DNA of 64,000 bases from NCBI RefSeq assembly GCF_018137985.1, contig NZ_CP073084.1:62001-126000 (forward strand), given 5' to 3'. Made by a program: the position numbers and the translations under genes. Below the pieces are notes generated by a model, which searched no databases, was not told the DNA's origin, and saw only the letters and a list, made by a program, of their open reading frames with translations. Numbering within the stretch: position 1 is the stretch's first letter; every line of letters starts with the position of its first letter. Positions 1 through 64,000 of this stretch are shown in pieces. Source of the stretch: Streptococcus oriscaviae (GTDB taxonomy: Bacteria; Bacillota; Bacilli; Lactobacillales; Streptococcaceae).

Positions 1-485
1 TGTTTCAAGCTTTTTTGGAAATCGCAGAGCAGTTAAACAAGCTAGGAATCACTCCCTTGTTAATGGGCTCTGTCGGTCTGGAAAGGCGAACAGGACGGGA
101 TTGGCAGGCAAGGGACCTTGATATTCATGTGCCCAGTGATCCCAGAGGTTGGGAGGCTCCTGACGAGGAGCGGATTTACCGTGCGGATGAGCTGATTGCC
201 ATGATGAACCAGCTGGGCTATGTCCTCGTTGACCGTCATGAGCATGAATTTCAAAAGGATGGCCTTTCTGTTGAATTTGGCGGCCTTCATTCGCTTCCCG
301 ACTTTGCGGGCGTGGAGTTAGAGGACTTGGAAGAGATTGAGACTCAAGGTATTCGCTATTATCTGCCGACGCTGAAGCAATACTTGAAAATCTATCAAGC
401 CTCCTCCAAAGATTCTTATCGGGCAGAAAATAATAATCAAAAAGATTTTGCTAAGATTGATTACTTGAAAGAAATGTTGAAGTAG
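1..485 (+). CDS. Nucleotidyltransferase-fold protein, 5' end cut by window
   Basis: The reading frame is open from the first bases of the window, so the true start lies upstream; the TTG at 15 has no ribosome binding site and is probably internal. The visible part (about 160 residues) carries a GS motif (MGSVGLE) followed by DLDIHVP. This GS...DxD arrangement is typical of nucleotidyltransferase-fold proteins such as kanamycin-nucleotidyltransferase-like enzymes. No substrate can be assigned. It is followed by a structured intergenic region and then rfbB, and nothing ties it functionally to rhamnose synthesis. Confidence 0.6.
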   Translation, partial: FQAFLEIAEQLNKLGITPLLMGSVGLERRTGRDWQARDLDIHVPSDPRGWEAPDEERIYRADELIAMMNQLGYVLVDRHEHEFQKDGLSVEFGGLHSLPDFAGVELEDLEEIETQGIRYYLPTLKQYLKIYQASSKDSYRAENNNQKDFAKIDYLKEMLK

Positions 486-537
486 TCTGGCAATCAAAGA
501 GGGCGAGCAGAGCGAGCCTCTTCTGTATGTCATCGCC

Positions 538-630
538 GTAGTGAGAAGCTCCTTGGCTTTGTTAAGGAGCGGGGAAACCCTTGAGGCCCTAGACTCATAG
601 GTTAGTAATGAAACACCTTCGGCCCACTAC
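538..630 (+). other. Possible structured RNA element upstream of rfbB
   Basis: GTAGTG at 538-543 can pair with CACTAC at 625-630, enclosing a clear hairpin, GCTCCTT (548-554) with AAGGAGC (564-570). No T-run follows, so this is not a simple terminator. It lies just before the rfbB ribosome binding region and could be a 5' leader element or a small intergenic repeat. I do not recognise a known RNA family. Confidence 0.3.
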
Positions 631-634
631 CTAA

Positions 635-1720
<1,086 letters not shown>

Positions 1721-1730
1721 TCAAGTTCAA

Positions 1731-1754
1731 AAACAGCCAATAGGCTGTTTTTTT
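1731..1754 (+). terminator. Intrinsic terminator after rfbB
   Basis: AAACAGCC at 1731-1738 pairs with GGCTGTTT at 1743-1750 around a four-base loop, and a run of T follows. Confidence 0.85.
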
Positions 1755-1797
1755 GATATAATGAAGTGATTGATTTACAAATGAAGGAGTCAAAACA

Positions 1798-2652
1798 ATG
1801 ATTTTAATTACAGGTGCAAATGGTCAGTTGGGCACAGAATTGCGTTACCTTTTGGATGAGCGCGGTGTTGAGTATGTTGCGGCTGACGTGGCAGAAATGG
1901 ACATCACAGATGCAGACAAAGTAGATGCCTTCTTTGCGGAAGTGAAACCAACGGTTGTTTATCACTGTGCAGCTTATACAGCGGTTGATATGGCTGAAGA
2001 TGAAGGCAAGGAACTCAACTACAAAATTAACGTAACGGGCTCTGAGAATGTTGCCAAGGCAGCAGCAAAATACGGTTCAACTCTGGTCTATATCTCAACA
2101 GACTATGTCTTCAATGGTGATTTGCCAGTCGGTCAAGAATGGCAAGTAGATGACCAGCCAGATCCACAATCTGAATACGGTCGTACCAAGCGTTTGGGTG
2201 AAGAAGCGGTTGAGAAATTTGCAGACAAGTTCTACACAGTGCGTACAGCTTGGGTCTTTGGTAACTATGGCAAAAACTTTGTCTTTACCATGCAAAATCT
2301 TGCGGCAACCCGCGACACCTTGACCGTTGTCAATGACCAACACGGTCGCCCTACTTGGACTCGTACTCTGGCTGAATTTATGGTTTATTTGGTGGATACT
2401 AAGCAAGAATTTGGCTACTACCATTTGTCAAATGATGCGGCAGAAGACACAACTTGGTTTGACTTTGCGACAGAGATTCTCAAGGATACCACTACCAAAG
2501 TTCTACCAGTGGATTCTAGCCAATTCCCAGCTAAGGCCAAACGCCCTTTCAACTCAACCATGAGCTTGGATAAGGCGAAAGCGACAGGTTTTGTCATCCC
2601 AACATGGCAAGAGGCGCTTGAGGCATTTTATAAGCAAGAAGTTCGTAAATAA
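1798..2652 (+). CDS. rfbD: dTDP-4-dehydrorhamnose reductase
   Basis: RmlD/RfbD (GacA in group A streptococci) reduces dTDP-4-keto-L-rhamnose to dTDP-L-rhamnose, the donor for the rhamnan backbone. The protein has 284 residues. It shows the nucleotide-binding GANGQLG motif at residues 6-12, STDYVF near 100-105, and catalytic YGRTK at 127-131. The ATG follows AAGGAG with good spacing (start of gene at 1798). rfbA and rfbC are not in this window and presumably lie upstream. The gene ends at a terminator shared with the convergent gacH-like gene. Confidence 0.96.
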   Translation: MILITGANGQLGTELRYLLDERGVEYVAADVAEMDITDADKVDAFFAEVKPTVVYHCAAYTAVDMAEDEGKELNYKINVTGSENVAKAAAKYGSTLVYISTDYVFNGDLPVGQEWQVDDQPDPQSEYGRTKRLGEEAVEKFADKFYTVRTAWVFGNYGKNFVFTMQNLAATRDTLTVVNDQHGRPTWTRTLAEFMVYLVDTKQEFGYYHLSNDAAEDTTWFDFATEILKDTTTKVLPVDSSQFPAKAKRPFNSTMSLDKAKATGFVIPTWQEALEAFYKQEVRK

Positions 2653-2655
2653 AAA

Positions 2656-2693
2656 AAAAGAGGCAGGATGAATACATCCTAGCCTCGTTTTTG
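2656..2693. terminator. Bidirectional terminator between rfbD and the gacH-like gene
   Basis: GAGGC and AGGATG (2660-2670) pair with CATCCT and GCCTC (2675-2686). An A-run lies on the left and a T-run on the right, so it can work on both strands for these convergent genes. Confidence 0.85.
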
Positions 2694-2704
2694 TAGCTTG
2701 ACTG

Positions 2705-5287
2705 CTACTTTATTTTATAAAATTTTTCTAAGGGATTGCTGTCAATAGCGTTATTATACTCGATTTGTTGGTAATCCTGATAGAGTGGGGAGTCTGCGAC
2801 CTCATCCACAATGCTGCCGTCAGGAAGTCGGTAGCCCCAAGTTGTAAATACTGGAATGGCTGAGCGGACTTCCTGTAAGAATTGATAGTAGGAAGATTGA
2901 GGTAGGGCGTGCGGAGTTTGTGAAAGGATATCCAGTGTATAGGGGATAAGAAAATTAGGACTAATAGTCGTTTCTTCCTGTTCAGGGATGTCAAAATTAC
3001 TCCAGATGACAAATGGTGTGGAATAAAGTGAACTCTTATCAGAGAGATCCATAAATCGCTGATAGAATGTTTCTGATAGAGCAGGTTGATGATCGCCGTA
3101 CATAAGTATAATTGTAGGTTCTGGATATGCTTTGAAAAATTCCACTAGATTAGCGAAGGCCTGATCGCTCTTTTTTACACTGGTCAAAAATTCGGTTTCG
3201 ACAGGGAAAGTTGAGGTGCTACCGTCAATTGTTACTTCGCGGGTGTAGTTTTCTTCGCTGCTACCGTATCCCCCATGACTTTGCATGGAAACTGCAAAAG
3301 TGAATAAGGGAGAGTCATCCTTGTTTTGATAGAGGTTCTCAATCGCATCGAATAAGAATTGGTCTGTTGGGAAGCCGCGATCATATTGGATGTCTGCTAA
3401 TTGGCTAATCGCTGGCTTGGAATTGAGAAAGTAGGCTTGGTCAAATCCAAGCAGCCGGTAAACTTCTTCTCGGTTGTAATTTTTTGCAGCCTGAGGGTGG
3501 AGGGCCACAGTCTTATAGCCCAATTCTTCCACGAAAGTTGTGAAATTTGGTTTGGGCTGAGTGATGAGTTGCTGATAAGGAAATACATTTTGTGACAGGA
3601 GAACCAAGGCATTACTGGTTAAGGTTTCGTATTCTGTATTGGCTGTTCCACCACCGTAGACAGAAACGTTTAGACTGCCATGTACGGCGTTTTCCTTGAG
3701 TGAATGTTGGAAAGCAAGGGGGTCAGGTTCTACTTGCAGTCCTTCCAGTTTAGAAAAATCAGCTTGTGATTCATTTTGGATGATGACGATATTGGGTTTG
3801 ATATTGCCCTCGTCTTTCTGGGGTTGGTATTCTTCTAATTTTTGGCTGACAAGACTAGGAGAATAACCGCTAGGCGGTTCAATAACAGAGTCGAGATAAA
3901 AGCTAGTAAAAGATAGCGGCAACCCCTTGTGGGAATATGTTGCGTGCATTTTCCAATAGTTTAGAGGAATGTCGGCTGTTTTGGCGACCCCAAAAATAAA
4001 ACTTGGAAGAATAGCAAGTAGCAAAACGGCAATCACAGGTTTGACAAGAAGGAATACCCAAGTAAATTTCGGCGAGTAACACATCAAGTAATACTTGAAG
4101 CGCTGTGGAGACCAAACTGGTTCGGGTTTTCTTAGGGAGTAGAGGATGCTGAAAGCCACTAAGGTGAAGATGAGAGATTGGAACATGCGATTAGTCATGA
4201 CAACTTCAACCTTACTTGCAACATTCAAGCCGTCAAAAAACTGCAAAAGGTGGTAGTGCATAAACGGAGTTTCGCGTGTTTTGATCAGAATCTCATTGGC
4301 AAATCCGCTGCTTAGAGAGAGTAGCAATAGTAGGGAACTTGCTGCTCTGAGTCCAAGAATATAGGCGAAAACGAAGTAAATCGCATAGAGAATAATCAGA
4401 TTGGGAACGAACCATTCTGCTTCAACATTATTAAACTGAGAGTAGCAGTTTTCAGTAATAAAGAAGGCTAGAAAAGGTGTTGCTAGCAATAGAGAGTAGT
4501 AACTTGTTTGATGCAATCGCTTTATCAGCGGCCGACCTCCATCAGCTATTACTTTAAAGGCAATGAGAGTCAGAAAGGCAAATAGCCAAAGGGTTAAGGT
4601 TAGCTGATTTTCAGTATAACTAGAATTAAAGACTGTTACCTTGTCCTCGTAAAAGAAACCAAATGCCTGCTTGATGACATACTGAATTCCCCAGAGAAGA
4701 AGGGCAAAGAATAAGAGTCTGATTTTTGAATAATGATAGAAAAGTTGGAAATAGGTGACGTAAGCAATCGAAATCAGGAAGATAAGTGCCTGAATATACC
4801 ACAAAATGTTTGTGGAGTTTATCTGGTAGTATTGATCCAGTTGAACGGTTTTAAAAGACCGACCATTTTTGGCGTGTTTGGTATTCACTTTTTCTATGAG
4901 TTGGTTGTCTACTTGAATGTGCAAAAAGCTATCGTCGTCCGCATTCCGGTATTCAAAGGAAATAGTCTTGACGGGTTCAGCGGATTGAATCACCATGCTG
5001 ACTTCTTCAGAGAGTGGACTGGAAGTGTAGTGAGTATTCACAACATCAATATTATGGGTTGTCCATTCATTGGAAACAATCTGTCTAGAAGAGATGTTTT
5101 TCCCGTTTATCAGGATGTTTTCAATCTGTTGCGCGGAATAGATAGCACTAATCCGAACAAGCCCCTTGTTATTGGCACTTGTTAATTCACTACGGATATT
5201 GAAGACAAATGCACAAAAAATACTAATTAAGAACATTCCAGCCAAGACTTGGTTGAGCCATTTGGGGAAATATCTATTCAAATTCAT
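2705..5287 (-). CDS. gacH: GacH-like membrane glycerol-phosphate transferase (LtaS superfamily)
   Basis: This membrane protein carries an extracellular alkaline-phosphatase/sulfatase-fold domain. The start was moved to the ATG at 5287, preceded by AAAGGAGC, which gives 860 residues. The N-terminal half has many membrane segments, starting with one near residues 10-30 and a cluster at about 160-430. The catalytic domain covers about 497-820: NES near 505, the likely nucleophile Thr near 548 in GGGTANTE, and YGDHQ as a metal-binding motif. In group A streptococci GacH transfers glycerol phosphate from phosphatidylglycerol to the side-chain sugar of the rhamnan. Its position next to the rgp/gac cluster supports that role here, although it is transcribed in the opposite direction. 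A second LTA-synthase-type enzyme (22450-24603) is the better candidate for true LtaS. Confidence 0.8.
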   Translation of the reverse strand: MNLNRYFPKWLNQVLAGMFLISIFCAFVFNIRSELTSANNKGLVRISAIYSAQQIENILINGKNISSRQIVSNEWTTHNIDVVNTHYTSSPLSEEVSMVIQSAEPVKTISFEYRNADDDSFLHIQVDNQLIEKVNTKHAKNGRSFKTVQLDQYYQINSTNILWYIQALIFLISIAYVTYFQLFYHYSKIRLLFFALLLWGIQYVIKQAFGFFYEDKVTVFNSSYTENQLTLTLWLFAFLTLIAFKVIADGGRPLIKRLHQTSYYSLLLATPFLAFFITENCYSQFNNVEAEWFVPNLIILYAIYFVFAYILGLRAASSLLLLLSLSSGFANEILIKTRETPFMHYHLLQFFDGLNVASKVEVVMTNRMFQSLIFTLVAFSILYSLRKPEPVWSPQRFKYYLMCYSPKFTWVFLLVKPVIAVLLLAILPSFIFGVAKTADIPLNYWKMHATYSHKGLPLSFTSFYLDSVIEPPSGYSPSLVSQKLEEYQPQKDEGNIKPNIVIIQNESQADFSKLEGLQVEPDPLAFQHSLKENAVHGSLNVSVYGGGTANTEYETLTSNALVLLSQNVFPYQQLITQPKPNFTTFVEELGYKTVALHPQAAKNYNREEVYRLLGFDQAYFLNSKPAISQLADIQYDRGFPTDQFLFDAIENLYQNKDDSPLFTFAVSMQSHGGYGSSEENYTREVTIDGSTSTFPVETEFLTSVKKSDQAFANLVEFFKAYPEPTIILMYGDHQPALSETFYQRFMDLSDKSSLYSTPFVIWSNFDIPEQEETTISPNFLIPYTLDILSQTPHALPQSSYYQFLQEVRSAIPVFTTWGYRLPDGSIVDEVADSPLYQDYQQIEYNNAIDSNPLEKFYKIK

Positions 5288-5396
5288 ATAAGCTCCTTTA
5301 TTTACACTACTAATCCTATCAAAAAAACCTTCATTAGTAAATGACAAATTATAGTAGGAACTTTTGTACTAAAAGAATGAAAATAATGAAAGAAAA

Positions 5397-5405
5397 TGGT
5401 ATAAT
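5397..5405 (+). promoter_or_regulatory. Extended -10 promoter for the rgp operon
   Basis: TGGTATAAT at 5397-5405 is a perfect extended -10 box, about 33 bases before the rgpA ATG. No strong -35 is visible. It lies in the divergent gap shared with the gacH-like gene. Confidence 0.65.
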
Positions 5406-5437
5406 AATCTGATTATACTTTTTAGAGCTTGGAAGAA

Positions 5438-6586
5438 ATGAAACACGTTTTTATTATTGGCAGTCGCGGATTGCCGGCAAAATATGGCGGCTTTGAAACC
5501 TTTGTAGAACAACTTGTGTCTCACCAGGTCAGCCCAACTATCCAATACCATGTGGCTTGTCTATCGGACGATAGCCATCAAACACATTCGAATTATAAGG
5601 GGGCAGACTGTTTTACTATCAATCCGCCCAAATTAGGTCCAGCACGGGTCATTGCCTACGATATGATGGCTATTAGCTATGCACTGCAACTGATTGCGAA
5701 AGAGCAGATTGCAGAACCTGTTTTTTATATCTTAGGTAATACCATTGGAGCCTTTATTGCACCTTTTGCCAAGAAAATCCACGCTCTGAATGGTCAACTC
5801 TTTATCAATCCAGACGGGCTGGAGTGGAAGCGAACCAAGTGGTCCAAGCCTGTTCAGACCTATTTAAAATATTCCGAAAAACAAATGACGCGCCATGCCG
5901 ATTTAGTGATTGCGGACAATGAGGGGATTGAGTCCTATATTCAAGCGGCCTATCCCTGGTCTAAGACGACCTTTATCGCCTACGGAACGGATTTGACGGA
6001 AACTGCCTATGAAGCCGATACTATTCAGGTGCGACAGTTTTTTGAAAACTGGCAGATAAGGGAAAAGGAATTTTACCTGATTATTGGTCGCTTTGTACCG
6101 GAAAATAATTATGCCGTAGCCATCAAAGAATTCATGGCTTCAGAAACAAAACGTGATTTGGTCATCGTTTGTAATCATGAAGGCTCTGCCTATTTCCAAA
6201 AACTAAAGGAGGAAACAGGCTTTGATGCTGATAAGCGCATTAAGTTTGTCGGTACTGTCTACGTTCAAGACCTGCTCAAGTACTTGCGCTCGAGCTGTCG
6301 AGCTTACATTCATGGGCATGAGGTCGGAGGCACCAACCCCAGCCTCCTTGAGGCTCTAGCACAGACCAATGAAAATCTGGTTCTGGGCGTTGACTTTAAC
6401 CGTAAGGTTGCTCTAGAAAATGCCCATTATTGGACAAAGACTAAGGGGAGTTTATCTCAGTTGCTGAATCAGATTGATCGGCAGGATGAAAATCTCCAGT
6501 TAGGGCAGGCGGCAAAAAAACACATGCAAACCAACTATACTTGGGAGAAAATTGTCAGCCAATACGAGGATTTATTTTTGAAATGA
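5438..6586 (+). CDS. rgpA: Rhamnosyltransferase initiating the rhamnan (RgpA/GacB type)
   Basis: This GT4-type glycosyltransferase has the DUF1972-like N-terminus typical of streptococcal rhamnosyltransferases (IIGSRGLPAKYGGFE). The family adds the first rhamnose to the lipid-linked GlcNAc acceptor on the cytoplasmic face of the membrane. The ATG at 5438, preceded by GGAAGA, was chosen over the upstream TTG at 5429. A C-terminal donor-binding segment has HGHEVGGTNPSLLEA, the expected ExxG-type region near residue 290. It is the first gene of a tight operon, and its stop codon overlaps the rgpB start (ATGA). Confidence 0.88.
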   Translation: MKHVFIIGSRGLPAKYGGFETFVEQLVSHQVSPTIQYHVACLSDDSHQTHSNYKGADCFTINPPKLGPARVIAYDMMAISYALQLIAKEQIAEPVFYILGNTIGAFIAPFAKKIHALNGQLFINPDGLEWKRTKWSKPVQTYLKYSEKQMTRHADLVIADNEGIESYIQAAYPWSKTTFIAYGTDLTETAYEADTIQVRQFFENWQIREKEFYLIIGRFVPENNYAVAIKEFMASETKRDLVIVCNHEGSAYFQKLKEETGFDADKRIKFVGTVYVQDLLKYLRSSCRAYIHGHEVGGTNPSLLEALAQTNENLVLGVDFNRKVALENAHYWTKTKGSLSQLLNQIDRQDENLQLGQAAKKHMQTNYTWEKIVSQYEDLFLK

Positions 6587-7512
6587 AAGTGAACATATTG
6601 TTGTCCACCTACAATGGTGAGCGCTTTTTAGCAGAACAAATCAAGAGTATCCAGGAACAAACATACAGTGACTGGACCCTCTTGATTCGTGATGATGGCT
6701 CCAAGGATCAAACCAGAGAGATTATTCAAAACTTTGTCACTCAGGATGAGCGCATTCGCTTTATCAACGCTGATGAAGTGGTCAACTTAGGAGTTATTAA
6801 GAGTTTTTACACGCTCTTGCATTATGAAGAAGCTGATTATTACTTTTTCAGCGATCAAGATGATATTTGGCTGCCTGATAAGTTACAGACCAGCCTAGAT
6901 CAAGCCCAGCATTATTCCAATCAAGAACCGCTCATGATTTATATGGATTTAAAAGTGGTCAACCAAGACTTGGAAGTGATGACAGAAAGTATGATTCGCA
7001 CGCAGTCGCACCACGCCAATACCGAACTGGTGCAGGAACTGACAGAAAATACAGTAACTGGCGGTGTGTCCATGATTAACCATGCCTTAGCTGAGCTTTG
7101 GACTCAGACGGAGGACATCATTATGCACGACTGGTATCTGGCTCTTCTTGCAACAGCCTTTGGAAAACTAGTCTATATTGATCAGGCTGGAGAATTGTAT
7201 CGTCAGCACACGGATAATGTTTTAGGGGCAAGAACCCTATCAAAACGAGTTCAGAAATGGATTCGCCCCCATATTCTTTTTTCTATTTATTGGGATTTAA
7301 TCAAGAACAGTCAAAAACAAGCGAAGTATCTTTTGGAGATGCCGCTGAAAGCAGAGGATAGAGAGTTAATTGAAGCTTTCATCACCATTATGGATAAGAG
7401 TTTCTTAGATCGTATCCGTACCTTGAAAAAATACGGCTTGCGAAAGAACAAGGCCTTCCATACCTTTGTTTTCTCAAGCCTGATTATTACCAAATTCGCC
7501 TATAAGGAGTAA
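6583..7512 (+). CDS. rgpB: Rhamnosyltransferase, GT2 (RgpB/GacC type)
   Basis: GT-A fold family 2 glycosyltransferase of 309 residues. The start at 6583 overlaps the rgpA stop by ATGA; earlier in-frame starts would run into rgpA. It shows the family hallmarks DDGSKD at residues 37-42 and the metal-binding SDQDD at 90-94. RgpB homologues add the second rhamnose and cooperate with RgpF in making the backbone. The C-terminal region is basic and likely membrane associated. rgpC follows after two bases. Confidence 0.88.
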   Translation: MKVNILLSTYNGERFLAEQIKSIQEQTYSDWTLLIRDDGSKDQTREIIQNFVTQDERIRFINADEVVNLGVIKSFYTLLHYEEADYYFFSDQDDIWLPDKLQTSLDQAQHYSNQEPLMIYMDLKVVNQDLEVMTESMIRTQSHHANTELVQELTENTVTGGVSMINHALAELWTQTEDIIMHDWYLALLATAFGKLVYIDQAGELYRQHTDNVLGARTLSKRVQKWIRPHILFSIYWDLIKNSQKQAKYLLEMPLKAEDRELIEAFITIMDKSFLDRIRTLKKYGLRKNKAFHTFVFSSLIITKFAYKE

Positions 7513-7514
7513 AC

Positions 7515-8318
7515 ATGGATTTATTTTCCACCAAGAATCGCATCTTATTGCGAGAATTGATTAAGACAGATTTTAAATTACGCTACCAAGGATCGGTCAT
7601 CGGCTATCTCTGGTCGATTTTGAAACCCCTGATGTTATTTGCTATTATGTATGTTGTTTTCATCCATTTTCTGAGATTGGGTGGAGATGTGCCGCACTTT
7701 CCAGTAGCTCTGTTATTAGGAAATGTGATTTGGTCCTTCTTTTCGGAGTCGACCAATATGGGAATGGTATCTATTGTCACTCGTGGGGATTTACTCCGTA
7801 AACTCAACTTCTCAAAAGAAATTATTGTTTTGTCAGCAGTGTTTGGTGCAGCTATTAACTTTTCAATCAATTTGGTGGTTGTCCTCTTGTTCTCGCTGAT
7901 GAATGGTGTTCAGTTTACTTGGACAGTCATTTTTGCTATTCCACTTTTTATTGAGTTGTTCCTGTTGGCAACAGGTGTCGCCTTTATCCTATCGACGCTG
8001 TTTGTGCGTTTTCGTGACCTGGCTCAGATTTGGGAAGTTTTTATGCAGGCAGGAATGTATGCGACACCAATTATTTATTCTATCTCTTTTGTTATGGATA
8101 GAAGCGCTCTAGCAGCCAAGCTGATTATGCTCAATCCCTTAGCACAAATCATTCAGGATATGCGCTATTTTGTGATTGATAGAGCCAATCTACCAATCTG
8201 GCAAATCATTGAAAACAAGGCCATTGTAGCGATTCCTTATTTGATTCCAGTAATTGTCTTTGTGATTGGTATCATGGTATTCAAGAAACATTCTAAGAAA
8301 TTTGCGGAGATTCTCTAA
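7515..8318 (+). CDS. rgpC: Rhamnan ABC exporter, permease subunit
   Basis: ABC-2 type polysaccharide export permease (TagG/RfbA/Wzm family) of 267 residues with about six membrane segments. With RgpD it flips the finished lipid-linked rhamnan across the cytoplasmic membrane. The N-terminal amphipathic stretch and the DFKLRYQGSVIGYLW motif are characteristic. The start has a good binding site (AAGGAG, then ATG). Its stop shares one base with the rgpD ATG, indicating translational coupling. Confidence 0.92.
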   Translation: MDLFSTKNRILLRELIKTDFKLRYQGSVIGYLWSILKPLMLFAIMYVVFIHFLRLGGDVPHFPVALLLGNVIWSFFSESTNMGMVSIVTRGDLLRKLNFSKEIIVLSAVFGAAINFSINLVVVLLFSLMNGVQFTWTVIFAIPLFIELFLLATGVAFILSTLFVRFRDLAQIWEVFMQAGMYATPIIYSISFVMDRSALAAKLIMLNPLAQIIQDMRYFVIDRANLPIWQIIENKAIVAIPYLIPVIVFVIGIMVFKKHSKKFAEIL

Positions 8319-9541
8319 TGACAGAAAAGAATATAGCAGTAAAAGTAAACCATGTCAGCAAGTTTTTTAAGTTGCCCACAGAGGCTACGCAAAGTTTGCG
8401 AACAACCATGGTCAACCGTTTCAAAGGAATCAAAGGGTATAAAGAACAGCATGTTCTCAAGGATATTTCCTTTGAAGTTGAAAAGGGAGATTTCTTTGGG
8501 ATTCTTGGCCGGAACGGTTCAGGCAAGTCAACGCTTTTAAAGATTATTTCACAAATCTATGTTCCAGAGCATGGAGAAGTAATTGTGGATGGGAAATTGG
8601 TTTCGTTCATCGAACTGGGCGTTGGTTTTAATCCTGAGCTGACAGGGCGTGAAAATGTCTATCTCAATGGCGCTCTCCTTGGATTTTCAAGAGATGAGAT
8701 TGACGCCATGTATGACGACATTGTTGAATTTGCTGAATTACGCGACTTTATGCACCAGAAACTGAAGAATTATTCCAGCGGGATGCAGGTTCGCCTAGCA
8801 TTTTCAGTAGCTATCAAGGCGCAGGGGGACATCCTTATCCTTGACGAAGTATTAGCTGTTGGAGATGAGGCCTTTCAGCGAAAATGCAATGACTATTTCC
8901 AAGAACGTAAAAAAAGTGGAAAAACAACCATCTTAGTCACTCATGATATGGGGGCAGTCAAAAAGTATTGTAACAAAGCTGTTTTAATCGAGCACGGCTT
9001 GGTCAAGGCGATTGGCAATCCAGAAAATGTAGCCAACCAATATAGCTATGACAATACAGCGCCATTGCACCATGAGGAGCAAGAAGAACAGCAAGCTGCT
9101 GAGCAGGATGATGCTAAGTTGGTCGAACATTTCCAACTACAATTACTTAGTTCTAATCAGATTAGCCCTGCTGATTCGATTGAGTTTCAAATTGAATATG
9201 ATGTTTTAGAAGATGTCGATACTTACTTGGCGCTCTCTTTAACAGACATCGACCGCAATATTTGGATTTATAATGACAACTCAATGGACCAGATGGTATC
9301 CGGTAAAGGTCACAAAACAATCCACTATCGTTGCAGCCTACCAACCGTTAACAATTTGAAACTGAAATTGGAAGTTACTGTTCGTGATAAGGATGGTCAA
9401 ATGCTAGCCTATTCCGATGCTACTCAGACACCGATTATTCTAGTCAATCGCACAGATATTAGACCAGATGATTATTCTGCCTTGGATTCTGCAAGCGGAT
9501 TGATTCAGCGAAATGGTCAGTGGAGTTTTATTACAAAATAA
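8318..9541 (+). CDS. rgpD: Rhamnan ABC exporter, ATPase subunit
   Basis: ATP-binding subunit of the polysaccharide exporter (Wzt/TagH type). Walker A GRNGSGKST lies at residues 64-72, the signature SSGMQ near 153 and Walker B DILILDE near 171-177. At 407 residues it is longer than a bare ATPase: residues from about 250 form an extra beta-rich C-terminal domain. Wzt homologues use such a domain to recognise the polymer terminus, so it may gate export here. The domain role is inferred. Confidence 0.93.
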   Translation: MTEKNIAVKVNHVSKFFKLPTEATQSLRTTMVNRFKGIKGYKEQHVLKDISFEVEKGDFFGILGRNGSGKSTLLKIISQIYVPEHGEVIVDGKLVSFIELGVGFNPELTGRENVYLNGALLGFSRDEIDAMYDDIVEFAELRDFMHQKLKNYSSGMQVRLAFSVAIKAQGDILILDEVLAVGDEAFQRKCNDYFQERKKSGKTTILVTHDMGAVKKYCNKAVLIEHGLVKAIGNPENVANQYSYDNTAPLHHEEQEEQQAAEQDDAKLVEHFQLQLLSSNQISPADSIEFQIEYDVLEDVDTYLALSLTDIDRNIWIYNDNSMDQMVSGKGHKTIHYRCSLPTVNNLKLKLEVTVRDKDGQMLAYSDATQTPIILVNRTDIRPDDYSALDSASGLIQRNGQWSFITK

Positions 9542-9550
9542 GAGGTAACT

Positions 9551-10945
9551 ATGCAAAGCCAACCGAAGGTTTCGATTATTTGTACCGTATATAACAAGGA
9601 ACGATGGCTGGAACGAGTAATCGAAAGTTTTTTGATGCAGGAAACAAACTTTCCTTTTGAAATTTTGTTGGTTGATGATGCTTCTAGCGACCAGTCGCCA
9701 GCTATCATCGAACGATTTGCAAAAGATTATCCCGACTTGATTCGCCCTTTTTACCATACGAGCAATCAAGGAATTGCGAAAACCTGGGTATCCATCTGTA
9801 AAGAGGCTAAGGGTGAGTACATAGCTCGTTGCGATGGGGATGACTTTTGGCTCGATTCCCTAAAGCTCCAAAAACAGGTTGATCTGTTGGAGAAAAATCC
9901 AGACTCTAAATGGTCCAATACAGACTTTGACATTTATGATGAAAACAGTAACTTTGTGTCAGCTGCCGGTTTTGAAACAGGAACGATTCCGCTAGCAGAT
10001 GACTTTGAAAAAATGCTTACAACCAGAGGTTTCACCATGGCATCAACTTGGCTGGTCGAGCGCCAGTTGATGCTTGCTGTCAACGAAGAGCTGGATTTAG
10101 CAACTTCCGATGATACCTTTAATCTTCAACTGGATTTATTTAAGAGAACGCGACTATCCTATCTTCCTCAGGCGACCGTCGCCTACACGGTTAATCGCGG
10201 ATCAGATTCCAGACCTAAGGAGTTCTGCCAGATAGAACGCCGGTTCAATAATCTTTTGCAAACCCAAAAAGATTATCTGGAGAAGTATCCAGATAGTGAT
10301 AGCAGAAAAATGCTAGACATTCTGCTAGAGAGAAACAATCGCTACGAGTTGGAGCTGACTAAACGGGAATTAAGTCTGGGCAGTCTTTCCGGGGAGAAAG
10401 TAAAAATTTATTTTTCAGTGGCAGGTTCTGGTTTTTCAGAGGACAATATCCTTGAATTTCCTTTGAAACAGGAGGATCAATTTTCTTTTCAGCTGCCAGA
10501 AGGCTGTGACCTTTTTCGGGTTGATTTGTCTGAAAAACCATCCTATTATGCTCATTTTTCATTGGTATCTCAGGTGGCACAGACAGAAGTAGAGGCGCTT
10601 GCCTCAACAGGATTTTACTACCAATCCTCCCTTTTGTTTCCAAACCCAGATCCACAGTTGATTTTTCCAGTAATTGCAGAATTTGGCAGGGAGTTTGTTC
10701 TCAGTTACCAGTTATACAATTTTGGGAATGAAACAGCGCAGGACTATGTTTCTACGGTTTTAGCCAACCACCTCCAGCAAGCTCGTCAAAAAATATACGA
10801 ATTGGAAAGCTACCAAAGAGAGTACCATCGTCTTAAAGAAGTAGAAGAACAGTTTGTTCGCTTAACTCACCAGTACAATAGTGTCATTCATTCCCGACGG
10901 TGGACCATTCCAACCAAAATTATTCAATTCTTTAGGAGAAAATAA
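9551..10945 (+). CDS. rgpE: GT2 glycosyltransferase (RgpE type)
   Basis: Family 2 glycosyltransferase of 464 residues. The catalytic domain fills about residues 1-260, with DDASSD near 42-47 and the metal-binding DGDD near 95-98. The second half (about 270-460) is a less conserved extension ending in a coiled-coil-like, basic tail. In Streptococcus mutans RgpE adds the side-chain glucose; GacF occupies the same slot in group A streptococci. The acceptor and sugar here cannot be read from sequence. Its stop overlaps the rgpF ATG by one base. Confidence 0.85.
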   Translation: MQSQPKVSIICTVYNKERWLERVIESFLMQETNFPFEILLVDDASSDQSPAIIERFAKDYPDLIRPFYHTSNQGIAKTWVSICKEAKGEYIARCDGDDFWLDSLKLQKQVDLLEKNPDSKWSNTDFDIYDENSNFVSAAGFETGTIPLADDFEKMLTTRGFTMASTWLVERQLMLAVNEELDLATSDDTFNLQLDLFKRTRLSYLPQATVAYTVNRGSDSRPKEFCQIERRFNNLLQTQKDYLEKYPDSDSRKMLDILLERNNRYELELTKRELSLGSLSGEKVKIYFSVAGSGFSEDNILEFPLKQEDQFSFQLPEGCDLFRVDLSEKPSYYAHFSLVSQVAQTEVEALASTGFYYQSSLLFPNPDPQLIFPVIAEFGREFVLSYQLYNFGNETAQDYVSTVLANHLQQARQKIYELESYQREYHRLKEVEEQFVRLTHQYNSVIHSRRWTIPTKIIQFFRRK

Positions 10946-12702
10946 TGAAGCGTCTGCTTTTATATGTTCATTTTAATAAATACAATCGGGTCAGCTCTCA
11001 TGTTCACTACCAGTTGAACCAGCTACGACCGCTATTTTCAAAGATTGTTTTCATCAGCAATAGCAGTTTGTCAGAGGAAGACCAAGCGACGCTTCGTGCC
11101 CACCAAATGGTGGATTGTATTGTGGAAAGAGAGAACATTGGTTTCGATTTTGCTGCCTGGAGAGATGGGATGCTCTATCTGGGATTTGAAAAAGTACAGC
11201 AATATGATTCTGTAACACTGATGAATGACACTTGCTTTGGTCCCTTGTGGAATATGGTTCCCCTCTACGAAGAATTTGAACAAGATCCGACTGTTGATTT
11301 TTGGGGTATGACAAATTTCAGAGCCAATAAGCAATTTAAGGAACACATTCAGAGCTATTTTCTTTCTTTTTCACAAAAAGTTGTTCAGTCAGAGGCGTTT
11401 CAACATTTTTGGATGGGAATAAAAAATTTTACAGCTGTTCAGGATGTTATTGACAACTACGAAACTCAAGTGACGACGAATCTGTTGGATGCAGGCTTTA
11501 GGTACAGATCTGTATTTGACACTGTTGAGGAAGATACAACAGGAATGCTTCATCCGGATTTTTCATACTACAATCCGACAGCGATTCTCAAGCACAAGGT
11601 ACCTTTTATTAAGGTTAAAACCATTGATGCTAACCAACACATTACGCCCTATCTTTTGCAAGAAATCGAAAGAACAACAACCTATCCTGTTGAATTGATT
11701 GTATCGCACATGTCCAAGGTCAACTTCCCGGATGACAAGTACCTTTTAGCAAGAAAGTATTTAAAACCTGCTGGAGAAGGAAAGCCGCTTAATGGAACAG
11801 TTGCTGTTCATCTCCATGTCTTTTACGTTGACCTGCTAGAAGAATTTTTAACCGCTTTTAAAGAGTTTGGATTCAGCTATGACCTATTCATAACAACGGA
11901 CATTGAAGAAAAGATGAATGAGATTGAAGCTGTATTGGCAGCCAATCAGGTTCAGGGCACCATTTTTGTGACAGGTAATATCGGTCGCGATGTTCTTCCT
12001 ATGTTGAAGTTGAAGGAGCAATTAAGCCATTATGACTTTATTGGTCACTTTCATACAAAAAAATCTAAGGAAGCTGATTTTTGGGCTGGAGAATCCTGGC
12101 GTCAAGAGCTGATAGAGATGCTTGTGAAACCTGCTAATTATATTCTATCCCATCTGGAAGAACAGGAAGATGTGGGAATTGTTATTGCCGACATACCGAC
12201 TTTTTTCCGTTATAATAAAATAGTAGACGCCTATAATGAACATAGAATTGCGCCTGCTATGAATGACTTATGGCAAGCGATGGGGCTATCTAAAGAAATT
12301 GATTTTAATCAGTTTCATACCTTTGTTATGTCTTATGGAACCTATGTATGGTTTAAGTATGATGCCTTAGCACCTCTGTTTGAACTTCATCTGACTGACA
12401 AAGACGTTCCAGCAGAACCCTTGCCGCAGAATTCCATTCTTCATGCGATTGAGCGGTTGCTGATTTACATTGCCTGGGATAGAAACTATGATTTTAGAAT
12501 AGCCATGAATCCGACTGTTCTGACACCGTTTGTTGATAATAAATTACTCAATTTAAGAGGAGATGCTCTTCCACATACCTATGTAAATTTTGATCACATG
12601 GGCGGTATTAAGGGGGCGATAAAATACATCTTTGTCGGCCCTGCAAGAGCAGTCAAATACATTGTCAAACGCTGTTTACAAAAATGGAAGCAGCAGTCGT
12701 AA
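10945..12702 (+). CDS. rgpF: Rhamnan synthesis protein RgpF
   Basis: RgpF/GacG family rhamnosyltransferase of 585 residues that extends the polyrhamnose backbone. The N-terminus (YVHFNKYNRVSSHVHYQL) and the downstream ENIGFDFAAWRDG motif are characteristic of the RgpF Pfam family. A second related half (from about residue 290: VAVHLHVFYVDLL, then GNIGRDVLPML) suggests two glycosyltransferase modules. The gene is the last of the contiguous rgpA-F block; a 94-bp gap then separates the side-chain module. Confidence 0.93.
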   Translation: MKRLLLYVHFNKYNRVSSHVHYQLNQLRPLFSKIVFISNSSLSEEDQATLRAHQMVDCIVERENIGFDFAAWRDGMLYLGFEKVQQYDSVTLMNDTCFGPLWNMVPLYEEFEQDPTVDFWGMTNFRANKQFKEHIQSYFLSFSQKVVQSEAFQHFWMGIKNFTAVQDVIDNYETQVTTNLLDAGFRYRSVFDTVEEDTTGMLHPDFSYYNPTAILKHKVPFIKVKTIDANQHITPYLLQEIERTTTYPVELIVSHMSKVNFPDDKYLLARKYLKPAGEGKPLNGTVAVHLHVFYVDLLEEFLTAFKEFGFSYDLFITTDIEEKMNEIEAVLAANQVQGTIFVTGNIGRDVLPMLKLKEQLSHYDFIGHFHTKKSKEADFWAGESWRQELIEMLVKPANYILSHLEEQEDVGIVIADIPTFFRYNKIVDAYNEHRIAPAMNDLWQAMGLSKEIDFNQFHTFVMSYGTYVWFKYDALAPLFELHLTDKDVPAEPLPQNSILHAIERLLIYIAWDRNYDFRIAMNPTVLTPFVDNKLLNLRGDALPHTYVNFDHMGGIKGAIKYIFVGPARAVKYIVKRCLQKWKQQS

Positions 12703-12724
12703 TTTTTGAAATTACTAGGCGCTG

Positions 12725-12796
12725 TTGACAAGTCGGGGCCCGAGTTGAAGAATGATTTGGGTTATGAAATACGAATTGCTAAATGAGGAGATTGCA
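12725..12796 (+). other. Gap between backbone and side-chain genes with weak promoter-like boxes
   Basis: TTGACA at 12725-12730 is followed 17 bases later by AAGAAT, a weak -10. GAGGAG at 12785-12790 sits six bases before a TTG codon at 12797 and decides the start of the next gene. Confidence 0.35.
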
Positions 12797-13579
12797 TTGA
12801 AAGAAAAACATACAGTTGTTATATGTGCTTATGGAGAGAGTTCCTTTTTAGAAGAGTGCATCCAGTCTATTCTCAATCAAACAGTTGAGTCAACCGTAGC
12901 CTGCTACACCTCAACGCCCAATCAACTGATTGAGGGGCTGTGTGAAAAATACCATCTGCCCATGTATACTAAAAAGGGCGGTGGTATCGGAAAAGACTGG
13001 AACAATGCCTTATCGTTTGTTGAAACACCCTATGTAACCATTGCTCACCAAGACGACATCTATCTGCCAACCTTTGTTGAAAAGACGATGGCGGCTTTTG
13101 AAAAATATCCAGACTCAACCATTGTCTATTCAGATTATGCAGAATACCGCGATGGTCAGGAAGATGCTCGGTCTACCAACTTAAAAATCAAGCGTTTAAT
13201 GTTGAACACCTTGAATCTCTTTCCTACATCTGCTTTTTGGCGCAATCGGGTTTTGGCTTTTGGCAATGCGATTTCGTGTCCTGCCGTTAGTTACAACTTA
13301 TCAAAACTAAAGGGGTTTCAATTCAAAGAGCATTTCCGAACAAATCTGGACTGGTATGCTTGGTATGACATCAGTAGCCATTACTCAGGTCGTTTTACCT
13401 TTATCAAAGAAGTACTGATGTATCACCGCATTCATGGAGAGTCTGAAACATCAGCAACCATAACAGAAAATGTTCGTAGCAAGGAAGATTTAGACATCTA
13501 CAAACTCTTTTGGCCGAATTTCATTGCCAATGCCTTGATGCGTTTTTACGAGAAAAGTCAACAATCGAATTTTAAATAG
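12797..13579 (+). CDS. GT2 glycosyltransferase, additional side-chain candidate
   Basis: Family 2 glycosyltransferase of about 260 residues. I use the TTG at 12797 because GAGGAG lies six bases upstream and because the protein then begins at the canonical first beta strand (MKEKHTVVICAYGE); ATG codons at 12752 and 12764 lack a binding site. IAHQDDIYLPTF is the DxD region. The gene sits between rgpF and the gacI-like gene, where the classical group A cluster has no equivalent. It is a candidate for a serotype- or species-specific decoration. Donor and acceptor are unknown. Confidence 0.75.
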   Translation: MKEKHTVVICAYGESSFLEECIQSILNQTVESTVACYTSTPNQLIEGLCEKYHLPMYTKKGGGIGKDWNNALSFVETPYVTIAHQDDIYLPTFVEKTMAAFEKYPDSTIVYSDYAEYRDGQEDARSTNLKIKRLMLNTLNLFPTSAFWRNRVLAFGNAISCPAVSYNLSKLKGFQFKEHFRTNLDWYAWYDISSHYSGRFTFIKEVLMYHRIHGESETSATITENVRSKEDLDIYKLFWPNFIANALMRFYEKSQQSNFK

Positions 13580-13584
13580 AGAAT

Positions 13585-14286
13585 ATGAAAAAAATGAAGA
13601 ATAAAACACTGATTATCATACCTGCTTACAATGAGGAAGAATCAATCGAAAAAGTAGTTGATAACCTCATTCTTAACTACCCAAACTATGATTATGTCAT
13701 CATAAACGATGGCTCAAAAGACAGCACCTCCGAAATCTGTCACCGTCGTGGTTACAATATCATTGATTTGCCAGAAAATCTTGGGCTATCAGGAGCCGTT
13801 CAGACAGGATTCAAATATGCTCTAAAATACGGCTACGACAAGGCTGTTCAATTTGATGGAGATGGACAGCATTTGCCTGAGTATATTGCTGATTTGGTAA
13901 AAGGAATTGATGAAGGGAATGATTGTGTGATTGGCTCGCGCTTTGTGACAGAAAAACGTCCCAATTCCCTGCGGATGTTGGGGAACACCCTGATTAGTTT
14001 TCTGATTAAATTGACAACTGGACAAAACATCATGGATCCAACTTCAGGCATGAGAATGTTTAATAGAAAACTGATTGAAATTTTTGCCACCAACATCAAC
14101 TACACACCGGAACCCGACACGATTTCCTACCTTATTCGTCAGGGGTTGAAGGTGAAAGAAGTACAGGTGAAAATGTTGGATAGAGAAGCAGGACAATCTT
14201 ACCTGACTCTTTCTCGTTCAGTGACTTATATGATTCACATGGTCGTTTCCATTATCGTGATTCAAAATTTTAGAAAGGGGAAGTAG
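13585..14286 (+). CDS. gacI: Polyprenyl-phosphate glycosyltransferase (GacI-like)
   Basis: Small GT2 enzyme of 233 residues resembling dolichyl-phosphate mannose synthases. It has NDGSKD near 41-46, DGDGQH near 91-96, and a hydrophobic C-terminus. In group A streptococci GacI makes GlcNAc-phosphate-undecaprenol, the side-chain donor, and needs GacJ for full activity. The neighbouring DUF2304 protein, flippase and large membrane transferase reproduce the gacI-J-K-L order. The sugar transferred here is not established. The weak binding site before 13585 suggests coupling to the gene before it. Confidence 0.8.
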   Translation: MKKMKNKTLIIIPAYNEEESIEKVVDNLILNYPNYDYVIINDGSKDSTSEICHRRGYNIIDLPENLGLSGAVQTGFKYALKYGYDKAVQFDGDGQHLPEYIADLVKGIDEGNDCVIGSRFVTEKRPNSLRMLGNTLISFLIKLTTGQNIMDPTSGMRMFNRKLIEIFATNINYTPEPDTISYLIRQGLKVKEVQVKMLDREAGQSYLTLSRSVTYMIHMVVSIIVIQNFRKGK

Positions 14287-14287
14287 T

Positions 14288-14632
14288 ATGACACTTGGTT
14301 TGCAGCTTATTTTGGTACTTGTTGCTATTTCAACTAGCTTTGTGATTCTGCGCAGTATTAGAAAGTCTAATCTTCAGATTGAAGAAAGTTTCTTTTGGCT
14401 CTTGTTTGCCTTGCTACTATTTCTTTTTTCTCTCTTTCCTTGGGTCGTTATCTATTTTGCAGAATTGATTGGTTTTCAATCGCCAGCCAACTTTGTTTTC
14501 TTGTTCATTATTTTCTTGTTGATTGTCAATCAGTACCGTTTGACCAAGAAGGTCTCTAAAAATGAAATTAAATTGAGAAGTTTGATTCAGCACATTGCCT
14601 TGTCAGAACAAGAGAGAGAGCGCGACAAATGA
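14288..14632 (+). CDS. gacJ: GacJ-like small membrane protein (DUF2304)
   Basis: Membrane protein of 114 residues with three hydrophobic segments (about 4-20, 35-55, 67-85) and a charged cytoplasmic tail, the DUF2304 pattern. GacJ forms a complex with GacI and raises its activity. It starts two bases after the gacI-like stop and overlaps the next gene by four bases, consistent with one translation unit. Confidence 0.78.
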   Translation: MTLGLQLILVLVAISTSFVILRSIRKSNLQIEESFFWLLFALLLFLFSLFPWVVIYFAELIGFQSPANFVFLFIIFLLIVNQYRLTKKVSKNEIKLRSLIQHIALSEQERERDK

Positions 14633-15876
14633 TGAAAACCTCAAATGCCAGACAAAATTTTTTGTGGAACTTGTTGGGAAGTCTTTCCACGGCAGCCGTT
14701 TCCGTTTTGTTACTAATGGTTGTATCGCGTTTGCTATCCCGTAATGAGGCAGATGTCTTTGCCTTTTCCTATTCGCTGGGCCATCTCTTGCTGGTTATTG
14801 GATGGTTTCAAATGCGCAATTATCAGGCGACAGATATTAAGGAGAAGTACAGTTTCCCAGACTACTTTCAGTCAAGACTCCTAACCTGTGGACTGATGAT
14901 TGTGGCGGCAGTTATCTACCTTGTTTGGCAGCAATTCGATGCCTATAAAGCGACCATTATTCTCCTTGTGGCTCTTTATCGGATGACAGATGCCTTTTCA
15001 GATGTTTTCCAGGGGTTTTTTCAGCAAAAAGAACGCTTGGATTTGGCAGGGAAATCCCTCTTTTTCCGCAATATCTTGGTTTTTCTGGTCTTTACGGGAA
15101 CCCTGATTCTAACGAATAACTTAACAGTTGCACTTGTTCTTGTTTGTTTGGTATCTTCTATCTTCATTGTTTTCTACGATATCCGCTATTCCTTTCAGAT
15201 GGAAAGATGGATGCATCCTTCAGATAAAAAAGGCAGCCCCTTCTCGTCTGCCCTTGTTCTGTTGAAAGAAGTGTTTCCGTTTTTTATCAATGGTTTTCTT
15301 TTGAACTATATTTACAATAGTCCCAAATACGCCTTGGATAGCCAATTAGAACTCGGAAAAGTAGCAGAAGGGGTACAGACAGATTTTAACATTTTGTTTA
15401 TGCCGGCCTTCGTTATGAATCTACTGATGCTCTTTTTCAGGCCCATGATCACCCAGATGGCTATTTACTATTTCAATGATGAGCAGGAAAAGTTTAAGAG
15501 ATTACAGTACAAGATTCTTCTCTTTTTGGCGGGTGCTAGTTTGGTTGTCTTAGTAGGAGCATGGCTGTTAGGAATCCCTGTTTTAAATCTCTTATATGGT
15601 GTAAAATTAGATCATTATCAGTCTGTCCTAATGCTACTCATGTTGGGAGGAGTGCTAAGTAGTTTTGCGACAGCATTTGATAATATTTTGACAGTACTAA
15701 GAAAGCAAAATCTTTTGCTAGTTTCTTATATTCTGGCATTTACCTGCTCTCTACTAGTTACGAGCCCTCTTGTTTCCCATTATGCTATTTTCGGTGCTGG
15801 CTTAGCCTATGTAGTGACCATGGCTATATGGCTAATTAGCTCCCTAGCACTTTATCTTTATACGAAAAGGAAATGA
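14629..15876 (+). CDS. gacK: Polysaccharide flippase (GacK-like)
   Basis: Multispanning protein of 415 residues, mostly hydrophobic with about 12 predicted membrane segments, resembling the Wzx/MATE-like polysaccharide exporters. GacK is thought to flip the polyprenyl-phosphate-linked side-chain sugar to the outside. Position between the DUF2304 gene and the large membrane transferase matches gacK. It overlaps its upstream neighbour and abuts the downstream one. Confidence 0.78.
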   Translation: MMKTSNARQNFLWNLLGSLSTAAVSVLLLMVVSRLLSRNEADVFAFSYSLGHLLLVIGWFQMRNYQATDIKEKYSFPDYFQSRLLTCGLMIVAAVIYLVWQQFDAYKATIILLVALYRMTDAFSDVFQGFFQQKERLDLAGKSLFFRNILVFLVFTGTLILTNNLTVALVLVCLVSSIFIVFYDIRYSFQMERWMHPSDKKGSPFSSALVLLKEVFPFFINGFLLNYIYNSPKYALDSQLELGKVAEGVQTDFNILFMPAFVMNLLMLFFRPMITQMAIYYFNDEQEKFKRLQYKILLFLAGASLVVLVGAWLLGIPVLNLLYGVKLDHYQSVLMLLMLGGVLSSFATAFDNILTVLRKQNLLLVSYILAFTCSLLVTSPLVSHYAIFGAGLAYVVTMAIWLISSLALYLYTKRK

Positions 15877-15877
15877 T

Positions 15878-17371
15878 ATGCAAATCGTCCAATTAGTTTT
15901 CAACAAGATAAGAAATCAGTATTTTTCCTATGCTCTGTTTACTTTTGTATTTATTTTGATGTATACGGTCTACGCCCAGAGCATGCCATGGAAAATATTG
16001 CTTGTTCTCTTTACGGTAGGGGTCGTCTTATTGACCTTCAAGCCCAAAAAGCTGGAATACGCAACGGCACTGATTATTATCGTAACAGGAGTTATGTCGG
16101 CTTATCTGAGTCCCAATAACGATATCCCTGACGAGCCCGTTCATTACCAAAGAAGTCTGTTTCTCTCAGAAGGAGATATGAACTTGTCCAATGACAAGAA
16201 CCAGCTACTTGAGTCAGAAGATTACGATAAGATCGACAAGGAATTTCGTGTTCCCTTGATGATTAGTCAGTTAGTTGGAATAGAACCAAGTGAAAAAGAA
16301 ATCCCCAATGAGCGTCTGACAGTGACAAATGCCTATTACATTTTTGGCTATCTACCACAGGCTATTGGATTAAAAATCGGGAATAGCTTAGACATCAGCG
16401 TCATATTGAGCTATTTTCTAGGTAGAGTTTTTAATGTATTCGTTTATGCGCTTTTAGTCTTTTTTGCTATCCGATTTGCTGGAAAAATGGGACAAGTAAT
16501 AGCAGTGGCCAGCTTAATCCCGATGAATGTCTATCTGGCAGGCTCTTATAATCAAGATGCCTTCAGTTTAGGGGTTATTCTGTTGTTACTGGGTCTGTTT
16601 TGTCATTTTTATCAGACAGAAAAGAAGATTGGTCTAGGGAAAGTTCTATTATTTATAGTCCTATCTGCCCTTCTTATCACACTGAAACTCCCCTTTCTCT
16701 TGCTCTTAGGATTGCTAATCTTTGTTCCAAATGAGAAGTTTGATAGTGGGCCAGTTCCTATCTGGCTTATTAAAGGCTTAGCTATCTTGTTTGTGGCCCT
16801 GTTAGCTGTATTTTGGATGCGAACCTATTCGCAAATCATCAATGTGAACTTTAACGACGTTGAGTTTTTGAAAGACGTTAATCCAAAGGAACAGCTGCTA
16901 TCCATCCTCTCCCAGCCAGTGGTGTATGGAAAGGTTCTCGTCGGAGAAACCCTTATGCGTGTCCTCAATCCAGCTAATATTCATCTATATGGCTGGCTAG
17001 CTTACGGCCCGACCTTCCTCATCAGCTACACCCTTCTTTTCTTCTTCTTGGTTATAATGAATAATGCCAATAAGATACGCTTCAACATCTTTGGTAGGCT
17101 CTCTCTGCTTCTGATAGGTCTGGCTCTCACGATGGGGATTGTTCTTGCGATGTATCTGTCTTGGACCCCGGTCGGTTCACAAACAGTTCTGGGAATACAA
17201 GATCGCTATGTCTTAGGGATTATTCCACTCTTTCTAATTTTTCTGACAGCGAATACGAAGTTTTTTGAAAAATTTCAAGATTTTCTTTCTGAGGAATTGG
17301 TATTAAATATTTCAATTTGTTTTATCTATACCATGTTACTCAGCACAGTCTTCACCTATTATAATTTCTAA
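15878..17371 (+). CDS. gacL: Membrane glycosyltransferase (GacL-like, GT-C fold)
   Basis: Protein of 497 residues with roughly 11-12 membrane segments and a large first extracytoplasmic loop containing acidic residues (NNDIPDEPVHYQRS near 88-101). This layout is typical of GT-C glycosyltransferases that use polyprenyl-phosphate sugars. GacL transfers the side-chain GlcNAc onto the rhamnan outside the membrane. It is the last gene of the cluster and is followed by a strong terminator. Confidence 0.75.
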   Translation: MQIVQLVFNKIRNQYFSYALFTFVFILMYTVYAQSMPWKILLVLFTVGVVLLTFKPKKLEYATALIIIVTGVMSAYLSPNNDIPDEPVHYQRSLFLSEGDMNLSNDKNQLLESEDYDKIDKEFRVPLMISQLVGIEPSEKEIPNERLTVTNAYYIFGYLPQAIGLKIGNSLDISVILSYFLGRVFNVFVYALLVFFAIRFAGKMGQVIAVASLIPMNVYLAGSYNQDAFSLGVILLLLGLFCHFYQTEKKIGLGKVLLFIVLSALLITLKLPFLLLLGLLIFVPNEKFDSGPVPIWLIKGLAILFVALLAVFWMRTYSQIINVNFNDVEFLKDVNPKEQLLSILSQPVVYGKVLVGETLMRVLNPANIHLYGWLAYGPTFLISYTLLFFFLVIMNNANKIRFNIFGRLSLLLIGLALTMGIVLAMYLSWTPVGSQTVLGIQDRYVLGIIPLFLIFLTANTKFFEKFQDFLSEELVLNISICFIYTMLLSTVFTYYNF

Positions 17372-17397
17372 ATCAGTCACACAATCTACAAAATAGA

Positions 17398-17445
17398 ACG
17401 GCTCAAAACCATGATGTTAACGATTCTGGTTTTGAGCCGTTTTTG
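17398..17445 (+). terminator. Strong terminator closing the rhamnan cluster
   Basis: ACGGCTCAAAACC (17398-17410) pairs perfectly over 13 bases with GGTTTTGAGCCGT (17428-17440), followed by a T-run. Confidence 0.92.
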
Positions 17446-17570
17446 TGAATAAGGTTGGTAGCCAAGAAGAAGAGGCAACTGTCATCTGATTGAGATTTTC
17501 CTGTTATGAAAATGCAATAAAAGTTTCAAAACTTCATAAACTTTTCATAGGCTTTTTATGGGTTTTGTGC

Positions 17571-17576
17571 TAGAAT
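17571..17576 (+). promoter_or_regulatory. Candidate -10 box for ebsA
   Basis: TAGAAT at 17571-17576 is preceded by TGC (extended -10 pattern) and lies just before the AAGGAGG binding site of ebsA. The upstream -35 is poor. Confidence 0.45.
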
Positions 17577-17594
17577 AGATGAAGGAGGAATGAG

Positions 17595-18083
17595 ATGATT
17601 AAACTATTTGGTAAAATTCGATACCATTGGCAACCGGAGTTGTCATGGGCGATCATTTACTGGTCTTTAGCCATTACTCCCATTTTTATTGGTATGTCCC
17701 TTGTATATGAAAGGGCTCGTATTTCAAATACGATTTTTATTTTATTTTTCCTCTTTATCTTTTTATTTGGTATCGGTCTGCACCGCTATTTTGAGATTAA
17801 AGAGGATCACCTGCTGATTGCATCAGCCAATCCTTTTGTAACGAGGCGTTTGCCAATTGCCTCTATCAAAAAAATAGAGGTCACCTACCTCTACATTCGC
17901 ATTTGTGCCCCAGAATTTTCCAAGGGGAAAGTATTCTATATGCGTAAATGGCCAAAAAAATACTTTGTTAACGCTTTGGCCCTCAACCCCAACTTTAAAG
18001 GGGAGATTGAGCTGATTGACCACCTGATAAAACAAGATTATTTTGAAGAATACTACTCAGACAAAGCCAAATCAGTCCGCTAG
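17595..18083 (+). CDS. ebsA: EbsA family membrane protein
   Basis: Protein of 162 residues with two adjacent membrane segments (about 17-39 and 44-60), then a soluble PH-like domain. It resembles EbsA, a conserved lactic-acid-bacterium protein once linked to enterococcal surface properties; its biochemical role is unclear. AAGGAGG precedes the ATG. The 3' end overlaps the convergent ferredoxin gene by 12 bases. This ebsA-ferredoxin-LysM-cmk order is usual in streptococci. Confidence 0.75.
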   Translation: MIKLFGKIRYHWQPELSWAIIYWSLAITPIFIGMSLVYERARISNTIFILFFLFIFLFGIGLHRYFEIKEDHLLIASANPFVTRRLPIASIKKIEVTYLYIRICAPEFSKGKVFYMRKWPKKYFVNALALNPNFKGEIELIDHLIKQDYFEEYYSDKAKSVR

Positions 18084-18266
18084 GATAGCCTTGGTTGGGC
18101 AGGATTTAGCAGCCTTCAAAATGGACGGATCATCAGGGAAGTTAGCTTCCAGTCCAGGACGGTCTGCAAACAGAACAATGCCATTATCATCGTAATCAAA
18201 GATAGTGGAGTAGGTTTGGCAGAGTCCGCAGGCAATGCATTTTTCAGGGTCAAGTTTTATTTTCAT
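18072..18266 (-). CDS. fer: Small ferredoxin
   Basis: 64-residue ferredoxin with Cys10, Cys13, Cys16 (CIACGLC) and a fourth Cys at 56 followed by Pro. This is the ligand set for a single [4Fe-4S] cluster, unlike 2x[4Fe-4S] clostridial ferredoxins. It is an acidic cytoplasmic electron carrier; partners are not shown by the context. It converges on ebsA and overlaps its end. Confidence 0.9.
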   Translation of the reverse strand: MKIKLDPEKCIACGLCQTYSTIFDYDDNGIVLFADRPGLEANFPDDPSILKAAKSCPTKAILAD

Positions 18267-18315
18267 AGTGTTATTGTAATCGTATTTAAGAAAAAAGACA
18301 AGGAGAAAGCAACGG

Positions 18316-18810
18316 ATGACACAAGAACCATGGAATGAAGAAATCTATCAAGAAGCTGAAGAAAAATCTGAAACAGAAACTAGTCGGAAGAGCCGTAAGT
18401 TAAAAGGAGATATTCATACCCGTATATTTACAGTTTTAGCGGTCATTTTTCTTATTATTGTCTTGGTAATCACCATTATTGCGCTCTACTTATCTAATGG
18501 AGGCAGCACAACGAACTCTAGCCAAGAATTCCACAACCCATCTGCTAGTACGACAGAAGTTGTTGAAGGTTCCTCTGCTGCTGAGGCAACGACAGAAGTA
18601 AGCTCAGCGGATGAGACAACGACTAGCTCAAGTTTGACAGAGGCCACAGACGGTTCCACGCTGGTGGTTCAAGAAGGTGAGGGAGAAGCGTCTATTGCCG
18701 CTCGTGCTGGTATTTCTATTGCAGAATTGGAACGCTTGAATCCAGAAAAAATGACTGGTCCTGGTGGCACTTGGTGGGCAAATCCAGGTGATGTAGTACG
18801 AATTAGATAG
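18316..18810 (+). CDS. Membrane-anchored LysM protein
   Basis: Protein of 164 residues with a charged cytoplasmic N-terminus, one membrane segment (about 39-61), a Ser/Thr/Glu-rich linker and a C-terminal LysM domain (about 115-164, ending in WWANPGDVVRIR). LysM binds peptidoglycan N-acetylglucosamine, so it likely sits at the membrane-wall interface. Homologues are annotated as surface-associated proteins upstream of cmk in streptococci and enterococci. AAGGAG precedes the ATG, and cmk follows after nine bases. Confidence 0.8.
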   Translation: MTQEPWNEEIYQEAEEKSETETSRKSRKLKGDIHTRIFTVLAVIFLIIVLVITIIALYLSNGGSTTNSSQEFHNPSASTTEVVEGSSAAEATTEVSSADETTTSSSLTEATDGSTLVVQEGEGEASIAARAGISIAELERLNPEKMTGPGGTWWANPGDVVRIR

Positions 18811-18819
18811 AGAGGAATT

Positions 18820-19497
18820 ATGAAATCCATTCAAATTGCGATTGATGGTCCCGCATCAAGCGGGAAATCAACCGTTGCAAAAATCATTGCTAAGAATCTT
18901 GGTTATACCTACTTAGATACAGGAGCCATGTATCGCTCGGCTACCTTTTTAGCTCTACGGCATGGGCTGACTATGACAGATGAACAGGCCATAGTGGCTC
19001 TCTTGGAGGAATATCCTATCCGATTTGACCGTAGCCACACGGGGGAGCAACTGGTCTTTGTGGGAGAAACAGATGTTACTCTCCCGATTCGTGACAATGA
19101 AGTCACCAACAATGTATCTGTCGTGGCAGCTCTGCCTCTAGTGCGTGAAAAACTAGTTGCCATGCAGCAAGAAATTGCCCGCTCAGGCGGTATCGTCATG
19201 GATGGTCGGGATATTGGAACAGTCGTTTTGCCTCATGCAGAATTGAAGATTTTCCTCATTGCATCGGTAGAAGAACGAGCTCTTCGCCGCTATAAAGAAA
19301 ATCAGGAAAAAGGAATTGAAACAGACCTCGACACCCTTAAGGAAGAGATTGCAGCGCGTGACTATAAGGATAGCAACAGAGCAGTTTCTCCACTAAAGGC
19401 GGCTGAAGATGCCATTACTTTCGATACAACTGGCGTAACAATCGATGGTGTAGTGGACTTTATTTCAAAAAAAACGAAAGAAATCCTTGACAAGTAG
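18820..19497 (+). CDS. cmk: Cytidylate kinase
   Basis: (d)CMP kinase that phosphorylates CMP and dCMP with ATP in nucleotide salvage. The P-loop GPASSGKST lies at residues 10-18, and [11 protein letters not shown] is the conserved CMP-binding segment near residue 127. The length of 225 residues is normal. AGAGGAATT precedes the ATG. The infC operon promoter -35 box is embedded in its last codons. Confidence 0.96.
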
Positions 19498-19515
19498 GTC
19501 AAGACTTGATATACT
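19487..19515 (+). promoter_or_regulatory. Promoter of the infC-rpmI-rplT operon
   Basis: TTGACA at 19487-19492, a 17-base spacer, then TATACT at 19510-19515. The -35 lies inside the end of cmk. Transcription would start near 19522, giving a leader of about 150 bases. Confidence 0.88.
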
Positions 19516-19521
19516 AGTCAC

Positions 19522-19650
19522 ATTGAGAAAAGCAGAAGTGAGAGCTTCTCGCCTTGCGACTAACGTTGTCTGGCCCTACGGATTAAGATTTCTTCGGAAA
19601 GATAAGGATGTAGTGCGGACTTGTGTAGAGCAGGTCCGCTTTGTTTTTCT
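19522..19650 (+). ncRNA. Ribosomal protein L20-type leader (autoregulatory attenuator)
   Basis: The leader contains a hairpin AGAAG/CTTCT near 19530-19547 and ends in a terminator-like hairpin, GCGGAC (19615-19620) with GTCCGC (19634-19639), followed by TTTGTTTTT. In Firmicutes the infC-rpmI-rplT leader is bound by L20, which promotes premature termination. Position, promoter and 3' terminator fit this family; pairing of the L20-binding part was not modelled. Confidence 0.7.
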
Positions 19651-19677
19651 CGAAAAAAATAAAATGAGGTGAAAGCC

Positions 19678-20199
19678 ATAGCAAAGCAAGATTTGTTCAT
19701 CAATGATGAAATTCGTGTTCGTGAAGTTCGTCTTATCGGTCTCGACGGTGAACAGTTGGGGATCAAACCCCTCAACGAGGCTCAGGCGATAGCTGATAAT
19801 GCTAATGTTGATTTAGTGTTAATTCAACCGCAAGCTAAACCACCTGTTGCGAAAATTATGGACTATGGTAAGTTCAAATTTGAGTACCAGAAGAAGCAGA
19901 AAGAGCAGCGCAAAAAACAAAGTGTTGTCACTGTGAAAGAAGTTCGTCTCAGTCCGACTATTGATAAGGGAGATTTTGAGACCAAGCTTCGTAATGCCCG
20001 TAAGTTCCTGGAAAAAGGAAACAAGGTTAAGGTATCCATCCGCTTTAAGGGTCGGATGATTACCCATAAGGAAGTTGGAGCGAAAGTATTGGCTGAGTTC
20101 GCTGAAGCAACTCAGGATATTGCCATTATCGAACAGCGAGCGAAGATGGACGGTCGTCAAATGTTTATGCAGTTGGCCCCAGCTTCAGACAAAAAATAA
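19678..20199 (+). CDS. infC: Translation initiation factor IF-3, likely ATA start
   Basis: IF-3 discriminates against non-AUG starts and keeps the 30S subunit free. The N-domain ([16 protein letters not shown]) and C-domain ([15 protein letters not shown]) are both complete. A GTG at 19669 is in frame, but it lies inside GAGGTGA (19666-19672), which is a very good match to the anti-SD sequence and is spaced five bases before ATA at 19678. The ATA is therefore the likelier start, matching the rare AUU/AUA/AUC starts by which infC autoregulates in other bacteria. With ATA the product has 173 residues. rpmI follows after 26 bases. Confidence 0.9.
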
Positions 20200-20225
20200 G
20201 CTTATTAAGCAAAAGGAGAATTAAA

Positions 20226-20426
20226 ATGCCAAAACAAAAAACTCACCGCGCATCAGCAAAACGTTTCAAACGTACAGGTTCTGGTGGATTGAAACGCTTC
20301 CGCGCTTATACTTCTCACCGTTTCCATGGTAAAACTAAGAAACAACGTCGTCACCTTCGTAAAGCAGGTATGGTACATGCTGGTGACTTCAAGCGTATCA
20401 AATCAATGCTTACAGGTTTGAAATAA
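20226..20426 (+). CDS. rpmI: Ribosomal protein L35
   Basis: 66-residue, very basic protein with the L35 N-terminus [18 protein letters not shown]. It is part of the 50S subunit. AAAAGGAG precedes the ATG. It lies between infC and rplT as in nearly all Firmicutes and is regulated with them by the L20 leader. Confidence 0.98.
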
Positions 20427-20468
20427 GCCGACTACTAGAATTTAGATTATTATTTGGAGGAAATATAA

Positions 20469-20828
20469 ATGGCACGTGTTAAAGGTGGCGTTGTTTCACG
20501 CAAACGCCGTAAACGTATTTTAAAACTAGCTAAAGGTTACTATGGAGCTAAACACATCTTGTTCCGCACAGCGAAAGAACAAGTGATGAACTCATACTAC
20601 TACGCATACCGCGATCGTCGTCAGAAGAAACGCGACTTCCGCAAATTGTGGATTACTCGTATCAACGCGGCTGCTCGTATGAACGGTTTGTCTTACTCAC
20701 AATTGATGCACGGTTTGAAATTGGCAGAAATCGAAGTAAACCGCAAAATGCTTGCTGATTTGGCAGTAAACGATGCTGCGGCATTTACAGCACTTGCTGA
20801 TGCAGCAAAAGCAAAACTTGGTAAATAA
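20469..20828 (+). CDS. rplT: Ribosomal protein L20
   Basis: 119-residue L20, needed early in 50S assembly and acting as the repressor of its own operon through the leader RNA. It has the typical basic N-terminal extension ([19 protein letters not shown]). TTGGAGG precedes the ATG. Its native terminator downstream has been split by an insertion sequence. Confidence 0.98.
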
Positions 20829-20832
20829 TTCT

Positions 20833-20845
20833 AAAAGAGCTAGCC
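20833..20845 (+). terminator. Left half of the rplT terminator, split by an IS
   Basis: AAAAGAGCTAGCC here would pair over 13 positions (two or three G-U pairs) with GGTTAGTTCTTTT at 22286-22298, followed by a T-run. The two halves are now separated by the IS. The original loop was TTG, which is now duplicated on both sides of the element. Confidence 0.8.
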
Positions 20846-20855
20846 TTGTGAACTG

Positions 20856-20899
20856 CACCCCCAAAGTTAGACAAAAAATCTAACTTTGGGGGTGTTTTT
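20856..20899 (+). terminator. IS-borne hairpin insulating the transposase
   Basis: CACCCCCAAAGTTAGA (20856-20871) pairs perfectly with TCTAACTTTGGGGGTG (20879-20894), then TTTTT. The right arm also contains GGGGG, the only candidate binding site before the orfA ATG at 20902. Read-through RNA from rplT would either terminate here or hide that site. Confidence 0.75.
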
Positions 20900-20901
20900 C
20901 T

Positions 20902-21417
20902 ATGAAATTAAGTTACGAAGATAAACTAACGATTTATCAAATGAAGCAAGCTGGCTATTCTTGGTCGCAAATTAGTCAAACCTATAATATCACCGTATCT
21001 AATCTTCGCTATATGGTACAACTCATGGATAAATATGGTCCAGAGATTGTCCGTAAGGGAAAAAACAGGTACTACTCACCAGACTTAAAACAAGAAATGA
21101 TTGACCAAGTTCTCTTAAATGGTTACTCACAACTGGAGGTTTCTTTAAACTATGCCTTGCCAAATCAAGGTATGCTTCCAAATTGGATAGCACAATATAA
21201 GAAAAATGGGTATACTATTGTTGAGAAACAACGAGGGAGACCTGCCAAAATGAGACGTAAACCAAAGAAAAAACTTGAGGAGATGACCGAGTTAGAACGT
21301 CTCCAACATGAACTAGAGTATCTTAGAGCGGAGAATGCTGTGCTAAAAAAGCTGAGAGAATACCGATTGAGGGACGAAGCAAAGCTCAAAGAGCAACAGA
21401 AATCATTCGAGGACTAA
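20902..21417 (+). CDS. IS3-family transposase OrfA
   Basis: 171-residue DNA-binding subunit. The N-terminal half holds two helix-turn-helix-like segments ([17 protein letters not shown] near 13-30), and the C-terminal part is a basic linker plus a leucine zipper-like coiled coil ([20 protein letters not shown] near 130-150). Codons 148-150 include the frameshift heptamer A AAA AAG at 21345-21351, through which a fused OrfAB transposase is expected. Confidence 0.88.
21345..21351 (+). other. Programmed -1 frameshift heptamer
   Basis: A_AAA_AAG in the orfA frame. The -1 frame stays open from here through the orfB region, so slippage yields the OrfAB fusion that catalyses transposition in IS3 elements. 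Confidence 0.8.
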
Positions 21418-21443
21418 TTACTGAATTTCCCTTATCGCTATTA

Positions 21444-22250
21444 TTGGCTATCTTAAAGCTAGCTCGCTCAACTTATTATTATCAGCTTAAGCGATTATCA
21501 AAGGAAGATAATAATAGTGAGTTAAAAGAGATGATTCAAGCCATCTATACTGAACACAAAGGGCGTTATGGCTATCGCAGAATTCATCTTGAGTTACGCA
21601 ATCGTGGCTATCGGATTAATCACAAGAAGATTCAGCGCTTGATGAGAGACTTGGGATTAAAGGCAAGGATACGGACTAAACGTCGCTATAATTCCTACAA
21701 GGGAGAAGTTGGCAAGAAAGCAGCTAATCTCATCAATCGTCAGTTTAGTGCCTCTCAACCACTTAGAAAGTGCTACACTGATGTCACGGAGTTTTCGATT
21801 CCTGCTAGTCATCAGAAATTGTATCTATCACCAGTTCTTGATGGCTATAACAGTGAAATTATCGCTTATAATCTATCAACATCACCGAATTTAAAACAAT
21901 TAAGAGATATGCTTGAGGAAGCCTTTCCTAAGCAAGATTATCAAGGGGCTATTCTTCATAGTGACCAAGGCTGGCAGTATCAACACAGCTACTATCACCA
22001 GTTTCTAAAGGAACACAACATGAAACCGTCTATGTCTCGTAAGGGTAATAGCTTAGATAATGGGATGATGGAATCTTTCTTTGGCACACTTAAGACAGAG
22101 ATGTTTTATGGATTTGAGAAGAGTTTTCGATCACTAGACCAGTTGAAACAAGCTATTTCAGATTATATTGATTACTACAACAACAGACGTATCAAACTAA
22201 CATTAAAAGGACTGAGCCCTGTACAATACAGAACTCAATCCTTCACTTAA
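21444..22250 (+). CDS. IS3-family transposase OrfB (integrase core)
   Basis: Catalytic part with the rve integrase core: Asp in CYTDVTEF, Asp in LHSDQGWQY and Glu in MMESFFGTLK form the DDE triad. An HTH_21-like segment (HKGRYGYRRIHLELR) lies near the N-terminus. It is probably made mainly as an OrfAB fusion from the frameshift at 21345; the independent start at 21444 has no clear binding site. The length of 268 residues is complete. Confidence 0.9.
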   Translation: MAILKLARSTYYYQLKRLSKEDNNSELKEMIQAIYTEHKGRYGYRRIHLELRNRGYRINHKKIQRLMRDLGLKARIRTKRRYNSYKGEVGKKAANLINRQFSASQPLRKCYTDVTEFSIPASHQKLYLSPVLDGYNSEIIAYNLSTSPNLKQLRDMLEEAFPKQDYQGAILHSDQGWQYQHSYYHQFLKEHNMKPSMSRKGNSLDNGMMESFFGTLKTEMFYGFEKSFRSLDQLKQAISDYIDYYNNRRIKLTLKGLSPVQYRTQSFT

Positions 22251-22285
22251 AATATACTGTCTAACTTTTTGGGGTCACTTCATTG

Positions 22286-22300
22286 GGTTAGTTCTTTTTT
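22286..22300 (+). terminator. Right half of the split rplT terminator
   Basis: GGTTAGTTC plus a T-run; complementary to 20833-20845 across the IS. Confidence 0.75.
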
Positions 22301-22313
22301 AGCATAGAAAAAT

Positions 22314-22444
22314 GAGTCTGGGCAAGAAACTAAACATTTACCCTTCCGGTCAAAATTTGAACAATAAAAAATAGCTTAGAAGCAACGTTTTTGATGACGA
22401 AATTCTAAGATATTTTCTATTTTTAGGACTTTTTGCTCAGCCTC
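22314..22444. repeat. MITE-like intergenic repeat candidate
   Basis: About 131 bp with related inverted ends: GAGTCTGGGCAAGAAAC on the left, and GAGGCTGAGCAAAAAGTCC as the reverse complement of the right end (22426-22444). Inside, AATAGCTTAGAA and TTCTAAGATATT form a second inverted repeat. The structure resembles small non-autonomous streptococcal repeats. It also lies at the 3' end of ltaS, where it could act in termination. No second copy was seen in the window. Confidence 0.4.
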
Positions 22445-22449
22445 TTTCT

Positions 22450-24603
22450 TTACTGTCCAGAAGAGCTTGTACTAGTAGAAGTATCCGTTCCAGTTGTGCC
22501 GTTGAGTTCTTGATAACTAGGGGCTTTGAAGAGATCGACGGTGGATTTGTTCCCATTTTGACTATACAGGCTAGTTGACTGACTGCCTAGTTCTTTCTCG
22601 ATAGCGAGTTCTGCCTCTAAAGAATCAATGTAAGAAAACTTACTTGCATCCAGAGGGGGTAGGCCGTTGTCAAGGAAGCGGATTAAATCACCTGTTTGGA
22701 TGGCATCACTAGCTTTCAACTGGGCACTCGCAGCCTCACGAATGGCTTCGACCTCTGCTAGAGTGCTTTCATCCGGGTTAGTGATTTCAAGTCCAGTTTC
22801 TGTATAGTAGAGTTTGCCAGCGTAACTGGTATACTTTGGAGTAATAAAGGTTCCAGAAGTCCGCATGGCAACAATTTGATCATTTTCTGGAGAAAGAAGA
22901 TCCTGTCCGACTTGGAGATAATTGTCAGCCTTAATTCCTAGTAGGTGTTCTAGGGTTGGCAGGGCATCGATTTCTCCGCCATAGGTATCAAAAATGCCAC
23001 CGTTAGTCATTCCAGGAACCACAATCATATAAGGAACCCGTTGCAACATAGCATTTTCATAATCGGACCAGGTTTCAGAATCCTTTCCAATAAGCGGTGC
23101 TAAATCAGGGTTTCTGGAATTGGAGATGCCGTAGTGGTCACCGTAAAGAACAATGACTGACTTTTCATAGAGCCCAGTCGCTTTGAGGTAGTCAAAGAAG
23201 GCTTTGACAGAGGAATCTAAGTAGTTCGCGGTAGCAAAGTAGCCGTTGATGGTTTCGTCATCGGTATCAGCCAGAGGAAAACCAATTTCATCTCCAATCA
23301 AACTAGTTGTATAAGGGTAGTGGTTGGAAACTGTGATGAACTTGGCATAGAAAGGTTGTTGCATATGTTCGAGGTACTCAATTGAGTCTGCGAACATGAT
23401 CTTATCATTCAGACCGTACTGGAAGGAGTTCTCTTCTGTTTGTTCGGTAAAGTAAGACTGATCAAAGAAGTAGTTGTATCCCCATTGTTTGTAGGTATTA
23501 TTGCGGTTCCAAAAGCTACCTGCATTACCATGGAAGACTGCAGATGTGTAGCCGCCCAGCTGGTCTAAAATATGTGGAGCAGCCTGTTGGGTGTTGGTGC
23601 CACCATACTGCACCATGAAGGAGCCTTGGTTGAGGCCGAAAAGGGAGGTTTCAATCATGGTTTCGGCGTCAGAGGTTTTACCGGCTTTAACTTGGTTGAA
23701 GAAATTAGAGAAAGAAAGGGTAGAGTTTGAATGATAGAGGGAATTGAGGAAAGGAGTGACTTCATAGTCAAGACCGTCAACCTGTAATTTATAATCAATA
23801 ACAAATTGTTGAAGACTTTCAAGGTGAATATAGATGACATTGCGCCCTTTGGCAATACCAAAATACTGGTCGTTAGGAGTAGCGTAGTGCTGGCTGATGT
23901 ATTCTTGTACAGGAACCAGATCTTCTGCTGTTGCACCAGAGCGATCCCTGTGGGCGTTATAGGTCTGGTTGGCATTGTAGCCAAGGAAAGCTGGCAGTCC
24001 AAGAGCACGAACGATGTAGGTATTGGAGAATCCACGAGATAGAAGTTCAGGTCGGTCAATTTCTGCCAGAAAGAGATTGACAGAAAAGAGCATGATAGAA
24101 AAGGCCGTGATGGCAAAACTTGCTCGTTTGTTGAATGGACGCTGGTCGGTCACTATTTTTTTGCGAACGGCAAGGAAAATCAACACAATGAAGTCTAGGA
24201 AATAAACCAAATCCCATACTCGAAATAGTTTCAGCGCAGCTTCTCCCAAACCAGCAGACACACTGGAGGTGGCCATTATGGTTGAGATGGAGATGTAGTC
24301 AGAAAACTCACGATAGTAGATGGCATTGGAAAAAAGCCATGCGAAAAGCAGAAGGTAGATGAAGCTGGCTAACCCGTAAAACACCTTGGTGTTTTTGATA
24401 TAAAGCGCTAAACCAATCAGTAAAAGTGCAGTAGGAATAGGATTGAGAACAGCGATAAAGTTTTGGTAGAAGCCCTTGGTATCTAGGTTAAAATCCACGA
24501 AATATGCCCAAAGGGTCTTTAGCCAGTAGATGGTTAACAAGGTGAAGACAAAACCAATCCTTGTTTTCATGACTCGTGGCAGCAGTTCTTTTAGTTTTTT
24601 CAC
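22450..24603 (-). CDS. ltaS: Lipoteichoic acid synthase
   Basis: Membrane enzyme of 717 residues that polymerises glycerol phosphate from phosphatidylglycerol onto the glycolipid anchor. Five membrane segments occupy about residues 13-185, and an extracellular sulfatase-fold domain follows. Key residues are Glu near 262 (HLES), the nucleophile Thr near 310 (AGKTSDAE) and VLYGDH as metal ligands. The C-terminus is Ser/Thr-rich. It is monocistronic, between an intergenic repeat and a divergent methyltransferase gene. Confidence 0.9.
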   Translation of the reverse strand: MKKLKELLPRVMKTRIGFVFTLLTIYWLKTLWAYFVDFNLDTKGFYQNFIAVLNPIPTALLLIGLALYIKNTKVFYGLASFIYLLLFAWLFSNAIYYREFSDYISISTIMATSSVSAGLGEAALKLFRVWDLVYFLDFIVLIFLAVRKKIVTDQRPFNKRASFAITAFSIMLFSVNLFLAEIDRPELLSRGFSNTYIVRALGLPAFLGYNANQTYNAHRDRSGATAEDLVPVQEYISQHYATPNDQYFGIAKGRNVIYIHLESLQQFVIDYKLQVDGLDYEVTPFLNSLYHSNSTLSFSNFFNQVKAGKTSDAETMIETSLFGLNQGSFMVQYGGTNTQQAAPHILDQLGGYTSAVFHGNAGSFWNRNNTYKQWGYNYFFDQSYFTEQTEENSFQYGLNDKIMFADSIEYLEHMQQPFYAKFITVSNHYPYTTSLIGDEIGFPLADTDDETINGYFATANYLDSSVKAFFDYLKATGLYEKSVIVLYGDHYGISNSRNPDLAPLIGKDSETWSDYENAMLQRVPYMIVVPGMTNGGIFDTYGGEIDALPTLEHLLGIKADNYLQVGQDLLSPENDQIVAMRTSGTFITPKYTSYAGKLYYTETGLEITNPDESTLAEVEAIREAASAQLKASDAIQTGDLIRFLDNGLPPLDASKFSYIDSLEAELAIEKELGSQSTSLYSQNGNKSTVDLFKAPSYQELNGTTGTDTSTSTSSSGQ

Positions 24604-24690
24604 GAAAGGTTCCTCGTACTGTCATAGAATATAAAATCTTCAGTCCATTATACCATAATTTTAAAATATCCATGAACTGTAGAAGTTTTT

Positions 24691-24719
24691 TTGAGATATA
24701 AGCTGAAATTTGATATAAT
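24691..24719 (+). promoter_or_regulatory. Promoter producing a probable leaderless mRNA
   Basis: TTGAGA (24691-24696), a 17-base spacer, then perfect TATAAT (24714-24719). The predicted start base is A24727, which is the A of the downstream ATG. No ribosome binding site precedes that ATG. Confidence 0.75.
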
Positions 24720-24726
24720 GGAATGT

Positions 24727-25890
24727 ATGAATATGCTGAAAGTTAGCCGTTTTGCGGCCAAAAAGATTCGACAAGGAATCTGCTTATTGGATAGTCGTGA
24801 TTTTGGACAGGTGCCCATGGACAATCAGCCGGTATCCTTAATGACGGAGCAGGGTGATTACCTTGGTCAAGCCTATCTTTCTCAACAAAATAAGGGAATT
24901 GGCTGGTTCTTCAGCAGAGAGAATGTAGCGTTGGATCAGGATTTTTTTGAGAATCTTTTCCGAAAAGCCATGGTCAAACGTCACTCTTATTTTCAATCGG
25001 AGTCAACAACTGCTTTTCGTCTTTTTAATCAAGATGGGGATGGCTTTGGCGGGCTGACGATTGATATATACAATCAATATGCAGTCTTTTCTTGGTATAA
25101 TTCCTTCGTGTTTTCTATAAAAGATACGATTTTGCAAGCTTTTCGTCAGGTTTTTCCAGCCATTGTGGCTGCCTACGAAAAAATTCGCTTTAAGGGGTTG
25201 GATTACGAATCAGCCCACTTATATGGCGAAGAAGCGCCGAGCGAGCTGACAATTTTAGAAAATGGAGTTGCCTATCAGGTTTTTCTGAATGATGGATTGA
25301 TGACTGGCATTTTCTTAGATCAGCACGACGTTCGTGGAAGCTTGGTGGATGGACTAGCCAGAGGAAAAAGCCTGCTCAATATGTTTTCTTACACAGCAGC
25401 ATTTTCTATTGCAGCGGCTATGGGCGGTGCCAGTCATACGACCTCTGTTGATTTGGCGAAACGCTCGCGAGAACTCTCGCAAGCTCATTTTAAGGTTAAT
25501 GGTGTAGACTTAGAACATCATCACTTTGTAGTTATGGATGTTTTTGAGTATTTTAAATATGCTAAGCGCAAAGGACTGACTTTTGATGTGATTGTTTTGG
25601 ATCCGCCAAGTTTTGCTCGTAACAAAAAGCAGAGCTTCTCAGTAGCTAAGGACTATCACAAGTTGATTGCTCAGTCGCTGGATATTTTAAATCCCGAGGG
25701 GCTTATTCTGGCTTCGACCAATGCTTCTAATCTGTCTTTAGAGAAATTTCGTCAGGAGCTAGAAAAGGGGTTCGGTAACCGAAAACACCGTTACTTGACG
25801 ACCCATCGCCTACCGAGTGATTTTGCATACAATAAAAAAGATGAAAGTAGTAATTACCTCAAGGTCTTTACGATACAGGTACAGAAATGA
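24727..25890 (+). CDS. Class I SAM-dependent rRNA methyltransferase (RlmI-like)
   Basis: RlmI/YwbD-type protein: N-terminal PUA RNA-binding domain (about 1-75) and a C-terminal Rossmann methyltransferase domain, with [16 protein letters not shown] as the SAM-binding loop and [11 protein letters not shown] as the catalytic-site motif. Members methylate cytosine in 23S rRNA; the exact target here is not known. I chose the ATG at 24727 (388 residues) because the TTG at 24691 lies inside the promoter -35. Its stop overlaps the aroD ATG by four bases. Confidence 0.88.
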
Positions 25891-26561
25891 AAATAGTAGT
25901 TCCAATTATGCCTAGGAGTATAGAAGAGGTAGAGGCAATCGACCTTGAACGTTTGGCGGAGGCAGACCTGATTGAGTGGCGAGCAGACTACCTCCCCAAA
26001 GAGGAAATCTTGAAAGTGGCTCCGGCTGTTTTTGAGAAATTTTTGGGTTGGGAAGTGATTTTTACCCTACGAACCAGTCGTGAGGGTGGAAAGATTGAAC
26101 TCACTAACGAAGAATATGTTGGCATTATCAAGGAAGTTGCGGCCCATTATCAGCCTGACTTTATCGATTTTGAATACTATTCCTATCAAGAAGTCTTTGA
26201 ACAGATGCTAGATTTTCCAAACCTAGTCTTGAGTTACCACAATTTTGAAGAAACACCGGAGAACTATCTGGAAATCATGTCTGAGTTAACCAGCCTATCG
26301 CCTGCGGTCGTAAAGATTGCCGTGATGGCTGAAACCGAACAGGATGTGTTAGACATTATGAACTACACCCGCGGTTTTAAAACCCTCAACGCAGAACAGG
26401 CCTATGCAACAATTTCTATGGGGGACTTGGGTATTCTTTCACGAATTGCTGGTCAGGTTACGGGTTCTTGTTGGACTTTCGCAAGCTTGGATGAAGCCAG
26501 TGCGCCAGGACAAATTTCCTTAGCGACGACAAGAAAGTTCCTAGAAATTTTGGAGAAATAA
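25887..26561 (+). CDS. aroD: 3-dehydroquinate dehydratase, type I (biosynthetic copy)
   Basis: Type I DHQ dehydratase of 224 residues that forms 3-dehydroshikimate through a Schiff base. Catalytic His near 118 (SYHNFEE) and Lys near 143 (VVKIAV) are present. It overlaps the preceding methyltransferase (ATGA) and is followed immediately by aroC, so it is the copy expected for chorismate synthesis. A second, longer type I enzyme sits at 42781 in the accessory cluster. Confidence 0.94.
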
Positions 26562-26562
26562 G

Positions 26563-27729
26563 ATGAGATATTTGACAGCCGGTGAGTCACACGGTCCACG
26601 TTTGACAGCCATTATTGAAGGAGTACCTGCGGGACTTTCTATAACAGCAGATGACATCAATGTAGACTTGAAGCGCCGACAAGGCGGCTATGGTCGAGGG
26701 GCGCGGATGCAGATTGAAACCGATCAGGTTGAGATTACCTCTGGGGTTCGTCATGGTAAAACGACGGGGGGGCCTATTACCTTGCATGTCATCAATAAGG
26801 ATCATCAAAAGTGGCTAGAAATTATGGCTGTTGAAGACATTGATGACAAACTAAAGAGCAAGCGCAAAATCACTCGTCCCCGTCCAGGTCATGCAGACCT
26901 AGTTGGCGGTATGAAGTATCGCTTTGATGACTTACGCAATTCCTTGGAGCGGTCAAGTGCGCGGGAAACAACCATGCGAGTGGCAGTCGGAGCCCTTGCT
27001 AAGCGAATTTTAGCGGAGTTGGACATAGATATTGCCAACCATGTGGTTGTTTTTGGCGGTAAAGAGATTGACATTCCCGAAGGACTAACTGTGGCTGATA
27101 TTCGCCAACTTGCTTCTCAGTCTGAAGTAGCCGTTGTCAACAGAGAGCGCGAAGAGGAAATCAAGGCCTACATCGATCAGATTAAAAAAGATGGCGATAC
27201 TATCGGCGGCGTTGTTGAAACGGTTGTTGGTGGTGTTCCAGTCGGTTTGGGCTCCTATGTGCAGTGGGATAAGAAACTAGATGGGAAATTGGCTCAGGCG
27301 GTACTCTCCATCAATGCTTTTAAAGGTGTAGAGTTTGGTCTTGGTTTTCAAACCGGCTACCGAAAGGGAAGTCAGGTTATGGATGAAATTACCTGGTCTG
27401 AACAAGATGGTTATTCTCGTCGCAGCAACAATCTGGGTGGCTTTGAAGGTGGTATGACCAATGGTCAGCCAATCGTTGTCCGAGGCGTGATGAAACCTAT
27501 TCCGACACTGTATAAGCCGCTGATGTCTGTCGACATTGAAAGCCATGAGCCTTATGTGGCGACAGTGGAACGGTCTGATCCGACTGCTCTTCCTGCAGCA
27601 GGAGTCGTGATGGAGTCTGTTGTGGCAACCGTTCTGGCAACAGAAATCCTAGAGAAATTCTCTTCCGATAATATGGAGGAACTCAAGGAAGCCGTTCGTA
27701 GACATCGGGAGTATGTCAAGAATTTTTAG
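26563..27729 (+). CDS. aroC: Chorismate synthase
   Basis: FMN-dependent enzyme converting EPSP to chorismate, 388 residues as in other Firmicutes. It shows the family N-terminus ([20 protein letters not shown]), the RPGHADL segment and the [12 protein letters not shown] signature. It starts one base after the aroD stop. tyrA follows, so the transcript links chorismate formation to tyrosine. Confidence 0.97.
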
Positions 27730-27737
27730 GAGATGAA

Positions 27738-28841
27738 ATGACAAAGACGGTATATATCGCAGGGCTTGGTCTGATAGGTTCTTCTCTGGCATTGGGAATC
27801 CGAAGAGATCACCCCGACTATCGTATCCTAGGTTACAATCGGGGAGAAGCCTCTCGCTCCATCGCCTTGGAAAAAGGGATAGTGGATGAAGCGACAGATG
27901 ACTTTGCACACTTTGCAGGGCAGGCAGACCTTATTTTTCTCTGTGTTCCCATTCAGCAAACCATCGATTTTATCAAGCAACTGGCGACTTTGGAACTCAA
28001 GGAGGGCGTTCTTATTACAGATGCCGGGTCAACCAAGCAAGCGATTGTTGAGGCAGCAGAAACCTATCTTGTCCCTAAACAGCTGAACTTTATTGGTAGT
28101 CATCCTATGGCAGGTAGTCACAAATCAGGGGCTATCGCGGCGGACATCAACCTCTTTGAAAATGCCTATTTTATTTTTACGCCCTGTAAGGCGACCAAGA
28201 AGGATGCTATTCCACGCCTGACAGATTTGCTGTCTGGTCTTCATGCGCGGTTTATCGAGATTGATGCCAAGGAGCATGACTATGTAACCAGTCAGGTTTC
28301 CCATTTTCCCCATGTGCTAGCTTCCAGTTTGATGAATCAAGCAGGCAGCTATGCAGTTGATCATCCACTGACAAATAACTTTGCGGCTGGTGGTTTTCGA
28401 GATATGACGCGTATCGCAGAGAGCGAACCGGGGATGTGGACCAGTATCTTGATGACCAATCCAACCAGTATTCTGGAGCGGATAGAGGAATTCAAGGAGC
28501 GTCTGGATCAGGTGGCAGAAATGCTCAAAACCAGAGATGAATCAGGTATTTGGCACTTTTTTGAACAGGGACGCCTGACCAGAAAAGAAATGGAAATCCA
28601 CAAGCGTGGCGGTGTGGATAGCTTCTATGATATTTTCATCAGTGTACCAGACGAAGAAGATACAATTTTAAAAGTTTTGGAACTTCTTCGGGGAATATCC
28701 GTTGTCAACCTTCGCATCAACGAAGAAAACCGTTCAGATATTAACGGTATTTTGCAAATTACGTTTAAAAATAAGGAAGACTTGGAGAAGGCTGCGCGCC
28801 TTATTCGTGAGCAGACCAGCTACCAGGTTTACCTAGATTAG
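27738..28841 (+). CDS. tyrA: Prephenate dehydrogenase
   Basis: NAD-dependent enzyme converting prephenate to 4-hydroxyphenylpyruvate on the tyrosine branch. The dinucleotide-binding motif GLGLIGSS is at residues 9-16, and the central SHPMAGSHKSG is the conserved substrate-binding segment. The C-terminal 70 residues (SVPDEEDTILKVLELL onward) form an ACT domain suited to tyrosine feedback. The protein has 367 residues. GGAGATGAAATG provides the start. Confidence 0.95.
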   Translation: MTKTVYIAGLGLIGSSLALGIRRDHPDYRILGYNRGEASRSIALEKGIVDEATDDFAHFAGQADLIFLCVPIQQTIDFIKQLATLELKEGVLITDAGSTKQAIVEAAETYLVPKQLNFIGSHPMAGSHKSGAIAADINLFENAYFIFTPCKATKKDAIPRLTDLLSGLHARFIEIDAKEHDYVTSQVSHFPHVLASSLMNQAGSYAVDHPLTNNFAAGGFRDMTRIAESEPGMWTSILMTNPTSILERIEEFKERLDQVAEMLKTRDESGIWHFFEQGRLTRKEMEIHKRGGVDSFYDIFISVPDEEDTILKVLELLRGISVVNLRINEENRSDINGILQITFKNKEDLEKAARLIREQTSYQVYLD

Positions 28842-28850
28842 GAGAAACTT

Positions 28851-29189
28851 ATGTCAACCAACATTTATGATATTGCCAACGAGCTAGAGCGTGCGATTCG
28901 CAACCTCCCTGAATACAAGGCTGTTGAAGCGATTAAGGTTTCTATTGATGGAAACAAAGAAGCCAAAACCATTTTGGAAAACTATATCAACTTCCAAAAA
29001 GAAGTCCAGGCTCAGTTGCAATCTGGTCAAATTCCAGATGGCGATATTCAGAAGAAAATGCAAGATTTCAGCAAGCAGGTACAGAATAATCCACTTTTGA
29101 CGGAGTATTTTAGTAAGCAGCAGCAACTCTCCATCTACATCGCAGATCTTGAAAAAATTATCTTCAAGCCTCTCAATGAACTATTGTAG
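28851..29189 (+). CDS. YlbF/YmcA family protein
   Basis: 112-residue all-helical protein of the YlbF/YmcA family (com_ylbF). In Bacillus, YlbF and YmcA with YaaT act in mRNA maturation through RNase Y. The streptococcal member normally follows tyrA, as here. GGAGAAACTT precedes the ATG. Its role in this organism is inferred only from the family. Confidence 0.85.
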   Translation: MSTNIYDIANELERAIRNLPEYKAVEAIKVSIDGNKEAKTILENYINFQKEVQAQLQSGQIPDGDIQKKMQDFSKQVQNNPLLTEYFSKQQQLSIYIADLEKIIFKPLNELL

Positions 29190-29227
29190 AATGGTACCTC
29201 TATAAGACCGTAAATGTCCAAGATCTT

Positions 29228-29255
29228 GAGAAATCAAGGTCTTGCTTGTTTTATA
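29228..29255 (+). terminator. Terminator after ylbF
   Basis: CTTGAGAAATCAAG and flanking AAGATC/GGTCTT form a hairpin followed by GCTTGTTTT, just downstream of the aroD-aroC-tyrA-ylbF operon. Confidence 0.6.
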
Positions 29256-29415
29256 GGAGTTTTTCTGATGACTTGTTTGAGCACTTTTTATCATAGGTCG
29301 TATGGGAGTTGTTTAGACTCAAAGAAGCTCTAAAAGTCTTATAGCCCCGTTTTTCCTATATTTGTTCGGGATTTGTCAAAAAAGGTTAAAAAGTCAGAAA
29401 ATTTCTGCAAAATCC

Positions 29416-29444
29416 TTGACAAATGATTTTGAAAAAGGTATCAT
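29416..29444 (+). promoter_or_regulatory. Promoter of the aromatic importer operon
   Basis: TTGACA (29416-29421), a 17-base spacer, then TATCAT (29439-29444). It precedes a leader peptide and an attenuator-like terminator. Confidence 0.85.
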
Positions 29445-29483
29445 CGTAAGTAACCTAAAAAGAAATGAAAAAAGGAGACACAT

Positions 29484-29546
29484 ATGTTGTTGACCTGTCA
29501 AACACAAACAGCGAATCATACATATTTCTACGGCTACTTTAGATAG
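29484..29546 (+). CDS. Tyr/Phe-rich leader peptide (attenuator)
   Basis: A 20-codon ORF with an excellent binding site (AAAGGAG, spacing six) that ends in TYFYGYF plus Arg and TAG. Three Tyr and two Phe codons fall within six codons just before the stop, the classical design of ribosome-stalling amino-acid attenuators. It is too short for ordinary gene finders. Competing hairpins and a terminator follow, and then the two lipoprotein genes. It would make transporter expression respond to charged tRNA-Tyr and/or tRNA-Phe. Confidence 0.8.
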   Translation: MLLTCQTQTANHTYFYGYFR

Positions 29547-29733
29547 TGTTTGTAGACATGGAAACATGGATGCAAACACGGGAACGTAATGTTTGTATCT
29601 ATGTGGCTGTAGTGTTTTGACATGTGTCCGCATAGATGTATATCTAAATGGGCACTTGGTCAATCAGTCTGTTTTTCATTTTACAGTTGAATGATAGGAC
29701 CGTTTAGATAAAAACTAAGCGGTCCTATTTTTG
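29546..29733 (+). promoter_or_regulatory. Attenuator region upstream of the importer
   Basis: GTGTTTG (29546-29552) can pair with CAAACAC (29573-29579). The same CAAAC can instead pair with GTTTG at 29591-29595, giving mutually exclusive structures. ATCTATGTGG (29597-29606) pairs with CCGCATAGAT (29628-29637). The last hairpin is the terminator at 29694-29733. The arrangement fits leader-peptide attenuation, but the detailed switch is inferred. Confidence 0.65.
29694..29733 (+). terminator. Attenuator terminator
   Basis: ATAGGACCGTTTAG pairs with CTAAGCGGTCCTAT (14 bp, one G-U) around ATAAAAA, followed by TTTTT. It lies 70 bases before the first structural gene. Confidence 0.9.
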
Positions 29734-29805
29734 TAGCTACATATGGATGAAAAGTCCGTTCGTTGAGACATCATTTCAGCTATAAATAGAAAAGGAGACT
29801 ATCTT

Positions 29806-30765
29806 ATGGGGTTTAAAAAATTGTTACTAGGCTCAATTGCCTTTCTGTCCACCTTAACCTTGGCAGCATGCGGAGGGGGCTCGTCTGATACGAGCACAGT
29901 GAAAGTGGGGATTATCCAATATGCAGAGCATGAAGCCTTGACTTCAGCGAAGGAAGGTTTTCTGGAAGCCTTGAAAGAAGCAGGCTACGCCGAGGGAGAT
30001 AACCTGACTATTGATTTTCAAAATGCGCAAGGCGACCAAGCTAATTTGCAAACCATGGTGGAGCAGTTTGCAGGAAAGAATGATTTAAACTTTGCGATTG
30101 CGACGCCAGCAGCCCAAGCTTTACTGAATGCTGATGCGGACACACCATCAGTCTTTACCGCGGTAACAGATCCTGTGGAAGCGGGTCTGGTAGAGTCCTT
30201 GGAGGTTCCAGGTGGTTCGATGACGGGTTCCATTGATGCTACGGATGTGGCAGATCAAATTGAATTGTTGATGAAGGTGGTGCCGACGGCTAAAACAGTT
30301 GGGATTTTCTACAATTCAAGCGAAGTAAATTCAGAAGTTCAAGCAGAGCAAGCCAAGGCGGCTCTGGAGAAAAAAGGAGTGACCGTGGTTATTAAAACTG
30401 TCACTTCTACAAATGATGTGCAACAGGCAATGACCTCTCTAGCAGGTCAGGTAGATGCCATCTATCTTCCTACGGACAATACAGTTGCTTCAACAGCTTC
30501 CACCATTGGTGAAATTCTTATGGAGGCAAAGGTTCCAGCCATGGGAAGCGATGCAGCTGTCATTGATGCAGGCCTATTTACCTACGGAGTTGACTACCAT
30601 GCTATCGGTGTTCAGGCAGGAGAGTTGGCTGTCAAGATTCTCAAAGGAGAAAAGCCGGCTGACCTTCCAGTAGAAAAACCGCAAACGTCTGCGATTGAAG
30701 TCAACGAAGAAATGGCCAAGGCGCTTGGTATTGATGCAGAAACAATCGAAGCATTGTCTAACTAA
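29806..30765 (+). CDS. ABC importer substrate-binding lipoprotein 1 (TrpX family)
   Basis: 319-residue lipoprotein with a signal peptide and lipobox LAAC (Cys near 22). The mature part has the ABC_sub_bind fold (VGIIQYAEHEALTSAKEGF; FTAVTDPVEAGLVESL), the family of TrpX and related aromatic amino-acid importers. Its closest relative in the window is the next gene. The Tyr/Phe-rich leader upstream suggests a Tyr or Phe ligand rather than tryptophan. AAAAGGAGA precedes the ATG. Confidence 0.88.
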   Translation: MGFKKLLLGSIAFLSTLTLAACGGGSSDTSTVKVGIIQYAEHEALTSAKEGFLEALKEAGYAEGDNLTIDFQNAQGDQANLQTMVEQFAGKNDLNFAIATPAAQALLNADADTPSVFTAVTDPVEAGLVESLEVPGGSMTGSIDATDVADQIELLMKVVPTAKTVGIFYNSSEVNSEVQAEQAKAALEKKGVTVVIKTVTSTNDVQQAMTSLAGQVDAIYLPTDNTVASTASTIGEILMEAKVPAMGSDAAVIDAGLFTYGVDYHAIGVQAGELAVKILKGEKPADLPVEKPQTSAIEVNEEMAKALGIDAETIEALSN

Positions 30766-30792
30766 GATATAAGAAACGATTAAGGAGAAAAA

Positions 30793-31770
30793 ATGATGTA
30801 TTATTTGGTGAAGAAATTGACGAAACTATCTGTGATTGGTTTGGGGGCTCTGACATTAGCAGCCTGCTCAACCACAAGTGATTCAGGAACTTCGGGCGAT
30901 ATGGTTCGTGTGGGAATTCTTCAGTATATGGAACACGATTCTCTGACTGCGGCTCGTGAAGGCTTTGTAGCTGAATTGGAAGCCAACGGTTATGCGGAAG
31001 GCGAAAAGATTAAATTGGACTACCAAAACGCCCAAGGCGATCAAGCCAATCTTCAAACCATTTCGGAGCAGTTGGTAGATGAGAATGACATCATTCTTGC
31101 GATTGCAACACCAGCAGCGCAAAGCTTGGCTACTGTTTCAACAGATACTCCAATTCTCTTTACCGCGGTAACAGATCCGTTATCAGCTGATTTAGTATCC
31201 TCTATTGAAGAACCAGGCGGACTTCTGACAGGAACTAGCGATCAGGCACCGATTGATAAACAGGTAGAGCTTCTTGGTCAAGCCGTTCCTGATGCCAAGA
31301 CAGTCGGTATTCTCTACACAACTAGCGAGCGAAATTCTGAAGTTCAGGTTGAAGAGGCGCAAGCCTTGTTGGAAAAAGCAGGTTATAAGGTTGTTATCAA
31401 AGGCATTACCAACTCCAACGAAGTTCAAGATGCAGCAACCAGCTTGATGCAGGATGTGGATGCCGTTTTTGTTCCTACGGATAATACGGTAGCCTCAACT
31501 ATGACCATGATTGGTGAATTGTCTGTTGAGTATAAGGTTCCAGTTATTGGTGGGTCAACAGATATGGTAGATGAGGGCGGTCTATTAACATATGGTACCA
31601 ACTATGAAGCGCTCGGTCGCCAGACTGCTAAGATGGCTATCAAGATTATCGAAGGAGCAGATCCTGCCAAGACAGCTGTCGAGTACCCAGAAACTGTTAA
31701 TTTGTATGTGAATGAAGAAATGGCTAAAAAACTTGGCATTGACACATCTAAGTTGACTGTTTCAGAATAA
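30793..31770 (+). CDS. ABC importer substrate-binding lipoprotein 2 (TrpX family)
   Basis: 325-residue tandem paralogue of the preceding gene, with lipobox LAAC (Cys near 25) and the same fold (VGILQYMEHDSLTAAREGF; DPLSADLVSSIEEPGG). Two binding proteins feeding one permease/ATPase pair suggest either two ligands or two affinities. It has its own AAGGAG site. A 129-bp spacer without an obvious terminator separates it from the permease. Confidence 0.88.
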   Translation: MMYYLVKKLTKLSVIGLGALTLAACSTTSDSGTSGDMVRVGILQYMEHDSLTAAREGFVAELEANGYAEGEKIKLDYQNAQGDQANLQTISEQLVDENDIILAIATPAAQSLATVSTDTPILFTAVTDPLSADLVSSIEEPGGLLTGTSDQAPIDKQVELLGQAVPDAKTVGILYTTSERNSEVQVEEAQALLEKAGYKVVIKGITNSNEVQDAATSLMQDVDAVFVPTDNTVASTMTMIGELSVEYKVPVIGGSTDMVDEGGLLTYGTNYEALGRQTAKMAIKIIEGADPAKTAVEYPETVNLYVNEEMAKKLGIDTSKLTVSE

Positions 31771-31899
31771 GAACGTCTAGAAAGGAAGAAGGTCAATTCA
31801 GTGGCCTACGGTAGTCAAAGGAGATAGGATGCAGATAGAAGGTCAAACAAGACACAGCATCATGTTATTTCAAAAGACTATCCATTAAAGGAGAAAATC

Positions 31900-32793
31900 G
31901 TGGATATTGTATTATCGAGTATATCGCAAGGACTTTTATGGTCCATTATGGCGATTGGTGTTTATGTAACATTTCGTATCTTGGATATTGCAGATTTGAC
32001 AGCAGAGGGTTCCTATCCCTTGGGAGCGGCCATCTGCGCAACTGGTATTGTGAGTGGTGTGAACCCACTCCTTGCCACCCTGCTTGCCTTTGTGGGTGGG
32101 GCTGTGGCTGGTTTGGTGTCTGGTCTGCTTCACACCAAGATGAAGATCCCAGCTCTTTTAACTGGTATCGTTACCCTGACAGGACTCTATTCTATTAACC
32201 TGAAAATCTTGGGTAAGGCTAATGTGGCCCTTCTTAAACAGGAAACATTGGTTACTCAGTTGCAGAAACTAGGCTTGACGAAGACCTATGCAGTGCTTTT
32301 GATTGGCACGGTCTTTGTCCTAGTGGTGATTGGCTTATTGACCATCTTGCTCAACACTCAGCTCGGTCTTGCTCTTCGTTCAACAGGGGATAATATTCCG
32401 ATGAGCGAGGCCAATGGTATCAATGTTGACAGGATGAAGATTTATGGCTATATGATTTCAAATGGCTTGATTGCCCTTTGTGGAGCCTTGCTGACACAGA
32501 ACAATGGTTATGCGGACATCAACTCAGGTACTGGAACCATCGTTATCGGTTTAGCCTCTGTCATTATTGCGGAAGTTATTTTGCGCAACTTGCGTATCGG
32601 CTGGCGACTCTTGTCTGTTGTTCTAGGAGCCATTGTCTATCGTTTGATTATCCTTGCAATTTTGGAAATTCCAGGCATGGATGCTGATTTGGTAAAACTC
32701 TTCTCAGCAATCTTACTTGCAGTTGTCTTGTTTGTACCAGAGCTTCAACAAAAATTGAAAATCCGTCGTCCAAAATTGGCGGAAAAGGCATAG
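31900..32793 (+). CDS. ABC importer permease (TrpY family)
   Basis: 297-residue permease of the BPD_transp_2/LivH-like family, with about eight or nine membrane segments. The conserved cytoplasmic loop LRSTGDNIPMSEANGINVDR couples to the ATPase. The start is GTG at 31900 after AAGGAGAAAATC. Contiguity with the two lipoproteins and the ATPase gives a complete importer. Confidence 0.88.
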   Translation: MDIVLSSISQGLLWSIMAIGVYVTFRILDIADLTAEGSYPLGAAICATGIVSGVNPLLATLLAFVGGAVAGLVSGLLHTKMKIPALLTGIVTLTGLYSINLKILGKANVALLKQETLVTQLQKLGLTKTYAVLLIGTVFVLVVIGLLTILLNTQLGLALRSTGDNIPMSEANGINVDRMKIYGYMISNGLIALCGALLTQNNGYADINSGTGTIVIGLASVIIAEVILRNLRIGWRLLSVVLGAIVYRLIILAILEIPGMDADLVKLFSAILLAVVLFVPELQQKLKIRRPKLAEKA

Positions 32794-32802
32794 GAGGACA
32801 GC

Positions 32803-33606
32803 ATGAGTACTATTTTATCAATTCAATCCATTCATAAAACCTTTGAGGCAGGAACAATCAATGAAAACCATGTCCTGCGTGGGTTAAACCTAGACGTACA
32901 AGAAGGGGATTTTATTTCCATCATTGGAGGAAACGGTGCAGGCAAGTCAACCTTGATGAACTCTTTGGCAGGTGCCTTGAGTGTTGATCAGGGAGACATC
33001 TTACTAGAAGGTAAGTCAATTAAGTCGGTTCCAGCAGCCAAACGCGCAGCCTACATTAGTCGAGTCTTTCAAGATCCAAAGATGGGAACAGCTTCTCGTT
33101 TAACTATTGAAGAAAATATGGCAGTTGCTTACCGTCGCGGTCTTTCTCGTGGTCTTGGTTGGGGAGTGAAAGACAGTGAACGCAAGATTTTTGTAGAGGC
33201 ATTGAAAGAATTAGGGCTGGGCCTTGAGAATCGGATGAAGGTAGACACTCAGTTTTTATCAGGCGGACAAAGACAGGCCTTGACCCTCTTGATGGCTTCT
33301 CTGGTAAAACCAAAGGTTCTTCTTTTGGATGAACACACAGCAGCCCTCGATCCAAAAACCAGCGATATGGTCATGGAACTGACTAAGAAAATTGTAGAGA
33401 GTCATCAGTTAACAGCTCTTATGATTACCCACAATATGGAAAATGCCATTGCCTATGGAAATCGTCTGGTCATGCTCCATCATGGCCAAATTGTTGTGGA
33501 TGTCAAGGGAGAAGAAAAGGCCAACCTAACTGTTCAAGATCTGATGGAGCTATTCCATAAGAATAGCGGACAGGTTTTGAACAATGATGAACTGATTTTG
33601 AATTAA
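32803..33606 (+). CDS. ABC importer ATPase (TrpZ family)
   Basis: 267-residue ATP-binding subunit: Walker A GGNGAGKST near residues 43-51, signature LSGGQRQALTL near 147-157, Walker B VLLLDEHTAALDP near 168-180. It energises the aromatic amino-acid importer. GGAGGACAGC precedes the ATG. A terminator follows directly. Confidence 0.9.
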   Translation: MSTILSIQSIHKTFEAGTINENHVLRGLNLDVQEGDFISIIGGNGAGKSTLMNSLAGALSVDQGDILLEGKSIKSVPAAKRAAYISRVFQDPKMGTASRLTIEENMAVAYRRGLSRGLGWGVKDSERKIFVEALKELGLGLENRMKVDTQFLSGGQRQALTLLMASLVKPKVLLLDEHTAALDPKTSDMVMELTKKIVESHQLTALMITHNMENAIAYGNRLVMLHHGQIVVDVKGEEKANLTVQDLMELFHKNSGQVLNNDELILN

Positions 33607-33610
33607 GCAA

Positions 33611-33636
33611 AAAAGCCTGAGCAATCAGGCTTTTTT
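33611..33636 (+). terminator. Terminator after the importer operon
   Basis: GCCTGA (33615-33620), loop GCAA, TCAGGC (33625-33630), then six T. The A-run on the left could also serve the convergent LysR gene. Confidence 0.88.
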
Positions 33637-33651
33637 AGGTTCAACTCGTTG

Positions 33652-34554
33652 TTAAATGATGTCAGTCAGCTCAGTCGTTGCAGCAATGAAATCAATAAAA
33701 TTTCTCAGATCCTTGGTAAGAGGCTTATTATTTCGATAGACAGCGTAGTAAATACGGGCATTTTTCAAATCATCCAACTCGATGATTTCAATGTCCTCAA
33801 TCGTATGGAGGAAGTCCAGTTTGGGCATAAGGGCTAGCCCAAAGCCTTGGGAAACCAGACCAGCCACCGTTTCGTCCTCACTGACTTCAAAGGCAATCTG
33901 CGGTCTTTCTTTTTCCTTGCTATATATCTGTTCAATCAGGGGTCTCATGCCGCTCCGCGGGGAAAACCAAACTTGGGGATAGGGCAGGGTATCCGTGATG
34001 GTCACCTTGTCTAGGTCCAAGAGGGGGTGTTTTTTTGGAACAATCAAGACCATATCCTGGGCAAAGATAGGGATGAAAGAAATCGTCGGATAGTTTTCTA
34101 GTTTGGAACAAAAGGCCAAATCGTAGCGATCGTTGAGGACGCCTTCCACCATATCCGTGGACATGCCGCTGTCATTGTGAAAGTCAAAGCGGGAATTGGT
34201 TTTAGGATAGGCTTCCATAAACTTTCGAACCAAGTTTGGAACGGCCTTTCTTCCCAGCACCCGAAGGAGGGTCAGATTGATAACCGGTCTATTGGAATGT
34301 TTTTTCTGGAGGTGGCTGATACCCTTGTCCAAAATGGCAAGAGATGATTGGACTGTGGCATAAAACTCTCTGCCTTGGTTGGTCAGTATGACATTGCGGC
34401 CCTGCTTGCGAAAGAGGGGGACCTTGATTTCTTCCTCCAGAGTGGCAATGGCATGGCTCAGGGTAGGCTGGGTGATATGCAATTTTTTAGCGGCATCGGT
34501 GTAGTGTTCTAGGTCAGCCAGAACCAAAAAATAGCGAAGATGTTGTAAATTCAT
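33652..34554 (-). CDS. LysR-family transcriptional regulator of the accessory cluster
   Basis: 300-residue LTTR with the N-terminal winged helix-turn-helix (residues 1-60: MNLQHLRYFLVLADLEHYTD, TQPTLSHAIATLEEE) and a C-terminal effector-binding domain. It is divergent from the isomerase-SDR-MFS operon, the usual LysR arrangement. A T-N11-A dyad lies in the shared gap, and an almost identical dyad sits before aroD2. The effector is likely a cluster substrate such as shikimate, quinate or an aromatic acid; that is inference. Confidence 0.9.
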   Translation of the reverse strand: MNLQHLRYFLVLADLEHYTDAAKKLHITQPTLSHAIATLEEEIKVPLFRKQGRNVILTNQGREFYATVQSSLAILDKGISHLQKKHSNRPVINLTLLRVLGRKAVPNLVRKFMEAYPKTNSRFDFHNDSGMSTDMVEGVLNDRYDLAFCSKLENYPTISFIPIFAQDMVLIVPKKHPLLDLDKVTITDTLPYPQVWFSPRSGMRPLIEQIYSKEKERPQIAFEVSEDETVAGLVSQGFGLALMPKLDFLHTIEDIEIIELDDLKNARIYYAVYRNNKPLTKDLRNFIDFIAATTELTDII

Positions 34555-34596
34555 ATGGGCCCCCTTGCGTTATCCTTGCTTCTATTGTAGCACGAA

Positions 34597-34613
34597 TGAT
34601 AGAAAGAATCTAT
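34597..34613 (+). promoter_or_regulatory. Candidate LysR operator 1
   Basis: TGATAGAAAGAATCTAT: arms ATAG and CTAT around seven bases, a T-N11-A box. It lies between the LysR gene and the divergent operon. It matches site 2 at 42680-42696 at 15 of 17 positions. Confidence 0.7.
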
Positions 34614-34635
34614 TGATTACCAATTTTTTTCTAAT

Positions 34636-34664
34636 TTGTTTTTCTATTCTGACTGGATTATAAT
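34636..34664 (+). promoter_or_regulatory. Promoter of the accessory cluster operon
   Basis: TTGTTT (34636-34641), a 17-base spacer, then TATAAT (34659-34664). The -10 is flanked by TTTCTAT and ATAGAAA, which may be further LysR half-sites. Confidence 0.7.
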
Positions 34665-34710
34665 TAAAAATATAGAAAGTGAAAAAAGTAACAAACTAGG
34701 AGGGTTGACG

Positions 34711-35553
34711 ATGTCTAAACGTTCACCAATCACCATCAGTTCCTGGACCTTGGGCGATCAATGTCGATTTGAAGACCGTGTCAAGGCTGCTAAGGATGCG
34801 GGCTTTGAAGCTATTGGCCTTCGTGCTGAAACCTATGTGGATGCACTCCAAGAAGGTCTGACCGATCAAGATATTTTGGCTATTTTGGCCAAGTATGACA
34901 TGGTAGTGTCCGAAGTTGAGTATATTGTACAGTGGGCAGAAGAAAACCGCAGCTATGAGCAAAAATACAAGGAGCAGATGTGCTTCCACATGTGCGACCT
35001 CTTTGGTGTCAACCATATTAACTGTGGCCTGATGGAAAACTATTCAGTTGAATACACAGGTCAAAAATTGAAAGAATTGTGTGCCCGTGCAGGTCACCGG
35101 ATTATCGGTGTGGAGCCCATGCCATATTCTGGGCTGCCGAACTTTGACAAGGCCTTTGCGGTTGTGAAAGCCTCTGGAGCGGACAATGCCCGGATTATTT
35201 TGGATACCTGGCATTGGGTGCGGGCAGACCAACCCTACCGTGCCCTTACAGCTGAAGAGGCAGCATCTGTTGTGTCCATTCAAATCAATGATGCCTACGA
35301 CCGCCCATATGCCTTCTCCATTCTTCGAGACGAATCCATGCATGATCGCCTAGCACCTGGTACAGGTGCTAAGGACACAGCCGGTTTCCTCCGGATGGTG
35401 AAAGAGGCTGGCATTAGCCCAGCGGTTGTTGGTGTTGAGGTCATCTCTGATGAGATTCTCAGCCGAGGTTTAGACCAGGCAGCTAACCATACCTATGAAA
35501 ATACCATCAAGGTCTTGGAAGAAGTTTGGCCAGAGCTCTTGCCGGGCAAATAA
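34711..35553 (+). CDS. Sugar-phosphate isomerase/epimerase-like TIM barrel
   Basis: 280-residue AP-endonuclease-2/xylose-isomerase-like TIM barrel. The start is the ATG at 34711 (TAGGAGGG upstream), not the TTG at 34636, which is in the promoter. Likely metal ligands are Glu in GVEPMPYS, Asp and His in ILDTWHW, Asn/Asp in QINDA and Glu in GVEVISDE. The superfamily includes inosose isomerases and dehydratases, and also 3-dehydroshikimate dehydratases. The cluster context makes a cyclitol or shikimate-type substrate attractive but unproven. Confidence 0.8.
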   Translation: MSKRSPITISSWTLGDQCRFEDRVKAAKDAGFEAIGLRAETYVDALQEGLTDQDILAILAKYDMVVSEVEYIVQWAEENRSYEQKYKEQMCFHMCDLFGVNHINCGLMENYSVEYTGQKLKELCARAGHRIIGVEPMPYSGLPNFDKAFAVVKASGADNARIILDTWHWVRADQPYRALTAEEAASVVSIQINDAYDRPYAFSILRDESMHDRLAPGTGAKDTAGFLRMVKEAGISPAVVGVEVISDEILSRGLDQAANHTYENTIKVLEEVWPELLPGK

Positions 35554-35559
35554 TGCTGA

Positions 35560-35591
35560 AACAGTCAATCGCATGATTGAGTGACTGTTGG
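35560..35591 (+). other. Intergenic hairpin between isomerase and SDR genes
   Basis: ACAGTCAATC pairs with GATTGAGTGACTGT (small bulge) around GCAT. There is no T-run, so it is more likely a processing or stability element than a full terminator. Confidence 0.4.
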
Positions 35592-35618
35592 TGAAAAATA
35601 AAAAATGAGGAGAAAATC

Positions 35619-36473
35619 ATGTCAGACAAATGGTTAGGACTTGAAGGAAAGGTTGCAGCTGTCACAGGTGCCGTTGGAGGTATGGGACGGACCATCGTTC
35701 AAGAATTTGCAAAACAAGGAGCCAAGGTAGTGCTCATGGATATTCGTGAGGACGCCTTGGTCGAGTACGCAGAAGAGATTGCCAAAGAATATGGTATCGA
35801 AACCCTTGCAGTAAAGACCAACTCCGTTTCAGAAGAAGAAGTGGACAATGCTGTTGCTAAAACCCTAGAAAAATTTGGCCGGGTGGACATCTTGGTCAAT
35901 ACAGCAGCCATGCTGCGTGCCTGTCCCTTAGAGGATCTTCCTCTGGATGAATGGCGAGAAACTGTCGATATCAACTTGACAGGTTACTTCTTGGTATCTC
36001 AGCGCTTCGGCCGCCAATTTATCAAGCAAGGAAAGGGAACCATGGTTCACATTTCCACCATTGCCTCTGTTTTCCCAGAAACCTATTCCGCAGCTTATAG
36101 CTCCACCAAGGCTGGGGTCAACATGATGTCTCGTCAAATGGCTGCAGAATGGGGCCAATTTGGGGTTCGCTCCAACTGTATTCAGCCATGTTTTGTGAAA
36201 ACTCCCTTGTCTGAAAGCTTCTATGCAGATCCAGTGGTAGAAGAAGGTCGCAAGGCCTTGACCGCCAACAAACGGATTGGAAATACCATGGACATTGCCA
36301 ATGCGGTTATGTACCTTGCCAGTGATCGTTCCGACTACACCAATGGTCATGAACTCCGTGTGGAAGGTGGATTTGGTATCATGATGGGTGACCAAACGCC
36401 AAAACCAGGTGGCCGTCGGGAATTTGCTGTCAAAGAGCATGAGGCTTACTTGGCCCGCTTGAATGGCAAATAA
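35619..36473 (+). CDS. SDR-family oxidoreductase
   Basis: 284-residue short-chain dehydrogenase: cofactor motif TGAVGGMG near residues 16-23, NTAA near 92, catalytic Ser in HISTIAS and YSSTKAG near 164-170. Such enzymes oxidise or reduce ring hydroxyls. In this cluster it could act on quinate, shikimate or a reduced product. AGGAGAAAATC precedes the ATG. About 30 residues follow the usual SDR end and are rich in basic residues. Confidence 0.85.
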   Translation: MSDKWLGLEGKVAAVTGAVGGMGRTIVQEFAKQGAKVVLMDIREDALVEYAEEIAKEYGIETLAVKTNSVSEEEVDNAVAKTLEKFGRVDILVNTAAMLRACPLEDLPLDEWRETVDINLTGYFLVSQRFGRQFIKQGKGTMVHISTIASVFPETYSAAYSSTKAGVNMMSRQMAAEWGQFGVRSNCIQPCFVKTPLSESFYADPVVEEGRKALTANKRIGNTMDIANAVMYLASDRSDYTNGHELRVEGGFGIMMGDQTPKPGGRREFAVKEHEAYLARLNGK

Positions 36474-36582
36474 GAAAAGCGCAAATCGTTCCAAGTCAAT
36501 GGCCCATTAAACGGTCCAGCGATTCATTCATCGTTTCAAAATGAACAATAGCAATGTCTTTATGAAAGGAATTTAGGATTCA

Positions 36583-37905
36583 ATGTTCAAAAACAACAAA
36601 TACAATTTCACGGCATTCCTGCTCTGGATGGCTTACTTCTGTCATGGGATGCAGGCCATCATCATTTCTCAGAACTCTCAATTTTTTGCCATTAAGTGGG
36701 GCTTGATTGATGCTGCTGATTTGACAGATGCGACAAAATTGGCTGCAGCAACAGCTTCCGTACTGGGCGCCGTTGCCTGGACAGGGATTGGTAAAATCTC
36801 ATTTTTGACCTTCTCAGGTCCCCTGTCTGATAGAATCGGACGCAAGCCAGTAGCGGTTGCCGGTTTGGCAGGTTATGTGATTATGTTTGCGGGCTTCTTG
36901 TTTGCCAGCAACATCATGACAGCCAATATTTTGGCCTTCATCGGTGGGGCCATGACCTCTCTCTTTGATGGTTCCATGAACCCAGCTCTCTTTGAAATGT
37001 ATCCAGAGAATAAGTCAACAGCTTCTGTCCTTGGTAAGACCTTTATCTCTGTATCATCCATCTTATACCCACTCTTTGTAGCCTTCCTGGCCACCAACAG
37101 CATGTCTGCTGAAATTGGTATCTGGGTGCCATTCATCCTTAGTACCTTGGTCTTTATCGGTGCTGTCTTTGCGCCATTCCCAGACTTGGATCTTCAGAAG
37201 GCTGAGAAGCTCAAGCCAGCGCAGGCGATCAAAGAATTGGCCAAACGCCAAACTCCAGCAACAGCAGCGTCAGCAGAGGCTGCAGGCGATTCAAACCGTG
37301 CCAAGTTTATCATTGACGGAACGGTCTTGTCTCTCTTTGCCCTCTCTATCTACTCAAACTTCTATCTCTTCCAACAGGCATCTAAAATCTATGCTCAGAA
37401 TGTTCTAGCGATGGATTCAACATCCGCAGCAGCAGTAACTTCCTGGTACCAATTTGGTGGCCTGATTGCGACCATCTTCTTCTCATTCTTGATGGCTCGC
37501 GGTATTCGAGATATTTCAATCTTAGTGGTTTCTCCAATCTTTGCAGGCCTAGCAGGTTTGGCGGTATTCTTCTTCCCAAGCCCAACAGTCTTGACCCTGG
37601 CTGGTGTCGTAGTAGGTTTCTGTTCTGCAGGTGGATTGTTGCAGATGGGGAACGGTGTCCTCAACCAGTTCTTTACCTCTAACAAAGGTTTCAATACAAC
37701 TGTTTACTACTTTGTCATGGCCCTTGGTTCCTATATCGTACCACAGGCTGCCTCTAGCATGATTGCAAGCGGCAAGGCTGAGATGATTATGATTTTTGTT
37801 GCAGTGACCGGTATCCTGTCCGCAGCCATCATGGCCTTTGTCGGCAGACGATACAGCCATATCTTTGGTGTTTCCATCTTCTCAAATTCTAAAGCAACAA
37901 AATAG
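36583..37905 (+). CDS. MFS transporter 1 of the accessory cluster
   Basis: 440-residue major facilitator with about 12 membrane segments and a long central loop. The loop-2 motif SGPLSDRIGRKP is the MFS signature. A long extracellular insertion after the first helix (residues 30-60) is unusual. Context suggests uptake of an organic acid. It resembles the E. coli YdiM/YdiN type, whose genes sit beside ydiB-aroD. AAAGGAATT precedes the ATG. Confidence 0.82.
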   Translation: MFKNNKYNFTAFLLWMAYFCHGMQAIIISQNSQFFAIKWGLIDAADLTDATKLAAATASVLGAVAWTGIGKISFLTFSGPLSDRIGRKPVAVAGLAGYVIMFAGFLFASNIMTANILAFIGGAMTSLFDGSMNPALFEMYPENKSTASVLGKTFISVSSILYPLFVAFLATNSMSAEIGIWVPFILSTLVFIGAVFAPFPDLDLQKAEKLKPAQAIKELAKRQTPATAASAEAAGDSNRAKFIIDGTVLSLFALSIYSNFYLFQQASKIYAQNVLAMDSTSAAAVTSWYQFGGLIATIFFSFLMARGIRDISILVVSPIFAGLAGLAVFFFPSPTVLTLAGVVVGFCSAGGLLQMGNGVLNQFFTSNKGFNTTVYYFVMALGSYIVPQAASSMIASGKAEMIMIFVAVTGILSAAIMAFVGRRYSHIFGVSIFSNSKATK

Positions 37906-37990
37906 TGTATAATAAAATGGAAGGCTATGGTGGTATCACCTTAGTCTCCATTTATAGTGATGAGACAAGCCAATCACAATATTTTATTCG

Positions 37991-39238
37991 ATGAAGGGGA
38001 AACTTTCTGTGAAAAGAAACAAGTATATTCCTACAATTAGCAGTTTATATGTCAACTATGCCTTTCAAGGAATTGCTGCCATTATTGTATCCCAAAACAT
38101 GTCTGTTTTAAGGTCCCAATGGGGGGCCAGTCTTAGCCAAGTGACCCTGGTACTCAGTGCAGTCGGCCTTGGACGCATTCTCAGTATCAATCTGGCTGGT
38201 ATTATTTCAGACAGGTTAGGGAGGAAGCCTGCTGTTATTTTAGGAATTATTTCCTATATCGTCTTCTTCCTTGGGTTGCTCTATTCACCAAACTATATAC
38301 TGGGCTTTATCTTTTCGGTCTTTGCTGGTTTTGGCAATGCCTTTCTGGACACAGCTACCTATCCAGTAGTTGTAGAAGCCTTTGACAATCGCTCTAAAAA
38401 CAGCGCCCTCAGTGTCTTGAACAAGGCCTTTATCTCTATGGGCCAGTTCGTCTTTCCTATCATCGTGCGCTTTATGCTCAACAATGATATCTATTTTGGG
38501 TGGACTTTTCTGGTTTCAGCCCTCTGTATGTTGGTCAATCTCTTGATTGTCTTGAAGTTGCCATTCCCAGAGGTTTCTCATGGCAAGCCTGTTCAAACAG
38601 ATCTCCAAAGTGAGCCTGTGACACATTACAAACCAACGGGGGCCAAATTCCAAGTAGAAGGACTTGCTCTGATGGTCTTCTCCTTTGTCTCCGTATCTCT
38701 CTTTAATATCTTTATTACCTGGATTCCAAGTTTCACCCAGTCAGCCTTGGGCATGAAAGAAGCTGATAGTTTGATTTGGGTTAGTGCCTATAGCATTTTC
38801 TCCTTTGTCTCGGTCTTTGTCACTTCTTTTATTGTCAATCGTGGCATTCACGTTCCCCTCTTTATGATGTTTTGTACCAGCATCACTGGTACAGCCTTGG
38901 GCATCATGTTACTGGTGCCAAACTATTACACTGTTTTGCTAGCCACCTTCTGTGTTGGTTTCTTTGCGGCAGGTGGTATTTGGCAGCTGGGCTTGGTGGT
39001 TCTTCTGGAATTCTTCCCTTTCAAGCGGGGTTTGCTGACCAGTTATTATTCGCTGGCCACCTCCATCTCCGTGATGGGCATTCCCTATTTGACGGGTATC
39101 TTGGCAGAAAGCAATATTCAATATGTTTTTTTACTCATTGTAATCCTTGCCTTCCTAGGCACCCTCAGTCTATATTTCGTTTATAGACGTTATCAACTCA
39201 TGTATTACCCTGAAAAAAAGGGCTATCAACCATCATAA
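37991..39238 (+). CDS. MFS transporter 2 (YdiN-like)
   Basis: 415-residue major facilitator with 12 membrane segments and the loop motif SDRLGRKPAV. Segments such as NAFLDTATYPVVVEAF and FAAGGIWQLG recall the YdiN-type carriers next to ydiB-aroD in enterobacteria. It is a tandem, clearly diverged neighbour of MFS 1. A TATAAT-like box and a small hairpin lie in the gap before it (37908-37960), so it may have an extra promoter. Confidence 0.82.
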   Translation: MKGKLSVKRNKYIPTISSLYVNYAFQGIAAIIVSQNMSVLRSQWGASLSQVTLVLSAVGLGRILSINLAGIISDRLGRKPAVILGIISYIVFFLGLLYSPNYILGFIFSVFAGFGNAFLDTATYPVVVEAFDNRSKNSALSVLNKAFISMGQFVFPIIVRFMLNNDIYFGWTFLVSALCMLVNLLIVLKLPFPEVSHGKPVQTDLQSEPVTHYKPTGAKFQVEGLALMVFSFVSVSLFNIFITWIPSFTQSALGMKEADSLIWVSAYSIFSFVSVFVTSFIVNRGIHVPLFMMFCTSITGTALGIMLLVPNYYTVLLATFCVGFFAAGGIWQLGLVVLLEFFPFKRGLLTSYYSLATSISVMGIPYLTGILAESNIQYVFLLIVILAFLGTLSLYFVYRRYQLMYYPEKKGYQPS

Positions 39239-39273
39239 GGTCATCATCATACTTTTAGAAAGAGGTAACAACT

Positions 39274-40158
39274 ATGGCAGAACGTTTATCCGGTCATACA
39301 CTCCTGGTTTCGCTCATTGCGACCCCAATCCGCCACTCCCTTTCCCCAAAAATGCACAACGAAGCTTATGCAAAACTAGGCTTGGATTATGCCTACCTTG
39401 CCTTTGAAGTAGGTAACGAAGAGTTGCCAGGAGCCGTTCAGGGCATCCGTGATTTGGGCATTCGTGGTTCCAATGTATCCATGCCAAATAAACAGGCCAT
39501 CATTCCGCTCTTGGATGAGCTTTCACCTGCTGCTGAATTGGTTGGCGCGGTTAACACAGTTGTCAATAAAGATGGCAAGGGGCATCTGGTTGGTCACTGT
39601 ACGGATGGTACAGGCGCTGTGCGCGCCTTGGCTGAAGAAGGCGTGGACATCAAGGACCAGATTATCACTCTGGCTGGTGCTGGTGGGGCTGGTACAGCCA
39701 TCGCCATTCAACTGGGCTTAGATGGAGCAAAAGAGGTTCGCATTTTTAACATCCAAGATAGCTGTTATGAGAATGCGGTTAAAACCGTTGAAAAACTCAA
39801 TAGCCGGACCGATTGCAAGGCCAGCCTTCATGATTTGGCAGACACAGAAGCCTTCTATCAATCTATCGCTGAAAGTTCAATCTATATTGATGCAACTGGT
39901 GTTGGGATGAAACCTTTGCAGGATCAAAAACTGATCAATGATCCAGCAGTGATTCGACCAGACCTGGTGGTCTTCGATGTGGTCTATAGCCCAGCTGAAA
40001 CCGAGTTGCTCCGTTTTGCCAAGGAACATGGTGCCAAAAAGGCCATCAATGGTCTGGGCATGATGCTCTATCAGGGGGCAGAAGCCTTCAAACTGCACAC
40101 TGGAGAAGACATGCCCGTTGAATACATCAAGGACTTGCTCTTTGGTGAAGAAAAATAA
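39274..40158 (+). CDS. Shikimate/quinate dehydrogenase, YdiB-like (second AroE)
   Basis: 294-residue shikimate dehydrogenase-family enzyme. Catalytic Lys near 73 (SMPNKQ) and Asp near 111 (CTDGTG) are present, plus the nucleotide-binding GAGGAG near 135-140. It has SLSPKMHN and MPNKQ, and the later VGMKPL as in E. coli YdiB, whereas the housekeeping AroE at 47731 has SISPFIHN and MPYKQ. YdiB-type enzymes use quinate or shikimate with NAD or NADP. It is followed by a terminator. Confidence 0.88.
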
Positions 40159-40165
40159 TAATCAG

Positions 40166-40196
40166 GCATGGCTTGCTTCAGTAAGCTATGCTTTTT
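40166..40196 (+). terminator. Terminator after the ydiB-like gene
   Basis: GCATGGCTT (40166-40174) pairs with AAGCTATGC (40183-40191), then TTTTT. Confidence 0.8.
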
Positions 40197-40299
40197 CTTT
40201 AGACAAGTCAACTACGAAAAAATTGATTGAAAAGGTAAAAATCACAAAACGCAGCATAATAGAAGCACCATTATTTACAAAGAAAGGAAGTCACCGCCT

Positions 40300-41256
40300 A
40301 TGAAAATTCATCCCTTTCCCGGATATGAAAACCACCTTGCCAGCAATCTAGCAGACAAGTCTAGTGAGGAAGTTCAACATCGTACAAAGGCTCAGATAGA
40401 GGCTATGCTTGCCTATCAACTTCCAGACGGAATGACCATGGAAGACCGTTTGATTCCTGGTCCAGACCCAGGGCAAGAATTGAAAATTCGGGTCTTTACC
40501 CCAGCCAATTTACCAGACAAGGCACCCATGATTTTAGATATTCATGGCGGTGGTTTTGTGGCAGGTTCTGTCGACATTGATAATGGCCGCTGTATTGCTT
40601 TAGCGGCGCGCGTGCCAGCTATTGTCGTCTCCGTTGACTACCGACTCAGCGGCAAAGATGGCATCCATTTCCCGAAACCTCTCCATGATTGTCATGCAGC
40701 CTACATGTATTTGCACCAGCATCCAGAAGAATTTGGTGGCGACCCGCATCGTATTGGACTCCATGGTTCGAGCGCTGGTGGAACCATCGCAGGAGGCCTG
40801 GCCCTATACCTCCGGGACCGGAATGAACCGCAGCCAGCCTTGACAGTTCTAAATTGTCCGACCTTCTCCCTGAACATTGACGCCTCTCTTTCCATGCACC
40901 AATACTTGGATTTGAAGATGGGGCCAGATAATAAGGCTCTGGGAGCAGAGGCCACCTATCTTGGAGGTTACAATGGCTATGCGCCGTCCTATTATGCCTT
41001 TCCAGATTATTGTCCAGACCTGGGAGGCTTGGGAGCGACCATGATTGTTGTGGCCGAATACGATACCCTTCGGGATACGGGTCTGGAATATGCCCAAAGG
41101 CTGCTTCGTTTTGGAGTTCCTTGTGAGCTCTATCAAGCGCCCCGACTGGGGCATTGCTATACTGCGACTCCCCATCCCTTTACAGATTTCACTCATGATA
41201 TGATGGCCTGGTCCTTCAAACGTGAATTTGGAATCTTGGATGAACTAAAAAAATAA
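40300..41256 (+). CDS. Alpha/beta hydrolase, HSL-type esterase
   Basis: 318-residue esterase of the hormone-sensitive-lipase group: oxyanion motif HGGGF at residues 82-86, nucleophile Ser158 in GSSAG, Asp in EYDTLRD and His in LGHCY complete the triad. There is no signal peptide, so it acts inside the cell. In this cluster it could release quinate or shikimate from an imported ester such as a hydroxycinnamoyl quinate; this is inferred. AGAAAGGAAG precedes the ATG. Confidence 0.87.
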   Translation: MKIHPFPGYENHLASNLADKSSEEVQHRTKAQIEAMLAYQLPDGMTMEDRLIPGPDPGQELKIRVFTPANLPDKAPMILDIHGGGFVAGSVDIDNGRCIALAARVPAIVVSVDYRLSGKDGIHFPKPLHDCHAAYMYLHQHPEEFGGDPHRIGLHGSSAGGTIAGGLALYLRDRNEPQPALTVLNCPTFSLNIDASLSMHQYLDLKMGPDNKALGAEATYLGGYNGYAPSYYAFPDYCPDLGGLGATMIVVAEYDTLRDTGLEYAQRLLRFGVPCELYQAPRLGHCYTATPHPFTDFTHDMMAWSFKREFGILDELKK

Positions 41257-41286
41257 GATGATTGAAAAATGTTAGGAGAGTGAACC

Positions 41287-42624
41287 ATGAGTCCAGCCAT
41301 ACTTGCCCTCATTATGCTTGCAATTATTGTTCTATTTATCCTTTTTGAGAAACAATTAAAGGTGCCCATGAATTTTGTCTTGTTTACGGTACCAGTCATT
41401 TTTAGTTTCTTGATGGGATATGATTTGACCCAGACCAGCACCTTCATCTTGACCCAGCTCAGTACAGTTATGAATCAAACTGGCTACATGCTCTTGTTTG
41501 GCTTGATTTACTTTGTCATGCTGACAGAAACGGGCATGTTTGATGTTATGGTCAATGCGGTCATGAAACGGATTGGCAATCGCTTGAATGTGATTGGGGT
41601 GATGATCTTGACGTCAGTCCTTGGGGCCATTGCCTACTTGACAGCCAATATGTCCACCACCTATTTGATTGTATTTCCCATCGTCATTCCCCTGTACAAG
41701 AAATTTAAGATTGATCGAGATTTTGCCTTTATCATCTGCCAGACAGCAGTAGCGGCCATGTGTTGGCTGCCTTGGGGGATCGGGGTGATTATGTCCGCCA
41801 CCATGGCTGGGACCAATGCTGAAACGTTGGCTCAAGCCTCCATTCCTTGGGGAGTCTGTTTTATCCCTGCCATCATCTTGCAGTATGTCTACTTTGCTTG
41901 GCGGCATAAAAAAGAGCATGGCAGTCTCGGGTTGCCAAAGGATACTCAAGTACAAGAGTCAGAAAATCAGGCTACACAAGAAAAGGAATTTGCCCGCCAT
42001 GATTTGTTTTGGATCAATTTCTTGATTTTTATCTTAGTCGTTGTAGCCCTGGCAGTCTTCAAGGTTCCATCCTACTTGGTCTTCATCGCTGCCTCTATGG
42101 TGACGGCTCTGATCAATTATCCTAAGAACTTTGGTCAGATTTGGAATAAGGCGGGCATGACCTTCTTCAATGTTTTGATCATGCTCTTGGCCATCTGTTT
42201 TTATCTAGCCATCTTCAATGCAGCTCCAGAAGATGGGAGCAAACTCTCCATGGTGGCTTCATTGGCTCAGCTCTTGGAGAGCATCTTCCCAGCCTTCTTG
42301 CTCAACTACATGCACATTGTCTTCCTGCTCTTGGCGGTACCGATTATCTACTTTGTGCCTTACCAATTATACAATGCCCTCTACCCCCTCTTTATTTCAG
42401 TCGGGGCTGCCTTTGGCCTGTCACCGATTGCCATCATTGCACCCTTTGTTTGCAATCTGGCTTTGGCAACAAGTGTCACTCCTATGAATTCTGCCACCTT
42501 TGTTGGCTGTTCCCTAATTGAAAGAGAGGTTGGACCTTACACTCGTCAGGCTGCACCCATCATGTTTGTCACTAATCTGATTGTGGTCTTGACGGCGCTG
42601 TTGACGGGAGTTTTGCAATTTTAA
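41287..42624 (+). CDS. CitMHS-type organic acid transporter
   Basis: 445-residue carrier with 11-12 membrane segments resembling the citrate-Mg:H+ symporter family and related ion transporters. The segment TANMSTTYLIVFPIVIPLYKK and a second inverted half (LALATSVTPMNSATFVG) are typical of this fold. The substrate is unknown; a carboxylate such as quinate, shikimate or a reduced product fits the cluster. TTAGGAGAG precedes the ATG. It ends at a terminator. Confidence 0.75.
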   Translation: MSPAILALIMLAIIVLFILFEKQLKVPMNFVLFTVPVIFSFLMGYDLTQTSTFILTQLSTVMNQTGYMLLFGLIYFVMLTETGMFDVMVNAVMKRIGNRLNVIGVMILTSVLGAIAYLTANMSTTYLIVFPIVIPLYKKFKIDRDFAFIICQTAVAAMCWLPWGIGVIMSATMAGTNAETLAQASIPWGVCFIPAIILQYVYFAWRHKKEHGSLGLPKDTQVQESENQATQEKEFARHDLFWINFLIFILVVVALAVFKVPSYLVFIAASMVTALINYPKNFGQIWNKAGMTFFNVLIMLLAICFYLAIFNAAPEDGSKLSMVASLAQLLESIFPAFLLNYMHIVFLLLAVPIIYFVPYQLYNALYPLFISVGAAFGLSPIAIIAPFVCNLALATSVTPMNSATFVGCSLIEREVGPYTRQAAPIMFVTNLIVVLTALLTGVLQF

Positions 42625-42635
42625 TACTGAAAAGA

Positions 42636-42660
42636 AACTAGGAAATTGCCTAGTTTTTTT
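42636..42660 (+). terminator. Terminator after the CitMHS gene
   Basis: AACTAGG pairs with CCTAGTT around AAATTG, followed by at least five more T. Confidence 0.85.
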
Positions 42661-42679
42661 GGTTTTTGAGAGGGAATAC

Positions 42680-42696
42680 ATAGATTTCTTCTATCA
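42680..42696 (-). promoter_or_regulatory. Candidate LysR operator 2
   Basis: On the minus strand it reads TGATAGAAGAAATCTAT, with arms ATAG and CTAT and a T-N11-A box. It is nearly the same as site 1 (34597-34613) and lies 85 bases before aroD2. Confidence 0.7.
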
Positions 42697-42780
42697 GTTT
42701 AGAAAAATATATTCATTAGATTTATCAATTCCTTTGTGTTAAGATTTTAGTGAATAATATCACAAAAAGGCGGTATCATT

Positions 42781-43548
42781 ATGGCAGGCGCAACTGTAAC
42801 AGTTTCAGGTATTACATTTGGTCAAGGTAGACCAAAAATTATTGTTCCTTTGGTTGGAAAAACGGAGGAAGAAATTTTAGCAGCTGCCAGTCAGGCAAAG
42901 GTTTTGGACTGCGATGTCATCGAATGGCGGATTGATTTTTATGAGCAGGTGGAGAGTCCTGAAAAAGTTGCAGACCTTTCCCACAAGGTCAGACAGGCAG
43001 CGAATAAGCCAGTCTTGGTGACTTTCCGAACAGCCAAGGAAGGCGGTGTTTTGCCCATCTCTGATGAGCTGTATTTCGAGATTTACAAGGCAGTTTTAAG
43101 AGATGGTCAGGCTGATCTCATGGATGTGGAACTCTTCATGCCAGAAAAAGAAGTGGCAGAAATCATTGCCCTTGCCCATGAAAAAGAGGTAAAGGTTATC
43201 ATGTGCAACCATGACTTTGATGCGACTCCAGATAAGGATGAGATTGTCCGCCGTTTGATCTTGATGGAAGATCGCGGGGCAGATATCTGTAAAATCGCAG
43301 TCATGCCTCAATCCAATCAGGATGTTTTGACTCTTTTGACTGCCACTGCTGAAATGTATGCCAAGGCAACTCGTCCGCTCATTACCATGTCTATGGGAGC
43401 TTTGGGAATGGTCAGCCGTGTCAGCGGTGAGGTCTTCGGTTCCTCAGCAACCTTTGGAGCGGCAGCCAAGGCATCTGCACCTGGGCAGGTTCCAGTTTCA
43501 GAATTGCGTAACATTCTATCCACATTGAAATTAAGCAACGAGGAGTAA
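42781..43548 (+). CDS. 3-dehydroquinate dehydratase, type I (second copy)
   Basis: 255-residue type I dehydroquinase with catalytic His144 (CNHDFDATP) and Lys171 (DICKIAVM), the positions seen in enterobacterial AroD. It is longer than, and clearly different from, the biosynthetic copy at 25887, which keeps company with aroC. Here it precedes a flavoprotein and follows a LysR-type operator, so a catabolic role in quinate use (dehydroquinate to dehydroshikimate) is likely. The flavoprotein gene starts two bases after its stop. Confidence 0.93.
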   Translation: MAGATVTVSGITFGQGRPKIIVPLVGKTEEEILAAASQAKVLDCDVIEWRIDFYEQVESPEKVADLSHKVRQAANKPVLVTFRTAKEGGVLPISDELYFEIYKAVLRDGQADLMDVELFMPEKEVAEIIALAHEKEVKVIMCNHDFDATPDKDEIVRRLILMEDRGADICKIAVMPQSNQDVLTLLTATAEMYAKATRPLITMSMGALGMVSRVSGEVFGSSATFGAAAKASAPGQVPVSELRNILSTLKLSNEE

Positions 43549-43550
43549 TC

Positions 43551-46460
43551 ATGTCCAAACATTTATTCGAATCATTGACCTTGAAATCAGGTGTCGAATT
43601 GAAAAACCGCATCCTGGTTTCCCCTATGACCACCCAGTCGGCCTACTTTGATGGGAAAGTTCCGCAGGAATTAGTGGATTATTATGCCCATCGTTCTGGT
43701 GAAGTTGGGGCTGTGATTGTGGAATCTGCCTTTATTGACAATTATGGCCGAGGCTTCTACGGGGCTGTTGGGATTGACAAAGACGACAAAATTCCAGGCC
43801 TGGCAAAACTAGCTCAAGCTATTCAAGCCAAGGGTTCAAAAGCCTTTATCCAAATTTACCATGCTGGTCGAATGGGCTTCTCCAATATGAACGAGGGGAA
43901 AAATCCAGTTTCTGCCTCCCCAGTGGCTGCTCTGCGTCCTGATGCACCTGTTCCAACAGAATTGACCCACCATGAGATTTTGGATATGGTTGATGCCTAT
44001 GCGGAAGGGGTTCGCAGAGCCATCAAGGCAGGCTTTGATGGGGTGGAATTGCACGGGGCCAATACCTATCTCCTGCAACAATTTTTCTCTCCTCATTCAA
44101 ACCGACGCCAGGATGCCTGGGGCGGAACCATTGAAAAACGAGCAAAATTCCCCATCGAAGTTGTCAAGGCTGCCAAAAAAGTTATCGAAGAAGAAGGGGT
44201 CAAAAATTTTGTCCTCGGCTATCGTTTCTCACCTGAGGAGCTGGAAGTTCCCGGTATCCAATTTGAGGATACCATGTACCTCCTCCATCAATTGGCAGAA
44301 TTTGACTTGGATTATTTCCATTTCTCCATGGGGATTTACACCCGCAATTCCATTGTTCATGCGGATGACCCAGAGATGCTGATCAGCAAATACAATGCCC
44401 TCAAAACTGGAAAATTAGCTCAAACTCCGATTATGGGGGTTGGTGGCATTATGCAGAAAGAGGATGCTGAGGGAGCCTTGGAAGCAGGCTATGACCTAGT
44501 GGCTGTAGCCAAGGGCTTCTTGGTCGATCCAGACTGGGCCGGCTCCATTAAGGTCGGCAAAAAGGTTCAACCCTATGCAGATGTGAAGGATCGCAAGGCC
44601 CTCTTTATTCCAGAACCGCTCTGGGATTTCATGGACGAAAGCTTCTTCTTGGTCAAGGACGTCGCAGCAGAAAAAGCCAAGGAAGCTCGTCTGGAGGAGT
44701 TGATGAGCAAGCCACTTGAGTTTAAGGCTGGCACTTATCATGTTACAGCCCATGGCCACAACAATGAATTGCCAATGGTCGTAACCTTTGATGACCATAA
44801 GATTACTGCTATTGAAATTGACAGTGCAGACGAGTCAGAAGGTCTGTCAGACTTGGTATTTGAACGGATTCCAAAACAGATTATCGAATTCCAAACCCTC
44901 AATGTCGATGCCGTATCAGGCGCGTCATCAACCTCACAAGGGGTTATCGATGGGGTATCAGATGCAGCCCGTCTGGCAAGTGGTCAAGATGCGGTTGATG
45001 TCCTGAAAGCCCGTCAAAAACCAGTTATTGAAAAATCAACTCAGGTTCTGGAAGAAGAAGTGGATGTAGTGGTTGTCGGCGGTGGTGCTGCCGGTATCGC
45101 AGCCTCCCTGCGTGCGGATGAACTGGGTCTCAAGACCATGCTGGTTGAAAAACTCAGCTTTATCGGTGGAGCCATCTCTGTATCTGGTGGGAACCAGGTG
45201 GTGATGGGCTCCAAGCTTCAAAAAGCTGCCGGTGTGACGGATGATACAGTCGAATCCATGTTTGATGACTTCATGGTCAATGGTAATGGCCAGAATGTCC
45301 GCTCTCTCTTGACCCTTTTGGCTGAAAATGTTGGTCAGGCAACGGACTGGGTTAATGAATACATCGGTGTCCAATACGATATGGAAACGGGCCTCCATGT
45401 CCTGGCTGAATATGCCAAGGATCGGGAGTTGGCCTATGCCCACGGTGGACATGGCTTTGCAGCCTCTGTTCGGGCTAAGATGGCAGCTTCTAATGTTCAA
45501 ATCCTCCTTCAAACTAAGGCAGAAGAACTCCTGACAGATGGTCAGGGTAATGTCGTAGGTCTGGTTGCTGTGGAAGAAAACGGCACTACTCATCGAATCT
45601 CAGCCAAGGCTGTTGTACTGACAACCGGTGGTTATGGAAATAACAAGGAAATGTTACCAGACGACCTCAAAGATGTTCTCTTCTACGGTACCAATTCTTC
45701 AATGGGTGAGGGTGTCCTCATGGCGCAAGCCCCTGGCGTGGATGCCGCGACTCGGATGATGCACCTCGGTAAGATCTATCCAAATGGATTGGAAGTCGCA
45801 CCAGGAAAAGCCAAATCAACCATTGACGGAAACTTGCGTGTCCTCAAAGAAAATGGCCTCCTTCTCAATGGGGCAGGAAAACGTGTGGTCAACGAACGGG
45901 CCTCCAACCATGATATCTTGGAAGTTCTCCTGCAGCAAGAGCCTAAGATTCTCTATCTCTTGCTTGACCAAAAACACTTTGACAGCTTCCGAGAAGGCAT
46001 CGCAGAAGGCGGAATCTCCTCTGCAGAAGTTGAAAAATGGCTGCAGAGCAATGGCCGTGAAACGCCATACCTCTACCATGGAGATACGCTGGCTCAACTG
46101 GCAGATGTTGCAGGTATTGATGCAGCTACGCTTGAAGAGACCGTTGCTCGCTACAATAGCTTCGTAGCAAATGGCAAGGACGAAGATTTCCAACGTGAAC
46201 TCCGTTTCCTTCAAGTCCCTGTTGGAGAAGGACCATACTATCTGATTGAGCAAAAACCACGGTTTGCAACGACCATGGGAGGTTTGGTTGTCAATGACAA
46301 ACTAGAAGTCATCAATACCAAGGACACTGTCATCAAGGGCCTCTATGCCGCTGGTGAAGTTGTCGGCGGGGTAATGGGGACAGACTCACCATCCGGTGCC
46401 AATAATGCTTGGGCCCTGACTTCTGGTAAATTGGCTGCCGAACAAATTGCCAAAGACTAA
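43551..46460 (+). CDS. OYE / FMN-binding / FAD-binding fusion flavoprotein (enoate reductase-like)
   Basis: 969-residue protein with three parts. Residues 1-355 are an old-yellow-enzyme TIM barrel (QIYHAGR, then VELHGANTYLLQQFFSPHSN near 165-184). About 410-480 is an FMN_bind domain with the flavinylation-like motif DAVSGAS at 453-459. From 505 on is a fumarate-reductase-type FAD domain (VVGGGAAG near 508; ATTMGGL; TDSPSGANNAWA). The same architecture is known in soluble NADH-dependent fumarate, acrylate and hydroxycinnamate reductases. It has no signal peptide, so it would be a cytoplasmic NADH-driven reductase of an alpha,beta-unsaturated acid. Shikimate, dehydroshikimate or a cinnamate are candidates. 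The acceptor residue is Ser rather than the commoner Thr. Confidence 0.88.
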   Translation: MSKHLFESLTLKSGVELKNRILVSPMTTQSAYFDGKVPQELVDYYAHRSGEVGAVIVESAFIDNYGRGFYGAVGIDKDDKIPGLAKLAQAIQAKGSKAFIQIYHAGRMGFSNMNEGKNPVSASPVAALRPDAPVPTELTHHEILDMVDAYAEGVRRAIKAGFDGVELHGANTYLLQQFFSPHSNRRQDAWGGTIEKRAKFPIEVVKAAKKVIEEEGVKNFVLGYRFSPEELEVPGIQFEDTMYLLHQLAEFDLDYFHFSMGIYTRNSIVHADDPEMLISKYNALKTGKLAQTPIMGVGGIMQKEDAEGALEAGYDLVAVAKGFLVDPDWAGSIKVGKKVQPYADVKDRKALFIPEPLWDFMDESFFLVKDVAAEKAKEARLEELMSKPLEFKAGTYHVTAHGHNNELPMVVTFDDHKITAIEIDSADESEGLSDLVFERIPKQIIEFQTLNVDAVSGASSTSQGVIDGVSDAARLASGQDAVDVLKARQKPVIEKSTQVLEEEVDVVVVGGGAAGIAASLRADELGLKTMLVEKLSFIGGAISVSGGNQVVMGSKLQKAAGVTDDTVESMFDDFMVNGNGQNVRSLLTLLAENVGQATDWVNEYIGVQYDMETGLHVLAEYAKDRELAYAHGGHGFAASVRAKMAASNVQILLQTKAEELLTDGQGNVVGLVAVEENGTTHRISAKAVVLTTGGYGNNKEMLPDDLKDVLFYGTNSSMGEGVLMAQAPGVDAATRMMHLGKIYPNGLEVAPGKAKSTIDGNLRVLKENGLLLNGAGKRVVNERASNHDILEVLLQQEPKILYLLLDQKHFDSFREGIAEGGISSAEVEKWLQSNGRETPYLYHGDTLAQLADVAGIDAATLEETVARYNSFVANGKDEDFQRELRFLQVPVGEGPYYLIEQKPRFATTMGGLVVNDKLEVINTKDTVIKGLYAAGEVVGGVMGTDSPSGANNAWALTSGKLAAEQIAKD

Positions 46461-46572
46461 GAGTTTCAATCTTTCTAGAATCTCTTTACTTCCTACTAAA
46501 TAAAATCTCGCAAGGAGATTTCTGATTGGAGAAAAAGTCTATTGTGGATTCTTTTCTTCAATCTTTTTTTGC

Positions 46573-46622
46573 AGTCAAAAAAACTCTCAGAAACGCTTAT
46601 TTCATCACGTTTCTAAGAGTTT
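46573..46622 (-). terminator. Terminator of the aroB operon
   Basis: AAACTCTCAGAAACG (46581-46595) pairs with CGTTTCTAAGAGTTT (46608-46622, one mismatch). On the minus strand it is followed by a T-run, so it ends the DAHP synthase-aroE-aroB transcript. Confidence 0.82.
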
Positions 46623-46631
46623 ACGGATAGA

Positions 46632-47699
46632 CTATTTTTCCAAGTATTCCTTCATTTCTTCTAAGGAAATCTGGTTGATGGCGGCCTGACCCAATTGAGG
46701 GACAAGGATGGTTTTGATGGTCTTGCCTCTAGCCTTTTTGTCACGGGTTAGGGCTGTATAGAGTTGTTCAGTCTCCCATGGTTCATAATCTGTTGGCAAG
46801 CCAAACTTGCTGCACATGGCAATAATCTGATCTGTCAAGCCTGCAGACATCAGCCCTTTTTTCTCAGCAACGCGGGAGATTTGGACCATGCCGATAGCAA
46901 CAGCCTCGCCGTGCATGACCTGACCATATCCTGCGATGGCTTCGATAGCATGGCCGATAGTATGGCCGAAATTGAGATGGAGGCGCAGGCCATTGTCCAG
47001 CTCGTCAGCCACCACTAGCTTGCGTTTGACCTGACAGGAGCGGTAGATGAGGCTTTCAGCATGCTCTAAGATACTGTCTGTCGAGCCATCCATTTCCTGG
47101 AGTTCTTCCCAGAGTTCGACATCATCGATTAGGCCATACTTGATGACCTCCCCCATGCCTTCAATCAGTTCCCGTTTACCTAAAGTTTGCAGAGTAAGGG
47201 GGTCAATCAGGACACCGTCAGGCTGATAGAAGCAGCCAACCATGTTTTTAGCAAAGGGGGTATTGACCCCCGTTTTTCCACCGATGGAGGAGTCCACTTG
47301 GGCTGTCAGGCTGGTTGGGATTTGTAAAAAGTGAATGCCCCGCATATAGGTAGCAGCTACAAAGCCAGCCAAATCGCCGACAACACCGCCACCTAGGGCA
47401 ATAATCCCATCACTTCGGGTCATGCCATGTTGGACCAAACATTCATAGGCATCTTGGGTTACAGCTAAGTTTTTGCTGGATTCGCCTTCTGGAAAAACGA
47501 AGACAAAGACCTCAAAACCTGCTTCCTCCAAGCTAGTCTTGACTGGCTCAGTATACAGTTGATGGACCTGACTATCTGTAATAATGGCAATCTTCTGTGG
47601 TTGCCAGAGGCCGGCTACCCATTGCCCAGCCTTGGTCAAGTTTCCTTTTTCAATAACCAAATCATAGGGGTGATGTGGTAAATTGACGCGTATGTGCAC
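46632..47699 (-). CDS. aroB: 3-dehydroquinate synthase
   Basis: 355-residue NAD- and metal-dependent enzyme making 3-dehydroquinate from DAHP. It shows [19 protein letters not shown], the NAD-binding core, and the metal-site HxxxHAIE-type segment [11 protein letters not shown]. The start is a GTG at 47699 with AGGTGAT upstream. It is last in the minus-strand operon after two DAHP synthases and aroE. Confidence 0.95.
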
Positions 47700-47730
47700 A
47701 GAATCACCTACTTTCTTTTTTGAATGATGC

Positions 47731-48597
47731 TTATTTGGTGTATTTTTCTTCTAGGGCAGCCCAGATATCATCGGTCGGCATCTTTTCCCCTGTCCAGGAT
47801 TCAAAGGCTTCAGCAGCTTGGAAAAGCAGCATACCTAGACCATTGATGGCTGGCAATCCCTTACTTCTGACCAAGCGAAGGAAAGGTGTTTCAAAAGGTT
47901 GGTAAATAACATCGGCCACCTGAATCCCTGCTGGGAACTGGGTATCCTCTTTGAGCAACATGGATGTGCCATCCATACCGACACTGGTCGCGTTGACCAA
48001 GAGGTCCGATTCCAAAATCTTGTCCTGGACTAAATCCAGATTTTCAATAGGGAAAACCTGAATGGTGACGCCAGTTGCTTTTGAAATTTTATCAGCTTTT
48101 TGAACAGTTTCTGCTAAGAAATCCGTCTGGTTGAAGACATAGATGGTTTTTGCGCCATTGAGGGCAGCCTGTGCGATAATGGCAGTTCCAGCACCGCCTG
48201 CTCCCAAGATGGTCATGACTTTATCCTTGACCTCGAAATCCGCATAGGTAGCCAAACTTCTGAAGAAACCGATGCCGTCTGTGTTGTGACCAATCAATTT
48301 TCCATCCTTGTTGATAACGGTATTCACAGCACCAATCAAATCGGCCGAATCGGTCAATTCATCAACATACTGCATGATGGCCTGTTTGTAGGGCATGGAA
48401 ATATTGATTCCAAACATATCATAGCGTTTGACATTGGCAACAGTCGCAGCCAATTCTTCTTCCGGGATATCCCAGGCAACATAGACGCCGTTGACGCCAG
48501 TCTTGTCAAAGGCAGCATTATGAATGAAGGGAGAGATTGAGTGTTTAATAGGGCGGGCTACAACAGCAGCCAGACGGGTGTGTCCATCAATTTGCAT
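47731..48597 (-). CDS. aroE: Shikimate dehydrogenase (biosynthetic)
   Basis: NADP-dependent reduction of 3-dehydroshikimate to shikimate. The start is set at the ATG at 48597 (AAGGAGAA upstream), giving 288 residues; the frame extends upstream but into the neighbour gene. Catalytic Lys near 71 (SMPYKQ), NTDGIG and GAGGAGT are all present. It sits between DAHP synthase and aroB, so it is the housekeeping copy. The YdiB-like paralogue is at 39274. Confidence 0.94.
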
Positions 48598-48658
48598 AAG
48601 GTTCTCCTTTAGTTTCTGAGGTGTCATCTGAGATGGGGTGTTGGGACGATTGGTCAGG

Positions 48659-49687
48659 CTACTCAACAGTCTGATAGATTTCACGAATGAGTTTTTCTGT
48701 CTTATCCCAGCCCAGACAAGGGTCAGTAATGGATTTTCCAAAGACATCTGGACTATCTTGGCGACCATCTTCCAAGTAGGATTCAATCATAAAGCCGCGA
48801 ACATACTTGCGAATGTCTTCATTCCAGGCCCGATTGATGAGGGTTTGGCGGACAATGCGGATCTGTTCCAGGTAGTTTTTGCCGGAATTATCATGATTGG
48901 TATCGATGACAATGAAAGGATTGGCGAGGCCGAAGCGCTCATACTGTTTGATAGTCTTGACAAGAATATCGTAGTAGTAGTTGGGTTCATTGACACCCTG
49001 TTCGGTACTGGCACCTCGCAAGATAGCATGGGCCAGTGGGTTGCCATCCGTATCCACTTCAGCATCCCTGTATATGAAGTTTTGTTTATTTTGGGCTGCG
49101 TAGATGGCGTTGAACATGACAGTCAGATTGCCCGAAGTTGGATTTTTCATGCCGGTTGGCATGTCGATGCCAGAAGCCACAAAACGGTGCTCCTGATCCT
49201 CAACGGAGCGAGCCCCAATAGCGTGGTAGGAAACCAAATCTTCGACCAGAGGCAGGTTGGCTGAGTAGAGCATTTCGTCCGCTGTTGTCAGCCCTGTCTC
49301 GGTAATGACACGGTAGTGGAGGTTACGTACCGCAGCGATACCGTTGATTAGATCCGGTAACTTGGAAGTGTCAGGTTGGTGGACTAGGCCCTTATAGCCC
49401 TCGCCATTGGTCCGTGGTTTGGCCGTATAGACCCGCATGACCATAAAGATTTTATCCTTTACTTCCTCCTGAAGCTTGGAGAGGCGACGGGCATATTCTA
49501 AGACTGCTTCCTCATTATCTGAAGAGCAAGGACCGATGACCAGCAAGAGTCGCTGGTCTTCCCCGCGAATGACCTTTTTCAGCTCCTCATCTCGTTTTTC
49601 CTTGGCGGTGAGGAAATCTCCTTTTAGTTTAGACAACTCTTTGACTTGTGCAATATCAATGGTAGCACTTCTTTGATGAATTCCCAT
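48659..49687 (-). CDS. DAHP synthase, copy 1
   Basis: 343-residue class I 3-deoxy-7-phosphoheptulonate synthase of the AroF/G/H type, the entry step from PEP and erythrose 4-phosphate. VIGPCSSDN, RVYTAKPRTNG and DTNHDNSGK are the active-site motifs. It is a tandem paralogue of the next gene upstream, separated by ten bases. Different feedback control (Phe versus Tyr) is the usual reason for such pairs but cannot be read from this sequence. Confidence 0.94.
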   Translation of the reverse strand: MGIHQRSATIDIAQVKELSKLKGDFLTAKEKRDEELKKVIRGEDQRLLLVIGPCSSDNEEAVLEYARRLSKLQEEVKDKIFMVMRVYTAKPRTNGEGYKGLVHQPDTSKLPDLINGIAAVRNLHYRVITETGLTTADEMLYSANLPLVEDLVSYHAIGARSVEDQEHRFVASGIDMPTGMKNPTSGNLTVMFNAIYAAQNKQNFIYRDAEVDTDGNPLAHAILRGASTEQGVNEPNYYYDILVKTIKQYERFGLANPFIVIDTNHDNSGKNYLEQIRIVRQTLINRAWNEDIRKYVRGFMIESYLEDGRQDSPDVFGKSITDPCLGWDKTEKLIREIYQTVE

Positions 49688-49697
49688 AGCTTTCTTC

Positions 49698-50717
49698 CTA
49701 TCTATTGTAAATTTCTCGAATTAGTTCTTCAGTTTTTTCCCAACCCAGGCATGGGTCTGTGATGGATTTTCCATAGACTTCGCTGTTGTCCTGGCGGCCA
49801 TCCTCAATGTAGGATTCAATCATGAAACCACGGACAACGTTGCGGATGGATTGGTTCCAATCACGGTTGATGAGGGTTTGGCGGACGATGCGGATTTGTT
49901 CCAAATAATTTTTCCCAGAGTTATCATGGTTGGTATCGATGATAATAAATGGATTCTCCAACCCAAATTGTTGGTACAAATCAATGGTTTCCAGAAGATT
50001 GTCGTAGTAGTAGTTGGGCAGGTATTTGCCATTTTCAGTGCTGGCTCCACGCAGAATGACATGGGCCAATGGATTACCAGAAGTTTCCACTTCAGCATTG
50101 TTGAAGAGGAAGGATTGCTTTTTCTGGGCGGCGAAAATACCGTTGAACATGACCTTGAGGTTACCAGAAGTTGGGTTTTTCAATCCAGTCGGCACATCGA
50201 TGCCAGAGGCAACGAAGCGGTGCTGCTGGTTCTCGACGGACCTTGCCCCCACTGCGATATAGGATACCAAATCGTCAACCAAGGAGAGGTTCTCTGGATA
50301 AAGCATCTCATCGGCAGTGGTCAGACCTGTTTCGCTGATAACTCGGTAGTGGAGGTTGCGGACAGCCTTGATACCATTGATGAGACTAGGCGCTGCATCT
50401 GTATCTGGCTGGTGCATGAGGCCCTTATAGCCATCCCCATTGGTCCTTGGCTTGGCTGTGTAGACACGCATGACCATGAAAATTTTGTCCTTGACTTCCT
50501 CTTGGAGTTTGGCCAAGCGATGGGCATAGTCTAGAACTGCTTCCTCATTATCAGAGGAGCAAGGGCCGATGACCAGAAGCAGACGGTCATCTTCTCCCTT
50601 GATAATGGCTTCCAATTCGCGGTCACGCTTTTGCTTTTTGGCCAAGGTTTCAGGAGATAGTTTGGAATGCTCCCGAACCTGATTGATATCAATTTTTTCA
50701 CTGATTGCTGTAAACAC
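49698..50717 (-). CDS. DAHP synthase, copy 2
   Basis: 339-residue class I DAHP synthase, very similar to copy 1 with the same VIGPCSSDN, RVYTAKPRTNG and DTNHDNSGK motifs. It is first in the minus-strand operon (copy 2, copy 1, aroE, aroB). The start is a GTG at 50717 with AGAGGA upstream. The N-terminal 40 residues, where AroF/G enzymes bind inhibitor and dimerise, differ most from copy 1. Confidence 0.94.
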   Translation of the reverse strand: MFTAISEKIDINQVREHSKLSPETLAKKQKRDRELEAIIKGEDDRLLLVIGPCSSDNEEAVLDYAHRLAKLQEEVKDKIFMVMRVYTAKPRTNGDGYKGLMHQPDTDAAPSLINGIKAVRNLHYRVISETGLTTADEMLYPENLSLVDDLVSYIAVGARSVENQQHRFVASGIDVPTGLKNPTSGNLKVMFNGIFAAQKKQSFLFNNAEVETSGNPLAHVILRGASTENGKYLPNYYYDNLLETIDLYQQFGLENPFIIIDTNHDNSGKNYLEQIRIVRQTLINRDWNQSIRNVVRGFMIESYIEDGRQDNSEVYGKSITDPCLGWEKTEELIREIYNR

Positions 50718-50758
50718 TGGTGGAATCCTCTATCTTTCATATTTTTGTGTGTTTCACT

Positions 50759-50767
50759 ATTATACCA
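50759..50767 (-). promoter_or_regulatory. Extended -10 for the DAHP synthase operon
   Basis: On the minus strand TGGTATAAT, about 40 bases before the GTG start. The -35 is weak. Confidence 0.6.
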
Positions 50768-53200
<2,433 letters not shown>

Positions 53201-53210
<10 letters not shown>

Positions 53211-54028
53211 CATTTTTGGGGCCGAGAGGCTCCTTTACTCATCATGTGGCCCAACAGGCCTTTCCTGAGGCCGAACTGCTGGCTTTTGCCAACATCACAG
53301 AGGTCATTAAGGCCTATGAGTCGGGGCGAGTGGCCTATTCGGTCGTTCCCGTTGAAAATTCGATTGAAGGGTCTGTCCACGAAACGCTGGACTACCTTTT
53401 TCATCAAGCAGAGATTCATGCGGTGGCAGAAATCATCCAACCCATTGCCCAGCAGCTGATGGCGACCAGTCAAGCTAAGGAGATCGAGGTCATCTATTCC
53501 CATCCTCAGGCTATTGCTCAAGGCAAACAATACATCCGGGAGCACTACCCACATGCCCGCTTTGAAATGACGGCTAGTACCGCTTTTGCAGCTCGGTTTG
53601 TGGCTGAGCACCCAGAGCAGCCTTATGCAGCCATTGCCCCACATGCAGCTGCTGAAGAATATGGTTTGGAGGTGATTGCTCAGGACATCCAGGAAATTGA
53701 TGAGAACTATACTCGTTTCTGGATTTTGGGAAAGGCAGAGCCTACTTTGGCGTTAGGTTCCACGGAGCGGAAGTGTTCGTTGGCCCTGACCCTTCCTGAT
53801 AACTTGCCGGGGGCTCTATATAAGGCCATGTCTGTATTTGCCTGGCGCGGGATTGACTTGACAAAAATTGAAAGTCGCCCGCTGAAAACAGCTTTGGGTG
53901 AGTATTTCTTTATTATTGATGTAGATAATCAGGCTCCTGAATTATTGGAATTTGCCTTAAAAGAATTGACAAGCTTGGGAATTTCTTATAAAATTCTAGG
54001 GGACTATCTAGTTTTTCAAGCTAGATAA
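53201..54028 (+). CDS. pheA: Prephenate dehydratase
   Basis: 275-residue monofunctional prephenate dehydratase converting prephenate to phenylpyruvate. The catalytic domain has ENSIEGSVHETLD and the ENYTRFWIL motif with catalytic Thr-Arg-Phe. The C-terminal ACT domain carries the ESRP Phe-binding motif (LTKIESRPLKT) for feedback inhibition. With tyrA upstream at 27738 both aromatic branches are present. Confidence 0.95.
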
Positions 54029-54043
54029 AGAAAAGGATTGACC

Positions 54044-55378
54044 ATGGCTAGAAACAACGGAAACCTCAATCATCATGAGGAATTACGATTAGACTATTTA
54101 CAAAAAAATATTCATTATCTAAACGAAAAAGAACGCAAAGAGCTCATCTATCTTGAGTACAAAAGAGATCTCTACTCCGGTATGACTCCAAAGCGTAGAA
54201 GTCAGCCTGCTCCAGTTCGCAGACCAGAACCAGTCTATACTCCCTATGAAGAGGAGTCGATGGATTATGGAAACCAATACGAACCAGGTTATAGAGATTC
54301 CTATTCCTATGAGGATGATTTTGACCTCCCTGAATATCCACGGGAAAAGCGGGAGAGACGTCCTAAACGTCCTCGTAAGGAAAAGGTGCCTCGCCCTCGT
54401 AAACCGCTGAGATGGAAACTGAAACGCTTCTTTCAGCTGGTGCTTGTCCTCATTCTTGCAGTGCTTGCAGGGATGGGCTTTATGTTTGTCAAAGGAATGA
54501 ACAGTGTAGAGCAAAAGGCGGTACCTGAGGTGTTTAACGGTCAGGACAGTCGAGATGGCGTCAATATCCTAATCTTGGGAACAGATGGTCGCTTGGGACA
54601 GACATCTGATATGACCCGGACAGATTCAATCATGGTTCTGAATGTCAACAACAGCAGCAAGACCGTCAAACTGGTCAGCTTTATGCGGGATATTCTGGTA
54701 GATATTGACGGTTACGATTACAAGCTCAATCTTGCCTATACCCTTGGGGAGCAAAATGCGAGTCAGGGTGCAGAAAGCGTCCGTCAGGTACTCAAATCAA
54801 ATTTTGATATTGACATCAAGTACTATGCGATGATTGACTTTTCAACCTTTGCAACGACCATTGATACCCTCTTCCCAGAAGGGGTAACCATCAATGCCCA
54901 GTTCTCAACAGTAGACGGTGTTCCCGTTTCTTCGGTAGAGGTTCCAGATGATTTGAATATTCAACCTGACGGCACTGTTCCAAATCAAACTATCGAAGTC
55001 GGATTGCAGCAGATGGATGGCCGCACTCTTTTGAACTATGCTCGTTTTCGTAAGGATGATGAGGGAGATTATGGCCGAACCAGACGTCAGCAGGAAGTGT
55101 TGTCAGCTGTTATGACTCAGATGAAGGACCCAACCAAGCTCTTTACGGGGTCTGAGGCTCTTGGTAAGGTCTACGCTATGACTCCGACCACAGTTCCTCT
55201 CTCATTTGCCTTTACCAATGGCCCTTTTGCAGCGCTTGATGCAGCCAAGGGGATTGAAAGAACTACGATTCCTGAGAATGGGGACTGGTATGATGACTAT
55301 GATGTATACGATGGTCTGGGCTTGCGGATTGACTTTTACAAGTATCAGCAGCGCTTGGCTGAGCTAGGAATCCGATAA
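54044..55378 (+). CDS. LytR-CpsA-Psr (LCP) family protein
   Basis: 444-residue protein with a long, charged, Arg/Pro/Tyr-rich cytoplasmic N-terminus (about 1-125), one membrane segment (about 131-153) and an extracellular LCP domain. Conserved parts include TDGR, MTRTDSIMVLNVN, SFMRDILVDI and GDYGRTRRQQEVL. LCP proteins attach wall polymers, such as rhamnan or teichoic acids, to peptidoglycan. The ATG at 54044 is chosen over the TTG at 54038. It normally follows pheA in streptococci. Confidence 0.9.
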   Translation: MARNNGNLNHHEELRLDYLQKNIHYLNEKERKELIYLEYKRDLYSGMTPKRRSQPAPVRRPEPVYTPYEEESMDYGNQYEPGYRDSYSYEDDFDLPEYPREKRERRPKRPRKEKVPRPRKPLRWKLKRFFQLVLVLILAVLAGMGFMFVKGMNSVEQKAVPEVFNGQDSRDGVNILILGTDGRLGQTSDMTRTDSIMVLNVNNSSKTVKLVSFMRDILVDIDGYDYKLNLAYTLGEQNASQGAESVRQVLKSNFDIDIKYYAMIDFSTFATTIDTLFPEGVTINAQFSTVDGVPVSSVEVPDDLNIQPDGTVPNQTIEVGLQQMDGRTLLNYARFRKDDEGDYGRTRRQQEVLSAVMTQMKDPTKLFTGSEALGKVYAMTPTTVPLSFAFTNGPFAALDAAKGIERTTIPENGDWYDDYDVYDGLGLRIDFYKYQQRLAELGIR

Positions 55379-55401
55379 GCATCTAAAATATGATATACTA
55401 G

Positions 55402-55424
55402 AAGTGACTTCGGTCACTTTTTTT
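55402..55424 (+). terminator. Terminator after the LCP gene
   Basis: AAGTGAC (55402-55408), TTCG tetraloop, GTCACTT (55413-55419), then a run of T. Confidence 0.9.
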
Positions 55425-55429
55425 CGTGA

Positions 55430-56821
<1,392 letters not shown>

Positions 56822-56840
56822 AAGCAGATGTTCTGCCCAT

Positions 56841-56902
56841 GCGATAGCTGTCGCAGAACACAGTGATGCGGTAACAGCGAACCGCTGAGTGTGTTGCTCT
56901 GC
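56841..56902 (+). other. GC-rich hairpin cluster
   Basis: GCGATAGCTGTCGC is a small hairpin (56841-56854). It is followed by GCAGAACACA (56853-56862) pairing with TGTGT and TCTGC (56890-56902), and inside it GCGGT/ACCGC (56868-56885). No T-run follows. It may be part of an intergenic repeat or small RNA. Confidence 0.4.
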
Positions 56903-57059
56903 TCGTAAAAGCCTAGAAACCTTGGAACGAAAGGGATACTGAAAAGTCTTGACACTAAGGCTTTTTGTATTGAGGTGGGGAAGTATCAGAGTGAGAAAAT
57001 TTTTGGAATGAGTAGAAGTGATAGCAAGAAATTATCAAAATCTATTTCCATTTACCCTG

Positions 57060-57114
57060 TGGGTACGTGTTTGTTTCCATTGACAAGGAGTTTGTGGGAA
57101 TAGAAACGTACCCA
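57060..57114 (+). repeat. 55-base inverted repeat
   Basis: TGGGTACGTGTTT on the left matches AAACGTACCCA on the right, with a second pairing of TTTCCA and TGGGAA inside. It lies in the gene-free stretch 56822-57228, which otherwise shows no gene. Confidence 0.5.
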
Positions 57115-57228
57115 CCTCTAATATCGCCTGAATGGTCGATTGAAGTAAGAGTTCAGTAATTGATACAAAATCTTTGTTGTTCTAAGGGATATGCGATAAT
57201 ATTTTTAAGGTTGAAATGAGGTGATTTT

Positions 57229-57870
57229 ATGACAAATGAAGAATATCTTCAAGAAATTGAGCAATACATAATACAATTAAAACAGTATAAGGAAGAGTCT
57301 AAAACACTTGCTGCTGGTATGATTGGTGAAAATTTTACCCAAGATGAGATGTTTTTTGTTTCGGCATTGAATCGGCGAGTACAGTTTATTGATGGAATAG
57401 TTGAACTGTTAAATACAAGGAATCTTACTTGTGCTGGAGTGTTAGTTCGAACTCAGCTAGATAATCTTATGCGAGTTTTTGCGGCATTCATTTCTAAAGA
57501 TAGAACTTCTTTCATAGATAAATACTTAAGTGGTAAGCCAATAAGGAATATGAAAGATACTAATAATCAGAAAATGACAGATGCTTATCTTAAAAAAAGA
57601 ATTTCAGAGTACTATCCTTCCATTGAAACAGTGTATAATAAATCATCGGGATACGTTCACTTATCAGAAGTAGCATTCCATGAGAGTTTCTGGACTAAAG
57701 AAGATGGAATCGTTGAATTTTCAGTAGGTTTACCACCTAGAGAAGAATTAAATCCAATACTGATTGAGTGTGCTGAAGTTTTTTGTTACTTTACAGAAGT
57801 TGAGTATTGCTTTTTTCAGAAAGTCTCTGAATCAAAGAAGGAACTGGATCATCATATTAAAAACAATTGA
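57229..57870 (+). CDS. Hypothetical helical protein
   Basis: 213-residue acidic protein with no family that I can name with certainty. It appears mostly helical. The segments RRVQFIDGIVELL, RTQLDNLMRVFAAF and SSGYVHLSE (a His shortly after an Arg-rich helix) are somewhat reminiscent of HEPN-like or DUF5677-like proteins often found in accessory regions. GAGGTGATTTT precedes the ATG. The gene is AT-rich compared with rlmD, suggesting it was acquired. No signal peptide or membrane segment. Confidence 0.65.
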   Translation: MTNEEYLQEIEQYIIQLKQYKEESKTLAAGMIGENFTQDEMFFVSALNRRVQFIDGIVELLNTRNLTCAGVLVRTQLDNLMRVFAAFISKDRTSFIDKYLSGKPIRNMKDTNNQKMTDAYLKKRISEYYPSIETVYNKSSGYVHLSEVAFHESFWTKEDGIVEFSVGLPPREELNPILIECAEVFCYFTEVEYCFFQKVSESKKELDHHIKNN

Positions 57871-57906
57871 TGATCTATATTACAATTTAGAAATATACTT
57901 CACATC

Positions 57907-58044
57907 ATGCCTGAATGGAAACCTGAAAAGCGTTATAAAGTAGAGGGCATTCATATACCAGAAGACAAGGCCTTTGTCTTTGAGCTTTCAAAGTTTGAAG
58001 AGCTTGCTGATTTCCGTAAGAATGATTCATCAGTTGTAGATTAG
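57907..58044 (+). pseudogene. 45-codon ORF, probable gene remnant
   Basis: Begins MPEWKPEKRYKVEGIHIP and ends in RKNDSSVVD. It has protein-like composition but no clear ribosome binding site. It may be the start or a leftover piece of a larger accessory gene. Function unknown. Confidence 0.35.
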
Positions 58045-58142
58045 TATAATCTATTTTACACACACTTATCAGAAAAAACATTTGTTTTCTTGAGGTCGTA
58101 ACAGTGCGACCTCATTTTCATTGTTTTAATAAAGTGTTTCCG

Positions 58143-58151
58143 TGGTATAAT
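58143..58151 (+). promoter_or_regulatory. Extended -10 for the XRE regulator
   Basis: TGGTATAAT, with AGGAGA following 20 bases later before the start codon. Confidence 0.6.
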
Positions 58152-58182
58152 ATATTCAATAATATATGCAGGAGAAGTGAAT

Positions 58183-59067
58183 ATGGGTTCGTTTGGCGCT
58201 AACTTACGGAATATACGTAATTGCTGGGGGGAGACCCTAGTTGATTTGGCTAGTATTTTAGATACTAACGTAAGTACTATTTCTCAGTGGGAGAACGGTA
58301 AGAGAACTCCTAATAATGATATTCTAAAATTACTTTCATTACATTATCAGGTTACGATAGATGACCTACTCTATGGTGATTTTTCAGAGTTTCCATCAAT
58401 GGTTGACTATTTTGTGAACTTAAAAGATGGAGGAGATGCTTTGATTAAGGAATACATGAGATTGTTCCCTTTATTTGCAACGGAGTCCGAAAAAGAGGAC
58501 GCAAGATTTTTAAAAGCACTTGAGATTCAAAAAAAGGTCAGAAAAGGTGATGAAAATACGATTGAATCATCAGAGTTTGAGTTGTTTTTTGATATATTCA
58601 CAGATTTATTTGAAAAGGGAGGGTATCCATCAGCTGGAGCAAATATTCTTAGCTTCTTATTTTTAATTGCTGCTGGGAAATTAGCATTTCCTTTTATGGA
58701 TGAATTAGAGGATTTTTTGAAGACAGATGTTGGAAAAAATACTCGAAAAAAAGCGAAATTTTTAATTTCTAATAATATTCTAAATAGTGTTATGACCGAT
58801 ATTTCTTTTAATGAAGAGATACCTGACGTTAAAGAGTTTGATGAAACTGTCCTTTATATAATAGAAAATCTAAAAAAAGATACCCACTTTTACAAAGTTG
58901 CAGATTATTATTTTGCACTCCGGTACGTCTATGGTATTGTTAATAACGGATTGTCTCAAATTTTGAATCAGCAACTTGGAATTTATCTTTTATTAGATCT
59001 TACCAATATTAACAACCCATTTGCTAAAAGATATTTCAACTTTATAAAAAAAGTTTATAAAAGTTGA
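58183..59067 (+). CDS. XRE-family transcriptional regulator
   Basis: 294-residue protein from the ATG at 58183 (AGGAGA upstream; the GTG at 58177 is less well spaced). The N-terminal HTH_3 domain covers about 1-65 (ISQWENGKRTP, the recognition helix and turn). The remaining 230 residues are helical and acidic, with length similar to Rgg-like or other TPR-type streptococcal regulators, but the HTH is not typical Rgg. The ligand and targets are unknown; the small membrane protein gene downstream is a candidate target. Confidence 0.8.
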   Translation: MGSFGANLRNIRNCWGETLVDLASILDTNVSTISQWENGKRTPNNDILKLLSLHYQVTIDDLLYGDFSEFPSMVDYFVNLKDGGDALIKEYMRLFPLFATESEKEDARFLKALEIQKKVRKGDENTIESSEFELFFDIFTDLFEKGGYPSAGANILSFLFLIAAGKLAFPFMDELEDFLKTDVGKNTRKKAKFLISNNILNSVMTDISFNEEIPDVKEFDETVLYIIENLKKDTHFYKVADYYFALRYVYGIVNNGLSQILNQQLGIYLLLDLTNINNPFAKRYFNFIKKVYKS

Positions 59068-59147
59068 AAAATTTCACAATCCGTGAACGACAGGAAATGT
59101 TTTTAGATATATAATTACACTAGAAAGTTAAAAACGAGGTGGAAATT

Positions 59148-59561
59148 ATGAATATTGCAGCAAAAGAATTTTTGGGAACTGGTATTGAGTGGGCAAATGC
59201 AGCACTGTCCAGTTTAGCAAAAAATCACGGTGGACCAGAACAGTTGATAGCAGACATCTATGAAAATGGTTATAATGATGGTTATTGGGACGGTTATAGT
59301 AATGCAATGGAAGACCAAAAGATGAATCAAATTGGAGCTTTAGGAGTTGCTGCGATAGCTGGATTTGCTCTAGGTGGAATAATCGTATATTTTCATAAAA
59401 AATCAAAATCATCTAAAGCACAACTTGAACAACAGAAGCATGAAAATGCACGTTTAAAAGCAGAAAATTATGCAAAAGAAATTTTATTACAACAAGATGA
59501 AGGCTTAGTAACAAAAATTGACGGTAATATAGTAACTGTAGACTTTAAGAAAAAGGCATAA
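59148..59561 (+). CDS. Small membrane protein of unknown function
   Basis: 137 residues from the ATG at 59148 (GAGGTGG upstream). A Gly/Tyr/Asn-rich segment (YENGYNDGYWDGYSNA) precedes one membrane helix (about 65-84), then a Lys-rich coiled-coil segment and a short beta-rich end (LVTKIDGNIVTVDF). It could be a single-pass membrane protein with a cytoplasmic C-terminus. No family recognised. Confidence 0.6.
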   Translation: MNIAAKEFLGTGIEWANAALSSLAKNHGGPEQLIADIYENGYNDGYWDGYSNAMEDQKMNQIGALGVAAIAGFALGGIIVYFHKKSKSSKAQLEQQKHENARLKAENYAKEILLQQDEGLVTKIDGNIVTVDFKKKA

Positions 59562-59609
59562 TTACAGTCTATTGTTATCTTATTCTTAAATTTATAAATG
59601 GAGGCTTGT

Positions 59610-59789
59610 ATGATTTGTGCTTATTGTGGGAATACTGATACAGATAAATTATGGGATGAAGATGATACATTCTATTGTTCAAAATGTCATAGTCGTACAT
59701 TATTTGAGTCAGACGAGCTTGATTTAATCCCATGTCCAGAATGTGGAAAATTAAAAGATAGGAAAGCGTACTATTGTCCCTACTGCTAA
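59610..59789 (+). CDS. Double zinc-ribbon small protein
   Basis: 59-residue protein from the ATG at 59610, six bases after GGAGG. Four CxxC pairs (CAYC, CSKC, CPEC, CPYC) could bind two zinc ions. Such small zinc-ribbons bind nucleic acid or protein partners; no role is shown by the context. Confidence 0.65.
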   Translation: MICAYCGNTDTDKLWDEDDTFYCSKCHSRTLFESDELDLIPCPECGKLKDRKAYYCPYC

Positions 59790-59834
59790 TTTCCTTTCCG
59801 GAAAATACCTATTTTTCGGAATGATAAAATACAA

Positions 59835-59868
59835 ATGGAGCGCATCATTTCGATGGCTCCATTTTTTA
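59835..59868 (+). terminator. Terminator after the zinc-ribbon gene
   Basis: ATGGAGCGCATC pairs with GATGGCTCCAT (one bulge), followed by TTTTTT. Confidence 0.8.
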
Positions 59869-59880
59869 GTTGATGCTCGT

Positions 59881-59910
59881 AATGCAGCCCGCTATTTGAC
59901 GAGCTGCATT
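59881..59910. repeat. Inverted repeat AATGCAGC/GCTGCATT
   Basis: Eight-base arms at 59881-59888 and 59903-59910. No T-run, role unknown. Confidence 0.4.
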
Positions 59911-59949
59911 AATTATTATGGCTTCCAGCCAGTTTTTCTCGTAGAGAAA

Positions 59950-60235
59950 AATGAAAAAACCACCAGCTAAGCTGGTGGCTGACAAGGCTTCTAGCTTCCA
60001 TTTATTTTTCCATGTATAATCTAATTGTTCAGGTTAGATAAAGGAGGAAAAATAAATGGCTAAAACTAGTTATAGTTTATCACACACCAAATGGATGTGC
60101 AAATATCACATTGTTTTCACACCAAAGTATCGACGCAAATCCATTTACTACAAAATTAGACAGGACTTAATCGAAATTTTCCGTCATCTATGCCAATATA
60201 AAACTATTCTTCATCAAATGATGAAATGGGTATAA
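59950..60235 (+). mobile_element. IS200/IS605-family relic
   Basis: Left-end hairpin CCACCAGC/GCTGGTGG (59960-59978), a TATAAT box and AAAGGAGG site, then the 5' part of tnpA. The catalytic remainder and right end are missing, so the element cannot move by itself. Confidence 0.75.
60056..60235 (+). pseudogene. Truncated IS200 transposase tnpA
   Basis: 59 codons beginning MAKTSYSLSHTKWMCKYHIV, the standard N-terminus of IS200 Y1 transposases, then FTPKYRRK. It stops after HQMMKWV instead of continuing to the HUH and Tyr motifs (about 150 residues in intact copies). A deletion has joined the N-terminus to unrelated or terminal sequence. Confidence 0.8.
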
Positions 60236-60361
60236 ATGTCTGGTGAGAGAAACGAATATATTTTTAAATAAACAGTTATAAAAGAAATAGGAACATTAGT
60301 TCAAGCATGCCTTAATATTTCATAGTAAAAAATATTGAGGTTAGAAAGAGTGATATGTGGT

Positions 60362-60847
60362 TTGAAGATTAGAAACTTAAGGAAAGATGAATTAAAAGTT
60401 TTAGAGAAATTTACTTATTTGGCTTTATACGTTCCAGAAGGAGAGGAAAAATTTCCATATGGAATAGTTTTTCAACCTGAGATATCTAAGTATTATAAAG
60501 ATATTGATTTAGATCGAGAAGTAGTATTAGTTGCTGTTGAAGATGATGAAATTATAGGTGCAATTTGGGAGAGATTGCTTGATGCAGATAAAAGAGGTTA
60601 CGGATATTATAAAAGCTCCTTTTCGGAGTTAATGATTTCCATTGATTTTAACCATAGACAAAAAGGGATTGGTAATCAACTAATGATAGGTTTCTTTGAT
60701 AGATTATCGGAAATTGGTAGAGAAGGAGTTTCTCTAAGTGTTAGCTATGGAAATAATGCGATCCATCTTTATGAAAAATTTGGTTTTGAAGTTGTGAAAT
60801 GTAGGGACGATGATATTTTGATGATTAAGATTTTAAAGTCAAAATAA
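60362..60847 (+). CDS. GNAT-family N-acetyltransferase
   Basis: About 162 residues if started at TTG 60362 (MKIRNLRKDEL, the first GNAT strand); GTG 60350 is an alternative, and no start has a strong binding site. The acetyl-CoA loop is HRQKGIGNQLM, and AIHLYEKFGFEVV is the C-terminal GNAT signature. The substrate is unknown. It is isolated in the AT-rich accessory segment. Confidence 0.75.
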   Translation: MKIRNLRKDELKVLEKFTYLALYVPEGEEKFPYGIVFQPEISKYYKDIDLDREVVLVAVEDDEIIGAIWERLLDADKRGYGYYKSSFSELMISIDFNHRQKGIGNQLMIGFFDRLSEIGREGVSLSVSYGNNAIHLYEKFGFEVVKCRDDDILMIKILKSK

Positions 60848-60905
60848 TAACATAAAATTATTAGTTCATTGGTAAGAAATATTAAAGAATAGAAAAAATG
60901 GTAAT

Positions 60906-61196
60906 ATGCTTGAAATACCAATCTTTTATTTTGGGAGAGATTGTAACGAGTTTAATTTTTACATTTCGAATGAAGATCCTTTAATCACATATGACAGTAA
61001 TCATGAGCCAATTTATTCTGGAGTATATTTTAGACGACCTGGAAACTCAAAAAGTTTGTTTAAGTTAACGGATAGTAATATCCCTGAGGAAATCTGGGAA
61101 GGAAAATTAATAATTGGTCGGCAGGGACCTAGTTTTAAACCATCTGATCCCTTGGTAAAAATATTCGAAGATGGTAAATTTTTCAAAATAGAATAG
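60906..61196 (+). CDS. Hypothetical protein, 96 residues
   Basis: Short acidic and aromatic-rich protein (MLEIPIFYFGRDCNEF at the start). No signal peptide, membrane segment or known motif. The binding site before the ATG is weak. It may belong to a small accessory family. Confidence 0.45.
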   Translation: MLEIPIFYFGRDCNEFNFYISNEDPLITYDSNHEPIYSGVYFRRPGNSKSLFKLTDSNIPEEIWEGKLIIGRQGPSFKPSDPLVKIFEDGKFFKIE

Positions 61197-61244
61197 CTTA
61201 GATTTTATGAAGATTAAAAATAGGAACAGTCAATTGAACAGTTC

Positions 61245-61544
61245 CTATTTTTGTACTAAATACGTTGTAGTTTTCATATACGAATAGCGGTAGCTTAGCG
61301 GATTTTCATCTATGGTATTTACCTCAAAAATGAAGAAGTGATCACTGTTATCTCTTGCCTTTTCCTTATTGAGGACAAAGTAATTCTTAGGTGAAGTCGC
61401 CATTGTTTTGAGAATATCATCGGTCAGGAAGGTCAATGGAATATTCATGTTGGAGTAGCGGTAGAAGTCACGGTCAAAATCTTAGTAGCTCTCTCTGTAA
61501 TAGTCCATTTGCAGGTGATTACGCTGAAACTCAAGCTGATTCAT
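61245..61544 (-). pseudogene. DUF5960-like gene with in-frame stop
   Basis: The frame opens at ATG 61544 (AGGAGGTG upstream), reads MNQLEFQRNHLQMDYY, and is stopped by TAA at codon 21 (61482-61484). It then continues without break to 61245 (IPLTFLTDDILKTMA and so on). The organisation resembles streptococcal DUF5960 proteins, which sit next to YolD-like genes. The downstream ATG at 61448 might restart translation and make 67 residues, but the gene looks inactivated by one point mutation. Confidence 0.6.
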
Positions 61545-61674
61545 AAAGCACCTCCTCTACAAGTTCAATACTCATAATGTCTTTCAATTTCAAATTGATG
61601 TGACCTGTTGTAGTTTTTATCAAAATGAAATCCTTATTCAGACTTGGTATTGTCCCAGTGTAGGAAACACGCTT
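61531..61674 (-). pseudogene. Truncated YolD-like gene fragment
   Basis: C-terminal end of about 48 residues (SLNKDFILIKTTTGHINL, then LKDIMSIELVEE) overlapping the DUF5960-like start. A stop codon and loss of homology occur just beyond 61674, where the sequence changes to the end of a plus-strand gene. The N-terminal half is missing. Confidence 0.5.
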
Positions 61675-61685
61675 GTTTTTTTCAA

Positions 61686-61856
61686 TCACATGAATGCACG
61701 TGTGCAGCTGCCCAGCGTATACTTGACTTACCAGCTTATGTACGGAGCTTGTCTGATGACCAAATCAGAAAAGAATTAATAGAAGCTCTTATGAAAGAAT
61801 TTGATAGTGCCTATTCAGATGATGAGTATTATGACGATGATTATTATTATTTTTGA
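61686..61856 (+). pseudogene. 3' fragment of an unknown plus-strand gene
   Basis: The last roughly 50 codons encode ILDLPAYVRSLSDDQIRKEL and an acidic, Tyr/Asp-rich tail. A frame reaching back to ATG 61644 runs into sequence that belongs, on the other strand, to the YolD fragment, so this is the end of a gene cut by a recombination junction near 61670-61690. Confidence 0.45.
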
Positions 61857-61876
61857 TTGTCAGTAAAAGAAGAAAG

Positions 61877-61918
61877 GCTGTAACTGAAAGCAGAAAACTG
61901 TTTCGGTTACAGCTTTTT
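61877..61918. terminator. Terminator between accessory segment and mnmE
   Basis: GCTGTAACTGAAA pairs with TTTCGGTTACAGC (one G-T pair) and is followed by TTTTTC on the plus strand. Confidence 0.7.
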
Positions 61919-61933
61919 CATTGCTGTTTTTTC

Positions 61934-63307
61934 CTATTTCCCGAGGCAAAATTGGCTAAAGAGTTGGGTAATGAGTTCGTCAAGAGCGGCATCTCCGGTG
62001 ATTTCTCCCAGAATTTGCCAACAACGGGTCAGATCGACTTGCAGTAGGTCAACAGGCATTCCCATCGCTAGCCCTTCATTGACAGCTTGTAGGCTTTTAA
62101 CTGCTTGCTCTATTAGCGAGATGTGGCGGGCGTTGGAAAGATAGGTGGCATCTTGTTCAGTCAATCCAGCATTCTCAAAGAAGAGCTGGTTAATTTTTTC
62201 TTCTATTTGCTCAATGTTTTGGTTTTCCAAAACGGAGATACGAATAAGATCGTCAGGTAGTTGGTCAGACTCAATTTTTTCTTCTAAGTCTGTCTTGTTC
62301 AGAAGGACAATTCGGTTTGTACTTTCTGAAATGGTGAGCAGAGCCTTATCTTGTTCTGTTAGTGGCTCGGCTGCGTTGAGGACTAGGAGAACCAGGTCGG
62401 CCTCCTCAAGGGCTTTCTTGGAACGTTCGACACCAATTTTTTCAACGATGTCATCTGTATCTCGAATACCAGCAGTGTCAATGAGCTTGAGGGGGACGCC
62501 TTTGATATTGACATATTCTTCAATGATGTCTCGGGTGGTTCCTGCAATATCGGTCACAATGGCCTTATCTTCGCGGAGTAGGTTATTGAGTAGGCTGGAT
62601 TTTCCAACATTAGGTCGACCGATAATAGCTGTTGCAATCCCCTCGCGTAGAATTTTACCGCGGCGAGCAGTTCGTAGGAGGTTCTCCAATAGTTGCTGGA
62701 ACTGCTCGGTTTTCTCACGCACCAGCTCAGTAGTCGCCTCTTCAACGTCATCATACTCTGGATAGTCAATGTTGACTTCGATTTGGGCAAGGGTTGTCAG
62801 AATCTCTTGGCGAGTATCGTTGATGAGTTGAGAGAGGGAACCATCTAGCTGTTTCACAGCATTGTGCATGGCCTTATCAGTTTTTGCGCGGATAATATCC
62901 ATGACGGCCTCAGCTTGGGTCAAGTCCACTCGGCCGTTTAGAAAGGCACGTTTGGTAAATTCTCCAGGTTCTGCCATGCGGGCTCCTTGGCGAAGCAGCA
63001 GTTGCAGGATTTCATTGGTTACAGCAATCCCGCCATGCGTATTTATCTCGATAATGTCTTCGCGAGTAAAGGTTCGTGGTGACCGCATCGCTCCTATCAT
63101 CACTTCATCCAAAACTTGTCCGGTAGCAGGATCTACAATATGACCGTAGTTAAGGCTGTGACTGGGCACTGTTGCCAAATTCTTCCCCTTAAAAACCTTG
63201 CTGGCAATGGAGAAAGCCTCCGTTCCCGACAGGCGGATAATTCCTATGGCTCCCTCTCCCAACGGAGTAGAAATAGCAGTAATAGTGTCAAATTCTTTGG
63301 TAATCAT
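61934..63307 (-). CDS. mnmE: tRNA modification GTPase MnmE
   Basis: 457 residues from the ATG at 63307 ([14 protein letters not shown]); the frame extends upstream but without homology. With MnmG it makes the 5-carboxymethylaminomethyl group on wobble uridines. It has the N-terminal tetrahydrofolate-binding domain, an inserted GTPase domain ([28 protein letters not shown]) and the C-terminal CLGK motif with the functional Cys. It is monocistronic and faces away from cas9. Confidence 0.96.
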
Positions 63308-63401
63308 GCGGATATTCTTTCTATTAGGTATGGTACCTATAAGTGTAACATGGAAGATAAAAAAAATCACCTCTGAAAGATGAAATATCCTAATATAGAT
63401 A

Positions 63402-63429
63402 TTGAAAACGGTTTATAATTTGATATAAT
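63402..63429 (+). promoter_or_regulatory. Promoter of cas9
   Basis: TTGAAA (63402-63407), a 16-base spacer, then TATAAT (63424-63429), 34 bases before the cas9 ATG. Confidence 0.75.
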
Positions 63430-63462
63430 AAGGTGTGAATAAAAATAGAAAGTAGGTATTTT

Positions 63463-64000
63463 ATGTCAAATAATAGAATTTTAGGTCTGGATATTGGTGT
63501 GGGATCGGTTGGAGTTGGAATTATTGATGCAAAAACAGGAGAGATAGTACATGCCAGCTCTCGTATTTTTCCTTCTGCAAATGCTGCAAATAATGCGGAA
63601 CGTAGAGGATTTCGTGGTGGTCATCGATTGACTCGTCGAAAAAAACACCGTGTAAAGAGACTGGGGGATTTGTTTGATAAGTATCAGATTCATACAGAAG
63701 GTCTTTTACCTGATGTCAATCCATACAAACTGCGTGTAAAGGGCTTAGAAAATGAGTTGAGTTTTGATGAGTTATTCATTGTACTACGGAATTTAGTAAA
63801 ACGTAGAGGAATTTCCTATCTTGATGATGCAGTAGAAGAAACAACAAGTGGCTCAGACTATTCGAAAGCTATCGAACGCAATAGACAATTACTTTCAGAA
63901 AAAACTCCTGGTCAAATTCAACTTGAGCGCCTTGAAAGATATGGTCAACTGAGAGGGAATTTTATTGTAAAGGACGAGAACGGTGAACCTCAGCAAGTAA
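63463..64000 (+). CDS. cas9: CRISPR endonuclease Cas9, 5' part
   Basis: The reading frame runs from ATG 63463 to the window end (179 codons). The RuvC-I motif LGLDIGVGSVGVG has catalytic Asp10. RRGFRGGHRLTRRKKHR and the following basic stretch form the bridge helix. The short spacing of these motifs resembles the compact type II-A Cas9 of Streptococcus thermophilus CRISPR1 rather than SpCas9. cas1, cas2, csn2 and the repeat array would lie beyond the window. No tracrRNA-like repeat was seen in the 150 bases upstream. Confidence 0.93.
   Translation, partial: MSNNRILGLDIGVGSVGVGIIDAKTGEIVHASSRIFPSANAANNAERRGFRGGHRLTRRKKHRVKRLGDLFDKYQIHTEGLLPDVNPYKLRVKGLENELSFDELFIVLRNLVKRRGISYLDDAVEETTSGSDYSKAIERNRQLLSEKTPGQIQLERLERYGQLRGNFIVKDENGEPQQV

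Follow-up and report, generated by a model that had tools for sequence, protein, structure and literature searches.

Gene content of the locus

Between positions 33652 and 46460 of the window, by which we mean the whole stretch analysed (64,000 nucleotides of contig NZ_CP073084.1 from Streptococcus oriscaviae), ten mutually adjacent genes are found (Table 1). All ten are open frames in a reading-frame check of the window, and their family assignments hold in Pfam and NCBIfam profile searches, so that the gene set claimed in an earlier note on this DNA is real.

Table 1. Features of the locus, with positions in the window.
Feature	Position	Strand	Basis or remark
LysR-type regulator, QuiR-like, divergent from operon	33652..34554	-	HTH_1 + LysR_substrate
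Putative LysR box ATAGA-N5-TCTAT (T-N11-A)	34599..34613	+	conserved TCTAT half
TATAAT, likely -10 box of operon promoter	34659..34664	+	invariant in 13/13 aligned intergenic regions, own included
TIM barrel (AP_endonuc_2), Lmo2234-like, proposed dehydratase	34711..35553	+	
Short-chain dehydrogenase (SDR), proposed hydroaromatic dehydrogenase	35619..36473	+	adh_short_C2
MFS carrier 1	36583..37905	+	Pfam MFS_1
MFS carrier 2	37991..39238	+	Pfam MFS_1
YdiB-like quinate/shikimate dehydrogenase	39274..40158	+	NCBIfam NF001313 + PDB matches
HSL-family esterase (EST), accessory	40300..41256	+	Abhydrolase_3
Remote CitMHS relative (CIT), carrier, accessory	41287..42624	+	below curated cut-offs
Second type I 3-dehydroquinate dehydratase (AroD2)	42781..43548	+	TIGR01093
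969-aa flavoprotein (FLAV), OYE/FMN_bind/FAD_binding_2; proposed 3-dehydroshikimate/shikimate ring reductase	43551..46460	+	

The TIM-barrel gene most likely starts at ATG 34711 and not at TTG 34636, since the latter precedes the TATAAT box (34659). The TCTAT half of the putative LysR box is invariant in all 13 aligned streptococcal intergenic regions, the window's own included, and the centre of the box lies some 65 bases 5' of the start of transcription that is predicted from the TATAAT box.

The regulator has 5TED (Lmo0488) as its best PDB match (E 3.7e-33), and over its full length it is 37% identical to the LysR protein of a Listeria-like locus (L128), which itself matches 5TED with E 5.9e-131. 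According to an excerpt of PMC11602165, 5TED is QuiR with shikimate. The cluster regulator resembles the shikimate-binding QuiR of Listeria, and the operon would be induced by shikimate.

The YdiB-like protein exceeds the NCBIfam cut-off (NF001313, 440.5 bits against 431). Its best PDB match is 3TNL, annotated 'Shikimate dehydrogenase' (E 3.8e-109) and presumably a Listeria protein, and YdiB itself (1NPD) matches with E 4.6e-87. The sequence carries the motifs MPNKQ and CTDGTG, whose Lys and Asp, respectively, we take to be catalytic. AroD2 is also well above its cut-off (TIGR01093, 256 bits against 139.3), matches PDB 4PH6 with E 6.1e-78, and has the Schiff-base Lys and His motifs, the roles of which are assumed here. 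The operon accordingly holds both a YdiB-like dehydrogenase and a type I AroD, as a Listeria-type qui cluster should. The carrier called CitMHS-type in the earlier note is indeed related to that family, but remotely, scoring below both the Pfam (31.8 bits against 31.9) and the NCBIfam (109.7 against 259.7) cut-offs.

The TIM barrel, which is another expected member of such a cluster, is 53% identical to Lmo2234 of Listeria. After Lmo2234, two folds tie as its closest matches, that of the dehydroshikimate dehydratase from P. putida (5HMQ) and that of IolI; the VIA-align list is a re-examination of the Foldseek matches and excludes nothing. Residues E136, D166, H169, Q192 and E244 are invariant in 22 of 22 sequences, and they may correspond to the metal ligands of QuiC. 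The NCBIfam QuiC model NF042435, a 635-position model of the two-domain enzyme, gives the TIM barrel 24.3 bits, far from its cut-off of 1200. For the SDR the matches are generic, and the cyclohexanecarboxylate dehydrogenases ChcB1/ChcB2 are among them with scores below cut-off.

Core type I AroD (25887-26561) and core AroE (about 47731-48582) are encoded in the same window; AroD2 is 31% identical to the former, and the YdiB-like protein 42% to the latter. The GC content of the cluster is 0.464, compared to 0.419 in the rest of the window. Since the aro genes next door (46632-52726) are similarly GC-rich (0.469), no conclusion about horizontal transfer is drawn from composition.

Conservation and linkage

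The order LysR-TIM-SDR-MFS1-YdiB-AroD2-FLAV is found in every one of the 12 other streptococcal neighbourhoods that were fetched. In a related genome that lacks the cluster (L125), the two genes flanking it are directly adjacent. Because the order recurs and the flanks adjoin in this way, the cluster is more than a chance grouping. MFS carrier 1 is found in 12/12 of these clusters and MFS carrier 2 in 11/12. EST and CIT are an optional pair, both present in seven of the 12 and both absent from the other five; among the 18 type A loci, too, neither is found without the other, and eight of these loci have both. The CIT frame is split into two pieces in one locus (L014).

We call type A the streptococcal loci with an OYE-FMN-FAD flavoprotein, and type B those with the lactobacillus-type FMN-FAD protein that has no OYE domain. 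With the lactobacillus flavoprotein as the sole query, YdiB and AroD2 were both found in the retrieved DNA of 59 of 68 full-length loci; where 8 kb was available on both sides the figure is 43 of 47, L. plantarum included. Within the retrieved DNA of the type B loci, YdiB and AroD2 are present in 60/72, and the TIM gene in only 11/72. Ten further loci were chosen by flavoprotein match, and five of these (L116, L120-L123) have no nearby YdiB and AroD2, two of the five (L120 and L121) still carrying the pocket signature discussed below. Three flavoprotein architectures replace one another among the same neighbours: next to YdiB and/or AroD, streptococci have OYE-FMN-FAD, lactobacilli have FMN-FAD lacking OYE, and Listeria has OYE-Pyr_redox. 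Of 68 lactobacillus-type loci, 25 have an ApbE gene in the retrieved DNA, and in L060 and L050 it adjoins the reductase; its presence was dropped as a discriminating marker, ApbE being found in 192/197 streptococci.

The TIM gene is present in 13/197 streptococci and in 38/395 genomes of the window's order, which lends no support to the earlier suggestion of a new trait. In a class-wide sample, TIM matches were obtained in 3/398 genomes, all of the window's genus, a sampling result that does not prove absence elsewhere. An SDR of the cluster kind adjoins TIM in 28 of the 40 TIM genes examined, with none adjacent in the other 12. Seven loci of one genus (L024, L031, L033-L036 and L041), in which a TIM relative sits in a different conserved neighbourhood without LysR and YdiB, were excluded from the system counts.

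The flavoprotein

We now consider the flavoprotein, in which Pfam locates the OYE domain at residues 5-337 (Oxidored_FMN, 250.5 bits), FMN_bind at 402-473 and FAD_binding_2 at 505-946. The OYE domain carries an ELHGAN motif, as in OYE ene-reductases, and its His/Asn pair is presumably the functional pair of that family. The segment DAVSGAS at 453-459 in FMN_bind fits the flavinylation motif D-x-x-S/T-G-A-S/T, a pattern that occurs somewhere in the protein in 18/18 type A and 69/71 type B flavoproteins. The structure model has a pLDDT of 83.5 and a pTM of 0.56, and urocanate reductase UrdA is its best fold match.

The FAD-domain fold is common to UrdA, Fcc3 and the window protein, but the pocket differs. 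In fumarate and urocanate reductases an Arg is the proton donor and a His and an Arg contact the carboxylate (PMC7921117). On alignment with Fcc3, the window protein has R402 replaced by N, H504 by A, R544 by S and H365 by Y, so that the Arg/His/Arg set of this family is missing from it. The OYE-FMN-FAD reductases of Vibrio and Staphylococcus, which we take to be acrylate/cinnamate reductases, have the same domain order, the flavinylation motif and about 40-42% identity, yet they keep the R402/H504/R544-type side chains, of which the window protein has none. The same side chains are kept by all 10 aligned relatives of this other group. The Arg site was judged by aligned position; a loose E-x-RD pattern (anywhere in 5/18 type A and 48/71 type B proteins) was not used. 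Among the 120 homologues listed, RFATT is found in 107 and HHTMGG together with NRLGG in 12 others; RFATT and HHTMGG are both absent from the one remaining protein, which is partial. The window motifs K-x-YP-x-G, RFATT and G-x-DS recur in the lactobacillus flavoprotein at only 31% identity, and this FAD signature, common to two such distant proteins, is new here. Tyr743, Arg904 and Asp945 are conserved residues of the FAD domain.

It should be added that invariant residues reveal a constraint and not a substrate. Nearby basic residues located by alignment, R783 in the window group and R394 in the lactobacillus group, could replace the lost Arg, the loss being one seen by alignment and not in a solved pocket. 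The pocket residues disfavour a cinnamate or a fumarate/urocanate reductase.

Proposed pathway and alternatives

Gene content, conservation, linkage and pocket residues are observed features of the cluster. Our reading, to which we give a probability of somewhat below 0.6, is that of an operon of the QuiR type that handles quinate and shikimate with mainly reductive output, and in which the flavoprotein reduces the ring C=C bond. The substrates, the order of steps and NADH as donor are what we infer for this predicted pathway. The MFS carriers would bring in quinate or shikimate, and EST and CIT, where present, would serve the uptake and opening of an ester that yields either acid. YdiB would oxidise quinate to 3-dehydroquinate, which AroD2 would dehydrate to 3-dehydroshikimate, forming the ring C1=C2 bond. 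In the flavoprotein, electrons would pass from NADH at the OYE domain via covalent FMN to FAD, which would reduce the ring C=C of 3-dehydroshikimate or shikimate and thus act as an NADH sink. If YdiB or the SDR also reduces the carbonyl group, dihydroshikimate would result, with quinate + NADH + H+ -> dihydroshikimate + NAD+ + water as the net reaction.

TIM and SDR would form a second, separable module. As a dehydratase, TIM would remove the hydroxyl group at C5, which is beta to the ketone at C3, and convert 3-dehydroshikimate to protocatechuate. Listeria QuiC2 is, reportedly and by the title of Xue 2020, a dehydroshikimate dehydratase, so TIM may drain that intermediate, which speaks against a mainly reductive output. 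Alternatively, TIM could act after ring reduction to give a diketone, which the SDR would reduce towards 3,4-dihydroxycyclohexanecarboxylate. On a wider proposal, for which we consider the odds to be even, the flavoprotein of streptococci and lactobacilli would represent a substrate class that is new among fumarate-reductase-like flavoproteins and reduces the C=C bond of 3-dehydroshikimate or shikimate. Together with TIM and SDR it would make up the hitherto unassigned gene set by which quinate is deoxygenated step by step to cyclohexane acids, an electron sink for anaerobic conditions.

A different outcome is that the route is dehydrative, YdiB and AroD2 feeding 3-dehydroshikimate to a QuiC2-type TIM that makes protocatechuate, with the flavoprotein and SDR handling side reactions or redox balance. 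The 53% identity to Lmo2234, the 5HMQ match (tied with IolI), the five residues invariant in 22/22 and, by their titles, Xue 2020 and Prezioso 2018 are in its favour, as is the formation of catechol and ethylcatechol from shikimic and quinic acids in cider (PMC7464816). However, it gives no task to a flavoprotein that is kept in 12/12 other clusters, nor to the SDR that usually stands beside TIM, and flavoprotein, YdiB and AroD occur without TIM, as the type B counts (11/72 for TIM against 60/72) illustrate. We regard this outcome as rather unlikely. The alternative substrate of the earlier note, a chlorogenate-like ester split by the esterase with reduction of the freed hydroxycinnamate by the flavoprotein, draws on the joint presence or absence of EST and CIT in the 18 type A loci (both in eight) and on an architecture that, we assume, resembles the NADH:hydroxycinnamate reductases. 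It has become improbable, because five of the 12 fetched clusters retain the flavoprotein without EST and CIT, and because the pocket is without the Arg/His/Arg that each of the 10 aligned relatives in the other group keeps.

Another hydroaromatic or cyclitol substrate resembling quinate might be handled by the same enzyme types, but the families of AroD2 and YdiB are well defined, both proteins retain their catalytic residues, and the regulator is similar to the shikimate-binding QuiR, which makes this a very slim prospect. In some public records homologues are entered as 'urocanate reductase' or 'fumarate reductase', and UrdA is the best fold match; an ordinary reductase of this kind, present in the cluster by chance, is nevertheless hardly credible given the three replaced carboxylate-contact side chains and the regular linkage to YdiB and AroD. 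What survives of the earlier interpretation is thus quinate/shikimate use and, in kind, the enoate-reducing electron sink, which has gained support as a predicted reductase, while the hydroxycinnamate version and the claim of a new trait are not supported.

Relation to known systems

The nearest studied system is that of the qui genes of Listeria monocytogenes (we assume the qui operon names for its loci), with which the window has in common the regulator, TIM (Lmo2234), the YdiB-like enzyme, type I AroD, MFS carriers and an OYE-type flavoprotein. With a TIM barrel like Lmo2234, a regulator like QuiR and, in Listeria, a QuiR locus of the order LysR-OYE-YdiB-AroD, quinate/shikimate use is well supported, if not entirely new. 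Further support comes from lactobacilli and their relatives, in which 43 of 47 loci with sufficient flanks have both YdiB and AroD2. Differences are that the Listeria-like genome has its qui parts spread across two loci (L040 and L128) where the window has one cluster, and OYE-Pyr_redox enzymes in place of OYE-FMN-FAD. Close relatives of the SDR, esterase and CIT were not found in the retrieved DNA of these two loci.

Among the plant acids of food and feed, quinate and its esters are common. Whiting and Coggins reportedly described in the 1970s how lactic acid bacteria metabolise quinate and shikimate reductively, a fermentation so far known mainly by its products. Citing another paper, PMC13204703 states in the part available that lactic acid bacteria may convert quinic acid via shikimic to dihydroshikimic acid, with quinic acid able to act as hydrogen acceptor; that part contains no gene assignment for the dihydroshikimate route. 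The reactions predicted for the window match this sequence of acids. Among the matches listed, subscription journals being mostly outside the scope, there is no paper whose title or abstract links genes with a reductive metabolism of quinate or describes the present cluster in Streptococcus. If our reading is true, there are now candidate genes for the reduction, a pocket signature that can serve as marker and an enzyme that can be tested, quinate can accept electrons in fermenting streptococci and lactobacilli, and some 'fumarate reductase' and 'urocanate reductase' labels in food and gut bacteria are wrong.

Lactobacilli also have the hydroxycinnamate reductases Par1/HcrB (PMC10295242). The flavoprotein, YdiB and AroD genes are carried by L. 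plantarum and S. paracollinoides (L060, L063); unlike the lactobacillus protein, that of the streptococci has the OYE domain fused to the reductase.

Gene Content, Distribution and Regulation

The earlier note had proposed that the cluster serves the use of quinate or shikimate, a reading to which we assign a probability of about 85%. The cluster consists of ten open genes in close packing, assigned to families with NCBIfam and Pfam, and its source genome is a single contig of 2,197,335 bases. The AP_endonuc_2 barrel protein (TIM) was used in the searches with one extra Thr codon in front of its most likely start; its named relatives, among them those of S. cameli and S. ovis (88% identity) and of S. 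suis (86%), place the window in the genus Streptococcus.

Positions of features in the window
Feature	Position	Location
Ten-gene cluster	33652-46460	
Inverted repeat ATAGA-N5-TCTAT	34599-34613	LysR-TIM intergenic region
TATAAT	34659	LysR-TIM intergenic region
Most likely TIM start (ATG)	34711	
TIM query	34708-35553	
Flavoprotein	43551-46460	
Tandem pair resembling, by eye, DAHP synthases of the same type	48659-50717	core cluster beside aroB/aroE

Within the genus, 13 of the 197 genomes encode the TIM protein, its own genome counted, as do 38 of 395 in the order Lactobacillales and 3 of 398 in a class-wide sample, each of these three from the genus of the window. Twelve other streptococcal neighbourhoods were fetched for comparison, and the order LysR-TIM-SDR-MFS1-YdiB-AroD2-FLAV, where YdiB is a dehydrogenase and FLAV the flavoprotein, is intact in all of them. 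The second carrier, MFS2, occurs in 11 of the 12, while the esterase and the remote CitMHS relative occur in 7, always as a pair or both absent. The SDR frame is split in two in L009, as is the CitMHS-type frame in L014, and the flavoprotein is truncated by the end of the fetched stretch in L013 and L014. FLAV is found in 15 of the 197 genomes, 13 of which also have TIM; in L114 and L115, where TIM is absent, the order is FLAV-LysR-MFS-YdiB-MFS-AroD2. The related genome L125 represents the empty site of the cluster, with an ABC ATPase followed directly by aroB, 39 bases separating the frames.

In the 13 aligned LysR-TIM intergenic regions, the TCTAT half of the repeat and the TATAAT are invariant and the ATAGA half varies. 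The spacing between repeat and TATAAT suits LysR activation from a putative site near -65.

Linkage of the Flavoprotein to YdiB and AroD2

The window flavoprotein has the domain order OYE-FMN_bind-FAD_binding_2. Among the best 120 of 1340 homologues, the named relatives at 58% identity or more belong to Streptococcus, Gemella, Enterococcus or Aerococcus, and below this group the full-length identity drops to ca 42% (Staphylococcus, Vibrio). In lactobacilli the same gene company is found, but with an FMN_bind-FAD_binding_2 protein without OYE (type B, as opposed to the type A of the window), and in Listeria-like loci with an OYE-Pyr_redox protein that lacks the FAD_binding_2 domain.

Four lactobacillus-type flavoproteins from TIM loci were aligned and used as the query of a scan, which gave 72 type B loci, 68 of them with a full-length flavoprotein. 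YdiB and AroD2 are both nearby, within the fetched DNA, in 59 of these 68, and in 43 of the 47 type B loci with at least 8 kb on either side. Because the flavoprotein was the sole query for these loci, the search did not presuppose this linkage. Both genes also occur in 17 of 18 other, full-architecture loci, 13 of which were fetched through TIM. Among ten loci selected by matches to the window flavoprotein itself, both are present in five (L114, L115, L117-L119) and five are without both (L116, L120-L123), the match being limited to the OYE-FMN half in L122 and L123. The latter two encode proteins of ca 520 residues that match this half only, with an ApbE gene near, and could perhaps supply electrons to a reductase encoded separately.

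The Active-Site Pocket

Aligned with flavocytochrome c3, the window protein has the proton donor R402 replaced by N, H504 by A, R544 by S and H365 by Y, the last as in the urocanate reductase UrdA, which also has Tyr. Ten aligned OYE-FMN-FAD relatives, including those of Vibrio and Staphylococcus, instead retain the Arg, His and Arg side chains at the R402, H504 and R544 sites; three of the ten are 53-56% identical to it across the OYE-side half. The motifs K-x-YP-x-G, RFATT and G-x-DS are common to the window and lactobacillus groups, which share only 31% identity. Basic residues in the vicinity, R783 (window group) and R394 (lactobacillus group), might substitute for the lost Arg.

RFATT occurs in 107 of the best 120 of 1340 homologues, the fumarate-type motifs HHTMGG and NRLGG in 12 each; both RFATT and HHTMGG are missing from a single, partial protein. 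In the fetched loci, where the stretch ends within the flavoprotein in two type A rows, K-x-YP-x-G is found in 17/18 type A and 71/71 type B proteins, G-x-DS[PM] in 16/18 and 69/71, and strict RFATT in 16/18 and 41/71. The motif search found HHTMGG or NRLGG in none of these 89 flavoproteins; the 11 other flavoproteins of the fetched loci have HHTMGG in nine cases and NRLGG in five. The pocket therefore tracks the linkage to YdiB and AroD more than the OYE half, with L120 and L121 as exceptions that carry the signature without these neighbours. In four Lactobacillus loci (L085, L093, L104, L111), fumarate-type flavoproteins with HHTMGG/NRLGG also lie near the type B protein.

Flavinylation

The flavinylation motif of the window protein is DAVSGAS. 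The FMN acceptor, residue 459, is Ser (SGAS) here and in L026, P0164, P0170, P0221 and P0228, and Thr (SGAT) in the remaining aligned flavoproteins. Two ApbE genes are present in the genome: the first, with a lipoprotein-like signal, lies next to an FMN_bind lipoprotein, and the second has no visible signal. As 192 of the 197 genomes in the genus contain a match to the signal-less form, ApbE shows only that flavinylation is possible. The FMN_bind lipoprotein and lipoprotein-like ApbE at C1:1926746-1928127 (L004, L005) lie beside apparent polyprenyl and menaquinone-type synthesis genes, perhaps a locus for flavin-based extracellular electron transfer.

The TIM and SDR Pair

TIM and SDR are neighbours in 28 of 40 TIM genes, or 28 of 33 once seven TIM genes of another context are left out. 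TIM occurs in only 11 of the 72 type B loci, and TIM/SDR is thus separable from the trio of flavoprotein, YdiB and AroD2. The seven loci left out (L024, L031, L033-L036, L041), in genomes of one genus (g52), hold a paralogous barrel, 55-59% identical, whose own conserved neighbourhood includes neither LysR nor YdiB. In the TIM/LysR/YdiB clusters of L037 and L039, two proteins of 706 and 442 residues precede SDR, by eye a hydantoinase/oxoprolinase-like protein and a likely membrane protein, respectively; these clusters are possibly a further substrate variant.

Proposed Pathway

Since an ene reductase is kept beside AroD and YdiB, and AroD would create the sole ring C=C of the pathway, the simplest assumption is that 3-dehydroshikimate or shikimate is the substrate of the flavoprotein, which probably performs the ring reduction. 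The overall chemistry is quinate + 2[H] -> dihydroshikimate + water. TIM, as a putative dehydratase, could take off the hydroxyl beta to the 3-ketone, with SDR acting afterwards, which would fit a second deoxygenation; we assign this role to the pair only tentatively. Alternatively, TIM could form protocatechuate.

Whiting and Coggins reportedly carried out enzyme work in L. plantarum, in which the gene order is LysR-TIM-SDR-YdiB-YdiB-MFS-LysR-YdiB-AroD2-ApbE-flavoprotein (L060); S. paracollinoides (L063) likewise carries the genes. Four Lactobacillus records (L087, L089, L106, L111), from species that are presumably bee symbionts, have the flavoprotein, YdiB and AroD together. According to one paper, which cites another, lactic acid bacteria may reduce quinic acid to shikimic and then dihydroshikimic acid and can use quinic acid as a hydrogen acceptor (PMC13204703). 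For cider, catechol is given as a further end product (PMC7464816), and in bees several members of the community used quinate (PMC5726620).
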